From contig NC_088301.1 of the NCBI RefSeq assembly GCF_032854445.1, forward strand, positions 29,498,402 through 29,562,401: 64,000 bases of DNA, in the 5' to 3' direction. The stretch is from Liolophura sinensis. Taxonomy: Eukaryota; Mollusca; Polyplacophora; Chitonida; Chitonidae. The notes under the pieces are model-generated. The model was not told where the DNA came from. It made no database searches and saw only the letters and a program-made list of their open reading frames with translations. Below are positions 1 to 64,000 of this stretch, one piece after another; the stretch's first letter is position 1; the number at the start of each line of letters is the position of its first letter. Made by a program: the position numbers and the translations under genes.

Positions 1-3000
1 CTTGTAAAATCGGTAACACCCAGTTGGATGCAACACGTGAGTTGAGCAGGCTGCCGCTGTGAACTGAAACTGGGACAAGTCCGGGATTCCGTGAGACACC
101 GCATCAATTACCTCCCAGGCTGCCACATGTTAATATGATGTTCTCTACTCAGTCTGTCCATATAGACGAAAGCATACCCGTGGCCCGTTTCTCAAGTTGC
201 AGGGCTCCCTTTTCTCAGGGTCCAGGCCCGGGGGTCCCGGCTGCTATATCACAGCCATATTGATGGGCTGTCAGGTATACTCTGTCGTACCCATCTGAGG
301 CTTGTCCACCGAGTCCGCCAAATGATGGGCCTTCGCAAACTGCCAAGACAAGCGATGAATAATTTAGCACGGGAAAGGCTTCATTGTCGGCACGGGAAAT
401 CTAATGGGTTGCTATCTAAACTGTGCGCTGACACATGGTTGAATGTGGCGATTTAAACCCCCATATCCGTTCCAAAAACCACCCCATGCTCGGAAGTTAC
501 ATGGAGGCATGGGTTTAACGTTTTCTCATTTTAGTTAAGCGCCTCAACTTGTCTGGATATTCCGCACAATACATGGCAAAAGGACACGATTCCGTTCTAG
601 GTTTCGATGACAAAGTGTCAAACCTCAAAAGTGTTTTCTAATATGTCATATAACCCTACGTACATACAGAATAGTATAAAACACAATAGCTGAGTCCGCT
701 ACCTCAGACATCTACTGAATTTAAAGAAAAAGTCACGTTGATTTGCCTAAGCGTATAAACAAGTTGTAAAGAATGCAGTTGGATTTTGTCTGATACATAT
801 ATATGTTCTTTAGAAAGTTTAATGTATTTCTCTTCCAAAAGATCGTTTTACATGCATATTGCCTATATTGTAGCCTATACCATGACCGTGCCGGAATAAT
901 ACAGGGGTTCTAAATTATCATGGAACCTTTAGCAACCGATACGAGTCCCTGTCCTATGTGTGTGAGCAGTGCTCGCGGTTATACAGTGTCATCTGTTAAA
1001 ACTCAAATCAGCGGAGTGCCCAGCCGTTTGAAGTCAAACCTGATGTACATAACAGTAGCTGATTATATTGATATTATAAGTAAGGCAGAGTCGATAATTT
1101 TACAGATTTATGAACTGCGAACCCGGTAGAAATAAAAGTTGACCGTCAAATTTATATCATCATATAAGTCATGCAACATGGACCACTCATGTGTCAACAT
1201 TGGCCATTCACGACTCAAAATCCCCAACGAGATGATACACAACATAGGCCATAAAAATGATTACTGTAAAGTGTTATTTTGTAAAATAAGTTTTCAGTTT
1301 TCTCTTTTTTTCTAGAACCCTACGTCCTTTAAATGGTTATCACCATTGTGCCAGTTGGTTGTATGAAGGCTAGGACAATTATCTGAATATTGAAATAGGC
1401 TATGATTAAGTCTCCTACGATGCTAAATCACCTCTATGAAATCAATGGAAATCATTCCAAACACCATACTGATCTAAAAGTTATTTAGAGACTGCCATCC
1501 AGCAGCCAACACCTTGTCCAGGGTCGACCAGTTAAATATAGTAGCATAAACCAGGGAGATATTACAAGGTTTTATGTTTTGCCATCTTCCCTAGATACGG
1601 GACAAAAATGCTATCGTTTGATTGTCACAACAGTTTTATTGACACATTGTGACCTCATTGTTTACGTACCATTCATCTTTGTGATTAGTTGGTTCCACTC
1701 AAAATTATTGTTATTAATCACGTGGTCTCTCTATGTATGCATAGATGTCCATAACACACGTTTGTGCTCTGTCATCTAAATGCGTTGTCTAAGTATTGTC
1801 CAAGTGTTGGGCAAGTAAAGTTTATTCCCTGGACACGTAATGATATTTTAAAGCCTGATAGAACGGCTGTACTCCATTCCTCGAAAATGTACATGTATAC
1901 AGGTCAACCCATAGACATTGAACTTGAAAATCTTTCAACTTCCTTGCGCGAGTCAGTACTATATATATGTGGGCAATATCACTGCCTTTCTACAAAATGG
2001 TGTAACTGATGTTGAAAGTGGCAGTACATCATATTCAAATGTCGATGCAATTGGGATGTAAAGTTTTAAGTATGCAAAGAAATACGCAAATTTATTTTTC
2101 ATTTCCATAAACATGTTTAGTATGATAAACTCTGGGAAAGTCAATTCGATTGCTGTTTGAAGATAGGTTTATATCGTGCTAATGCTTCTTGCATCCAGGA
2201 AACCTAGATGAATCCCATATTGCTTTGGTTCGCAACTGTTCCTTTAGGATGCTCAGTAGCTGTGATACACGAGGTATTGGCTCAATCCGGACCGAGATCA
2301 GGGAAAATTCGAGATCCCCTTGCCTGCTCGGTTTCCGGCGACTTGGTGGCAATAAGGGTTCGTACGGCCGTTAATATAGATGATCTAACATGAGTTTCGT
2401 TGGAAATCATTTGGCTGCCCTCATAGGATTTGCTCATAGGATTTGCTCTGCATGCGTCAGATATAACAAAGGTATGATGGTATATGACAAGTTACTACTA
2501 GAGGCTGGTGATGGCCTTCAGACACTATTTTCCGACCTTTGATTTGACCACCTTCGTATAAGTGAAATAATCTAAAGAAGAACATTAAAATTCGGCAATA
2601 AGTCACTAATCAAATAAAGAAATAAATAAATGAAAGAACATTGAAGGTTTCTCATGAAGGCCCGGCAGACATTCCGTAGTACAAGTTTCGAGTGTTATAA
2701 GATGTATATTTAAAATTCTTTTTTTTTTTTACATTTGTTGTCAACGCCATACCCAAGGCTTTTTCACAGGCGGTCGCTACCAACCTGTGTCAAGTTACTC
2801 ACAAACTCACTTGCTGCATACAGCTAGCTATGTATACCACATTGATGAGAGACAGGTGGTCTTCAATGAAAGTTAGACGGCGCCAACAGCCACAAGCGCC
2901 GTCTTCGGCTTGCTGTCACTAAGACCCGACGAATAGTGAGAGCAGTAGTAAAAATTCTCCGTCCAAGACAGTATGTGAACCCGCACTTCGTGTGTCCTGG

Positions 3001-3104
3001 CTATTGAAAGGCGCACACCTTAACTGTATATGCTCGGTTGGGACTATTTCCAACGAGAAACGTTGCTGATGGGGAACCTTTAACATTTTCTCCAACGTTT
3101 ATCT
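1..3104. other. Non-coding sequence, probably NOL4 intron or upstream region
   Basis: No reading frame here resembles a known protein and no exon with convincing splice sites was found. The short open frames are what AT-rich DNA gives by chance. The stretch at about 2549-2635 (CGTATAAGTGAAATAAT followed by AATCAAATAAAGAAATAAATAAA) looks like a decayed copy of the SINE tail that recurs in this window. Because the first NOL4 exon seen downstream starts inside the protein, this stretch is probably part of a large intron whose 5' exons lie outside the window. Confidence 0.5.
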
Positions 3105-3335
3105 GTTGTGATATTTTGATGGTATATGCTTTTCACTTTCAGTGATATCGTGATGGTTTATATGCGATTCACCTTAAGTGGTACCATGATGGTTTATATG
3201 TGGTTCACCTTGAGTGGTATCATGATGGCATATGTGGTTCGCCTTCAGTGGTACCATGATAACATATGCTGTTCACTCTGTGTTGTACCATGATGGTATA
3301 AACGTTTCACCTAGAGTGGTATCATCGTGGTATAA
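3105..3335 (+). repeat. About 36-bp diverged tandem repeat upstream of a NOL4 exon
   Basis: About six imperfect units are built on a phrase like GTGGTACCATGATGGTTTAT followed by ATGTGGTTCACCTT. They run almost up to the duplicated acceptor region at 3331, and the last unit merges into it. The units differ by substitutions, so this is an old array. It lies just upstream of a coding exon, where length changes could affect the branch point and polypyrimidine region. Confidence 0.75.
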
Positions 3336-3387
3336 GCACAACTTTTTTCAGGGAGATGGAATTGGGCTTGACAAGGGATATATATAC

Positions 3388-3466
<79 letters not shown>

Positions 3467-3508
3467 CAAAACTTTTTTCAGGGAGACGGAATTGGGCTTG
3501 ACAAGGGA
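3331..3508 (+). repeat. 48-bp duplication of acceptor plus exon start around a (TA)n tract
   Basis: The 48 bases at 3331-3378 recur at 3461-3508 with two differences. Each copy contains a poly-T run, a CAG acceptor and the exon start GGAGA(T/C)GGAATTGGGC. A (TA)n tract of about 85 bases fills the space between them. The downstream copy continues into the conserved NOL4 exon. The upstream copy runs into the TA tract. The offset is 130 bases, which is not a multiple of three. Confidence 0.9.
3379..3463 (+). repeat. (TA)n microsatellite
   Basis: A nearly pure TA tract, interrupted by ACATATG near its start, ends 18 bases before the NOL4 acceptor AG at 3480-3481. Being directly upstream of a splice acceptor, its length may vary between alleles and affect acceptor spacing. 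Confidence 0.95.
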
Positions 3509-3619
3509 TTCAAAAGAGTTGCGATTGTGGAAGATTTCTTCGACATTATATATAATGTGCACGTGGAGATGGACGGAAGAGGGGGAAAGCACGCTGGACA
3601 AAAACGGACGTACAGAGCG
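3482..3619 (+). CDS. NOL4: NOL4 coding exon a (46 codons)
   Basis: The acceptor is TTTTTTCAG and the donor GTGAGT; both ends are phase 0. It encodes [20 protein letters not shown], then DIIYNVHVE and [11 protein letters not shown]. The FFDIIY..HVE and HAGQKRTY blocks are typical of the NOL4 family. A decoy copy of its first 27 bases and its acceptor lies 130 bases upstream. Confidence 0.92.
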
Positions 3620-6600
3620 GTGAGTTCCATTCGTTAATTTTATTCACAAACATTTCACGCCACATACAAGAAAATATTAAAATTAGTATATAGACTCAAA
3701 TTGCATAAGAAATTGAGGGAAATCAACTCAATCGCCTGATTAAACTTACACCGTAAACCAAACCGTATATGTTTTTATAACTGAATTTACATTTGGTTAA
3801 ACATATAAACATGTAAAATTAATCAAGACCTTCAAAATTATACGACCGAATATATATGTAGTAAAGTAGAAATCTACTTAAAAACATTCCACTGAGAGCT
3901 TATTAGCTAAATTAATAAAAAAGTATTGAAAGAAAATGAAAACCTAACTGAACACACACACACACACAAAAAAATGGTGACTTTACGAAATGTGACCAAA
4001 CAAATCTAACAACGCATATTCATAAAAATGAATAATGTATCGCTTGGCGTTCATAATGCGCAGCTGAAAAACGTTTACAAAGACTACTCTTTTTCTACTG
4101 AAATAATCAGGAATAGATGTCGGGCCAATTTTAACTGTACACACATAGTTCTGATTTTATATTTAACCTATGTGGTTACATGGCTATTTGTTAAATATGT
4201 AGCCATTGGATTTCCTTTAGAAATTGTCTACTGCACGCCTGTAATATTTGGATGTATCCTCCAGAACCTCCTTGCTATCCCAGGTGTACAACTATCGGCA
4301 GGATTACCTCAACATACCACTGTTAAGAGTATCGATCGGCCATGGCCAGCACATGTAGTGTGCGGCATTGGTTTATGAGAGGCGCATTACGGGTGGGCAA
4401 TGGGTACTTTTTGCTGACAACACTGATTTTAGTGAAGATTTATTCCAGTCCTTTAGCTGCTATGCTGTTCCTGAACATAGGGGTCAGCAAAAACTGACAC
4501 TTACTTATATCTAACTGGCCCTTTTATTTATTTATTTTGTGTCGAATCCTTCCATTATCAATAAGTAAGTGAGTCTCTCTTACACAATGAAATTTGAAAT
4601 TCTACCCCTTAAAGCACAGTCTTGTTATATGTTTGCTTTGAAAGTGTGTAAGATAGTTTGTGTTGTTTTTGCAGTATCATCATGTTAATTTTTGTTCTTA
4701 TTCTGAAACCCGCATAGTTTCTATACCTTCATTTGTTCTTGTCGCCGATGTGACAGTAAGAAAAATTATCAGTTTTTCAGACTGGATATGAGATAAACGA
4801 CATATAGTGCGTAAAGACTGTCATTCTCAGCTAGAAAATGCTTGAACCCGGGTTAAAACCAATGCCCAAATGTAACGCGGGCTTTTTACTCTAATAATAC
4901 AGCACATCCTCTTCTTAACAGATTTTATGTTTGAAATAATTAAAGTTAAATACCTTTTAAGAGATTCTTCATACAAGACATTTTCGATGAATAGCAATAG
5001 CTTGACATTTTGACTTAATAGTTTAAACGTAATTTTATCTGTAAACGTTTTTATATTGATTGGCGTGATAAATATTTTGTGAGATTTACGCGAGCCTGTC
5101 GTATTTCCACGTTAATTGCATTCTCTAAATCTCAGCAATGACCAATCGTTGTTCAGTAGTTATGGGAGAACAGAGTGAATGCTAACTGCCCAATGTAAAT
5201 GACAAGTAGTTTTTCAAAATTTTATTTCTGTATAAAACATTTTGTTTCAGAAAACACGTGTACTATTCCTTGTGTTCCTTGTCTTCCCAGTTTGCGTCAA
5301 AGCAAGGGAGAAAACTCGACTCGTAACAGGTTACATATTTTGTAGGCGCCGATTTCCGTGGATGGACCGTTGTCATTTTAAATCTGATGGCAAATCTGCA
5401 ATCGAACTTTCCGGACATCACGTTTACCCTATAAATAAATTAATTTAGTAAATATTTATTGGAAGGAGATCACCGCTGAAAATGTAGGCACTGATGATTT
5501 TCATTGAATAAAAGCAATGCGCCAAAGGGAAAAAATGTTAATCCATAGCTCGTTCTGTAGGTAAATTTAACGTCCTGAGAGCTCCTGTTGGTTAATACAA
5601 CACATGAAAGTAATGACATTGTATATTCATCTTAATAAATCTCAGGGAGGGCTAATTCGGCACGTTGAGCTGATTTTAATCACAGAATAAGGACGTGTCA
5701 ATTTGAAAAAGTGATATTTCACACCCCCTCTGGCGATGCCTCCTTTGGATATGCGACAGAATCTGCGCTGGTGTTTCCCAACTTGTTCACAAATGTTGAA
5801 ACTATGGTTTAATTTCGGATGGCGAAGATATATTTTTAAAATTTTCAGTCTTCTCACCTTTTGTTAGAAACTGGTTTTGTCTTTATATTTTATTTTTGCT
5901 TTTAACCTTTGATACTCTCAGCAGCCACGAAGGGTAGACTATAGACGCTGATTAAAATGAAGATATTAATTAGACAATTGTGCACCTCATGCACAAAAAA
6001 AACCCCTGAACTATAATACTGACGTTAGAAGTGAAATGAAAAACAAATGAATCTAGATTCTCCTAAATAGAAAAAAAAATGTCCTTTGTTTTTGGTGACC
6101 GGGAAGTTTATTTGTATGACACTTTCAACAACGACGCCGTCTTATGCTTATTTCTGTTCCGCACACACACACACACACACACACAACAAATCCCGCTCGT
6201 TTGCACCCGCAGTTGTAAACAGTGTTGCCGAGGGGAGACAACTCTTGTAGACACCGCTGCTACTTCCTTCAATCACAGATCAACTGTCTAATTCGGCTTC
6301 AGAGTAAAACAAGAAGTGGGAAAATCTGTCTTATTAGGATCGTATAGGAAGTTACTATACATATGCTTTTAACTCAGAGCGCAAGACAGGTTGACGTATA
6401 AACCAATTATCGGATCCGGTGACTTGAGCATAAATCAGGGCCAGTAGGGGTTCAAAAATTTGGTTAAATGTCAACAAGTAGGCCTAGTGGCGCAAAGTTC
6501 TTATGGTCAGAGTGCGTGAGGAAATAAACACTGTGTGAAATGCTTTATTTCCTGACTATTAAATAACTTATAAAGCTTTTAAGTTGATTTTGGTCGGGTT

Positions 6601-9600
6601 TTTTTTCATCATCGAAACATCTTGTCTATTACCATGCTAATTTAAGGATGACGGAAGAAAATGTCACATACGCGTTAAACATCAAAATAGTATTTAGGGC
6701 TGTTTATCATTTCTATTCGCCAACATTACCTCATCAGTAGTAGAATTAACCCACGGGAAATAACCGTCTTCCTTCCATCAAGGCTGTTACTGAGCTAAAG
6801 GCTTCCTGACCTCCCTTGCTTCACTGTACATATGAATGTGTTCAGAAGCCTTCTCTTCCAACAGCCAATTGCATTGCGCCCTGCGTACTTCCGCCAGGGG
6901 ATTTTCAGCCAGTCATAATTTATCGCCTGTTATAAGTATCTACTTCCTTCTTTTGAAACAAATGTATGTGGGTTTGGATCCAGTTTATTCTTTGACAGAA
7001 CATTAGAAAACAGTATTATTTAACAGGCAGCGGAAAGTCACTACGCTATCAGGCAATACCGGTTAGGCCTATGATGGCGAAACAGCAAGCTCTGGCCTAT
7101 GTTGTTGGTGTTTCGTGACTAACTTCAGCCATACTTATTTTCCCTCATAATGACCGTCCAAGATTGCATGAAACACCTCGACGCACATGGAGTTAATTTG
7201 GCGCTAATACTTCTATGTCTACTGTAAATAAATTTATTCCATACACCGCCTACTTGTCACTACCGCTACTTTCAAATGCACCATGTTGTTTTGAACTCCC
7301 AGCAGGGCCAGTAGCTAAATAACTTTGCAAACTGGAACCTGAATGGGCCGTGAATCATCGATATTTATGATGGACAATTCAGGGCTTTGAAGAATTAAAA
7401 TGGCTTAGTTAATCAAGGTAGATGATGTTGGACATCGCTAGCTTGATTACATGAAGACGGGAATATAACAGTATAATCTTACAGTATAAAGATTGGCTTT
7501 CTCAACACCTTAACCCAGACAAGGGGCATCCATCAAGGCTGAAGGGTAAACAGAAAGTAAGCTGTGAACTAATCAGGTATTATTCACACTTGACATCATT
7601 ATCAGATATTGCTGGGTAAGGGGAGGTAACTTAGAACAGGCATACATCAGAAACCTACTTCCATTGACCAGTTTTCCATAATTTACATTCAAGTTGTGGC
7701 TGCAGCTTGTATGGGTGCTTGCACAGATTTATTTATTTTACCTGATTGGTGTTTTACGCCGTACTCAAGAATATTTCACTTATACGACGACGGCCAGCAA
7801 TATGGTGGGAGGAAACCGGGAAGACCCCTGGGAAAACCCACGACCATCCGCAGGTTGCTGTCAGACCTTCCCACGTAGCTTCCGGCCGGAGAGGAAGCCA
7901 GCATGAGCTGGTCTTGAACTCACAGCGACCGCATTGGTTAGAGGCTCCTGGGTCATTACGCTACGCTAGCGCGCTAACCGACTGAGCCGCTTGCACAAAT
8001 AACTTGTCTTCCACCGATGTGTCGCGTATATCTGTGCGTCAAATTATACCCAGTAGGTCGGTGGCCTACCCCCGGGCATACCGGGTTCCCCCATCTATGA
8101 AACCTCGCAGGCTGCGGACAGGACTGGCCACGTATACAACCAGAGAAGAAGACCCCTCACATAAGCTCACAGCGACTGCATTAATGAGAGGCTTCAGTCA
8201 TTGCGCCGCGCTAAGCACGCTAATCACTCGGCCACTGAGGCCCCAAAGATTGTCTTAACGCAAAAAATACAATAAGTAAATATTACAAAGGAAAATGGAT
8301 CCAAAATACCTATGTCAGTTAATCTGTTAATCAAATAACCTTGTGGATGTCTTGTAGAATCAATGAATAGCACAATTGTACAAAAGTATTTCATTTTACC
8401 GCTTCACAAACTTCTTCCATAATTGCATTGTAATCTTGTCATTTGTGAATAGGCCTAGATAGTAGAATGTGTCAGTGCCTCAGTATTGGGCTGTCTTTCT
8501 CATACGGCAAATTTATAACTGTGGACTTGACGTCAATTAAAATGTTCCCGTTATGTTTTTAGATTGCTGAAACCTATGCCTTCCTGCCCAGAGAGGCTGT
8601 CACCCGATTCCTGATGTCTTGCTCCGACTGTCAGAAGAGAATGCATTTGACGAGCGAGTCAATAAACAACAACAACAACATACCAGTGACTGCCATGTCG
8701 GACGATTCTCCTGCTATAGACTTTAGTTTGCCTATAACGCAGACATATCTCACCCGAATGTGCATCAACGACAATAACGAGGTAAGTGAAATTGTATTCA
8801 GATCACTTACATATCCTTGCGAAAAACTGTGCGTTTTTCATTTTTTCCACCTTTGCAGTCGGAGTTTTACTCCCCCCACACACACAAGATTTCGGGCCCC
8901 AATAAGCCAATCGGATTTGCTTCGAGCTTTTGTTGAAACACTATATGACATATATATGACACTCTCCCTGGATGATTATCTCGGGCCCCGACATAAGTCG
9001 TGCAAAACGGTCCACCCTGGCGTATGGTCAAGACGGTTGATCTTGGCCTAAAAAAAGAAAACTGCGAATGCAAATGTGGAAGAAATGAAAAACGCACAGA
9101 TGAAAAAATGAAAAAAAAAAAGCCATGTCCCTTTCACGGCTCCGTACTTACGGTTGGCCTGTAGAACCTTTTTTTCAGCCCTGAACTCACCACTAGGCAT
9201 TTATTTATCATGCCACAGTTTACAACTTACAGTCTATCGTGCCCTGTGGCCGAGAGGACGCACATTTTCTTTATGTAATATTTATATAATCATTATATAA
9301 AGTTCTAAACCAACCCCACCCAACCCGCCCATATATTTCCAAAATCATAGGGTCAAAAACAAAGGGAAAAACAAAGTTTAATTAATTAAATGAGCTAGTT
9401 GTGCTGTAACAGCGTGATTTTTATTTAACTTCTGAAGCAAAATTAGATGCCTGTTAATACAGTTCATATTGTGCTGAAACATTGGGGTTTTGCATATAAC
9501 ATGACAATGTATAGATATAAAACTTCGGGTGGAGTAAAATATAATGGACTGCACTTTTGTATCGTGATGCAGACCTACCGTCATTCCCCTCGTATCCATA

Positions 9601-12600
9601 TAATACAGACAAAGGCAGGAGATTATCAGAGGACGCACATTATTATTGTTAATAGGGCCGCACCCTTCAGGTCATTTTTCCATTTAAATTGTGCGTTTTA
9701 GGAGTAAGGTGCGGAGTAAAGTGGGACCTCTAAAAGTTGCTTACGGCGAGTTTCGAAATAAGTTCAAGTGCATCAGGTGACTGGAGACCAAACTAGCTTC
9801 AAGACACATTATGATTTTGTGAACTGTTTTGAAAAGCCGAGGGTAATTGTTCTATATGGTTTTTAAGCCATTCGCAAGAAATTGAAAACTCAAAAACTAA
9901 ATAGGCCTACTCCACTTAAAATCTGCCTGGAAAATAGACGTTACTGTCATGACATCAGTAGACCAGCTTCCACTTCTCGTAGTTTCACGCCTGACAAGGG
10001 AGGCAATTCAGGTAAGGCCTACTTAATTTTAGCAAACAAGTGTATGTATTGAAAATGAGATTAATGGGTGGATAAGAAGCTAAAAGTAGCCTGTCACACG
10101 TGCACGTACAGTAACATGTAATATGCAGCACATTGTTCAGTTAGATATAGAATATATTATATTTTAAAGTATTTCAAAGTGAAGGCTGTATTAGTCTAAC
10201 AGGATAGGCCCATTATGTTGAATATGACACAGTAATATGTTATAATTACTGAATACATTCTGGCCTCACTCAGAAAACAGACTTTCTTTTAATCTTAAGA
10301 AGTTACCCCTTGAGAGTACTACGTACACCTCTTTTTCCTGAAATCATTAAACGGGCATACATCTAGTTAATTCACATACATGTTATTTAAAATATAAGGG
10401 AACAAAAAGAGAATAAATACGGCATTAAGCAAAGAAACAAACAGGTTGCACATAAGCAACATCTAAACCCAAGTATTTAGGTAAAAGTTGAAATAAGAAC
10501 TGCTTCAAACGCACATGTGGTTACAGTGTTGTTTATCTACTGTATATAGATTAGGGCTTGCAACAGCTGTTTTGATAAAACAGAAGGGTTGAAGATAGTA
10601 GGCTTACATGTACCTCCCGTTACATAGCCATAACTCCACCTCTATTATCAAGATTCTCTGCAGCGAATAACAACACGGGCACGCATGCGCGCTCATTTGT
10701 AATCGCTGGTCACATAGTTCAAAACTGGCTGATGTTCATTAACCACACACGTAACAAGAGGTCGTCGGAGACATCCGGTCAAACTCCGGTCTACAATTTT
10801 GAAGATGACCATGCACTCCACAGATCCCAACCACTACTCTGCTCATTTCAGTGCTTGTATATATTTAAGTTACTTTCATAGTAAAAAAAAAACAGCTCAG
10901 TTTTGTTCTGAAGTGTTTTAATGGCATACATACAAGAAAAATAATTCGGCTAGAGAAAGTAAGGAAGGTGCCTCTTCAATTAAATCTAAGACACTTATAC
11001 ACGTAATATTATGAACTCGGAGCGCAGTTCCATTTTCGACCAGGACCTCAAATGAAATCGTTCAGTTTTTATGATTATTTATTTTCGTATTATTTTTCGG
11101 CGACCTTACCTAGTTATCTCAAAATTCAATGGTATTTGGAACTTGTGCTTACCTAATCAAAATAGATCTTTCATTTACGCAAATGGCGAAAGCTAAGTTT
11201 TGACTGAAAATATTTCGTGATTTTAACTTTTTTTGTGACAACAAAATAAGCTAATTAAAAGAGTTATCTTATGGCTCAACGGTTTTTTCAAAAGTCGTAA
11301 CTTTTTTGGGCAAATCGCATTTTATGCCACTCGTGCAAATACTCTACAGACTCAAGAGGGAAAAACTGCTACATAAAGAAATCTGAAAAGGCGCTAAAGT
11401 AGATTAGGCTGTGTCGATTGTCTACAGGTGATAGTTTTGTGGTATTTGTTTCAACTGGCATTTAAATAGTAAGTAAAATAAAATCAATACTCCTTTGCCC
11501 TATATGTTTTTTATAAACTGATATACACAGCCATGCAGCATGACAGGTGGCCAGCATTATATGATGGGAGGAAACCCGACAGAGCCCAAGGACCAAACTT
11601 TCGAATCATGTGCTATATAACTATAAGGCCTCTGTGTCCAACTGCTTACACTTCCTTCTTCACTAACCTTGATCACTGCATGGGATCAAGTTTTTGAATG
11701 CACTATAAGATCCCAGGATGTGAGAGTTTACAGCTCCAAGGTGTGAGGAGTTGTATCTCCCGGGTATGAGGGTCAACAGCTGCAGGGTATGAGGGGTTAC
11801 AGCTTCCAGGTATGAGAAGTTATAGCTCCCGGGTGAGAGGGTCTACAGATGCTGGGTATGAGGGGTTACAGCTCTCAGGTTATGAGAGGTTACAGATCCC
11901 AGGTTATGAGAGGTTACTGCTCCCGGGTATGAGGGTCTACAGCTGCTGGGTATGAGGGGTTACAGCTTCCAGGTATGAGAAGTTATAGCTCCCGGGTGAG
12001 AGGGTCTACAGCTGCTGGGTATGAGGGGATACAGGTCGCAGGTTATGAGGAGTTACAGCTCCCAAGTTATGGGCAGGGTACAGGTCCCAGGTTATGAAAG
12101 GTTACTGCTCCCGGGTGTGAAGGGTTATAGCTCCTGGGTGATAGGGTCTACAACTGCTCGGTATGAGGGGCTACAGCTCCCAGGTCATGAGAGGCTACTC
12201 CTCCCGGGTATGAGGGGTTACAGCTCCCAGGTTATGAGAGGGTACAGTTCCCAGGTATGAGGGGTTACAGCTCCCAGGTTACAGGTCCCAGGTATGAAAG
12301 GTTACTGCTCCCGGGTGAGAGGGTCTACAGCTGCTGGTTATGAGAGGTTACATTTCCCAGGTTATGAGGGGTTACAGGTTCCAGGTCCCAGGCTGCTGGG
12401 TATGAGGGTTTACAGGTGCGAGGTTATGAGAGGTTACATGTGCGAGGTTATGAGAGGTTACAGGTCGCAAATATGAGAGGCTACTGCGCCCGAGTGTGAG
12501 GGCCTACAACTGCTGGGTATGAGGTGTTACAGCTCCCAGGTTACAGGTCCCAGGTTATGAGAGGTTACTGCTCCCGGGTGAGAGGGTCTACAGTTGCTGG

Positions 12601-15600
12601 GTATCAGGGGTTACAGGCACCAGGTTATGAGAGGTTACAGGTCCCAGGTTATGGGAGGCTACTGCTCCCGGGTGTGAGGGTTTACAGCTGCTGAGTATGA
12701 GGGATTACAGGTGCGAGGTTATGAGAGGTTACAGGTGCGAGGTTATGAGAGGTTACAGGTGCGAGGTTGTGAGAGGTTACAGGTGCGAGGTTGTGAGAGG
12801 TTACAGGTGCGAGGTTGTGAGAGGTTACAGGTGCGAGGTTATGAGAGGTTACAGGTGCGAGGTTGTGAGAGGTTACAGGTGCGAGGTTGTGAGAGGTTAC
12901 ACGTGAGAGGCTGTGAGAGGTTACAGGTGCGAGGTTATGAGAGGTTACAGGTGCGAGGTTATGAGAGGTTACAGGTGCGAGGTTATGAGAGGTTACAGGT
13001 GCGAGGTTGTGAGAGGTTACACGTGAGAGGTTGTGAGAGGTTACACGTGAGAGGTTGTGAGAGGTTACAGGTCGCAAATATGAGATGTTACACATCCCAG
13101 GTCAGTTGAAGTTTCTTCCGCTTTGGTCGCCATCGTGGCAAGATTTTCCACATGTTTTTCATGGATGGAACTTTTGGTCTCATGAACCTTTCTTTAGTTT
13201 TGTCTGCCACAAATCACACATTTATCCGGTTTCCTCCCACCATAATGCTGGCCACCGTCATAGAAGTGAAATATTCTTGAGCACGGCGTAAAACACCAAT
13301 CAAATAAATAAATAAATAAATAGATAAATAAATAAGGCAATGGGGCCGATCCCATTTTAGGATGAAGGTGTGAAGAGTTACGTAATAACGTATAGGCGTG
13401 TTGGTTACAAGCTTAGAAAGGGCCCGAGGGTTTGAAGGACCCTCCGCGACAAGTCATGACGAGGTTATAGCCATGCTGCGGATCGAGTAGGAAGAGCTAT
13501 ACGCAAACTTGAGATCAGGTCAGATCTCGATGTGTTTCAGGCCCCACATCGAGTCAAGAAATTATGGGCGCCACTGAAAATCAAGAGTCCAGTGGATTTG
13601 TTTGGGTTAAGACGAAGCATATAACAACTCCACACCCACTGAGATGCGTTTTATCAGTTAAATTAAACACAAGCTGTCATGAATGCCACATACACAAAAA
13701 ATACATGTATGTACCATATATCCTGCGTAAATGTTACAAATTGTATTCCTGGAGGATTGGGTCCAGGTCTGTGTAGTTGTGTAGTGTTTGTACAGGCCTG
13801 GTCAGAGCAAGACCGGCCGCCTTCTCGTCTACAGCGCTTTGGCAAGCGGCACACAAAGGCTAGCGGCAAACTTGTCCTCATTTCATTTGAAGTGTACCTG
13901 GCATAGGCTTCGTCGAGAGAAGGCCTGGTGTAGCTGTTCGATCGATAAAGCTCTACCTCGCGTACTATTCAGCGGGGGCTCGGTGTTGTGACCGTGTTCT
14001 ATCAATATCTATGTGAGGGGGAAGCGTGTGGCTGCCTGTGACTATACCGCTTACAGCTTCTTTCTCATGAACCCCGCCATCCCAGTCAAGCGCGATCCCC
14101 GGCTCCATGTCGCAAGACCTCACGGATGTGGCCATTACGTAAACTCATGACAATAACAAGACAAACTTTGTGAAACACTGTCATGATGGTCACATTGTCC
14201 ACCATATCTATATAGATTCATTCCGACACCTTTCATCTGGATCTAAACTGTCCCGCTGACCATTTGAATCTGGATTAGACAAAAAGACACGTATTCCCAG
14301 CCACTCCAACCCCAAATTCCATTTAAGTTTTTACAGTTATTATGTTCCGAAGGTGGCAGTCATCTTAAACTGAAAACGGTGTTAACTTCCAAAACAGCCT
14401 GACGATATACATTAACTGTATATTAAAGCTAACAGATGGCGAACCAGTTTTACGTTTAATTCATTTACAATATTAAGTCATAGCTAGATCCTTTTACATA
14501 CACGACCATGTCTGAACTTCACCGGGTAAACTTTAAGTCGACGCTGACAGCTGGGTGGAATTGTATATACGTTTTCATTTGAAACACATTCCATAGCCAG
14601 CTATACAGCTTTTATCCCCAGCCTCACATGCTGTCTTCATTTTATCTAATCAGACGCTACTCATATGTAACTAAGTTTATTGCCTTAATCCAACAGGCAG
14701 ACACAGCCGATCCACTCGAATGTATGTTAACACGTAGTAAATGAAATAGTGGATTCCTTAATGATGGCCATCAAAGACGAAATGACAACATAAACAAGAT
14801 GCGTAAGTTTTCCGCATTCAAGGCCGATGGCAGTAAAAGTGAGGACAAAAAGGCAGAAACTGGTACAGTTGTTACTTTACTGTCATAAACCTGAAGCCAA
14901 ACGACTTCTTGTTCAATCGCTTTCTGAACTACGTCCGTCATATGTTGATAAGTTCTTTCACTACATGTCGAGTGGATTTGATTGGTACGTTTAAACTTCT
15001 CTATTTTGCCAGTCGAGCAGATAAGTGTCTGATTGGATAACGATGATGGTCTGATATGAAGACTAGGAAGACTAGCTATCGGATCACACTGGTATAAAAG
15101 CGATATACGTAACAATATACGTCTGACTTGATTTAATATTTGCCGTTAACTAAAAAAAATAACAATAACTACACTTATTAACGCTTGTTACGTAACAATT
15201 TTAGATATATGTGTGACAACAATCTTTCTTTTATTTTTATCTTTTCTTTTATGTTAATTATTTTTAAATTGTAGCTTCATCTTAAAGTCTTACACGTCAC
15301 AAGGTTTACCATGCGTCTCATGGGGGGTGTGGTGCTAGTGTACGTTATCCAGCCTCTCGCTGGTTTCAACTCTTGTCGTTTAAGTGAAGCTACATTAATT
15401 ACGGCTTACATTAATCTCATAAGTATTAAACCTGTAACACTAGTATCTCTGTAACACCAGTATCTCTGTAACACCAGTATCTCTGTAACACCAGATTCAA
15501 GGGGATTGCAACTTGGGCTCCTTGCACATGTATAAAATATTATCAAACAGATTTATTCCACAGTGACGATTTATCGAATACAGCCTGGCATTGGTTATTG

Positions 15601-18600
15601 TAAACAACCATGCTCTATATCAACTGTACTAACTCTATCCTGTGTTTTTGTTAAGTGAAAACTGCTGCCCGCACACGTCTTCCAAAATATTTTATTCTCC
15701 TGAACCACTTCCTGTTTGGTTTCTTTGTTTGGAATTTTAGCAATGCTTTTCAGCGTTATATCTGATACAAATGCAAATAAATAAATAGCACTCTTTCACT
15801 AGATACCATGCGGAAAACAGAAGACAAATAAGATATGACACCCCACCCAGTCAGTATGTAGAAATTGGGTATATATGTGATGCCAGAGAAGAACTTAGCT
15901 TGGGATTTTAAAGTGTTAGGTATGATCCGAGGTTGTTTGTGGCGAAACGTTTTCTTAACTCAAGTTATAGTTTTGTTAAAATGTTTGACTTCTAACTCAC
16001 TGATACATTGGCGACACACACTAAAGTGTCAGAAAGTGAAATCTAGTTCCTTCACGCTAAGGGTTCAATTATATCCGATTTTGCGCATGCGCTGCACGTA
16101 AATGTGTGAGATGAACGCGTCGTTTTATACTAGGCTCCTCTTTTACCTGATATCAACAAGTGGATGGAAATGTATAACTGATACAGTGGCAGATATATAC
16201 GCCGGGTAACACGCGATACTAGAGTTGCTCTCTTAGTCCTTCGGGAGGTTTCGGTCCAGCTGATCAACTGACGTCACCTGCACGAATCTGTTTGAAGAGA
16301 AGACGTGAAAATCAATGAAAAGTTGGTGGTGGAGGTTGCAGTGTGTAGCTTGTAGCATGTACGTAGATCGACAGCAAGCCGATCTGGCTATAGCCGATTT
16401 CCCCGGGTTGACACCCGCCACAGCTCAGGGTGCAGTGTCTCACCTTTCCCCGGCACGCCAGTGATGAGCTACTACTCCCAAATAGTGGCTGCTTGGCATT
16501 GGGCAGAAATCGGCTTTACTTTGTAATTACGGCCGATCGATACAGAAGAGGGGTACGCCAGCGTACACAGGACCGGCCTCGCGGCCACCGCTACAAAACA
16601 TCATTAATCTAGCCATCCGACTGGGGAGCATATATTGTTCTCCCCCCTTACCGTTACCCCTCTCACTCCGTCTCTATTGGTCTAAATATAGGCCCGCTGT
16701 ACCAGCACAGGCCCTCATCCTACCCTCGCCACGCATGCTCAGCATCGGCCACGATCAAACCAGCTTGCTCTGTGGCTACAGGAACAACACGGTCGATCGT
16801 CGCACGGTCTACCGTTACCTCTATTGTCCAGACGGTGTACAGGTTTTAGGAAGACAGTTGGTGAGACTGGTACTACGGGGCCTATTGTTAATGATTAAGA
16901 TACAGAGCTTACGTATTCAGAGGGAAAATGTTTCTCATGTAGTTCAGGTGATTAACGACAACTACTGTCTTGTCTTAGCTAGACAGAGGGGAATATCGAC
17001 GCAGCGAGCTATCAGATACAGGGACACACCTGGAACCTAATCTAATACCCGAAACCTATAAGCTGTACCGGCCGCCGGCAGACTGGCTCGCTGTCCCCCG
17101 ATCGCAGCAGACAAAAGAGACATATACTGAACTAAACATCTAGCTTCCCTGTTCCTACTTCCATGTTGAGATAGGCCCCTACTTATCATAGTATAAGCAT
17201 ACTGGTGCGCCTCACTGATACAAGTTCGACCTGTAGCGAATACACGTACAGGAGTGAGTCGGGAGCCTGGATCCAAACGTTACGCGCACGGATAAACAGG
17301 GGATAAGGGGAGTACAGGCCAGTGGTGCGTGCACAGACTCAGACAGGATGTCAAAGCGAGGCGCAAAACATTCCAAGGGGAAAGCTGAGGTACGCTTTAT
17401 TCTAAATTTATCTCGAATTTGAAATGACTTACTTTTTCTACACAGGTATTGGTCCTGTTGGCTATATCATATATTCACTGACTCCAGTTGACGCTGCCAT
17501 ATGCCAGCCATACAGGGCTGGATTTTCTATTGTTTATGTGGACCTGATCAAAATGGCGGCCAGGGGTACAGCGTTGAGCCTGTCGCGTGCCAGCGAGTGC
17601 TTGCCGAGCTCAGCGACGACACCCCGCTTACCTTGCCGTGCCTCTCCGCTAGTCTCTCTGGCTGCCAAGCAAATATGACTGTAACCCTGAACTCAGAAGC
17701 TGATTGTTTCGTGATGCTCTGTTAAATATAGCACCTTTTCACACTGCATATTGGGCTTGTGTGTCTCTCTCTTTACCTGCTGTTTCTGTGCGTGTATATA
17801 TCTCTGTATATATTTCTATGTATAAGAAAGATCCACATTTGATGTGGCTTGGCTACTTTTCTTTTTTTCGCTGCTGGTCGATTAATGCGAGACAAATCTT
17901 GTCGACTTGTCTCATACGAGTTACATCACTGCGCTAAACTTCATACAATGGTAAGCGCAATTTAGTCCAAGGTTAATCCAAGTTCTGGTTTATGTTTGAC
18001 CGTCCCAGTTTCCCAGCAACCGTGAGCCTGTGGCACAAGCATCCCTGAGGCCCTTTCCTCAAGCAGTGCTCTCATCCTCAGCTCAGGTAGTAAGGGCCAT
18101 GTCACAGGTGGCGCCTTATCTCTGGGCGCCGCCAGCTTTCATGTCCCATTCTCTTTGTACATTATCAACAAGCTAGTCTTATATGCAGCGTTAATACTGT
18201 GCCTCTGTTTTCCCTTTGCACAGGTTCGATCCAAACTCCTGTCAATTTTGCCAAGTTGAATGTTTGCTATTGGACATATGCAAGTTTTTACCTAGTTAAT
18301 TTTTAATGTACCGCGAATAAATAGGACAATTTCAGCACTTAATGATGTTCACAGCTATTAAAGTTTAATGCTTTTATGGATTGGAAATGTGTAGTACCTT
18401 GTACTATATTGGCTAAGCCCTGTAAACCTGCTCAAGTATATTGTATATATTCTGGTGTCATGCTAAAAGTATCATATGGCTTAATTATATAGCTGACGTG
18501 AAAATATAAGACAAAAAATTTGTAGGTATTTGATACATTTATCATATTTATCATAAGTGTGCCTTGTGTTTGTCTTGAAAAATGCCGAAATTATACCTGA

Positions 18601-20305
18601 AACACTGGCCACTGTTTGTTGCGGTTGAGAAGAGAACTCATAAGGTATAGCGTGTAGCCTGGCATGTATGTATTCTGTGGTATGTAGCAATATATAATGG
18701 ACATTTTGAAATTAATATTTTACTTTTTTTACTGACACAGATAAACATAACTGTTAAGAAGTAGGGCATATCTAGGCTCATATGAGACCATACTTCCCTT
18801 GGCAGGCCGTGCTATCGCTGAAGGTTTGTGCTGTATTGGTGGCCATCTTGATAACATCTTTCAGACGTTTTTAAAAGTAGTGACTCCAAGCCCTTTGACC
18901 TTTCTTTTGATTCGCAGAACACACGTTAGCAAAATCATGGTTGAAGATAATTGGATAAGCTTTCTTGACCTGACCAATCAGAGGCATGACGGTGCAATTC
19001 AAATTTGAAATTATGGCATTAACGTTTTTGTAACTATTTATTTGCGAGAATGTGATGGCCGTGACTATTGTCATGGAAAAGTCACCAAAAATTAAACACG
19101 GTTAATCTTAAGATGATGCAGGCTTTCGTTTTTTTTTTGCACATTTTCAGTTTTACAACTACATTGAATCTCCACGTGCTGGCCAGTGTCTATTTTTTTA
19201 GTGTTTGTTGCAATGTGATACATGGTGGGAAAATAATAACAGATCTCAGATCAGCAAAAGAGTTTTCCTCTGATAACCTTCAGGACTTTGAAGATTTTAA
19301 AGATGTTGTTTAGTAACACTTCCGCATAAATCAAGATCGAAGAGTTGCTGGTCTCGTTCAAACAGCTCGGACTCTGGAAAGGATGTATGTTCAAGTTTTT
19401 ACTACAATATATAGTGTGACATCAAGAAGCATGTTTTCAAAATGTAGTTGTCATAAACGAAACGAAAAAAAACCCCACTGTAAATACTTCACTGTGCACT
19501 GTTTGCCAGTTATTTCAACGAAACGTGGCAGCTACTACAGTTTTTTCAGTATACTGTTTTAGAGTGTAGTTTCATATGTGAAATCAACGTCGAGATATGT
19601 CGCTCCTTAAGCGGCCAATCACGGCTCTGTATCCTGGTATTTTAAAAAGTCGATGTAAGTAATCTTCCTGTTCGTTGGACAACACTGTGTGTAGCCTGAA
19701 AATAGGGACACGGAAAGGCATCAAACTGTCCTCGGCTTATCCGAAACGGGAAGCGAGGGCGGAAGTAGAAACTGTTTTTAGCCAAAACGTGCCTGTTCAG
19801 CAGTGCTCAGCGCCCTGTAAACCTATATGTACGATGTTCAAACATTCGTCGGCTTCGGTCCATGTAGCCGTCAGCCAAGCGTAAAATTGTTTAAGCTCTG
19901 TGCATATGCTTTGTTTCCTGAAACGAATACTTTTCCATTTTGAGTCTTAATGTACCTGTCATTTCTCTTGCTTGAAAGTGTTCTCTGCTGGATATTTTAG
20001 GTACAAAAAGCAAAATAAAGACGTCGTATTATTTCATACAGGCAGGTAGTTTTCTTACCGTTTAATATATCAAAGACACCATATGATAGAGAAAAAGACG
20101 TCGATTTGAAATATGCACATTTGTTTAGAATTTGTCTCTGAACATGGGGCCTATGCAAACTGATTATCACGGACTGTCACTGAGACTACAGCTGAGCGCT
20201 TCATTGCGCTCACCTGTCTGAGTCATTGCGTAAAAAGCAAACTACCCCCAGTGGTACTAGTACTCATGCGCGTTGGAACGATGAGATAGATAGATAGATA
20301 GAGAC

Positions 20306-20367
<62 letters not shown>

Positions 20368-23300
20368 CTGAAACTGTAGGTGTACTGTCGAAACTGTAGG
20401 TGTACTGTTGCAGCTGTAGGTGTACTGTTGAAGATCCTGGGTCTCGGTGATTACACAGATTTATGACGTTTAGACCTCTGTTTACCTTAGACGACGGAGG
20501 CCGGCGAAACCCCATGCCAACCGTCAGCAGAGTTTTGAGGCTCTTACCCTCTCCTCCTCAGCCAATTCGTAGTAAAGCTAGTGCTACAAAGCCATGATCT
20601 GGCCATGTCCACGGCGTTTTATCACTTTCCTATGGAACAGATTATACCCGATTGTCTTATCGCTTCTTTCACCCCAAAAAGTCTGCACAGGTATAACTCT
20701 AGAGCCATGGCATCTTTGTGGAACGTGCTACCGATGTCGAGTGGGCACGAGGTTTCTACCTGGACGGCATTTGGTAACTTTTAGCCAGCGGTTCACCTGG
20801 GAAAATTTCTCCCGCGGAACTTGTACTACTCGAAGTTGCGTGAACTTGGACAATGTACAACGACATGGAACAAATCGCACGTTTAATGTGCTAAGCGTCG
20901 CTCAAATCACCGTAAAGCAAGGTCAAGCGATCGAAGATCACGAAGATGTCACCAAGGTCGTGTATAATGGAGAACAGGCCGGGTGACAGGGAGCGGAGAG
21001 GTGTGGGCTTACTCGAGGTCTGTAGCACCTTCCAGAAGGATTCCATGGCTCTGGAATTTTACTGGTGTCATTTCTTCGACAAGGTAAGAGCTTGTCAAAG
21101 AACCGGGTATAGGACGGCATGTAGAACTGGTGAAACGTCCTGGGCCGTCAATGGCTCATAACCAACACGTTATAGTTCCAGCGTAGTGTTTTGACGTGGC
21201 TAATTATCCCCCCATCCCCGGCGCCGTTCTCTGCTTAAAATATTTCTTAGGCTATAAATATCCCTGTACTGAATCAACATGCAATTATGGTAGACGTTTG
21301 ATTAACAATATTGATAAAAATAATTATGTAAACTTGTTAAAAAACTATGTTGTTCTATATATGCGCTATAAGTCTTTTGAGACTTCATCAAATTATTTTT
21401 CAGACTGATTTAACGGAATGTCTCTACTGGTTAGTGTAAATGTTATTTTCCCTTTGTCTTGAATTTATTTAAAGGTGTCAATCTGCTCTAAAGTGTTTGT
21501 GCATTGTTTCTTCCTTCTTTTGTTCCGTTTGTACTGAAAATAGGACTTGATGTAGGGGTTGTTAGATTACAGCCTTCTGCACACTTCAAGTATCTGGCTA
21601 CGTTCGAGTGAATGATGGTGGTGAAGGGTCATTAGTTTAACACTTCCCACTATGGCCTAAAATTGCGTAAAATTTCACATATTCAAATAAAATTTCACAT
21701 AAGTCGTAACGGGAAAAAGAGGTAGTGTCAGAGATTCCCAATTTGTGATGTATCCCTTAACATGAATTGTATGAGTATAGAGACGTATAATAAGACCTTC
21801 GTTGACGCATTCTTGGATTCTCCACTTGTTTGGAGCAGATCGTGAATTATGAGCAAAATAAATCTAACGGAAAAGCATACCTATGCTGCTACAAGATTAC
21901 TTTGAATTACGTCTACAATAAACCAGCAGAGCATGGATGTATTAATTTACACTGTTACTAATAAAATCAGCTACGATCCGGAATTGAAGTAAATCATTGC
22001 GTATTGACATATTTTAATAGCGAAATTACTGATTGGGATTTGGAAGTGTCTTTGCTCAGTGATAAATGAGCAAAGTTTTATACAGACGTCTTTTGCCACC
22101 ATTGGTGTTTTTTTCTTCTTCATTACAATGAGGTCGATGAATGGGATCCAGTTGAGTTGATTCATTTTGTTGCAAATGAAATATGTGTATGATGAGTTTG
22201 ACCTGTTGCTCTGTTCCTTTACGTTCACAAGCAGCTGGGGCTAAATGCTATTGGCCAAAAGTAAATCGATTTTGAATACAGTGTCAAATCCTACTACAGG
22301 CATTTCCTACTACGGGCATTTGGGCACCAATATAAAACTAAGTTGTATTTTCTCTTGCTTAGGATAGCATGTCCAGTGAAGAAAGTGAAGTAAGCCGAGA
22401 TAGAAGTGTTTCCCCTCACACAGAGACTACCAGCAGTCCATCCAACGGGCCAAAAACGGAAGGTAAGATCGATGATTTTAACATGAATACAATAGTTCAG
22501 GACGACGTCATTTAGAATCTGCGCTCCTGTATCATTCGTACCTGTATCAAATCATGATCATCAAATGTGACCTGATCTTAGACTTTCAAATTTGTTTGCT
22601 GTTAGTTTCAGTGTGTATTTTGTATGAACCCATAAGGTTCTCATGTAACATCTATATGATATATTAACATATATTGGTTACTGCCAGTCATATAAGTTGT
22701 GCACACAGTTACCTTATCATTATGCTGATTTGTTTTCTCCAAAAAATACATAAAAGGGTACTATAAAATTGTTAACATCATGGTTTTATGGAACGAAAAC
22801 AAAGGTGTTGCAAACAGAAAAAAAAATCGTATCCGTCAGTGGTCGTGAATTTTCGGAAAGGACGTCATTGATGAACGGACTGGGGACGCGGGACCAGCTT
22901 GGCGCCCCCTCCCCAAATCGGGCTCTTGACTGACGAATTTGTTTTGACAGCTCTCATCGTTGACGTCACCACTGCAAGCTTCTCAGTTTCCGGACAAACA
23001 GCTGGGGCCTTCTAATGGTAGGAGATCAAGCACACTTGGATTGACAGAACTGGACACAACTACATGTTTTGAGTTGCAGAAAGTAGAATATGTCAGCAGT
23101 TGTCGTTGATCGCTAGACTGCGTAGGTCGAGTAAAACCAGCGCCCAATCTCATGTCCCCTGTTGTTCCAAGATGTTTCTAGTCGCCAAAAACTCAGTTCT
23201 TCCCAATCGCAAGGCCGATCTACCCACGGCTTCATTAGAACTCTGTTTGTCAATCTTGAGCCGATGTGAATTCACTACAGATGTGATCTGCAGTCCCGTC

Positions 23301-26300
23301 AGTTGTGGTTCCAAGGCGTGCTGTCCCAATTTAAACAAATTATTTGATTGGCGTTTTACGGCGTGCTCAAGAATATTATACGACGACGACCAGAAACCGG
23401 GCAGAGCCCGGGACAAAACACGTGACCATCCGCTGGTAAGGTCACAGTTTTAAGTTATCGTTAAACGAAAGATACAGTAATGGGTAAATTACAAATTAAC
23501 AAAAGTATTCATTGCATGGTGTAAATTCCATCAGTGTGTGATTAAACTTTGATTCAACTGTTTGTCTCAATATATAATATAAAGACACACGTAGGTTGTA
23601 TGTCAAGTGCACATTAATGTGGAGAACGGACGATCCTCCGGGAAGATTTGGTATTATTTGATTGTGCTTATCAGATAGTGTGAAAAGCATGTCTGTAGCT
23701 GTAAAATAAAGTTATCGCCAGTTTTATGTCTATCTGCAATAATGGCGTACCCCATCATCAACGCCAATACATCATAAGCCAAGTTTCAACAGCACGACGT
23801 GTCAACCATTTTGTTGAAAGACGAGTCAAACTTTGAAACCACGGGTATTGCTTTTTAGTACGCGCTGATCGCTGCAAAACGGAGTTGTCGTGGCACATCT
23901 GGTTCAACTTAAGTTATGACGATCTCTCACAAGGTTTATCTCAGGGATTGAACTGTCTTGACCATTGCCCTATCACATGGAAAATACTATCTCAAGTTTC
24001 ATGCTTCCCCATGGAGTGCACCGTCTCAAGGCTTATCATTTCACATAAAATCTGTTGTCTCGAGAGTTAGGTTTTCACGTGGAATGTAGGCCAACTGTAT
24101 CATGGTCAGTCTGGCAAAAGGATCAACATGTTTCAAAGATTGCCCAGTCACAGGGATTGCTTTAGCTAGTTTACCACATGGTGGAAGATTGGGTGAAGTC
24201 TACTCTATTCACATCCGTTACAGACCCTATGCTTAAAGTTTGAAAGCCCCGGGTTATGTCTAATCCTGGTCGCACACCTCTGTTAATGACTGGTGGTTTG
24301 CGCGATAACTCAAAATGTGTCCTTTACTATTTCGATTTTAATTAGCAGCTTTTCTTTGATATATGTAAGGGTTTTAAGACCAAGCTTGAAACCTCATTGA
24401 TTCAAGTTCTAGAGTAAATCAAAATTTAATTTAAAGGATTAGTGTCTGGATTCTTTATTTCTTCGTAATTAGCTACAACTGTATATATTGTTAAATTGAG
24501 TGTAAAAAAATATGGAAAAACGGTACATTAATCTGAGTAATATGGCACTTAAAATCACTAGATAATGAGGCTGGTTTTATGCATTTTTCCGCCAACACTC
24601 GGTAGTCTCCGCCGAATTACGAATACGAGCTCTACGAATCCAAGAGTGACACCAAGCGTATCAAATTTCTGCACGAAATGGTTTGCTGTTCTACATTTGT
24701 TTGTGAAAACAGATCGTCGAAGAGCCCTGGAGTCAGCTTTTTTTTTCAAGTTTCCAGACGATTTGGCCTTTAGGTAGGCGTGGATATAGAGCACAAGAAG
24801 GAAGGATTTTGTACTCACCTAAAACAGCCGTATCTGCTCTCACCATTTTACAGCTGAAAGCTGCGACAGGAATACAGCTGGATTTCCACAACGGCGCATG
24901 CACACAATACTTATAAAATACTATTAATTGAACCGAAAACTGATAGATAGTAAATCTCTGTTCACGGTAACGCCGACGTGCACATCGCACATGTATTTAT
25001 ATTGTACACGACTCTATTCGGAATGCCGACAAAAACAGGCACCGGTAGTTGTCATCGCAAATAGTTATGAGTGGCCCCTCGGGGAATAGAGTGATATTTA
25101 TTGTGAAGCGCACAGAGGGAGAGAATAGCAAATAAATATTAAATGTTAAAATAACATCACAAAATGCACAGTGTAACACATGGTACAACTATGGCTTACC
25201 AGTATATATTGACATATGGGCTGGAAATGCCCAGACAAAGATCAAATTCAACATCTGAAAACTCAGAATCTGAAGTCTGGCCAGAGATGTCAGTGTCATA
25301 AATCAGAACCTCAGCATCGTCTACTATGGGGTCACATTGATGGGGCAGTATATTTGCTTCTGAGTAGCTAGAAAACATCTCGAAAATGACATCATTTTGA
25401 CACAAATTCCTGGATTATTTTGGTCAGCCAGACTGGGGTTGGCCATCTATGACGTCACCCGCTGAGCCGTACTGTGTGACCGGCTAGAGATCGGCTAGGG
25501 AATTAAATCTATTCATTTTAGTGGATTTAAAGTCATTATTACGTTTCTCAGAGCCCGTCCTGGTAACATACTGTTTAAACAGATTATACTCTTTGTAATT
25601 TGGGGCAGTAGCTAAATCAGGACACTAATCCTTTAATTTTTCGACGTTGACTTGTTGTTATTTTTAATTCATTGAACTATTAATTTAACAGCAACGGAAA
25701 ATTGAGCTTTTACATACTTGGTGGAACAAAACTGGTAGTGTTAGGCAAACTGCTATATTAATTCCTCAGCTGTATTCGAGTTGTACACGACAACAAAGAA
25801 GGCGTGGTGTAAGGTTAGAAACTGCCTTCTGCCCACATTCAGTCTGTGTTGAAGGGTACAGGTATGATGTACGGTATTATTGAGGGACCTCAAGAAGACG
25901 ACCCTGTGCAATATGTTACCATCTTGGGGCACTATCCGTCGTCCAAGCGACACACAAAGTTACTCAGTCTAGCAGATATGGAGACATAGTAACCAAGGAA
26001 ACCGCGAGGGGTTTGCATTAAGCCTTCTGGATAAGTATCGGCCGTGCTGTTATGGCACGAGGAAATTTATTCTCTCAACTCTTGTTTGCGGTATCAGCCG
26101 ACTCTCTCAGTTCAGGCTGCTGTTTGCCCCTTGATTTGATCGGGGAGCATGCCTGGATTTACCTGATGCCGCATTAGGCACAGCAAAGATGACAGCCTTG
26201 CCGGCGGCTAGCCTCCTGGGGGTGACCGTAACACCTCTGCACGACAGGGAGGGGCCGACTTAACAGTGTAGTGGATGCACGCACGAGGGAGTCTCGCGAT

Positions 26301-29300
26301 ATCCAAGAACCGGTACATGCACAGCCCCTTCTTCTATTGTTCAACGTGACTGCGACAGGTTGCGCTCACACCACATTGTCCCTTTCTTTAGTGGAGAGAA
26401 CAGAATTTGTAGGGTAGCTTTTTGAGCAGAAAACTGGACCTCTAGACAATAGCCATAAACACGGAAACGATTTTTTTACTGATTTTTTGGGGATAAATAT
26501 TACAATGCATAAAAGCTCCAACACAAAAGCGGTTTTAATAGTACATGCGTTATCAGCCTATCTGTGTGTTTTGCACATTTAGACAAAGCCACATCTCACA
26601 GCTGGCCAAGTGCCTTCTGGCTTTTGGTAGACGTCACCTGGCCACGGCATTACGTCAGCGAGGGGAAGGCAGAAAGTTGGCACAGTGTTTTCTTTCACCA
26701 GCAAACCTAATCCTCGTTGTTGTATAAGTGAAATAACCTTGAGTATAGCGTAAATGGAGATCGCTGATTTTTCCAATGTTTGGATGGATTGGAATTTGCC
26801 TCAATACATGAGATCCTATATTCATTATTGTAGACTAGTATTGTAAAATATATAGGAGAACCCTCATTTGCTAAGGGAAGAAATAGTTTTGACCATATGT
26901 TCTCTCTCCCTTAGCCAATGAAGTCAGAGGTTTGAATACAATGTATCTTACTCTGAATAGGTTACAGCTTTAAAAAGTAGGATTTTTTTTATCGTATCAT
27001 GAGCGGAAAATTTCTTGATTGCGCTCCGGACAGCAGTTTTACAGGCGAGAAGGAGTAACATGAGAGTCTGTAAAAATTCTGTACCGGCCCAATGAAAAGG
27101 CCGTCACCGTTTACAAGGTATTGACAATTGCCGGTTATTTAACCAGTCACACCTTTTCTTCGACCGGTCTGCTTCGAAAAACAATTTCTGACTGGCTAAA
27201 ATTGTAGCCAATCACAGGACAGAACGCATTCAGCGAACCTATCTTGTCAAATAATAAATGTATTTGACAATTTTGAACCTTCTGGCTGTCTTCTGGGAGA
27301 TGTATTTATGTATGATGAATATAAAATTGCATTCAGTGTATTACTAAACACCAGGATAACTTCGTTCATAGATTCAAATATATCAGTAACAATCGATCAT
27401 TGTTATTGGTACCGCCACTGATAAAGATACCCATCAGCTAAAGGAAAATAAGTAAGGAATTGTTGTTCTAAGAAGATTGTTGCATATGATATATGGACAC
27501 GATTATATTTCCAGACTATCCCGAGAATGGTGTTGATTTTTGCTAGAAAATTTTTGTCACGAGCATAGACGAGTGAAACAGCACCCCAAATTGTAGTAGT
27601 TTGCCTGAAACGTTGCCGTTTGCTTTCTTATTTGCTAAGTGAATTTGCACTCGATAGTTTTAATTTGTTAATTACTCCGACTGTGCGACAACGTTGATTC
27701 GTCTGTAGATTGGGCGGGGCTGCTTCTTGACCCGTGCTGCTGGGATAGAGCGGAGAGCTCATTATCTATTGTGTTTTTTCATTGGACGGTTTATCTTAAG
27801 CAGAGCGTCCTTCGTACCCCTGTTCAGCTCTTCACACACACACGTCGGTCGGCTTTTAGATAGCCGCTACTCGTTTCCAAGGTGACAGTGATTTAGAATT
27901 CTTCCAGGTGTCGTCTGGGGAATTGAACTGAAGGGTTGGAGGGCTGACCGTCGCTCTTGGATCACAGACAGTGCGGTCGATGGGAAATTAACTGTGCTGA
28001 TGAGCCTACCTTACAGGTGCGAAGGCGGCCAATCATTGGGACCTGGTGGAGTTTTATCAGACCTTTCCTTAGGGCCGCTTGCCAATATTTAAGTGAATCA
28101 AGCAGAAATAGCCGGGACAATTATCCATTCCTTTAAGAGCGTCGAGGATCGATAAACGGGGCTCATCGCCAGTCGACAATCTGATATTCTCTTGGAAATG
28201 GGTCCGGGAAGCCCTGTTCTAGCTGACGGTGTAGATTATGATAAGTTCCACCGTGTTACTGCGGGGGATAAAGGCGTTCCTGTCATCTTGCGATGAGGCG
28301 ACATACCTGTTATTTTCCAAGCCGCTTGATTCCACCTTTACATTGATTCCGCCTTGCCGCACTCTGCTCAGGACGGTGAGGGTGTGCTCCCTGCTTTTAA
28401 TAACCAACAGTTTTCTTCATTGACACGACAGCGCCATATACGGGCTTACATGTAAAACGAACACTATAGAAATGGAGTCATGCCTGAAAGGTAAATGGTA
28501 GTGTGTGCTGGGCATTTTGTCAGGCATTGCTGACTTCGATGTGCCAAGTATTAAGCTAACATCTGGTCGCGGCGTTCAGCCATCCCGAACACTGTGGACT
28601 CTGGACTTATACCACATCGTAAGCCATTTAGAACAATACCTCTATCCAGGGCTTCCGAATAACCCAAGCAGCTTATGACCAAAATGATTTTATATGTTTT
28701 TGCCAGGTGCCGATGAAACGACCACATCTCCGCTGAATATGGCCACAGGTACTAAATGTGCGCGACTAGAGGAAGGAGTAGCAGCGGAGAAGCCCGTCCC
28801 AGCACCTCTAATCACCCCATCCTCTGAGCCAAGTAATGCATCCCCCGTTAAGGTAGAGGAACCCGTTGTAGAGAGGCTGCCCACAGAGAGGATCGAAAGA
28901 AAACGACGAGCTAGCGATGAATTAAGCATGGATGTAAGCCAAAGGGTTAATGCGTCATGTCTTCAGTTATACTTAGGCTGATACTTCAAACCATTCGTTA
29001 GATCAGTCTCTTTAGGTCAGGTACAAGTACGTCCAAGCAGGTAACTCAAAATGCCATGAGACTAGAAATAAGTGGAACTAATACTGTCATCAAAATGTAG
29101 GTTGGGGTACAGCTACCAAGAGAACAGTCAACGTTAAGAGTGCTGAAAACTTCAAAGATGATCAAACGTGAAAATAATAATATTTACTTCTGTGGTAGTA
29201 TTCATCCAAGCTTTTATTCTCAGTGTCTGTGTCTATAGTATTCCGTGAAGAATATTGGGGCAAAGTTTACTCTAACGAGATAATACTTCGAAATAATGTA

Positions 29301-32300
29301 GTCTCAGGACATTGGTTTAATTAACGTACATTTCAACTGGGATCTGTTTACGTAGTTTTACTTCACACCCATTTCACAACGAAACATCTCCCCACAGGGT
29401 GTTTGTCAATAAATCAATGTTTCAATATTCTCTAGAGTTCAACAAAAGCCAGCGAGAGTGGAAATTTGGATGAGCTTCAGGCTGTGAGAGATGATGATGA
29501 AGATGATGACAATGATGATGACGACAAAGTTCTTCCTGGGCAGGATATTGATCCAGAGCGTCTGAAGGCATTCAATGTAAGAGTGAAATTAGACAAGCCT
29601 GATTTTTACTGAACTCAAGTAATGCGAGTTTAGCGAAGGAAAGTACATGAGTAGGATTCATTAATTATGGTAACAAGAAAGTACATTCAGTGATTCAATA
29701 TGGGCAAAGTACAGCATATTTGTTACACACATTGCAAGCAGGACAAGAGACATCATTGTATTCTTTGTTAGCAAGATTTCTAATATAGAGTATGAGCTTG
29801 ATATGCATATTTGTGACATGAACATGATCTTGGCCGAAGCATATTTACATCATTTTGTTTATACAGGAAATACAATGCTCATTGGTGTCGTTTAGTGAGA
29901 TCAAGGACTATCTAATTTGCATCTAACTATTGTTAGTAAAAAATATTATACTTGTGGCATTTGGAGTTCGAAAAAAAGAAACAGTGCTTGTAGCATGATG
30001 GTTATCCAACGAATTCATAATTTATAAAGTTGTTATATGCAGGTTCACTTATAAATGTAAAGAATATATGTATGATTTCTTCCGAATGTGCTTGATTAGT
30101 TTACGGTATTTGCAGATGTTTGTGCGTTTATTTGTGGACGAAAATCTGGACAGAATGGTTCCAATCTCAAAGCAACCCAAGGACAAAATTCAGGCTATTC
30201 TTGAGGCATGTGATAGACAGTTTCCAGAATTTCACGAAAGAGCTCGCAAACGCATCCGCACATACTTAAAATCATGTCGGCGAATGAGACGATCAAAGGA
30301 GCAGAACGGATGGGAACCGGTGAGTGGGCTGCTGTTATCATTGCTGGTTAAACGGTTCGAAATTTTTCTTGAATGTCCAGATGAATGTGGACTTACTCAG
30401 TAGAACATGAATGTGGACTTACTCAGTAGGACATGAATGTGGACTTACTCTGTAGAACATGAATGTGGAGTTAACCTGTAGGGCATGAATGTGGACTTAC
30501 TCAGTAGAACATGAATGTGGACTTAATCTGAAGGACATAAATGTGTACTTACTCCCTAGAACATGAATGTGGACTTTATCTGTAGGACATGAGTGTGGAC
30601 TTACTCTGTAGAACATGAATGTGGACTTAATCTGTAGGACATGAATGTGGACTTAATCAGTAGAACATGAATGTGGACTTAATCAGTAGAACATGAATGT
30701 GGACTTACTCAGTAGAACATGAATGTTGACTTACTCCGTAGAACATGAATGTGGACTTAATCTGTGGGACATGAGTGTGGACTTACTCTGTAGAACATGA
30801 ATGTGGACTTAATCTGTAGGACATGAATGTGGACTTAATCTGTAGGACATGAGTGTGGACTTAATCAGTAGAACATGAATGTGGACTTACTCAGTAGAAC
30901 ATGAATGTTGACTTACTCCGTAGAACATGAATGTGGACTTAATCTGTGGGACATGAATGTGGACTTACTCCGTAGAACATGAATGTGGACTTAATCGGTA
31001 GGACATGAATGTGAACTTACTCTATGGGACATGAATGTGGACTTACTCTGTAGAACATGAATGTGGACTTAATCTGTAGGACATGAATGTGGTTTGCCTC
31101 TGTGGACCAGTGAATTAAATAATACATATAGTGTAAAACCAGATCGGCTACGACAGTGTGGTAGTGGGCAAATGATAAAAAAGGAACCGGTGAAATCGGG
31201 CCTCGTGTCACATTACCGCGGATAATTCTTCATGCTTAAGTAGTAGAAACTTATACATACTCTTACATCATGTCTTAAGTAGAATTAGCTAAATGTCTAT
31301 TTGTCCACCAGCAGGATCCTGGCTTATACAGGAATACAGTGTAAAAAGAAACATTATAGAGAGTAAAACCAGAGCAGCGGCGACAGTGTGGTAGCAAAAG
31401 GCGTTTCCATGTAGTCCACAGGGGCAACTTCATTTTATTTTAGAGGGTATTTTCTCCATAAATGACGTCTCATGAGAGCAGCGCGAAATGAACTAAGATC
31501 CAACCGCTTAACTGGTTTTTTTTAGTTCCGTCATACTATACCGTTTAAAGTCTTGGGTCAATCGGTGAGCTGGTTGCCTTAAAATAGTCTGGAAAAATAT
31601 GGGTAGGCACCTGCATTTAGGACTTACTGAAGGAACAGAGCGATAAGGACGTGCCCTCAGACACTACGTTAAGCTGACTGATTGACTAGTGACTGATCCA
31701 CCTCGAATACCGTTTTTTTTTATTACAGTGTATGCACTGTATTCATCTGATTTTGTATGTAATGCATTATTTTATCATGTTACCGTCTTTTGTTATTTGG
31801 TGACGCGTTGCATAAAGAACACAATTGGCAGTATGTCATCGCATTATATTATCCCATGGAATGTAAGTGATGCCCTCTTCCCAATCGCATCATGTTCAGT
31901 TTTATATACATCCACATATTTTTGGAGGAAACAAACTAAATTTTGAAACAGTTACTGAAGAATTCATCTGAAATTATATTTGTATCTACTCCCCCCACCC
32001 TCCTGATTTTGTGACAAATGAAATGTTTCTTTATAGCTAAGACCAACACCGCCTCACCTAACGTCAGCGGCTGCAGAAGGTATCCTGGCACAGGCTTGCG
32101 AGAACGAGAGCAACAATGCCAAGCGGATGAGAATGGGTCTGGACCCTTTACCTGTACGTACCACGCCCTGTAGCCCTCATTTTCCACTCATCTTAGGCCA
32201 CCATTAGAAATATGTCTGTTGGGGATACTCAACCGATTCTGCAAAAAAGGCCCCACTCGAAATTTGTATTTTGACTTTTGATGGAACTTGAATTCCACAG

Positions 32301-35300
32301 CTTTTTCATTAGATAGAATAAAAATAAATTTACCAAGCGACCAACCCTGTTTTATCTGATAGCGTTGGCTTACCGTCCAGAAAGGTTTCTTTAAGGATGG
32401 CCCTGTGAGTACTTGATGCACGAAATCCTACATGTGTTCAAATTTAGCCCGATGGTCTGTGTGGTAGAGGGAAACACAGAGTAATATTTTACTTATACAA
32501 CGGCGGTCAGTATTATGGTGGGAGGAAACCGAGCAGAGCCCGGGGGAAGTCCACGACCACGCTCTCTGTGATTAAACACGGGCCTATTGTTTAATTACGA
32601 AGAGTATAAATTACAATTACTGATTTATTTATGTATTTATTTGACTGGGGTTAACCGTTTTACTCAGACTTGTTCACTTTTCACGCTGACTGGTTTAGTT
32701 ATTTGTTGGATTGCTGTTTCACGCCATGCTGAAGTATTTTTTGCTTTTATAAAATGGCAATCAGTTTATTTATGGGTGGGAGGAAACCGGTTTGACCGTG
32801 ATAAACTGCTGACGATGGAAAACCTCCTGACGAACTTTCACACGTTTTTGACGCACAGGTTAATAATGTGTACACAATATTTGCGGAAGACAAATGATCT
32901 TCAACGAAGGTAAGACTGTCCAAAGGACCATACGAGCGTAATGTTTATGTCAATATATAGACTAATTCTGGTGGTTACTGAGAGAACTAAGATAATTCAT
33001 TTCATTGCATTAAATGTGTAAAAATCTTCTTTTAATTAGGCAGCAGCTATGCACAACAGGGGCACGACAAGTTCTTCGGCCACCGCTCAACCATCTCAAA
33101 CTGCTCCTCCCCCTCCTCCTCCTCCCCCAGTTAGTCATGGCCAAAGTCAACCAGCTGCGGAGCGTCAGTCGGCACCACCACCCCCGCCCCCGCCCCAGCC
33201 GGCACAGCCAACCATCCCTAAGGCGCACACACCGACGCAAACACCAGCCATAGATCGCCCCATACCGCCTGTGACGGATTTCTTGCGGCACACGCCTGCC
33301 ACCTTTAGGCCGCCGCACGATTTCCACCCACCTTTCTTCGCCAATGGGAATGGCCTGTTTCGACCAGGATTCCCCACTGGGTATCAGCCTCCCGCCCATC
33401 ATCATCCACAACTCTTGCAGCACCAGACGCTTCAGCACACTCAAGTGCAAAATGGTAAATGTACGACCTCATTATCTTGTCTTTTTTCCTGCACCTAACT
33501 TGCACTTACAGGGTGACAAATGACAAATCTCCCTACCTGGTTAGTACCAGCGTTAACTATCACATACGCAGCCAGGTTCTCATGACAAGCTTAACTGATT
33601 TCACGACGCTTGAACATTTTTATGCGCCTTCTGTAATAATTGACATGGTATGTATACTACATGTTTCACGAGGCTTCAACAATTTTATGCCCCATGTTGT
33701 GTTATAAATGACATGATATATTTACTACTGATTTCACAATGCTTGCACATTATTTTATGACCAACGTTGTGTTATAATTGACACATTATATATACTACTG
33801 ATTTCACGACATTTGCGCATTTCTTTATGGCCCACGTTGTGTTATAATTGACATATTATATATACTACTGATTTCCCGACGCTTGCACATTCCTTTATGG
33901 CCCACGTTGTGTTATAACTGACATGGGATATATACTACTGATTTCACAACGCTTAAACATTCCTTTATGGCCCACGTTGTGTTATAACTGACATGGGATA
34001 TATACTACTGATTTTACAACGCTTACACATTCCTTTATGGCCCACGTTGTGTTATAACTGACATGGTATATATAATACTGATTTCACAACGCTTACACAT
34101 TCCTTTATGGCCCACGTTGTGTTATAACTGACATGGTATATATAATACTGATTTCACAACGCTTGCACATTCCTTTATGGCCCACGTTGTGTTATAACTG
34201 ACATGGGATATATACTACTGATTTCACGACGCTTACACATTCCTTTATGGCCCACGTTGTGTTATAATTGACATGGGATATATAATACTGATTTCACGAC
34301 GCCTGCACATTCCTTTATGGCCCACGTTGTGTTATAATTGACATATTATATATACTACTGATTTCACGACGCTTGCACATTCCTTTATGGCCCACGTTGT
34401 GTTATAACTGACATGGGATATATACTAATGATTTCACAACGCCTACACATTCCTTTATGGCCCACGTTGTGTTATAACTGACATGGTATATATACTACTG
34501 ATTTCATGACGCCTGCACATTCCTTTATGGCCCACGTTGTGTTATAACTGACATGGTATGTATACTACTGATTTCACAACGCTTACACATTCCTTTATAG
34601 CCCACGTTGTGTTATAACTAACATGGTATATATACTACTGATTTCACGACGCCTGCACATTCCTTTATGGCCCACGTTGTGTTATAACTGACATGGTATA
34701 TATACTACTGATTTCACGACGCCTGCACATTCCTTTATGGCCCACGTTGTGTTATAAACGACATGGTATATATACTACTGATTTCACAACGCTTACACAT
34801 TCCTTTATGGCCCACGTTGTGTTATAACTGACATGGTATATATACTACTGATTTCACGACGCCTGCACATTCCTTTATGGCCCACGTTGTGTTATAAACG
34901 ACATGGTATATATACTACTGATTTCACAACGCTTACACATTCCTTTATGGCCCACGTTGTGTTATAATTGACATGGTATATATACTACTGATTTCACAAC
35001 ACATGCACATTCCTTTATGGTCCACGTTGTGTTATAAACGACATGGTATATATACTACTGATTTCACAACGCTTACACATTCCTTTATGGCCCACGTTGT
35101 GTTATAAACGACATGGTATATATACTACTGATTTCACGACACCTGCACATTCCTTTATGGCCCATGGTGTTATAAATTACATGGTATACATGGTCAATTT
35201 CAGGATTTTCTCAAAATTGTTGAATACAACCAGTTGTTGAAGTGCTAAGGATCACTTGTTAAGGGATGATACGTAACACGCATGAACAGAAATAAAATGC

Positions 35301-35890
35301 CGGATAATTAATCGTAAAAGTTGAAACAGTAATTCAAAATACAGCAAAACGAAAGAAACCGCTATGAAAGGGTAGTGTGAAAATATACGGCTTAGCGCAG
35401 GCCTTTATTCACGAACCAGCAACAAAATTTAATCCATCCTCCGTGACGGACATTCAGTTAAATATATCTTCCTATGGTTGAAAATAAGGGTGGGACAGCA
35501 TCCCTTTGCTTACGATTTAGTTTAATTAACCGCATTGTCCTGAATTTTGTAAGGATGAGCTACGCTGGACAAAATGCACCCTAACATTTTATGGTGATAT
35601 ACTGTCTGTTCTGGGCAGGGAATATTTGTTTTCAGATGAAACAAATTTGCTCTTCGACCTAAGACTAGCACTTATAATTTAGTTTTTTTTTCATGTATAA
35701 TATGGGCGTGCCTATATTCTCTATATGTAGTTATACAAATCGTTACTCAACTGTATCAAATATTTCAATAACAGTAACTGGGACAGTTTTTGAAGACATC
35801 CCGCTAATGGAAGCGTGCATTTACTTGAAAGAGTTGTCATGCATGGAAGTGATTACATGCTTAGTAGTTATCCCTATATATATAATATTA

Positions 35891-35971
<81 letters not shown>

Positions 35972-36291
35972 GTAAGTATATGTGTATGATGTGGAGAAAT
36001 GATCAGATGAGAGACAGATGAGACTGCCTTAACCTTCTAAATCTTAGCATTCTGACTTGTTGTTCTTGTCAAGGAATGATCAAAATAACTATGGGCCGTA
36101 ATACTGACAATATATTATCTGATTTTACAGGGCCCACGGATTTGAGTTTAAAGAAACAGAATTCCAAGAATCAACTGAGCCCTAGTGAAGTTGCCACGAT
36201 TAAGCAGCTGATAGCAGGCTACAGGGAATCGGCTGCTTTCTTGTATCGTTCTGCAGATGAGCTGGAACAACTTCTGCTACAGCAGAACTAG
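3482..36291 (+). CDS. NOL4: NOL4/NOL4L-like nucleolar protein (partial gene, nine-exon join)
   Basis: Join: 3482-3619, 8563-8781, 22363-22462, 28707-28933, 29436-29576, 30116-30319, 32037-32153, 33040-33454, 36131-36291. Every intron is GT-AG and every phase matches, giving 573 codons plus TAG. Blocks recognised from the NOL4 family are: [14 protein letters not shown] with [46 protein letters not shown] with [33 protein letters not shown]; and the C-terminal GPTDLSLKK with [21 protein letters not shown]4 proteins are nuclear or nucleolar and poorly understood in function. The basic RKRR and RARKRIR clusters fit nuclear import. The family's usual N-terminus is missing and is probably encoded upstream of the window. 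Vertebrates have NOL4 and NOL4L; which one this single gene corresponds to cannot be decided here. Orthology is inferred from remembered sequence. Confidence 0.93.
7728..7990 (-). mobile_element. tRNA-derived SINE, near full length
   Basis: Read on the minus strand, the element starts with a tRNA-like head. Its A-box-like stretch is GGCTCAGTCGGTTAGCGCGC and its B-box-like stretch GTGAGTTCAAGACCAGCTC. The conserved body follows (Gly/Pro-rich frame by chance), then the tail GGCGTAAAACACCAATCAG and an A/T-rich repeat. The same element recurs many times in this window in both orientations. The head is typical of Pol III-promoted SINEs. Family naming (for example RUDI or V-SINE-like) would need a library search. 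Confidence 0.88.
8065..8245 (-). mobile_element. Diverged 5' half of the same SINE family
   Basis: On the minus strand it begins GGCCTCAGTGGCCGAGTGAT and continues with TTAGCGTGCTTAGCGC, GCAATGACTGAAGCCTCTCA and GCAGTCGCTGTGAGCTTATG. This parallels the head of the neighbouring SINE but is much more diverged and lacks the 3' tail. It sits about 75 bases from the near-intact copy in the same orientation, suggesting an older insertion or an older subfamily. Confidence 0.7.
8563..8781 (+). CDS. NOL4: NOL4 coding exon b (73 codons)
   Basis: The acceptor is GTTTTTAG and the donor GTAAGT; both ends are phase 0. It encodes [20 protein letters not shown], then SDCQKRMHL, a run of five Asn, and [20 protein letters not shown]. 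The first block is one of the most conserved in NOL4 proteins. The Asn run (AAC AAC AAC AAC AAC) and the linker after it are lineage-specific. The exon follows exon a exactly as in the remembered vertebrate protein (RTY-A then ETYAFLP). Confidence 0.95.
10186..10318 (+). mobile_element. Truncated MITE copy (palindrome-ended family)
   Basis: It shares TATTAGTCTAACAGGATA, ATGTTGAATATGACAC, TATGTTATAAT and GAATACATTCTGGC with the copies at 50291-50467 and 57015-57245. The left end is missing or too diverged to place. The right end keeps ACTTTCTTTTAATCTTAAG, a decayed form of the subterminal palindrome. Confidence 0.65.
11690..13110 (+). repeat. 24-bp minisatellite with higher-order structure
   Basis: The right part (about 12705-13075) is a regular array of the 24-mer AGGTGCGAGGTTATGAGAGG plus TTAC, with a GTTATG/GTTGTG variation. 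Because 24 is divisible by three, both strands stay open and would give eight-residue repeats. The left part (11690-12700) uses related but longer composite units (CTCCCGGGT, GTCTACAGCTGCTGGGTAT, GGGGTTACAGCTCCCAGGT). One block recurs about 163 bases apart (near 11788 and 11951). It is not supported as a gene: there is no start or splice context and it lies inside an intron. Confidence 0.92.
13207..13335 (+). mobile_element. 5'-truncated SINE copy
   Basis: It has the body and tail of the common SINE: GGTTTCCTCCCACCATAATG, GAAATATTCTTGAGCACGGC and GTAAAACACCAATCAAATAA, then repeated AAATA. The tRNA-like head is missing. It lies just after the end of the minisatellite. Confidence 0.85.
15432..15494 (+). 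repeat. 17-bp tandem repeat, about four copies
   Basis: Units of CTGTAACACCAGTATCT follow one another. The first has a T for C in CACTAG and the last is partial. It is short and nearly perfect, so it is recent. Confidence 0.85.
16200..17347 (+). promoter_or_regulatory. Candidate internal CpG-rich promoter of the NOL4 gene
   Basis: This stretch is clearly richer in GC and CpG than its surroundings (for example GTACCGGCCGCCGGCAG near 17064 and CCCGGCGCG-like strings). It contains a consensus cAMP-response element and ends at an ATG-donor mini-exon at 17348-17389. No TATA box is obvious. Promoter function is an inference from base composition and the downstream exon candidate. Confidence 0.4.
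16269..16276 (+). promoter_or_regulatory. CRE-like palindrome TGACGTCA
   Basis: A perfect 8-bp CREB/ATF consensus lies in the GC-rich candidate promoter. The same octamer occurs elsewhere in the window (for example 8528-8535), so it has weak weight on its own. Confidence 0.4.
17348..17389 (+). CDS. NOL4: Candidate alternative first coding exon ([14 protein letters not shown])
   Basis: An ATG with G at -3 (AGGATGT) opens 14 codons that end at a GAG-GTACGC donor in phase 0. An in-frame TGA stands upstream at 17255-17257, with no ATG in any frame between. Coding exon c at 22363 also starts in phase 0, so splicing would give [14 protein letters not shown] followed by [10 protein letters not shown]. 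The peptide is Lys-rich. This would make a NOL4 isoform lacking the FFDIIY and ETYAFLP blocks. The support is frame, donor and composition only; no homologue of the peptide is recognised. Confidence 0.4.
20281..20431 (+). repeat. GATA/GA microsatellite plus three 20-bp repeats
   Basis: A short (GATA)n run passes into a GA tract to about 20364. Then come three copies of GAAACTGTAGGTGTACTGTC (third copy GCAGCTGTAGGTGTACTGTT) at about 20372-20431. Confidence 0.9.
22363..22462 (+). CDS. NOL4: NOL4 coding exon c (100 nt)
   Basis: The acceptor is CTCTTGCTTAG and the donor GTAAGA; it enters in phase 0 and leaves in phase 1. It encodes [20 protein letters not shown] then [13 protein letters not shown]. 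This Ser/Glu-rich low-complexity linker matches the position and flavour of the acidic Ser-rich linker that follows the ETYAFLP block in vertebrate NOL4. Conservation is low, but splice sites and phase fit both neighbours. Confidence 0.8.
23338..23440 (-). mobile_element. SINE 3' fragment
   Basis: The minus-strand 3' part of the common SINE: ATTTGATTGGCGTTTTACGG, CGTGCTCAAGAATATTATAC, CCGGGCAGAGCCCGGGACAA. It has a small deletion and lacks the head. Confidence 0.8.
24434..25633. mobile_element. 1.2-kb TIR element (non-autonomous DNA transposon)
   Basis: The left end AAGGATTAGTGTCTGGATT and the inverted right end AAGGATTAGTGTCCTGATT match closely. Similarity continues inside (TTAGCTAC in both). 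Each end is flanked by TA, consistent with a TA target duplication. The inside carries a minus-strand acidic reading frame that ends at a donor-like site, and a GC-richer block. No DDE transposase was recognised, so the superfamily is undecided. Confidence 0.65.
25196..25378 (-). CDS. Small acidic ORF inside the TIR element, unrecognised
   Basis: From the in-frame ATG this encodes 60 residues, starting [10 protein letters not shown] and rich in Asp/Ser ([20 protein letters not shown]), ending [12 protein letters not shown]. The stop lies in a GTAAGC context (CTG-GTAAGC), so the frame could instead be a first exon that splices onward. Position inside a TIR element suggests it belongs to the transposon rather than the host. 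I do not recognise the family. Confidence that it is expressed is low. Confidence 0.25.
   Translation of the reverse strand: MFSSYSEANILPHQCDPIVDDAEVLIYDTDISGQTSDSEFSDVEFDLCLGISSPYVNIYW
27700..28471 (+). promoter_or_regulatory. Candidate second internal promoter of the NOL4 gene
   Basis: GC and CpG content rise here. A GC box (GGGCGGGG) stands at 27712-27719, with ATTGGG beside it. The stretch leads to an ATG mini-exon with a donor at 28491. Other ATGs precede it (for example at 28198 and 28450), so translation from it would need a start site downstream of them or reinitiation. Confidence 0.3.
28472..28490 (+). CDS. NOL4: Candidate alternative first coding exon (MESCLK-G)
   Basis: The ATG in GAAATGG context (G at -3, G at +4) opens six codons plus one base before a GTAAAT donor, leaving phase 1. 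Exon d at 28707 needs exactly one base in front, so the join reads [16 protein letters not shown] in frame. An in-frame TGA lies upstream at 28421-28423. This isoform would keep only the C-terminal half with the [10 protein letters not shown] and C-terminal blocks. A 19-base exon can fit by chance. Confidence 0.3.
28707..28933 (+). CDS. NOL4: NOL4 coding exon d (227 nt)
   Basis: The acceptor is TTTTTGCCAG and the donor GTAAGC; it enters in phase 1 and leaves in phase 0. It encodes [20 protein letters not shown], then [15 protein letters not shown], and [16 protein letters not shown]. It is a low-complexity Pro/Glu/Ala linker ending in a basic RKRR cluster next to a Ser, a likely nuclear import signal or phosphosite. 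Confidence 0.85.
29436..29576 (+). CDS. NOL4: NOL4 coding exon e (47 codons, acidic)
   Basis: The acceptor is ATATTCTCTAG and the donor GTAAGA; both ends are phase 0. It encodes [17 protein letters not shown], a long Asp/Glu/Asn run ([13 protein letters not shown]) and [11 protein letters not shown]. The acidic run followed by ERLKAFN matches the vertebrate NOL4 order. Confidence 0.93.
30116..30319 (+). CDS. NOL4: NOL4 coding exon f (68 codons, most conserved block)
   Basis: The acceptor is TATTTGCAG and the donor GTGAGT; both ends are phase 0. It encodes [19 protein letters not shown], then [30 protein letters not shown] and RMRRSK. This is close to identical with the vertebrate NOL4/NOL4L core and is the strongest single evidence for the gene. 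The basic stretch may act in nucleolar targeting. Confidence 0.97.
30380..31092 (+). repeat. 26-bp minisatellite in NOL4 intron, about 27 copies
   Basis: The unit is GAACATGAATGTGGACTTAC plus TCAGTA. Variants at two places (ACTTACTC/ACTTAATC, GTAGAAC/GTAGGAC) alternate in patches, which suggests copying of multi-unit blocks. The array begins only about 60 bases after the donor of the conserved exon. Confidence 0.95.
32037..32153 (+). CDS. NOL4: NOL4 coding exon g (39 codons)
   Basis: The acceptor is TTCTTTATAG and the donor GTACGT; both ends are phase 0. It encodes [20 protein letters not shown] then [19 protein letters not shown]. It matches the family block HLTSAxAExILAxACExES followed by AKRMR. 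Confidence 0.95.
32478..32563 (-). mobile_element. SINE internal fragment
   Basis: Minus-strand middle part of the common SINE: ATTTTACTTATACAACGGCG, TATTATGGTGGGAGGAAACC, GAGCAGAGCCCGGGGGAAGT. A second, much decayed piece may follow at about 32625-32800 (TATTTATTTGACTGGGGTTA, GTGGGAGGAAACCGG). Confidence 0.75.
33040..33454 (+). CDS. NOL4: NOL4 coding exon h (415 nt, proline-rich)
   Basis: The acceptor is TTTTAATTAG and the donor GTAAAT; it enters in phase 0 and leaves in phase 1. It encodes [17 protein letters not shown], two polyproline runs (PPPPPPPPV and PPPPPPPQP), then [15 protein letters not shown] and [20 protein letters not shown]. Polyproline and His/Gln-rich composition suggests a disordered interaction segment. 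Vertebrate NOL4 also has a weakly conserved linker here, but I recall no such polyproline runs. Confidence 0.9.
33596..35196 (+). repeat. 70-bp minisatellite, about 23 copies
   Basis: The unit starts ACATGGTATATATACTACTG, continues ATTTCACAACGCTTACACAT and TCCTTTATGGCCCACGTTGT, and ends GTTATAACTG. Spacing is exactly 70 through most of the array. The first and last units are diverged, and the inner ones are nearly identical, as expected of homogenisation from the middle. It starts about 140 bases after the donor of exon h. Confidence 0.96.
35892..35971 (+). repeat. (TA)n microsatellite
   Basis: A pure TA tract of about 80 bases, about 160 bases before the last NOL4 coding exon. Confidence 0.95.
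36131..36291 (+). CDS. NOL4: NOL4 last coding exon (C-terminus)
   Basis: The acceptor is GATTTTACAG; it enters in phase 1 (completing a Gly codon) and ends in TAG at 36289-36291. It encodes [20 protein letters not shown], then [20 protein letters not shown] and [10 protein letters not shown]. This is the highly conserved NOL4 family C-terminus, including the LxLQQN end. Confidence 0.97.
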
Positions 36292-38740
36292 TTTGGGACG
36301 TCCACAACCGGGACCTCGTCACATCCGGTACCTCTTCACATCTTGTTCACAAACATGGATGCCAGATGCAAAGCACACACACACACACACAATCAGTGAT
36401 AGATTTGTACAAGTCGGTACTTAAATATTGGCTCTGGTGGAAAGAACTGTTTGCATGCGACCTTGCGGCTAAATCCAGTGACAGTTGTATGGATATGAAC
36501 TGACAAGTCCCTGAGCCCTCCCATAGTGTGATATTGCTCAAGTCTGGTTTTTCTACGGTTTCACTGTGACATATCCATGGACAGTTTCAGTTGCTAAGAC
36601 AGTGTTAACGTCTTGTTACCAGGTCAGTGAATTCAAGTGGTGCCTTGTCCACTTGTTAGAAACAAGGCGTATTTTATCAACAATCAGAACGCTTTGCGTA
36701 AGTGTTGTTGTTGTTACAATATCATTCATCCGCTAAATTAATCAGCTGTCTTTTATCCATACATTTGGGTGTCATCCAGAAAATATTCATTTGTGCAGAG
36801 TCTGATGCGGTCCCCATAACACCATTCTGTCACTGGTGAGCGATTTAATTGGGCCAGCTAACGAGCATATGCAGATTCTGAGCAAAATCCTTAATTGTTT
36901 GTTCTACAAAACTACTCTAAGAACTGTTTATGGGAAATGTAACATGGCCTACACCGGAAAGAGAATCTTCGCTTTGAAGTCACAAATGAGTCTAAGACGT
37001 ATAAAATATATGTTCCTCACAGAGTTTGTGTAGATGTCGACTTTGCAGTGTGGACAACTATTTGACCTTTTGTGACAATGAGCTAATCGAGACAGTCAAT
37101 TGGCAAGGCTGCATATATTTATCACTTGTTTTCATATTCATGCCTTGGTGTGACATTTAGAGGAAACGAAAGAGTGCTACTACCGGTAAGTGTATTCAAA
37201 CAAGAGTCGATCACAAGGAATTTTTGACAGCATTGTGTGTCCAGAGGCATGCTCAAGTTGGTGATTTTGTTCGATATAGTGCGATTCCTTTATCAGTTCT
37301 ATTTGTAACACAACAATTACGTGACATTCCGAGTCCAGATATACACCGGAGGATTTAAGTCTATTTTATTTGTTTTAAATGATAATGAGAATTGTGTATA
37401 ATATATTCATATACATCTGTCTATTTTATATAATTTCCTTTTCAACTTTATTCACCATTCCTTTTATTGTATGAAGCATAACTATTGAAAAGCTACTTCT
37501 TTGGGGAAATACGAATTGAAAGAAGAAATTGAAAGACTAAACAATTTTCCACCATAGAGGTAATTGTGTTGATTTACTGAAATGATTTATCTGAAAAGAA
37601 TTGATTTTATGTACATTGGGACTAATATTTCTAGTCATTCGGGAATGGTTGTGACCTTGAAATTAGGTAACGTTAGAGGGGGTGATACCTTTGATTGAAT
37701 GGTTTCTATCGGTGGTTGTGGTTTTGGTATATTTACCTCATTGACATCTAATTTTTGGGGAAGGGGGCGGGTGGCAGAGGAAAAGGGGATTGGATTTTTG
37801 AGAAATCAGCGTGTTGATGAATTCTTAAAGTAAAAGAAAGATAAAATATGAAGTAAGGTCCAGTATACAGACCACTTACAGCTATGCATAAATATACTTT
37901 TATTTATTTTTTGAGATTTTTGTGAAGATGTTTAAACCGTTTAAACATTTGAATTGTAAGGTGGGCTTTATGGACCACACTATCAAAGTTCAGGAACTCT
38001 GACGTCACAGGAAGTTTTTCCACCTTTAATCACGACACTGAATGTTGGAATAACTCTTTTAACCCATGAGTAAAAGATTACTGAAATAATGCTCTAAAAA
38101 TTCATTCCTTCTGGTGAATATCAGGAAAAAAAGGTGATAGGACGTCAAGGTTCCTAAATACCAACAGTGTGACCCAGGAAGCCGACCGTAGAATTCAAAT
38201 AGTTGAATGCCTTTCAAAACTCTTAAAAAATCTAAAAAATAAATGAAAGTATTTTTACACATAGTTCTCTGTGGTCTGTTTGATGAACCTTACCTCGTGT
38301 TTTAGCTTTGTTTTACTTTGTTGTGAACGCCTGGCCTTATTCGAAGGTAGCCTGTTTTTATGAGTTGAGTGTTTAAGACCAATGGAGACAAATAACTGGA
38401 CCCTCAATTGTGTTCATGAAGTAATCATTCCGCAAAAGTTCATGTATACAGAAACATTGTTCGTGTCCCGCTTAAAATGTCTCAAGGTAAACGTCATCTT
38501 TGCCGAATGTTATGTGGAGGTTGTCGCCCTTGAACTCGCTCTGTGCCTTACTGCAATTTCGGAGCTAAATTGTAATTATGTAACTGCACTCACAGAAGTG
38601 TGGATAGTGAAAGGGGTTAGACGGTAAACACTTGAAGATTGTGGTAAGGGATAAGACGATGCGATGAGACGTTTGGACAGCCATTTAACAATGCTTCTGT
38701 TGAGACTTTATATTCGCTGAAATTGTTCTAGCCATAATTA

Positions 38741-38746
38741 AATAAA
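38741..38746 (+). terminator. Candidate polyadenylation signal AATAAA (proximal)
   Basis: AATAAA followed within 25 bases by GT-rich GGGTGGTGTTTGC. It is on the right strand, about 2.45 kb after the NOL4 stop. Confidence 0.4.
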
Positions 38747-39292
38747 CTTTTCGGGTGGTGTTTGCTATTGCTATACCTGCGGGTTACCCGGAAGATAACG
38801 GATAGAGAGTACCACTACATAAATATTATATACTGAGATGTTTTTGAGATGATTGATGATAATATGATGATTACTATTTATTTTACCTACATTCCGTGCA
38901 ATATGTGTCTCTAATCAATTTGTCAGAGAAATGTATATATCTATCTATAATATCTATATGTTGTTACAACTCAACCAGGATAGGTTGTTATTTTGTTTAT
39001 TCCTTGCAGGAATGATTTCCTTTATCTTTTTTTCACTTTTATTCATATTTATTATATTTGGTTTCTATGTACTAGTCGTACGGTAAACTGCGATCTGTTC
39101 TTCATTTGGTCTTTAATGCCACAAAAAGTTTGAAAGTCATTAAGCTTGCATTTGGCTGTTTATTCCTTTACTTTTGCCTAGTATGTAACCGTGAGGAAGA
39201 AGTGCAATATGACACATTCTCAGTATTGTAGCAAGGTCACCTTTTTGTGGTATATTTATTATTATTCTTATCATTTGTTATGTTACCTCAAG

Positions 39293-39298
39293 AATAAA
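39293..39298 (+). terminator. Candidate polyadenylation signal AATAAA (distal)
   Basis: AATAAA followed by TGTTTTTTGATGG and CTGTGGAGG, a usable GT-rich downstream element. The SINE at 39446 lies beyond it. Confidence 0.4.
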
Positions 39299-39445
39299 TC
39301 GATTACTTTGGAGTTTGAATGAAGTGCACAATGTTTTTTGATGGATCTGTGGAGGTCTAAAGAGCCTCGTATAAGCTGAAATATTTGTCTGGTACCTATG
39401 ATATTAACTTGGTGGGACCTCCTTGGCAGAGGAAAAAGAGTGTTA

Positions 39446-39613
39446 GCGCAGCACAGTGACCCAGTAGCTTCACATCAATAGGAGCTCAAGTCTAGCTCTT
39501 GGTGTCAGCAACCTGCGGATGGTCGTGGCTCTGTCCGTGTGCATGTCCGCCATCGTGTGAATGAAATATTCTTGAGTACGGCGTAAAACACCAATCAAAT
39601 AAATAAATAAATT
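39446..39613 (+). mobile_element. SINE copy, partly deleted
   Basis: It keeps CAACCTGCGGATGGTCGTGG and the tail AATATTCTTGAGTACGGCGT with AAAACACCAATCAAATAAA. An internal deletion removes most of the body between. Confidence 0.82.
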
Positions 39614-41090
39614 AAAATCGGCAATCTCGGTATTTCACGGAATAATGGGTAGGCCTGGTAGAATGTATGTGGGCGTGGCGTGTGTCTCTACAGTGGGACT
39701 TTCAGCTGGGTCAACTGTGCATGACGGCCGTAATTGTATAAAACAGGTGAATCGGTCGAAAAATGCAGTTAAATATGCCACATACTTGTTGAATTTTTAA
39801 TGAGCAAGTGAAAGGGGACCGGTAAGGGCGGATGGTGTCGCCGAAGCGTATGCCCCCCCCCCCCCCCCTCAAAAAAGCAAAAAAAAAGCCCACCTTTGTC
39901 GTTTGTTACAAACCATGGTTTGCAGCCTCTCTGATTCGAGGCCGTCATATGAGAAAAAGACGGCCGAAATTTGCTGATAATCTAGCCTGGACACCGGAAC
40001 CGATGGTGGCACCTAACTTACCCAACAGTTTCATAATTTGGCTAAAGCATCTCCGTTTTAGCGTTTGAAGCTGAAAGGAGTTTTCTAAATGTTAAAATAT
40101 ATCTTAATTAATGAACATGTAACATATCATGCATTTAGGCGGGTAAATCACAATATTGCGCAAAATATAGTAAGCTTAAGAAGCTGAAGGAAGCCAAGTG
40201 ATACAGTATTGACAACTTTTTGCTATCGGCTCTGGAAGTGAATTATGTCTATTCGCGATACTGATGTGGTTTTATATAAAGCTCTTTTTATAGTATCCAT
40301 TACACCATCCATTACCGGAACAAAACATGTTACAAGAATTGGGCCTGAACTGGCGTGTGCCTTGGAAGAGGAGAATGGTATAAGGGGAGCAGCTTTCTAG
40401 TGCTCATACTAGTAGTCACAAGTGAAAATATCCCAGTAGCTCAGATGCTGGAGAGCTGAACTTCGGACAGAAAGAGAATTCAAATCCTGGTGTGTCTCAG
40501 AGAAAGAAGCCGTAAAGGGTTCAAAATGGAATTGGGGTGAAGACAAGCACGTGACTCGTGTCAAACGCGTCATGAAATGCACTACAAGGCGCTCTTCTCG
40601 TTAATATCACATTTTAAATTGGGTAACACCGAGGCCAAACTTGTCACCTGTCAAAGTGTGACAGGGACTTTAAACTGCGTAATCGGTCCTGCAAGCGTCG
40701 TCAACCCCTTATTGAAAAGTAAAAGCGAGTGAATCCACAAATGCCAAGGTTGGGTTTGAACCTGCACATCGCAAATGTGTCACAGCGAATGGGAGACAAG
40801 TGTCTTGACATGGCCCTGGGACGTTTTTCAAATCAGACGATTCAAGCAGAGGGATCAGTTTTATGTGTTTATTTAGAGAACATCTAGCAAGAGAGGTGAC
40901 AGAGGATATTCCAGGCTGTTAATCATGTTTATTTTAATCGCGTTGTATAAACGTGAATTTCAACGTCATTGCTGTTTCTCAAATCACATTTATTTTAAAT
41001 TTTATTGTAAACCCTTGATCATTGATTTTTTAGGCTCGATTACAGCTCAAGCTGAAGGAGTTTTGTCACGTGTCTGCCTCATGGACTTAT

Positions 41091-42002
41091 AAGTGAGTGA
41101 GCAAGTGCTTGGGGTTTAACGTCGTACTTAAGGGAGAAGAAAATTTAAATATCAATCCAATACCATTGAAAATAGTGTGCATTTCCTCGCAGGTGCATGC
41201 CATAAAAAATTCTAATGTGTACCTGAAGTTGATAAATTATAAATAAAGTCAGCGCCGTAATCCGCTGTTGGCGACTCCATTTTGCCTAAGAACTAGTCTT
41301 GAAGTGTTCTGTGTTAGGAGAATTGCCGTCGGAAACCGCCGAAGTGCAGTTCGTACATTTCCGGTAGAACTCTCCCTTTTCAGAAGGTAGCGAACAGTAC
41401 AGTTCGTTTTCCCCTTGACGATCGGGAAACCGGAATGTTGGACGTAGGTTCCGAGTTTACAAGCCGGCAGTTTTAACGACTCTCACTGGCTGAGAAGGCA
41501 ACACACCTCCAGCATAAATGACAAGGTGTTAAAAATGGAGGATGCCATGGCGATTTATGCCAGCTTTGCCGTTTTCAGTCTTTACGTGTATGGCGACGAA
41601 AAATCGCAAAATTATGCAGCAGGCACCATCAGATAGCAAAAAAATGTGCTCTTTTCATCCTATAGTGTCATGTTTTTAAGTTTTCTTCTCCTTTAGTAAG
41701 TTTTCAGTCATATGACGATGAAGGAATCCTTAGAGTGCATGTAATGTGTCTTCTTGTTGCAGGATGGATTTCCACCGCTCTTTTATCTGGTACTGCTTCA
41801 CTGAAACGCCTTACCGAAAGGAAGTAAGCGGCCCCGTCCGAGCCATTATACTGATACGGGTCAATCAGTCGTCGCACTATCCCCTTCATACTGAACGCCA
41901 AGCGAGGAAGTTACAACTTCCCCTCTTAAAGTCTTAGGTGTGACTCGACCCAGGATCTACCGCTCCCGGCGCGGACGTTCTACCAATTGTGCTATCGGGG
42001 CC
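41091..42002 (-). mobile_element. Second tRNA-SINE family, interrupted by a MITE
   Basis: On the minus strand it starts with a tRNA-like head GGCCCCGATAGCACAATTGG with TAGATCCTGGGTCGAGTCAC (A- and B-box-like). It runs through CGTTTCAGTGAAGCAGTACC and CTCTAAGGATTCCTTCATCG to CAGTCATATGAC is read on the other strand. Its far end, AACGTCGTACTTA with TTGGGGTTTAACG (plus strand 41110-41130), is separated by a 562-bp insertion. Removing the insertion and one TTA restores a contiguous element of about 350 bp. This family differs in head and body from the common SINE. Confidence 0.8.
41131..41692. mobile_element. 562-bp MITE nested in the SINE, TTA target duplication
   Basis: The left end AGGGAGAAGAAAATTTAAA and inverted right end AGGAGAAGAAAACTTAAAA are near-matching terminal repeats (one extra G). 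TTA flanks both sides (41128-41130 and 41693-41695). A 3-bp TTA duplication is usual for PIF/Harbinger-type elements. There is no coding capacity, so mobilisation would depend on a transposase elsewhere. Confidence 0.75.
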
Positions 42003-44254
42003 GATCATGGACTCATGAACGTGCTTCACTGTCTTTCACCCATAACCCTATAACTGTCGTATAAGTAAAATATTACTGAATAAGGCGTTAAGCATCAATC
42101 AAAATAAATAACAAAATAAATAGATAAATTCTACTTAAAGTATTACAGATCAGCGTTAAAATGACATTCACACGAAAGCGATAACAGACATGAATTATGA
42201 GCTCCAAACGTGATCATCTAGCATGCCTCAGTACACATGATGTCGGCTTTTAAACACATTCCCATCAGAGCACTTCCGTCCAAAGGCTTGGATAAATTTA
42301 CACTACAACTTGGAATTCCGGTTCTTGCATTAGTATGTGATACATCAGTGGGTAGCAAAACGCATTTCCAATTGATTCGAGGTAATCGCATGGAACAAGC
42401 TATTCTTTTGCCGAACATTGTCGGCAGTGTGCGATTAGAGCTACAATTATATTTTGAAATCATTGGCTATTCGTATGTTGCCTAAGGCATCGAGTCATCA
42501 TTAAATGGTACATATGTACATATAAATCAGTGTAGAAAGAAAATCTTTATTGCAGATCAGCCCTATTAAAGGTTTATTAGCTAGCATGTTGTCCTTTTTA
42601 TGCCCTGATGCCATGGTAAACAAATACCAGTTATTGAAATCTAGAAGTAATTGTCGGTTAAAACATTACAGAACAAATATGGTGCTGAAGGTCAATCAAT
42701 GAAATGTCGAGAAACGAAGAAACACACAAAAGTGAACATAAAGTCAACCACTAAAGCTGAATTAATTGATAAAGTAACATTCCAGAAATGTTCTAAACAT
42801 ATTTTAATTATTCTCCACTGCTTACCAATAAAATAAATAGCCAACAATCGTCAGTACCTAGCCACTCATTTGGTGACGCCATTTTGTCATGTTATGGCTA
42901 TCTAGAGCGACGTCACAAAACGTAGGAGCTCTCCCGTACCATCGGTACTAAACAATGTGACAATGAAAAATACAAACAAAATCGCTTGATACTCAACCAA
43001 AGAGTGTCAACTCTGTTCCGTGTTCAAATGGCCGGTGTTTCTTTTAGTTTGGCGCTCGTTCAATGCTATTCGAGAACACAAGCGTCGCGTCCTGCTCGTC
43101 CTCGTCCTGCATGGGAGTAAGCATTTGGCCTAGCTGGCTGTACCAACTTCAGGGAATTCACCGAACATAGCAGGACCTTCCGACAGATAACAGACTCTTT
43201 CATTCAGACTTCGGGAAGATATTTTCGTAATAAATCTGACTTTGCTGAATAAAAATAACGCAAAGTCACAATATTTGTCTTCATGCAATGACTGTCCCGA
43301 GGCGGTTTTCTTGCTAGCAGTATCCTGCCAAACATGTACACATTGTGATAAAAGTAGACGTTCTCAGATCCCTACTCATAAGTGTGTGGTTCTAAATACT
43401 TCATTTTAACACTTAAACTAGCCGTAAAACCCAGTGCATTGCATCGATATCTGTCCATCCATTATAAGAAACCACACTGACAATCGAGAGCTAACAGGTT
43501 TTTTGACGTGAAAGTTTATAATCACGTGACGCTTTCAGCGCTAGTGATTGGCCCAGTTCATAAGGGTTTCTACAACATGGCTGATCGGAGTGAATTTTAC
43601 TGATATGTCAGTACAATATCCGCAGTGCTGAACTTCCATCTTCTCTGCCTTCAAAATTTTTTTATACATTTTTCCGTGATAACTGTGCACTATATAATTT
43701 TTTCTGAGTATATGTAGTGGCAGACTTTATCTTCATTTTAATGCACGGATGAGGTTTAACGCCTTTCTGGTAATATTTCAGCCACATCGTGCAGATCCGA
43801 CAAACGGACACGATGAAAAAGTCTGGCCTAGTTACACATTATCCGGATATATAACCTAACCTAGTTGAAGTTCCCGTTACTGTGTTCTTTTACAGGTATA
43901 TTAACACGACGGTAAATCGGTAAATACATATACATATACATACACACACACACACACATGTATATATAAATATATATATATATATATACTCTTGAGAATG
44001 TCATTCCTAAAAACCGGTTTCGCCAGAGCCGAGTCGTGAACGGGTATGCCTATTACGCCAATACATTTCTATTTATAGACCGCACACTTAAACCTGTTGA
44101 GCTTTGTTGGAACAGTGTATGCATGACAGCGGCTTTGTCGCGAAGCTCATGGGGGTGACTGGCTAACGGTCAGTTACAAAACATAGAACGTACGTTGTTC
44201 AAGCCAAACGACTCCAAAATGACAGGAAATTCTGATGGCTACTAATGGTACACA
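42003..44254. other. Intergenic / upstream region of the first CABIT-like gene
   Basis: It carries a SINE tail fragment at 42055-42125 (GTCGTATAAGTAAAATATTA, then AATCAAAATAAATAAC), a short piece of another repeat at about 43740-43800 (GAGGTTTAACGCCTTTCTGG with AATATTTCAGCCACATCGTG), and short CA/TA tracts at 43943-43990. No coding region was recognised. Promoter elements for the downstream gene were not identified. Confidence 0.6.
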
Positions 44255-44606
44255 ATGGCCGAGGGTTCGCTCAGGAGTTCAATCCAAACGAAATCATCGG
44301 TGGGACAAGACAGTTCAAGCCTTTCGTCGTCGTCCTCCGCCCAGATTTTTGAGTTCACGTGGGCAGAGGAGACGTACCGTCTTTCGGATCTAACCGGACA
44401 AGATCAATTCCCACGTGTGGTCAACTTGGAGCCAGATGAGGGCGTTGAAATAAGTTATGGGCTTCGTCCCTACCTAAATCAACCCGTTATCTTGAACCAG
44501 TGTGTCAGTAAGCGTGATGTCAGTGCAAGGACGGTGTACCGTGATAAGACAACCGGGAAATACTTTGAGGTGGGACAGACTCTGCTTATACCAGATAGCT
44601 ATGAAG
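44255..44606 (+). CDS. CABIT-like paralog 1, exon 1 (117 codons + 1 nt)
   Basis: It ends CTTATACCAGATAGCTATGA-AG before a GTAAGA donor, in phase 1. The frame runs on into the intron as a proline run (poly-C) but that is intronic: splicing gives SYE-G-WFEIV, matching the second paralog. The N-terminal Ser-rich tract contains [11 protein letters not shown]. Confidence 0.8.
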
Positions 44607-47111
44607 GTAAGACAGGTGTGCCCCCCCCCCCCAACCTCCCAGGGGATTCATGCCCAGAATATGGTGGGGTGAGGAGTGGAGGTGGGAGGTGTCATGATAT
44701 TATTGCAGTAGGTAGTGGATGACGATCCAAGGTGAAGGTTATTTTTTCGTGGCTATTTAATCATTGATTATAACCCCAACTGTGCAAAATCATGCATATA
44801 TGCATGCATGTATATGTTTTCTTTTTTACATGAATATTTATATACGTATTTATTTGACTGGTGCTTTACGCCGTAAATATGAGGGCGGCCAGCATTATGG
44901 TGGTAGCAGAACCAGGCAGTGCCTGTTCTAACCGAGTATGTGATAGTCCCATTTTAAAAACATGTACTCCCAAATTTCCTTAGCTGTAGATGGGCTGATT
45001 ATGGTAGATTGGTTGCGTATAGCTCTCATATTCGCCGATTGGCCTTTGATCAATAAAATCCAGATGGCAGCTTTACTCCGAGCGCTTGGCTTTATTTCAT
45101 CTTTCAAGCTGGCTTCAAAATGACAAATTTTGTGTTGTTTTGGAGAAAAAATAATAACACAAAAAATCAGTAAATCATTCTTCAAACCGATGGATTAAGT
45201 ATAACTGCGTTGATTAACTGTATCCTATATGGTCCTACATCCAAGTGTCTCATGCATGTGCCTATAGTCATGATTCTGTTCAGCAATTGTCTATATTTTC
45301 CTGGGGTTTCGTTACTCTTTTACGGGCTCTAGACTTCAGTTGTTCACAAATGGTTGAGTTAAGCTATACAATGCAATCATATACATACATAACAATGAGG
45401 GGGCCTCCGAGGCTCAGTCGGTTAGCACGCTAGCGCAGCGTAATGACCCAGGAGTCCCTCACCAATGTGGTGGCTGTGAGTTCAAGTCCAGCTCATGCTG
45501 GCTTCCTCTCCGGCCGTACGTGGGAAGATCTTCCAGCAACCTGCGGATGGTCGTGGGTTTCCCCCGGGGTGTGCCCGGTTTCCACCCACCATAATGCTGG
45601 CCGCCGTCGTATAAGTGAAATATTCTTACTTTTACGAGTACGACGTAAAACACCAATCAAATAAATAAATAAATAAATAAATCATAACAATGAAATAATG
45701 TTATTATTTATTACTGGTATTTGAGATGACATGAATTGATATGACAATATCTCTGTAAATCTACATGAAAATCTATCTGTTTACAGTTAGGTGTTAGGAA
45801 TGTCGAATGAAATTTAAGGAGAAGCACTGAACGTAAAGTGATAAATGACAGTATTGTTGCTATATCTAGTTAGAATCTGTGCCAATCATCAGCTGCATTG
45901 TGTTATCTGTTCTGTGAATTCGATTGCATTTGTCAGTTTCAATGGCTTAATGATATCTATACGACAAGGCCAATGCCAAATAACCCCAATATACACACCT
46001 CTGCATATAGTATGCTAATCATGAAGTATGTTAAGCTTGGATTGAAATTAATGACCGAGCAAAACTATGACTCATTATTTACTCGGTGTTCTTCAAAAAC
46101 TGTTCTTATTGTCAATCAGACTTCATACATGTTTCTTCTGGTTGGCTGTTAAACAACACATGTATTCTGTGCGGATATGCGACCTTCACTTATGGGGCTC
46201 ATTCACGTAAAGTAATTAGCCTCACAGCTCCGAGCCTGGACACTTTGACCGATGAGCTCACAGGCCCTCGCTAGTTCGGCCGCGGCTTTAATACAGGAGG
46301 TTTGTCAGGTACCTAGGGAAGGGTACATGATATGGAATCCAAAATGCATCTAATAAATCGCTTATATTTTGAAGGTCAAAGTGGTTTAAATTCCCTTGAA
46401 ATTGGTTTTTCATCCCATGTGACGTGTACTCTAAGCGTCGGTGACTGACTGGAATCGACTGGTCTCTTGTGAGATATAATGCTTGGCAAATTAATTAATT
46501 AATAAAATGCAGCGATGGGGTAAAACACTAATCAAATAAATAATAAATAAATAAATAAATAAGTAAATAAAATTCAGTAACTCGGTTTCTTCAGCACGTA
46601 CATCCGTAAGAGTAGATATTTCCCTTTTCTTGCAGGTTGTACATATATAATAGGCATGCTAACTATAAACCGGTTTGTGTCACATATACATACATACATA
46701 TGTAACAAGTTGAGTTTTCGGATGTGGTGACAAACAAGAAAACCTTCTTGATACTCTACATTGGTGTAGAAACGATGAACTAAATTGAAAAGGTATTCTT
46801 GTGAGGGTTTTTTTTCGTTACATTCATACATATTTTGCTAATAAATACATATATTACTATGTATCATTACTTTTGTTGCTGACGTTAAGCAAAGCATTGA
46901 ACTGAACACCCCCAGCATTCCAGTACATACGACGCAAACCTGGCTGAGAGTTTTTCTCACGGCAGGAATATGTTTTTTGCAGAAATTCGTTAAATTTGTC
47001 TTGTATGCATGTTTCATAGATTTGTAAAACTGGTCATGTTACTTTTTTTCCCACCTAGATGTTAAGCAACACCAGCACATACATACATATATGTATGTAT
47101 GTATATATGTA

Positions 47112-47185
<74 letters not shown>

Positions 47186-49054
47186 CGTGCGTGCGTGTGT
47201 GCGTGCGTGCGTGTGCGTGTGCGTGCGTGCGTATTTACGTTGTTCCTATAGTGAGCCGCCATTAATGATATTTATTTATTACGATGTTTTACGTCGTACT
47301 AAACTATCAATTATGTTTCAATTATACGGCGAGGGCCAGCGTCATTTATCAATTTAAATTGGAGGTGAGATTCTACACAACTATTGTTACAGCACTGGTT
47401 GTGCATGACTATTGTTATAGCACTTGTTGTGTTCGACTATTGTTACAGCACTGGTTGTGCACGACTATTGTTACAACACTGGTTGTGCACGACTTTTGTT
47501 ACAGCACTGGTTGTGCATGACTATTGTTATAGCACTTGTTGTGCTCGACTATTGTTACAGCACTGCTTGCACACAACTATTGTTACAGCACTGGTTGTAC
47601 ACGACTATTGTTATAACACTGGTTGTGCACGACTATTGTTACAACACTGGTTGTGCACGACTATTGTTACAGCACTGGTTGTGCACGACTATTGTTACAA
47701 CACTGGTTGTGCACGACTATTGTTACAGCATTGGTTGCACACAACTATTGTTACAGCACTGGTTGTACACGACTATTGTTACAACACTGGTTGTGCACTA
47801 CTATTGTTACAGCACTGGTTGCACACAACTATTGTTGCAGCACTGGTTGTGCACGACTATTGTTACAACACTGGTTGTGCACTACTATTGTTACAGCACT
47901 GGTTGTGCACGACTATTGTTACAGCACTGGCCGTGTACTCTGAATGAAAGCCTTTAGCGGAGTATACTATTGACTGTATAAGTAACTTGTCGAATTTAAA
48001 CTCCAGGGGATCCCCAGAGAAAAATATTCACATAAGAAATCCATTAAAGGATTAATTTTTCATCATACCACCAAGATTTTATCGTGAGTTCTTTTCTTTT
48101 ACATCTGTTTAAGGTTGGTTCGAGATTGTCCCTCCTTCGTTTGGGCGAGCAGAATTTTACAGTTCTATTGAACAGGTTGCCAAGGCCATGCCCCGGAAGT
48201 TTTTCACCAGGAATTCAGTGGGTGGCATCATCGTAACCAAGACTAAAACTGGTGAGACGGTTTACAAAGAACGAAAAGTTCCTGCTGGTGTGATACTAAA
48301 AACTGACGGTCTGTTTACAGCTCAATGGAAGACCGAAACACAGTCAGGTTTATTTAAGCGTAAGGAGAAACAATACGTAACCAGGGAAATCCAATACTTG
48401 CGATGTTACACCCCAGATAGACTGGAAATCCTGATACCTTTTGAGCACTCAGGCAAGTTTAACGCTGTTTATGACCGCGACAAAACAACGGAAACTTCAC
48501 ACTCTATCTACAGGATGAAAGATTTAATCGAAAGCTGTACATTTCCCATGATGGTGCGCCTGATATATGGTAAAGCTCCTGTAGTGCCTTGTATTTTTAC
48601 TGGTCTCCTTGCTATTAAAGATTGTCAGAAACGCGACACTGTCATCGGCAGCACCATAGTCAATAAACGCAACGTGCTTTTCGAGCTACCGGTTGATACG
48701 TTTTGCAATGTCCAGTTGTCATCAAACGATGAACAATTTTCGACACTAACGGGATTCAGAGACGCTCGGAAGCTGTGTAAGAAATATGCCGTGTCCTTTG
48801 CAAGCATGATCAAATTGTCACCAGATATGGACACTGATAAAGAGTTGAAGGAGTACACACCGAAAAAAACTTCGCAAAGTGATAATTTACAGTCTCTAGA
48901 TTTAATCAAGGACATGAATATCGCTGATTCTCCGAGAGAAGAGATGTTTGAAGCGGACGGTTCCGGTGAGGTTGAGGAAGATAGTGGAACAGACGGTGAC
49001 AAAGTGTTAGAGTTAGCCAAAGACGGAGAAAAGAAGGAAGAAACGATGTGTTAG
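44255..49054 (+). CDS. CABIT-domain-like (THEMIS/GAREM-type) protein, paralog 1
   Basis: Join 44255-44606 and 48114-49054, 430 residues. The start ATG has A at -3 and G at +4. Residues 1-30 are Ser-rich and probably disordered. From about 33 the pattern is FTWAEETYRLSDL, FPRVVNLEPDEGVEI, then FEVGQTLLIPDSYEG-WFEIV, SIEQVAKAMPRKFF, EILIPFEHSGKFNAVYD and SIYRMKDLIESCTFPMMVRL. An all-beta body with a PRVV strand near the start, a helper segment before 'WF', and a LIPFE..GKF motif with a 'y.mkdli...fP..V' element resembles CABIT modules of THEMIS and GAREM proteins, which act in receptor and phosphatase/GRB2-linked signalling. The last 60 residues are acidic (EVEEDSGTDGDK). No proline-rich GRB2 site is evident. 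The family call is by fold pattern, not search. Confidence 0.7.
44848..44932 (-). mobile_element. SINE 3' fragment
   Basis: Minus-strand tail and part of the body: TATTTATTTGACTGGTGCTT, ACGCCGTAAATATGAGGGCG, GCCAGCATTATGGTGGTAGC. The head is missing. Confidence 0.8.
45399..45682 (+). mobile_element. Full-length SINE with target-site duplication
   Basis: It starts GGGGGCCTCCGAGGCTCAGT, with an A-box-like GGCTCAGTCGGTTAGC and B-box-like GTGAGTTCAAGTCCAGC. It ends in CGACGTAAAACACCAATCAA and (ATAA)n. The 11-mer CATAACAATGA flanks both sides (45388-45398 and 45683-45693), a perfect target duplication. The insertion is therefore fairly recent. The body carries a short internal insertion (ACTTTTACG near 45630). 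Confidence 0.93.
47116..47235 (+). repeat. (GT)n microsatellite with GC interruptions
   Basis: About 65 bases of pure GT followed by GTGCGTGC-type interrupted units, preceded by ATGT/ATAT repeats. Alternating purine-pyrimidine of this length can adopt Z-DNA. Confidence 0.93.
47370..47937 (+). repeat. 28-bp minisatellite, about 20 copies
   Basis: The unit is ACTATTGTTACAGCACTGGT plus TGTGCACG. Since 28 is not a multiple of three, all three forward frames pass through the array and all stay open, giving 28-residue protein repeats (for example LLLQHWLCTTIV). The frames start near the array and have no splice context, so no gene is called. The array ends about 175 bases before the paralog 1 acceptor. 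Confidence 0.95.
48114..49054 (+). CDS. CABIT-like paralog 1, exon 2 (312 residues)
   Basis: The acceptor is CTGTTTAAG and the first codon is completed as Gly, followed by WFEIVPPSFGRAEFYSSIEQ. It ends in TAG after ETMC. The exon carries most of the beta-rich body and the acidic tail. Cys residues lie in LRCYTPDR, ESCTFP, VPCIF, KDCQKR, TFCNVQLS and ARKLCKKYA. A CABIT module is known for a conserved Cys, but I cannot say which one corresponds. Confidence 0.85.
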
Positions 49055-49156
49055 CTGGATCAGGGATCAGAGGCGCCTGCATGCCTTTTTAATCGTTAGG
49101 ACATATGTGCCTTCAAACTCAATGATGGACAGTGGGTTTATAGATAGCCCCTACTC

Positions 49157-49808
49157 CGTGTTCTGTGAAGTAACTTGCAAGAAATTGATTCTAGTCACAT
49201 GATGTAATTCAGTTACGTAATTTGTTCTGATGTCGGTTATTCCAAACTTACATATGATCAAGGCACGAAGGATCAATCTCTACATGAAACAAGAAGGCCA
49301 AAGATGACATTTTTATACTTATCTCGATCTACATTATAGTTGAGTGTGTTGCCCTAATTTAGTAACTGAGACGGAGTTGTCTCCCGTGGAATAGGTGCAG
49401 TACGTTGTTTGCATTTTATAATTTGTTTCTCTGAGTAATATGACCAAACATCCGTAATTATTTTGTCACTACGAAGAAGATATTATTTAAGCAGTCGACC
49501 AAGCTATATACTTGACTCGTTGGGGGCTTAAACGCAGACATTACAGGAGTCAAGGCCAATTGATACAATCTATTGTTTGAACAGTCAACAGCATAACAAC
49601 TTTATGTATAAACTGTAAATCTCTAAAACAAGTGGAGAGGGAATGACTTTTTCCGGAGAGGGCATCAGCAAGTCGCGCACAATGGACTAAAACACTGTCT
49701 ACCCATGGTTCTGTGCCCGCTACTGCATTTACTTCCGTTTCCTGACGTGATCTTATGTTTATATTGGTAAGGAGGAAACGTCCGAGTGTATAATCATGCC
49801 ACGGGGTG
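49157..49808 (+). repeat. Duplicated block, copy 1 (A+B), downstream of paralog 1
   Basis: Part A (49157-49299) matches 49872-50013, sharing ATGTAATTCAGTTACGTAAT and ACATATGATCAAGGCACGAA. Part B (49303-49808) matches 52100-52728, sharing GAGACGGAGTTGTCTCCCGT and TTTATATTGGTAAGGAGGAA. In this copy A and B are adjacent. The block starts about 100 bases after the stop codon, so it may include the 3' UTR. Confidence 0.9.
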
Positions 49809-49871
49809 GATCAAGTAGTGTTTTAGGAAGAAAGATACAAGTTGGGCAATTGAAAATATACGTGTACATTA

Positions 49872-50013
49872 CGTGCTCTGTGAAGTCAATTGCAAAAAAT
49901 CGATTCTAGTTACATAATGTAATTCAGTTACGTAATTAGTTCTGATGCCGGTTATTCCAAACATACATATGATCAAGGCACGAAGGATCAATCTCTACAT
50001 GTAACAAGCAGGC
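49872..50013 (+). repeat. Duplicated block, copy 2 part A'
   Basis: It matches 49157-49299 over about 140 bases with scattered substitutions. Its continuation, part B', lies about 2.1 kb further on. Confidence 0.9.
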
Positions 50014-50290
50014 GGAAGAAGTATTTTTCTTTCAAAATCTAACAATGAATGAATTTCAAACATTTGAATTCGTTTTGCAGCCTTTCTGCAAGATCGCCAT
50101 CCAAGTTAGGCGAGGCAGGAGATGATTCATTTCATTTGGGAGATGTACATATACAGTTACAAGAAAATTCCAAATGTTTATTACCCCAGTGAAATAACGT
50201 AGTAGAAAACAGCATAAAGTGAATATACAACCAAGAGAGCCTGGATATCTATAGTGATCTTTGACTACTCTGGTAAAGACCGACAACACA

Positions 50291-50467
50291 CTATTCTGTT
50301 AAATATAAAACACATACTCTATTAATTCAACATAATCATTCTATTAGACTAACAGGATATCATGTTGAATATGACACTGTTTTATGTTATAATGACAGAA
50401 TACATTCTAGCATCATTTAGACAACAGATTTTGCTGTTAAAATTAACAGGTTAATTTTTTGAGTGCA
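50291..50467 (-). mobile_element. MITE copy (palindrome-ended family)
   Basis: It matches the reverse complement of 57015-57245, sharing ATTCAACATAATCATTCTAT, TTAGACTAACAGG and GACACTGTTTTATGTTATAA. The right end keeps GCTGTTAAAATTAACAGG, the subterminal palindrome. The left end has a shortened version. Confidence 0.75.
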
Positions 50468-51783
50468 CAACTGGGCCGCAGAGTCTGCAGGAATGAGTCT
50501 GATAATTTCTGAAGCGCAATAATGACACAGCGACAATTACCAACTTTTTCAGGCCATGTAAAGTGTTTATTAACTATATATGCCTATATAGTGCTGTTTT
50601 GGTTTCGTACTTTGTTAATTTTCCAAATTCTTGATTCTTGAAATAAAAAACTTGCCTACTCGTATTGGATTCTACCTGCTGTGAATGATATCCTCTGTGA
50701 GGCATCAGGTCGCACTAAGCACTGAGGCTTCGATGGGTGTGACTTCCATCGTATAAAGCCGAGATTTCACACAATGTGATTTGTCGCATCGATTAGTCGA
50801 ACTCGACAAATGGAATGAAAATGTGACAAGGCTATTTCATTAGCCTCAGTCGGACGATGTTATTCGTCGAGTGCTATACAGTCGCATGGAATAGCTCAGG
50901 TCTTGTTTTCATTAGATTAGTCAAATTAGATAGGTCGAGTCGAAAATCGCAACGTGCAAGCGCGACAGGATTAGCTCTCTTAACTTTGCGAGCTCGTAAC
51001 TGCAACAAGTCGTGTGGCGTTAAGTTGTCATGGCAGTTACGTACTTGTGCTTCGTTAATCTGGCCCCGGGCATACGTAACCTACCTCGACAATTTACATC
51101 ACACGCTTTCCATTCTGGGACACTTCATTATTTATTAAGGCGCAATTTGTTGGGTGTCAACAACTTTTCAGGATTGGTCAAACCCAGGTCGGATCATACC
51201 AAAGACTTTAGAAATGGTACTTATTGCTCCCTCGCTTTGCGATCAGGACTAGTTGGCCCGGTGGTTGGCCCTGTGTCAGTATAATGTGACTGGGTGGGGT
51301 GTCATGTCTGGCGTCTTCGGCATGATACTTCAGTGGCGGCAGTACTTGACGGCATGGACTCGCCCTGCCACAAGGAGACACAGTATATGTACACATACCT
51401 AGTGACTCCTCATCATCATATGACTAAAAATGGTTGAGAACGATGCTAAACCTCGAGCACTCATTCATTCATCCATTCCTTTAGAACTTGTTTGGTTCCA
51501 TGTTCCATGAACTTTAGTATTAATGTGGTGGACTGCATACACAACTTTTTTCTTTACAAGCTCGAGCCAAGTGTGAAGGATGAAGATTTTACCTTCTCCA
51601 GTTTACACCATTTTTTGCAAAGTTTTCATAAGAACAATTTTCTTACTAGGGTGAAACCAGATACATCCTACATTAATTATTTATTATGAAATTTAAGTAA
51701 CACAAGTGGACTGCAGTCCACAACCCATTCGTTATAATGTGAATCTGCGCGCGTGGCTAATATATATTGTAGGAGAGATATCT

Positions 51784-52046
51784 ATTTATGTATCTATTTA
51801 TTTGACTGATTTTTTACGCCGTACTCAAGAATATTTCACTTATACGACAGCGGCGAGCATTATGGTGGAAGGAAACCGGGCAGAGCCTGGGGGAAACCCA
51901 CGACCATCCGCAGGTTTCTGGAAGACTTACGGCCGGAGAGGAAGCCAGCATGAGCTGGACTTGAACTCACAGCGGCGGCATTGGTGAAAGGCTCCGTGGT
52001 CATTACGCTGCGCTAGCGCGCTAACCAACTGAGCCACGGAGGCCCC
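51784..52046 (-). mobile_element. Full-length SINE with target-site duplication
   Basis: Read on the minus strand it goes from GGGGCCTCCGTGGCTCAGTT (A-box-like) through GTGAGTTCAAGTCCAGCTC (B-box-like) to the TTTTTTACGCC-type tail and A/T repeat. The flanks GAGAGATATCT (51773) and GAGAGATGTCT (52047) are a target duplication with one mismatch. It lies in the stretch between A' and B'. Confidence 0.9.
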
Positions 52047-52099
52047 GAGAGATGTCTACAATGTATTTTTGAAATTTATACCTACCTACGCCTATGGTA

Positions 52100-52728
52100 G
52101 ATGACATTTTTATACTCATCTCGATCTACATTATAGTTGAGTATGTTGCCCTAATTTAATAACTGAGACGGAGTTGTCTCCCGTGGAATAGGTGCAGTAC
52201 GTTGTTTGCATTGAGTAATATGACCAAACGTCCGTAATTATTTTGTCACAACGAGAAAGATATTATTTAAGCAGTCGACAAAGCTATATAATGGACTTTC
52301 AGACATTACAGCATTACAGGAGGCAAGGCCAATTAATACAAGCTATTATTTGAGTCTTGTGACTCAAGTCAACAGAAGTACGGCATTAAACCCCAAGCAT
52401 TCACTCACTCCCTCACTCACTCTAATCAACAGCATGACAATATGTATGAATTTTAAACTGCAAATCTCGTGTTTCCCCGTGACCAATAAATTTTCAAACA
52501 AGCACAGTGTTCTAATCTGCTGACTTCTGGATTCATACTACAAACAAGTGGAGATGAAATGATCTTTATCCGGCCAGAACATCAGCAAGTGGCACACAAT
52601 GGGACTAAAACACTGTCTACCCATGGTTCTGTGCCTGCTTATGCATTTACTTTCGTTTCCTGACATAACCTTATGTTTATATTGGTAAGGAGGAAAACAT
52701 CCGAGTGTATAATCATGTCACGTGGAGC
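52100..52728 (+). repeat. Duplicated block, copy 2 part B'
   Basis: It matches 49303-49808 but is longer. Inserted parts include a fragment of the second SINE family in minus orientation (TACGGCATTAAACCCCAAGC, 52380-52428) and a stretch with CCAATAAATTTTC at about 52485 that copy 1 lacks. The match resumes at AAACAAGTGGAGA and ends near 52728. Confidence 0.9.
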
Positions 52729-55700
52729 CAATCAGAGTTTGCTTATCTCATACGTATAACTGTTGTAATCTTTTTAGGCTCCCAAACTGAAAGCTCAGTC
52801 GGAATCCTCTTGTTCTTGCTCGAAATATTAAAATTATTTTTTTCTGACAATCTTTTTTGTTTTGCTTCTAGAAAACTGCAGATCACAGCTGTGTGAAATT
52901 TAGCAATAAATTTCTCTCTGATATTATCTCAAAGGTTTCGTCTAGGCATCTTAGTTTAGCGGCCATAATGGGTTTCGAAAAAAGTTACCATCTTTTTTTA
53001 TAAAGAAGCAAGTAGATCATTAATACATACCAGCTTATACGAGTTCGAAAACGACAATAAAATCTGTCAAAAACTTTAGAAACTGGACATTGGTTCAATA
53101 TATGACGAATATTCACTATATGAATTTTATGGATTCCAGTGTATTTTGAGACGGTGATGTGGAATATGTTTTGCTTCTGTTTGCAGCTTGAGATATAGTA
53201 TAAAAAACTATACTTTTAGGGTTCACAATGCATGTGTATCTTACTATAAAAGCATCGCTTTGTTGATGAAGGAACAATAGTACGGAAACTGGTGCTGATC
53301 TGTACTGAAGAAGATGGTGAAAACAGTTCGTGCGGAGTCCTTTGAAGCCGCGAAACTGCAGGCGGTCCTAGTCCCGCTGCCAACTTGTCCGGCTACGTTC
53401 TAAAAAGGTGTACAAGAATCTTGTCCACTACAGTTTGATTTTCACAGAGATGCTCTCGGAAAGGCACAATGCACATATGGCACTGGGGATAAAGATTGGT
53501 GTCAAGCAGTGCGAATTAGCTCGGTCAATGATACGAGTTGAGTGTGTCAAAACTGTGGTCGCTGTTACAAAAAAATGTGGCCTGTAGGTCATCTAGGTGA
53601 GCATAAAGACAGCAAAGCTTCGATTTTGCCCCTTGCCCTCTTATCACATGCAGAGCCAACGAGACGTATTTGTAAGAACAGATGTCGCACCAGCCATTTT
53701 GAAGGATATGTAAACAATTTTATTTTGCTTTTACTTTTAATACGCAACAAACGCTTGTGTCATTTTAGCCACAATTTTGTTTTCATTTAGATTCTTTTCA
53801 CCTTCTTTTGTAAAACGAAATGTTGTGTCGTATGGAAATCTGACCTAGCTGTCCTCTGGATGTAGCGGTTAACGTGATACCAGGTATGAGTTAGACTCGG
53901 AGTTTACTCGCGGGTCTATGAGTTGCTGTGGTTAGTCGCGGGCTATGGATCTATCTTGGTAATGATGAAACTGCTGGTGGCGATCCTCAAACAAAAGTGA
54001 AGAAGGTTGGATCCTGTTCTAGGGAAAATTACAAAGGAAACGGTTGTCAGCCAATTGCTACATTGCTCCTTTATTCGTTTTGTACATTGGAACATATGCC
54101 ATCATTATCCCAACCATCTTCTGCTGTTGGGTGGGGGGGGGGGGGGGGGGGGGGATAGAGAGTGGAGAGTAATGCGGGAATGTCTTCCAGCAGAAGTCAA
54201 ACAGTTAAACTGAAGTGGCAATAAAAACGATTGCTAACAAGTCAAACAGCAGTTCTTGTTTCCTTAGAGAGAAAAACTCAGCCCTAGGCGATATCGGGTT
54301 AAAAACATAGAGGAGTACCCTATACCCAAGGGAGACTGGGAAAGCGAGTCCCTTAGTCCCACCTGACTTTTTCGTGTTACATACAATTGATAACGTCATC
54401 CATTAATAAGATAGCTTGAGGAACTCTTACGAAGAAGGCTTACAACGCCTTAAGCGCTCGTGTTTGCGAAATAACGACGGGACTCTGCTGGATTAGAACT
54501 CTATTGTCGCTAAGCGTGCATGTGCTGGTCAGTCTTAGTCTTTTGGCCCTCCATGATTAGGACCATATTGTACGATAAGTTGAGCTGAGTTTAATCCTTT
54601 CTTAAGCCCTCGTGTGTGCCGAGCTTATATGCGACCATATATCTGTATAAAGTCCTCTTCGCATGCATTGTCACTCAAGACGTGAAGACACAAAACAGAA
54701 GTGGCATAATCTGAGTAGATATACAAATTATTTACTTATTGAAGTGCTGGATATTTAATTTATTTACATATATACCGAAAACGGGTACCGGTCGTCGCAT
54801 TTAATCAAGAATATCTTGTTCTAGAGAAAACTCCAATGTTGAAATTAAATTGTTGAGCAATATAGTGTGTCGTGAGTTTTTTTTTTAAGAATTTACCAGT
54901 CAGTTATACATGTGGCACGTTTTGTAATTCCTACATAGATTTGTTGCAATCAAGTCCTCAGTATTATTTCATTTATACGACTGTAGACATTTTTATGGGG
55001 GGTGGAAACCAGAGTGCTGGTCAGTAAACGGAACATTTTTCCCACATGTGATGTACAGATGCACGCAATATTGAAGGAGGACCAGTCATTGGCAACATCT
55101 GTAAGACTACATACGCCTATATAAGAGCGCCATCGGCCGCTTGCCGTCATCAAGCTTCTATAAAAGTTGTCGAGGCGGGGAATCGCGTGGGACTGAACCA
55201 ACCCCTCGATCGTTTGTCCTCACGATTGGGGGATTTTGCGAGGCTTTAATGACTCAATAATAGTGAATACCATGCGGAGTGACATAAACACACAGACAAT
55301 TGCTATCCGTTTGTAGTGATTTATTTTTGAGTTTATTACAGAAAAGTAACAAAAAATATAAATTCGGATGTCTTTTGAAAATGCAGTTCGAAATCTTCCC
55401 AGGCATTATTTTGAGCTATTTACTTACATGATATATATATTACGATATTTTATACAAAGCAAAACCATGAAATATTTTACAAAACACATCAGTGTATTTC
55501 ATGGTTGTATAAACATCATTAATTATAATAACTAAATTAATAATAATAATAAGAAGAAGCAGAAGAAGAACAACAACAACAATAAGTTCCTGAACCGCAA
55601 GGCTATTACAAATAAGTCCATAACCATAATATTTAGAATTCGGAATCCCACATCAAATATAACATAACCGGTGTTTATTGACGTCTTATTCATATACATG

Positions 55701-57014
55701 TATTTGTAACAGGAATGTTAGTAACTTGTTCTGCCTCCGGTGTATTATTAGTTTCTGACAACTGCTACAGAGACCTGTTAGTGCATGCTCTAACAATAGT
55801 CTAACCCAAATTATTATATGTTTTCTGACAAACTGTCCATCAGGCATACGTACTTTGGCATAGGTGGAATTCTGGCTTTATTTACATTTCGCCGTAATTC
55901 CCTCGCGCCTGCTGAAAAGGACGCCGAAAAATCCCAATCTCTCATATTCACTACAGCTTATCCTTTAGAGGCTTTCTTTTATTTTGGCTATATCTCGATT
56001 TTAACCTGAAAGGCTAGCATCTGGTGTTGAGATTATTGTCGATAGGCTGCTATGAGCTCTAACCTCAGAGATTTTAATACTGAAGCTTGCAAGCTTTCGT
56101 ACGTCTGACAACTTCATTATTGAGTAATATTGACACTGAAACACTTTCAAATCAGAAACACATCATTATAATAGATGACAATATTATACATACTACACGT
56201 GGGTACCAGTGGTTCCACAATAAAAAGTTGTTATGCCTAATGCACAGTGGCACCTTTTGCGTGTATTTTTACCGAGGCTAACCTTAGATAACAAACATGC
56301 CAACATACAAAGATAGCATACAGTACACACATGTATGCAGCTTAACGTCTATTTGCTAGGCTCACCGAATAAATAGAAGTTATGGTCCATATATATCTTA
56401 TGTTATGCAACCCAACTTCTGAATACAATTGAAAGAAGTCATACAAAGACAACACTACGAAACCAATACCATACTGATTCAGAGTACTATGCCAGCCAGC
56501 TATAGAAGGTAGAGAACATATTCGGAAGAAAAGTTACTTTCTTCTTAGTTTTAGTGTAATCACTGTTATTGGTTGTTAAGGATCTGCTCATATCAGCACT
56601 GACGACAAAGCTATGCGAAACCATTCTCAAGTCACTATGTAAGAGAGTTAAATTTAAATACAAGATCTCAAAATATGGAGATCGCTTTTGGAAGTTACCC
56701 TCTTTTAAAAATATATATAAAATGTAAAAAAAAATGATATAAAATATTAACAATAAGATTAAAGAACTTAACCTAACATGTAATAAACAAAATGTTTGAT
56801 TTCCACTGGATAAATAATTTAGCATTTTTAATAAGGTTTACCTGTAAAACAACGAGAATGAATTACTACTGTTATGAGCATTCAGTTTTAATTACATGAC
56901 AGTTGCACGTGACAGAAAATCGGTGTCGGGTTAGAGTTTTACTGACAGACTGAGCATGTTTCATGTATTATACTCTCCCTATACTCGCAGCGCACAATGA
57001 CTAGTTACAGTATT
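52729..57014. other. Intergenic region between the CABIT-like paralogs
   Basis: No gene is supported. A decayed SINE piece lies at about 54960-55020 (TTTCATTTATACGACTGTAG, GGGGGGTGGAAACC), a poly-G run of about 22 at 54133-54154, and an AT-rich, low-complexity region of AAT/AAG triplets at 55530-55585. A short GC-richer stretch near 53290-53420 has no recognisable frame. Confidence 0.6.
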
Positions 57015-57245
57015 GTAGCTCAAAAATAGTCTGTTAATTTTAACAGAAAGACCCTAGAATATATTGTTACTATAACATAATGCTGTGTCACATTCAACAT
57101 AATATTATGTTAGCCTAATACAATCTTTATGTTGAATCAATAGAATTCGTGTGCTATATTCAACAATAATCTGCAGCAATGATAGAAATACATTCTAGCA
57201 CCACTCAGACTTTCTGTTAAATATAACAGATTGGTTTTAGAGCAC
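57015..57245 (+). mobile_element. MITE with subterminal palindromes (best copy)
   Basis: The left end GTAGCTCAAAAATAGTCTGT-TAATTTTAACAGAAAGAC and the inverted right end GTGCTCTAAAACCAATCTGT-TATATTTAACAGAAAGTC are imperfect terminal inverted repeats. Each contains a TCTGTTA..TAACAGA palindrome able to form its own hairpin. There is no coding capacity. Two further copies lie at 10186 and 50291. Confidence 0.75.
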
Positions 57246-57306
57246 TTTTCCCCCTTAATGTTTAGCTAACGATCCCGTTTCTAAACAGCCTTATTGTCTC
57301 GCTTTG

Positions 57307-57509
57307 GCGTTTTACTGCTAAACTGGACCTGTCCAATTTACCTAGCTTTCACTCTGTAGCTCTCCTTCGATTTGCTCATCAGTAGAAGTGCTGTATTTGT
57401 AGCTATACACATCTAGGCAGGTGCCCCTTCATTGTATTACTTTGTATGACATACTATTCCATGGTGCCTTTGTCGATTAAACTTAAAATCGTGGTGGTGG
57501 TGTAGATCG
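57307..57509 (+). repeat. Dispersed direct repeat, copy 1
   Basis: It shares AGCTTTCACTCTGTAGCT, GCCCCTTCATTGTATTACTT and GTGGTGGTGGTGT with 60842-61027 in the same order and orientation, at clearly less than full identity. It may be an interspersed repeat family or an old duplication. Confidence 0.75.
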
Positions 57510-57944
57510 CTCTTTGACTATACCCGAAAGTATGCTCTGCAGCAAAGACCATCAGTACTGTATCTAGCGCTTGAACAAAGAGGTCGGCTAGTTGATTCCA
57601 CCTGAATGACTTTGATGTCAGGAGAATTGGTGGGTAACTGGAGAGGTGCTTTGTCTAGTGTTCTTCACTCCTCCAGCTGACCACCGTCATACAACTCACA
57701 CAGCCTTCTGTTTCGCGATAAATGGAGTCAAAATAAATCAATATCAGCGAAAAGACTAGATTACTCGACATCTTTGTGAAAGTATATAGTGTACTATGTA
57801 AAGCTGGTATAACAAGGCATCGCCACACAGTACTGTGTAAAGCTGGTATAACTTAAACCATCGCGACACAGTGGCTGTTTTCTTGACGCATATAAGTCTT
57901 ATATATGATGTGATATGTTTTCCAATATTGTCATTGAGGGGAAA

Positions 57945-58157
57945 TTCTTACCAATGCGGTCGCTGTGAGTTCAAGTCCAGCTCATGCTGGCTTCCACTCC
58001 GGCCATACGTGAAAAGGTCTGACATCAACCTACCGATGGTGGTGGGTTTCCCCGGGCTCTGCTCGGTTTCCTCCCACCATAATGTTGGCCACCGTCGTAT
58101 AAGTGAAATATTCTCGAGAACGGCGTAAAACACCAGTCAAATAAATAAATAGATAAA
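57945..58157 (+). mobile_element. 5'-truncated SINE copy
   Basis: It starts inside the head (ACCAATGCGGTCGCTGTGAG, then TTCAAGTCCAGCTCATGCTG) and runs to ACGGCGTAAAACACCAGTCA and AATAAATAAATAG. Confidence 0.88.
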
Positions 58158-59473
58158 TTGAGGGGAAACATCTAGAATCAGCAGAAATAGAAGCATATGC
58201 ATTCATACATTATCTTCACTATATACGTTTATTCATTCTGTACTTAAAACTGATAACATCTGTGACACCATGCAGGAGCCTTAAGTTGCTGATGTGGAAG
58301 TCCTCTAGAAATTTCTAGTACACTTGTTGCACCCGACATAAAACGGGACCACTGCATCTTGTACTGTTAGCATCAAGTGGATTTGACATAGCCATGATGA
58401 CAGTTTATATAGTTTGTATCTACATTCTGTTTAGGTTAATGTCATTTCTCTTTTCCAAACCCTCCGTCGTGCCAAATGTTCTATCATTTCGTAAGTTTGT
58501 TTACTTTATCTAAGCCTTCCTGAAGAATGAGTCACTTCGTCTACAGCGATGAAGTGGATGCATATGGATTGAAAATACCATGGCGCCTGTCCGCATGCCT
58601 AGGCATGAATACACGGGCTTAGTGGTCAGAACTGACACAGAAGCAGCCTACACACCTTCATAATGTCCGCCGTTCTCTCATGCTTCGTTGCAGTATAATC
58701 ATAGACCAAAAGGAGCGGTGCTTGTAATTCCTCCGAGTTACAGGTTAATCAAAGCTAGGTCATTCTGTGACCTCACGTCTGCAGATCGACTTTAGTCGGA
58801 TACTCTCATTGGTAACGACAGATTCTTCCCTTTAGCACTTTATTGGTTAAAATGTTCCACATATTTGAATTAAAACCAATATGCCAGTCAGCCCTGAATT
58901 AGATAAAATGATGACCTCTGGTGTAGGGCAAGAATGAGCTTACACAGTGAAGGAAACAAGGTCTTCCACGCCCAGCTCCTTCTTCAAATTCGTGAAACAT
59001 ACCCCGCAAGAAAATGTCTGTAAAATTCATCGTTGTCGGGAAATCTTGTTTCATTAATTTTCAGATGACATCCTATTATAAACATGTCGGCGTCAAAGGT
59101 AACCTAGTGGATTTTTAGATTAACGGAAGAGGTAATACCCTGTATCAAGACGACATTCTGCCATTCGCACATATCAGAGGCAACAAGATAATAATTGTTG
59201 TACATTCCTTCAAAAGGACAGTGTTAATTCCATACACACAGTGAAGACATTCCTAACTGATTATTACCGCTGAGGGAAAGATTCTACCAGCTGTGTGTCC
59301 ATAAGGGTAAACTGAACATTCTACATGGAGTCATTTAGTGTAATGGTTGTTTACAAATTATATTGTCAAGTCTCAATGTTGAACTCAGCCATCAGTATTG
59401 TGGAAAGGGGACGTCAATTCATCTGCTGATAATTTACACGACATTGCATTCTTCTCAGCGTTCACCAAGGGCT
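58158..59473. other. Region downstream of CABIT-like paralog 2
   Basis: No gene was recognised. It lies 3' of the minus-strand paralog 2 and probably includes its 3' UTR. I could not place a convincing minus-strand AATAAA signal. Confidence 0.55.
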
Positions 59474-60207
59474 TTATGAAGTTCCATTTGTTAGCGGCTT
59501 GTACGTGATCTTGGCAAGAAACTTGTCCACGTGGCTGTCAGCAAAAATCAAAGTTTTCCTTAAAGCCTCGTGACTTTTGGCCGGTGGGGTCTGGACTGCT
59601 CTTTGATATTTCACCTCTGTGTGTAACGGTAACTCAATCAACTGATTCCCACGGGAGTGAAGAGTGCATGCTACGACGGCATTGAAGGGCACAGTTTCCA
59701 ACAACTCAATACTATTGTCTTGTTGTCGCTTGGTTTTCTTTGTGAACTTAAGTTCATTCTTGTCACCTATTGGATATACTCTTACCGGTAACTCTGTTCT
59801 TGTAAGGACCTCCTTCACTCTATGTACGCTTACGGTATCATACGCATCGGTATGGCGATTTTTCCCCAGGTCTACAATGTAAAATTGCCCCTCTTGTTTA
59901 ACTCGCAACAAAGCAATTTTTCTGCTGCTCGTAGAAACCTTCAAGAACCTTTCCAGCTTTCGTTTGACCTTCCCTCTCAGATTGCTATATTTGATGTAAC
60001 CTTCGTACATAGAGTTCACTGTCAAACACTCATTACCGTCAATGTGACCTTTGACATAATCGGCGCCGTTCTCGGGTCGTGACAATTCGTAATAACATGT
60101 TATCTCCGTGCACGTAAGGAAAACACGTGGCATGATTTCCAGCACTTTGGAAATCGACCTAATGCCATTAACCTGGTCAGGAGAGTTGCTTTCAAAAGTG
60201 AACCAAC
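59474..60207 (-). CDS. CABIT-like paralog 2, exon 2 (243 residues)
   Basis: The acceptor on the minus strand is CTTATTTTTTACAG, followed by GT-TGG-TTC (completing Gly, then Trp-Phe). It begins WFTFESNSPDQVNGI and ends in a stop after NGTS. Intron phase and the Gly-Trp-Phe junction are identical to paralog 1. Confidence 0.85.
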
Positions 60208-61987
60208 CTGTAAAAAATAAGACAAAGATATGCTTTAGTAAACAGCAGTGTCATTTCCCATGTGAGTTCATAGATGACAGAAACAATAAAATATGACAGG
60301 GGCACAGGCAAGACATTGATCATGTAAAAATGACAAATGTTCATTTAATAAAGATGCGGGGTCGGTTTGGTGAAGCAGTCGCTAAACTGCGCCTGGCGTC
60401 ATTTCCATGACAACATACTCTAAAGAGACAAGTTGCCATGGTAAATGCGCTTGGCGCAGCGTTGTGACAGCTTTGTAAAACGGCCCCCCAGGGGATCGGG
60501 TCGTGGTCGAGTATCTTTCAATCTCACGGACAGACGAGGCACAATCCCGGCCTGTGACAGAGCATGTATACATTTACTGCTCTCGCTGTTCGTGTGGCCT
60601 TGTCTTCCACCAAGATGGTGTGTATATCTATACACGTGGGAAGTTCGTGAGTAGCTTGTCTATGATTAACGCTGACCATTCGGATTTCCTCCACCCATAA
60701 ATATGTCCGCAATAGTATAGGCCTAAGTAGAAAATGCTTGAGTTTGGCGATTAACAAAAATCAATAAATAAAACTCAAAATAAACAAAAATAATATTTCT
60801 ACTCCTAGCGAGGTACAATGTAAACAATTTTCCTCACTTTTGGGTTTTCAGTGCTAAATAGGACCTGACCAGCTTACCTAGCTCTCACTCTGTAGCTTTC
60901 CTTTTGGTCAGCTTATCAGCAGAAGTACTGTATAAATCTGGTTACCGTGCCCCTTCACTGTACTACTTTATATGCCATATTTAACAGTGCCTCTAGCTTA
61001 AACTTTAAATAGTGGTGGTGGTGTTGGTGTTCTGGAGGTACATTTATTTATTTGTTTGGTGTTTTACGCCGTTCTCAAGAATATCTGCCTTATACGAAGG
61101 CGGTTCAGAAGCTATACAGAGTCTAGGCTGTTTGTCTTTGAGTTCATACCTTAATATATAGGCCGTTTCTGAGTTGCGGGTCCTTTCAAGTGCTAAGATA
61201 CATGCACCGGTACTAAAGGGGCGTGGCGTAGCCTACATACGTTCACATTGTGATTATGCTTTCATGTGCGACCACACGAACCAGTTCTTAACTCAGTTTG
61301 CTACCCCTTTCTTCTGTATTTTTACGTAAGCCTTGTTGCTTGTGGAATATTTTCATGTCATTGGAGTCATGACACTGAAGATAATGTTTGTGGGCCGACG
61401 GGGAAAATCGCTTATATTTATTGTGGGTCTGACAGCAACCTGCGGATGGTCGTGGGTTTCTCCCGGGCTCTGCCTGGTTTCCTCCCACCATAATGCTGGC
61501 CGCCGTCGTATAAGTGAAATATTCTTGAGTATGGCGTAAAACACCGATCAAATAAATAACTAAATATATTTATTGTCTTTCGTTGATGTTAACTGAGGAG
61601 TGTCATAAGTGAAATATCTGTTTTTGGTATTTGTTAATTTACCAGCAAACAAGTTAAAGAGAACAAACTGTAGAAAAGCAAATATATCAGGGCTATAGCT
61701 TCAAGACATTAATCGCTATGTTTATCTAAGGCAGTATAAAAATAACTGAACCTACCCTTATATTCCGTAGGTATGAACGCTAGGCATTTTTCAGACGGGT
61801 TGGGCGTGGGTACACGGGCTAAAACTCGACTTCCGGAGACATCCCTGAAAAGGACCAGGATGTCTTGGGACGGGTCTGTATGGCCACTCCCATCACGGGC
61901 TGCCTTTATCACCTGCGGTAGGAATTCCGAGGATAAAATCTCCTTGATCGTCTGTGGTTTATCGTCCCATATAAAAGATGTATCCAT
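59474..61987 (-). CDS. CABIT-domain-like (THEMIS/GAREM-type) protein, paralog 2
   Basis: Minus-strand join 61987-61756 and 60207-59474, 321 residues. The first in-frame ATG after an upstream TGA starts MDTSFIWDDKPQTIKEIL. It aligns with paralog 1 throughout: FIWDDKPQTIKEIL / FTWAEETYRLSDL, LPQVIKAARDG / FPRVVNLEPDE, FIPTEYKG-WF / LIPDSYEG-WF, SISKVLEIMPRVFL / SIEQVAKAMPRKFF, and VHRVKEVLTRTELPVRVYPI / IYRMKDLIESCTFPMMVRLI. It lacks the Ser-rich N-terminus and the acidic tail, and ends in KITYKPLTNGTS. It is more basic (KRKLERFLK, KKTKRQQ) than paralog 1. A role in signalling is inferred from the family only. Confidence 0.68.
60842..61027 (+). repeat. Dispersed direct repeat, copy 2
   Basis: Counterpart of 57307-57509; shares AGCTCTCACTCTGTAGCTTT, GCAGAAGTACTGTA and GTGGTGGTGGTGTTGG. 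It lies in the paralog 2 intron and touches the SINE piece at 61040. Confidence 0.75.
61040..61107 (-). mobile_element. SINE 3' fragment
   Basis: Minus-strand tail ATTTATTTGTTTGGTGTTTT, ACGCCGTTCTCAAGAATATC, then TTATACGAAGGCGG. Confidence 0.8.
61427..61562 (+). mobile_element. 5'-truncated SINE copy
   Basis: It begins CTGACAGCAACCTGCGGATG, passes GGTTTCCTCCCACCATAATG and ends GGCGTAAAACACCGATCAAA with AATAAATAAC. It lies opposite in orientation to the host gene. Confidence 0.88.
61756..61987 (-). CDS. CABIT-like paralog 2, exon 1 (77 codons + 1 nt)
   Basis: It encodes MDTSFIWDDKPQTIKEILSS, FLPQVIKAARDGSGHTDPSQ, ILVLFRDVSGSRVLARVPTP and FIPTEYK, then one base before the GTAGGT donor. The frame is open for 29 more codons upstream with no ATG, so a 5' extension by splicing from another exon is not excluded. 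Confidence 0.78.
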
Positions 61988-64000
61988 GTTTGCTTTGTGT
62001 TGACTTGCCAGCGAAAATTTCTTTTCGGAGGAATTTGATTTCGTCACAAAGACAACAATCCTTACTCTTCAAGAAGTTCTAGTCTAGTCTAGTCAATGGT
62101 TTTGAGATTTGGGTGAACGCCAACCCTTCCGCTCGAATTAAATGCTGGGTGTTAGAAACCAGCTTATTGCCAACACAGACTTTTTGAAAAACAAATATTC
62201 ACACACTTGTTTGTCTTTGATGTACTCCGACATTGGTATAAATCCTCGTGTAGGCTTGGCTGTTCTTTTTATCTGGTGATCCCGTAACCTGAAGACAAGT
62301 TAATAAAATAATCACACCATACGACAGCCATTCAGCCTCGCAACTGAGATAGGACAGGTACACAAGTCCTCTGCCGGTCAATGTAAAGAAGGCCCTTTAA
62401 CGACGTCAGCCAAGAGCGAACCCATGTGAGCTGAAGAACGCAAACTAACCATCTTCCTTCGCCTCGATCAGTGATGTCAAGTCGCAAAGAGTTCAGATTT
62501 AGTATCCCATGACCTTCTCTGTGCATTAAGATAGGCGATACACATTCGAGCGCGAGAGGCCAGGAATTGCCCTAGAAAATGCACGTATAGTTGAGAATCA
62601 GTCGGACAAGATAGTAGCACTGTCTACACAAAAGATAGATTCCTCTTCAGTAACAACCAGCACCGATCTCTAGCTGAGACTTTGCTCAGTAAATGTCTAT
62701 CCCTTGAAAACTACCAACTCCCTGAGTTTTCGTGGGATGTACCCACTAGAAATGAAATTCGCATACAAACTCTCCCTGCTCACGATGACTCTAAGCACAG
62801 GCTTTCTATCAGACCGGTTCTTTCTCAATAGCTCCTTTTGGTCTATTCAATTCACAGAACTTTGGGACTTTTGTACCATAGAAAACCCCTGGACCGTAAA
62901 CGCGAGAATGCGGCTGTATAGCTATAATAGTTCTCCTTTAACATGTTTTGGTGCCGGGTTCTGTGTAAATAGGCCCCAAGCAAAAAACAGTCTGAACATT
63001 GCTACAGTGTTAACAGTATATTCAGAACATACCGTGAAGTATTAGTATACTGGGCTATACTTGAAGACATTTAAGTAGTGGTAAGCTGTAAGGCTATGAT
63101 CAGCTTTCGACGACATGTGTTAATCTCTCTTGTAATGTGGGCAAATGCTTGAGCTATGGGGCTGATGTATGCTGAAAACATGGGTCGCGTTTAAAGAATT
63201 TTGTAAATGACCACATTTGTGGGACCTTGCATGCATACACGTTTATGTACACTCTTAGGTTGTCTTAAACACACTTAAACAATCAATAAATCACCGTTTT
63301 ACCTTCAATATAAGATACATGGCTGGATTATTTATTTATTTATTTGATTGGCGTTTTACGCCGTACTCAAGAACATTTCACTTATACGACGGCGGCCAGC
63401 ATTATGGTGGGGGGAAACCGGGCACAGCCCGGGGGAAACCCACGACTATCCATTGGAAATGCTTCCGTTCCATCGTTATCCAGTCATTCACGTCTGCGGA
63501 CTGGTTAGCTCGTCAGTCCTGGGGAAAGTTTTCGAATTACATGCATCACTGAACATCCCAAATTATATGATGATCTATATTGAAAGGTTATGAAATGTGT
63601 AAAACTATAACGATCATCTCTATCTAATACGGTTTATGGCGAAAATATATATATATATATATACTTTCAACGCGATGTGAGGTCGGCCTATTCGGGTCGG
63701 TCACGCAAGGATGGGCAATAGCTATATGAACCTGAATATGAGCTTTATGGGCTGTGTTATAGCTGGTTGGGTGTGTTCTTACAGTTTAATGAGCTGTCGG
63801 CTATCTCCGAACTTGATAAAATATTTACCTTACCTGTGACCTAAATTTTAAATATCCTCGTATAGGCTCAATTTATTTCTTCTCATATACATATCATATG
63901 TTCAGTGGAATAAGTGGATATCTTGCAAATTACTACCTTCTCATTGGATTTTCGTTCACTTTTGCGGATAGGCCTACTGATACACTGACAATGGAAAGAT
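61988..64000. other. Region upstream of CABIT-like paralog 2
   Basis: No further gene is supported. Promoter elements for paralog 2 were not recognised. A SINE fragment lies at 63327 and a short TA tract at 63644-63662. Confidence 0.55.
63327..63452 (-). mobile_element. SINE 3' fragment
   Basis: Minus-strand tail and body: TTATTTGATTGGCGTTTTAC, GCCGTACTCAAGAACATTTC, CGGCGGCCAGCATTATGGTG. The head is missing. The tail repeat is TTTA, about four units. Confidence 0.88.

What the first reader, a model, noticed from the sequence alone, without database searches (positions are those of the whole stretch)
44255..61987. Tail-to-tail pair of diverged CABIT-like genes with the same intron
Two genes on opposite strands, about 10 kb apart, encode proteins that align along their length and share a phase-1 intron at the same Gly before Trp-Phe. 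The family looks like CABIT (THEMIS/GAREM), which in vertebrates works in T-cell and growth-factor receptor signalling. Paralog 1 has a Ser-rich N-terminus and an acidic tail; paralog 2 has neither and is basic. A linked pair in a mollusc-like animal, without T cells, may represent an uncharacterised signalling or immune expansion. The homology of the two is visible in the sequence; the CABIT call is from fold-pattern memory.
Basis: partly seen in the sequence, partly recalled or inferred. Interest (0 to 1): 0.75.

Follow-up and report, generated by a model that had tools for sequence, protein, structure and literature searches.

The report
Two stripped-down GAREM-like CABIT genes
Two neighbouring animal genes encode shortened relatives of the growth-factor signalling adaptor GAREM, one of them without the cysteine that gives the domain its name; they look like old members of a small family spread along one chromosome rather than a new immune system.

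Summary
Both exon joins are canonical GT-AG, phase 1, in a Gly before Trp-Phe; the genes lie tail to tail, 10.4 kb apart, encoding 430 and 321 aa. Gene 1 is a CABIT protein by Pfam (E 1.3e-14); gene 2 falls below the cut-off (E 0.0038). An exon 2 profile made only from CABIT genes elsewhere in the genome finds both (2e-45 and 2.9e-14; next-best window frame 0.71). The genome holds at least ten CABIT loci, eight on the window's chromosome. The Gly|Trp-Phe acceptor occurs in all six GAREM-like genes found, so it marks the family, not this pair. Gene 1 scores 106.8 bits with a GAREM-like gene 17 Mb away and 12.5 with its neighbour. Two relatives keep a SAM domain whose best PDB match is 2dkz; neither window gene has a SAM or Pro-rich region. 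Of eight aligned rows only gene 2 lacks the core cysteine (Val). Best reading: old GAREM-branch paralogs reduced to the CABIT module. An immune role is untested. No transcripts, structures or other species could be checked, and the phylum was not established.

The parts
44255..44606 (+). Gene 1 exon 1: Ser-rich N-terminus and first part of CABIT
   Evidence: open frame from ATG to GT donor; exon 1 profile from three relatives outside the window finds it at E 1.1e-9
44607..48113 (+). Gene 1 intron, phase 1, 3,507 bases
   Evidence: GT-AG, same place as in five other GAREM-like genes
48114..49054 (+). Gene 1 exon 2: rest of CABIT, acidic tail, stop TAG
   Evidence: Pfam CABIT over protein residues 79-325; profile without window genes E 2e-45
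61756..61987 (-). Gene 2 exon 1: first part of CABIT
   Evidence: second-best of 1,704 window frames with the exon 1 profile, E 0.0048
60208..61755 (-). Gene 2 intron, phase 1, 1,548 bases
   Evidence: GT-AG, homologous place
59474..60207 (-). Gene 2 exon 2: rest of a diverged CABIT, basic, core cysteine replaced by Val, stop TAA
   Evidence: profile without window genes E 2.9e-14, next-best frame 0.71; column read
30101..30298 (+). NOL4 exon (HTH_NOL4_2nd), the only match in the genome; neighbour of the pair
   Evidence: PF23079 E 2.8e-36; one match in the genome, C7:29528502-29528699

Best explanation
The two genes are old, strongly diverged members of the GAREM branch of the CABIT family. 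They sit on a chromosome where that branch has several local pairs: two genes at 12.7 Mb, two at 22.8 Mb, and this inverted pair at 29.5 Mb. Each is reduced to the CABIT module: no Pro-rich Grb2 site and no SAM domain. Mechanism (inferred, not shown): a CABIT-only protein binds the partner that CABIT modules bind. For THEMIS that partner is the catalytic domain of the phosphatase SHP-1, whose catalytic cysteine CABIT is reported to hold oxidised and inactive (PMC10987373, passages). Without the parts that recruit Grb2, such proteins would tune or compete with full-length GAREM in receptor tyrosine kinase/ERK signalling. Gene 1 keeps the core cysteine and could be an active module; gene 2, without it, would be a binding-only or decoy form. 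Shown: exon structure, homology, missing domains in the reading frames seen, lost cysteine, family number and linkage. Inferred: branch (from intron and SAM-bearing relatives), partner, sign of effect, pathway.
For: Joins and open frames. Pfam CABIT for gene 1. Profiles built without the window genes rank their exons first and second of 1,704 window frames, clear of the rest. Intron acceptor at the same Gly-Trp-Phe in A, B, C, D and both window genes, 6 of 6; exon 1 found for all six. SAM domains of A and B best match PDB 2dkz (E 1.4e-8 and 5.3e-17); its depositor's name is LOC64762, which I recall as human GAREM1. No significant SAM frame in the window (best E 0.1, 9.2 bits); one Pro-x-x-Pro in gene 1, inside the CABIT, and none in gene 2. 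Core cysteine in 7 of 8 aligned rows, Val in gene 2. Linkage on chromosome C7 with NOL4, ASXL and two of three places with dystrophin/dystrobrevin-type EF-hands.
Against: No transcript, expression, protein or structure data. Gene 2 is below Pfam's cut-off; its best outside match in the genome search, gene A, is not significant on its own (18 bits, E 0.25), and its tree position is unresolved with a long branch. The intronless gene G is also similar to gene 1 (50.6 bits), so the limits of the GAREM branch are not firm. The best SAM-like frame of the window, a 28-aa frame with the last part of the domain at E 0.1, lies just downstream of gene 1's stop (49221-49304): probably chance, but a SAM remnant is not excluded. 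The phosphatase mechanism is reported for two-CABIT THEMIS, not for single-CABIT proteins. In THEMIS, deletion of the Pro-rich sequence abolished Grb2 association and positive selection (PMC3931654, passages), so a CABIT-only protein might do something else.
Confidence: 0.55

Rival explanations
1. The two genes arose from one local inverted duplication and diverged as a functional pair (sister paralogs).
For: Adjacency; shared intron; direct BLASTP E 2e-8; not rejected as sisters (AU p = 0.34), and together, without support (52/0), in an exon 2 tree of six.
Against: Gene 1 scores 106.8 and 98.8 bits with genes 17 and 7 Mb away and only 12.5 with gene 2; gene 2's best other relative is gene A at 18 bits against 13.9 for gene 1, though neither is significant. 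The shared intron is family-wide. Gene 2's fast evolution could hide a sister relation.
Confidence: 0.3
2. Gene 2 is a decaying gene or unexpressed relic that happens to be still open.
For: Fast divergence, loss of the core cysteine, Pfam score under the cut-off. Codon usage is only weakly coding-like: its two exon frames rank 7th and 13th of 87 window frames of 80 aa or more. Relatives B and D show frame changes in this assembly.
Against: 321 aa open across two exons with canonical splice sites; none of 200 neutral simulations stayed free of stops at similar divergence; the spliced frame scores 0.041, above all but four of the 87 frames, two of which are gene 1's.
Confidence: 0.12
3. The genes belong to an innate-immune expansion of CABIT proteins in this lineage.
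For: At least ten CABIT loci, eight on one chromosome; a THEMIS-like candidate lies about 0.33 Mb upstream of the window (L004). THEMIS proteins act in T cells, and Themis2 in macrophages by the title of PMC2903609 (listing only).
Against: The closest relatives are GAREM-like, and GAREM works in growth-factor signalling (PMC8086153, passages). Copy number is modest, and the six pairs among the four genes compared (both window genes, A, C) are old, 20-33% identical. No expression data.
Confidence: 0.12

Closest known systems
GAREM1/GAREM2 (FAM59A/B)
   Same: One CABIT domain; relatives A and B in the same genome share the intron acceptor and carry a SAM like PDB 2dkz; same chromosome as NOL4, ASXL and dystrobrevin-type genes, as on human chromosome 18 (human order recalled, not checked).
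   Different: No Pro-rich Grb2 site, no SAM, no long tyrosine-bearing tail; gene 2 lacks the core cysteine.
THEMIS, THEMIS2, THEMIS3
   Same: CABIT family; CABIT reported to bind and inactivate SHP-1 (PMC10987373, passages).
   Different: THEMIS has two CABITs, a Pro-rich region and an NLS (PMC3931654, PMC4082722, passages); the window genes have one CABIT and no Pro-rich region. An NLS was not tested beyond noting short basic runs.
CABIT proteins of other animals (family traced to cnidarians per PMC4082722)
   Same: Members of a family already reported to be metazoan-wide.
   Different: I saw no paper on CABIT-only proteins without the core cysteine in the listings; the fullest, listed 10 of 11 papers with 'CABIT' and 'domain'.

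Membership tests
CABIT domain (PF12736) | Significant profile match, gene 1 | tested here: met
   54.7 bits, cut-off 24.
CABIT domain (PF12736) | Significant profile match, gene 2 | tested here: inconclusive
   17.2 bits, under the cut-off of 24; but found at E 2.9e-14 by a profile of four CABIT relatives.
CABIT domain (PF12736) | Conserved core cysteine, gene 1 | tested here: met
   Present (YLRC); 7 of 8 aligned rows keep it. That this column is the published core cysteine is inferred from the motif.
CABIT domain (PF12736) | Conserved core cysteine, gene 2 | tested here: not met
   Val in its place. Gene 2 is therefore filed as a diverged homologue, not as a canonical CABIT protein.
CABIT domain (PF12736) | All-beta fold | not testable with these tools
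GAREM | Single CABIT domain | tested here: met
   One stretch in each protein; gene 2's is under the cut-off.
GAREM | SAM domain | tested here: not met
   No significant SAM frame in the window (best E 0.1), while A and B have one. The window genes are filed as GAREM-branch paralogs, not as GAREM.
GAREM | Pro-rich SH3-binding region | tested here: not met
   One Pro-x-x-Pro in gene 1, inside the CABIT; none in gene 2.
GAREM | Gly|Trp-Phe phase-1 intron, shared with the SAM-bearing genes A and B of this genome | tested here: met
   6 of 6 acceptors. Whether vertebrate GAREM has it was not tested.
THEMIS | Two CABIT domains | tested here: not met
   One stretch each.

The most novel reading that the evidence does not exclude
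This animal (apparently an invertebrate, not tested) has evolved free-standing CABIT modules, one with and one without the signature cysteine, as an active/decoy pair that sets SHP-type phosphatase activity without Grb2 recruitment: a minimal form of a mechanism described, in the passages I saw, for THEMIS in T cells.
Probability: 0.08. Interest if true: 0.75.

Novelty: new variant of a known kind. Interest (0 to 1): 0.38.

Why it matters
CABIT modules are known mainly from mammalian THEMIS and GAREM, where they come with a Pro-rich region and, in GAREM, a SAM domain. Natural CABIT-only proteins, one without the name-giving cysteine, would let biochemists ask what the module does alone and whether the cysteine is needed. 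The chromosome also holds GAREM-like, ASXL, NOL4 and dystrobrevin-type genes; if the recalled human order is right, this linkage goes back to the common ancestor of this animal and vertebrates and ties the window genes to the GAREM locus.

Tried and rejected
Structure prediction for both exon 2 products: switched off, so no fold search was made. PDB sequence search with gene 1, with a six-row family profile, and with genes D and G: no CABIT chain. Family tree: no starred branch; sister relation of the two genes neither shown nor rejected. Search for SAM exons beside the genes: nothing significant; the best frame (49221-49304, E 0.1) covers only the last part of the domain. Test of the animal's phylum through the haemocyanin family PF14830 (recalled as mollusc-typical): tried, never answered. 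Genome search with gene G: not answered. A second CABIT in the THEMIS-like gene H: the whole protein gives two stretches but its second half alone gives no CABIT match, so 'two-CABIT' is unproven. Search in print: 1 paper; 20 of 199 listed; 1; 40 of 219; 5 of 5,350; 10 of 11; 5 of 26; nothing on CABIT-only genes of invertebrates in those listings, several of which are cut.
Full report
What was claimed and whether it is there. Reading the sequence and splicing at the stated joins gives gene 1, 430 aa from 44255-44606 and 48114-49054 on the + strand, and gene 2, 321 aa from 61987-61756 and 60207-59474 on the - strand. Splice sites are canonical. The 3' ends face each other over 10.4 kb. The charge and serine features are as described. 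The pair aligns at 20% identity over 255 columns (BLASTP E 2e-8), and over 297 columns when gene 2 is compared with a profile of gene 1 and three relatives (E 7.5e-17).

Family. Pfam CABIT matches gene 1 at 1.3e-14 and 54.7 bits, above the cut-off of 24; gene 2 scores 17.2 bits, below it. Because that leaves gene 2 open, I built profiles from genes outside the window only: exon 2 from A, C, D and G, exon 1 from A, C and G. Against all 1,704 window frames of 25 aa or more, exon 2 of gene 1 scores 2e-45, exon 2 of gene 2 2.9e-14, and the next frame 0.71; for exon 1 the values are 1.1e-9, 0.0048 and 1.1. Both genes are therefore homologous to the family along their length; for gene 2's exon 1 the support is modest.

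Relatives in the same genome. The window lies at C7:29498402-29562401 of a 609 Mb assembly with contigs up to chromosome size. Searches by Pfam CABIT, gene 2, gene 1, gene C and gene A give ten CABIT loci, a lower bound because only the best candidates are scored: the two window genes; A (C7, exon 1 12.735 and exon 2 12.745 Mb); B (C7, 12.756 and 12.779 Mb); C (C7, 22.785 and 22.793 Mb); D (C7, 22.813 and 22.832 Mb); G (C7, 31.492 Mb); H (C7, 29.165 Mb); I (C12, 22.233 Mb); J (C4, 2.226 Mb). Eight of ten are on C7, which is 9.9% of the assembly; local duplication makes these non-independent, so the small binomial figure in that call should not be read as a test.

Intron. The acceptor before Trp-Phe, phase 1 in Gly, is present in A, B, C, D and both window genes, 6 of 6. 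Clean donors were shown for both window genes, A and C; B has an exon 1 ending Tyr-Lys-Gly with a weak GTTGG donor, and D one ending Tyr-Pro-Gly with GTAAG after a frame change inside the exon. Gene G reads through this place without an intron. The intron thus marks a GAREM-like branch of at least six genes; it is not a private feature of the window pair.

Which branch. Gene A keeps Pro-rich stretches and a C-terminal SAM; the SAM's best solved relative is 2dkz (E 1.4e-8). Gene B's SAM matches the same entry at 5.3e-17. The depositor's name is 'hypothetical protein LOC64762', which from memory is human GAREM1. No Pfam SAM model was listed for gene A or for B's SAM piece at E up to 1. PMC4082722 (passages) states that GAREM proteins have one CABIT, a Pro-rich region and a SAM, THEMIS proteins two CABITs and a Pro-rich region. 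Genes A and B fit GAREM. The window genes share A's and B's intron place and single CABIT but have no Pro-rich site and no significant SAM frame anywhere in the window. The best SAM-like frame, 28 aa at E 0.1, is at 49221-49304, just past gene 1's stop and on its strand; it covers the last part of the domain. I take it as chance but note it. C and D show no SAM either in the stretches searched, roughly 4 kb downstream of each. Further exons cannot be excluded without transcripts.

Are the two a pair? Gene 1's scores are 106.8 bits with A, 98.8 with C, 52.5 with D, 50.6 with G and 12.5 with gene 2. Gene 2's best outside relative is A at 18 bits, E 0.25, with gene 1 at 13.9 bits, E 4.3; neither is significant in that search. 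In a tree of eight CABITs no branch reached the support threshold; forcing the two together costs 2.41 log-likelihood units, p = 0.34; in an exon 2 tree of six they fall together with support 52/0, which shows nothing. Aligned identities are 21.2% gene 1-gene 2, 25.6% gene 1-A, 22.8% gene 2-A, 33.4% A-C.

The lost cysteine. CABIT is named for a cysteine, and deletion of the conserved cysteine-containing core in either CABIT of THEMIS abolishes Grb2 association and positive selection (PMC3931654, passages). In an eight-row alignment the cysteine of the Leu-x-Cys motif is present in seven rows and is Val in gene 2. That this column is the published core cysteine is my inference from the motif, not tested against THEMIS itself. 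Gene 2 is not obviously dead: neutral simulation left stops in 200 of 200 runs (substitutions only). Its codon usage is only weakly coding-like: the spliced frame scores 0.041, but its two exon frames rank 7th and 13th of 87, where gene 1's rank first and second.

Neighbourhood. The window holds the genome's only match to the NOL4 helical domain. An ASXL (ASXH) match, partial (50 of 130 positions) and with one stop inside, lies at C7:14.19 Mb and is the only one. EF-hand_2 matches, typical of dystrophin and dystrobrevin, lie at two places on C7 (23.94, 31.10 Mb) and one on C1. From memory, human GAREM1, ASXL3, NOL4 and DTNA lie together on chromosome 18. If so, this is an ancient linkage and supports filing the C7 CABIT genes under the GAREM locus. 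NOL4 was seen first and prompted the recollection; ASXL and EF-hand_2 were then named before searching. One search gives 0.001 for three families on C7, but as NOL4 was given, the fair figure is nearer 0.01 for two, and weaker still because EF-hand_2 has three places. The human order was not checked here.

Mechanism. THEMIS CABITs bind the SHP-1 catalytic domain and are reported to promote oxidation of its catalytic cysteine (PMC10987373, passages; the primary papers were not read). The same passages say that other groups read THEMIS as a recruiter of SHP-1 instead. GAREM is phosphorylated after EGF and binds Grb2 through its Pro-rich region (PMC8086153, passages). A CABIT-only protein keeps the first ability in principle and loses the second. 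I therefore favour modulators of phosphatase or GAREM function, with gene 2 as a binding-only form; homology to the family I hold at about 0.9, this mechanism at about 0.3, giving the overall 0.55.

Verdict. It looks like a lineage of diverged GAREM-branch paralogs rather than a special signalling pair, and nothing here points to immunity. What lifts it above routine annotation is the stripped architecture and the loss of the signature cysteine in an otherwise intact gene.

Noticed in passing
window 30101-30298 and C7:29528502-29528699: NOL4 exon, single in the genome, on the same chromosome as GAREM-like, ASXL and dystrobrevin-type genes; suggests an ancient linkage.
   Followed up: partly
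window 49221-49304: 28-aa frame just downstream of gene 1 with a weak match (E 0.1) to the end of the GAREM SAM domain; chance or remnant.
   Followed up: partly
L004 319-2265 (-), C7:29.165 Mb: 648 aa single-frame THEMIS-like gene about 0.33 Mb upstream of the window; one clear CABIT, a possible second one not confirmed.
   Followed up: partly
L030 4727-6739 (+), C7:31.49 Mb: CABIT gene without the Gly|Trp-Phe intron, with Pro-rich tail (671 aa frame), the strongest Pfam CABIT match in the genome.
   Followed up: partly
L024 8523-9901 and L025 1-1032, C7:12.778-12.781 Mb: Gene B, whose SAM is closest to PDB 2dkz, shows several frame changes in this assembly: sequencing errors or decay, not decided.
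   Followed up: no
L038 5084-5450, C7:22.813 Mb: Exon 1 of gene D shows a frame change before its donor.
   Followed up: no
window 47369-47947: Minisatellite-like repeat inside gene 1's intron, a few hundred bases after a long TG run (seen by eye).
   Followed up: no
window 45400-45660, 57950-58150, 61440-61570: Copies of a dispersed repeat (ggccagcattatggtggg...) in introns of both genes and between them, SINE-like (seen by eye).
   Followed up: no
window 12631-13109: Tandem repeat with open frames on both strands reading as short repeated peptides.
   Followed up: no
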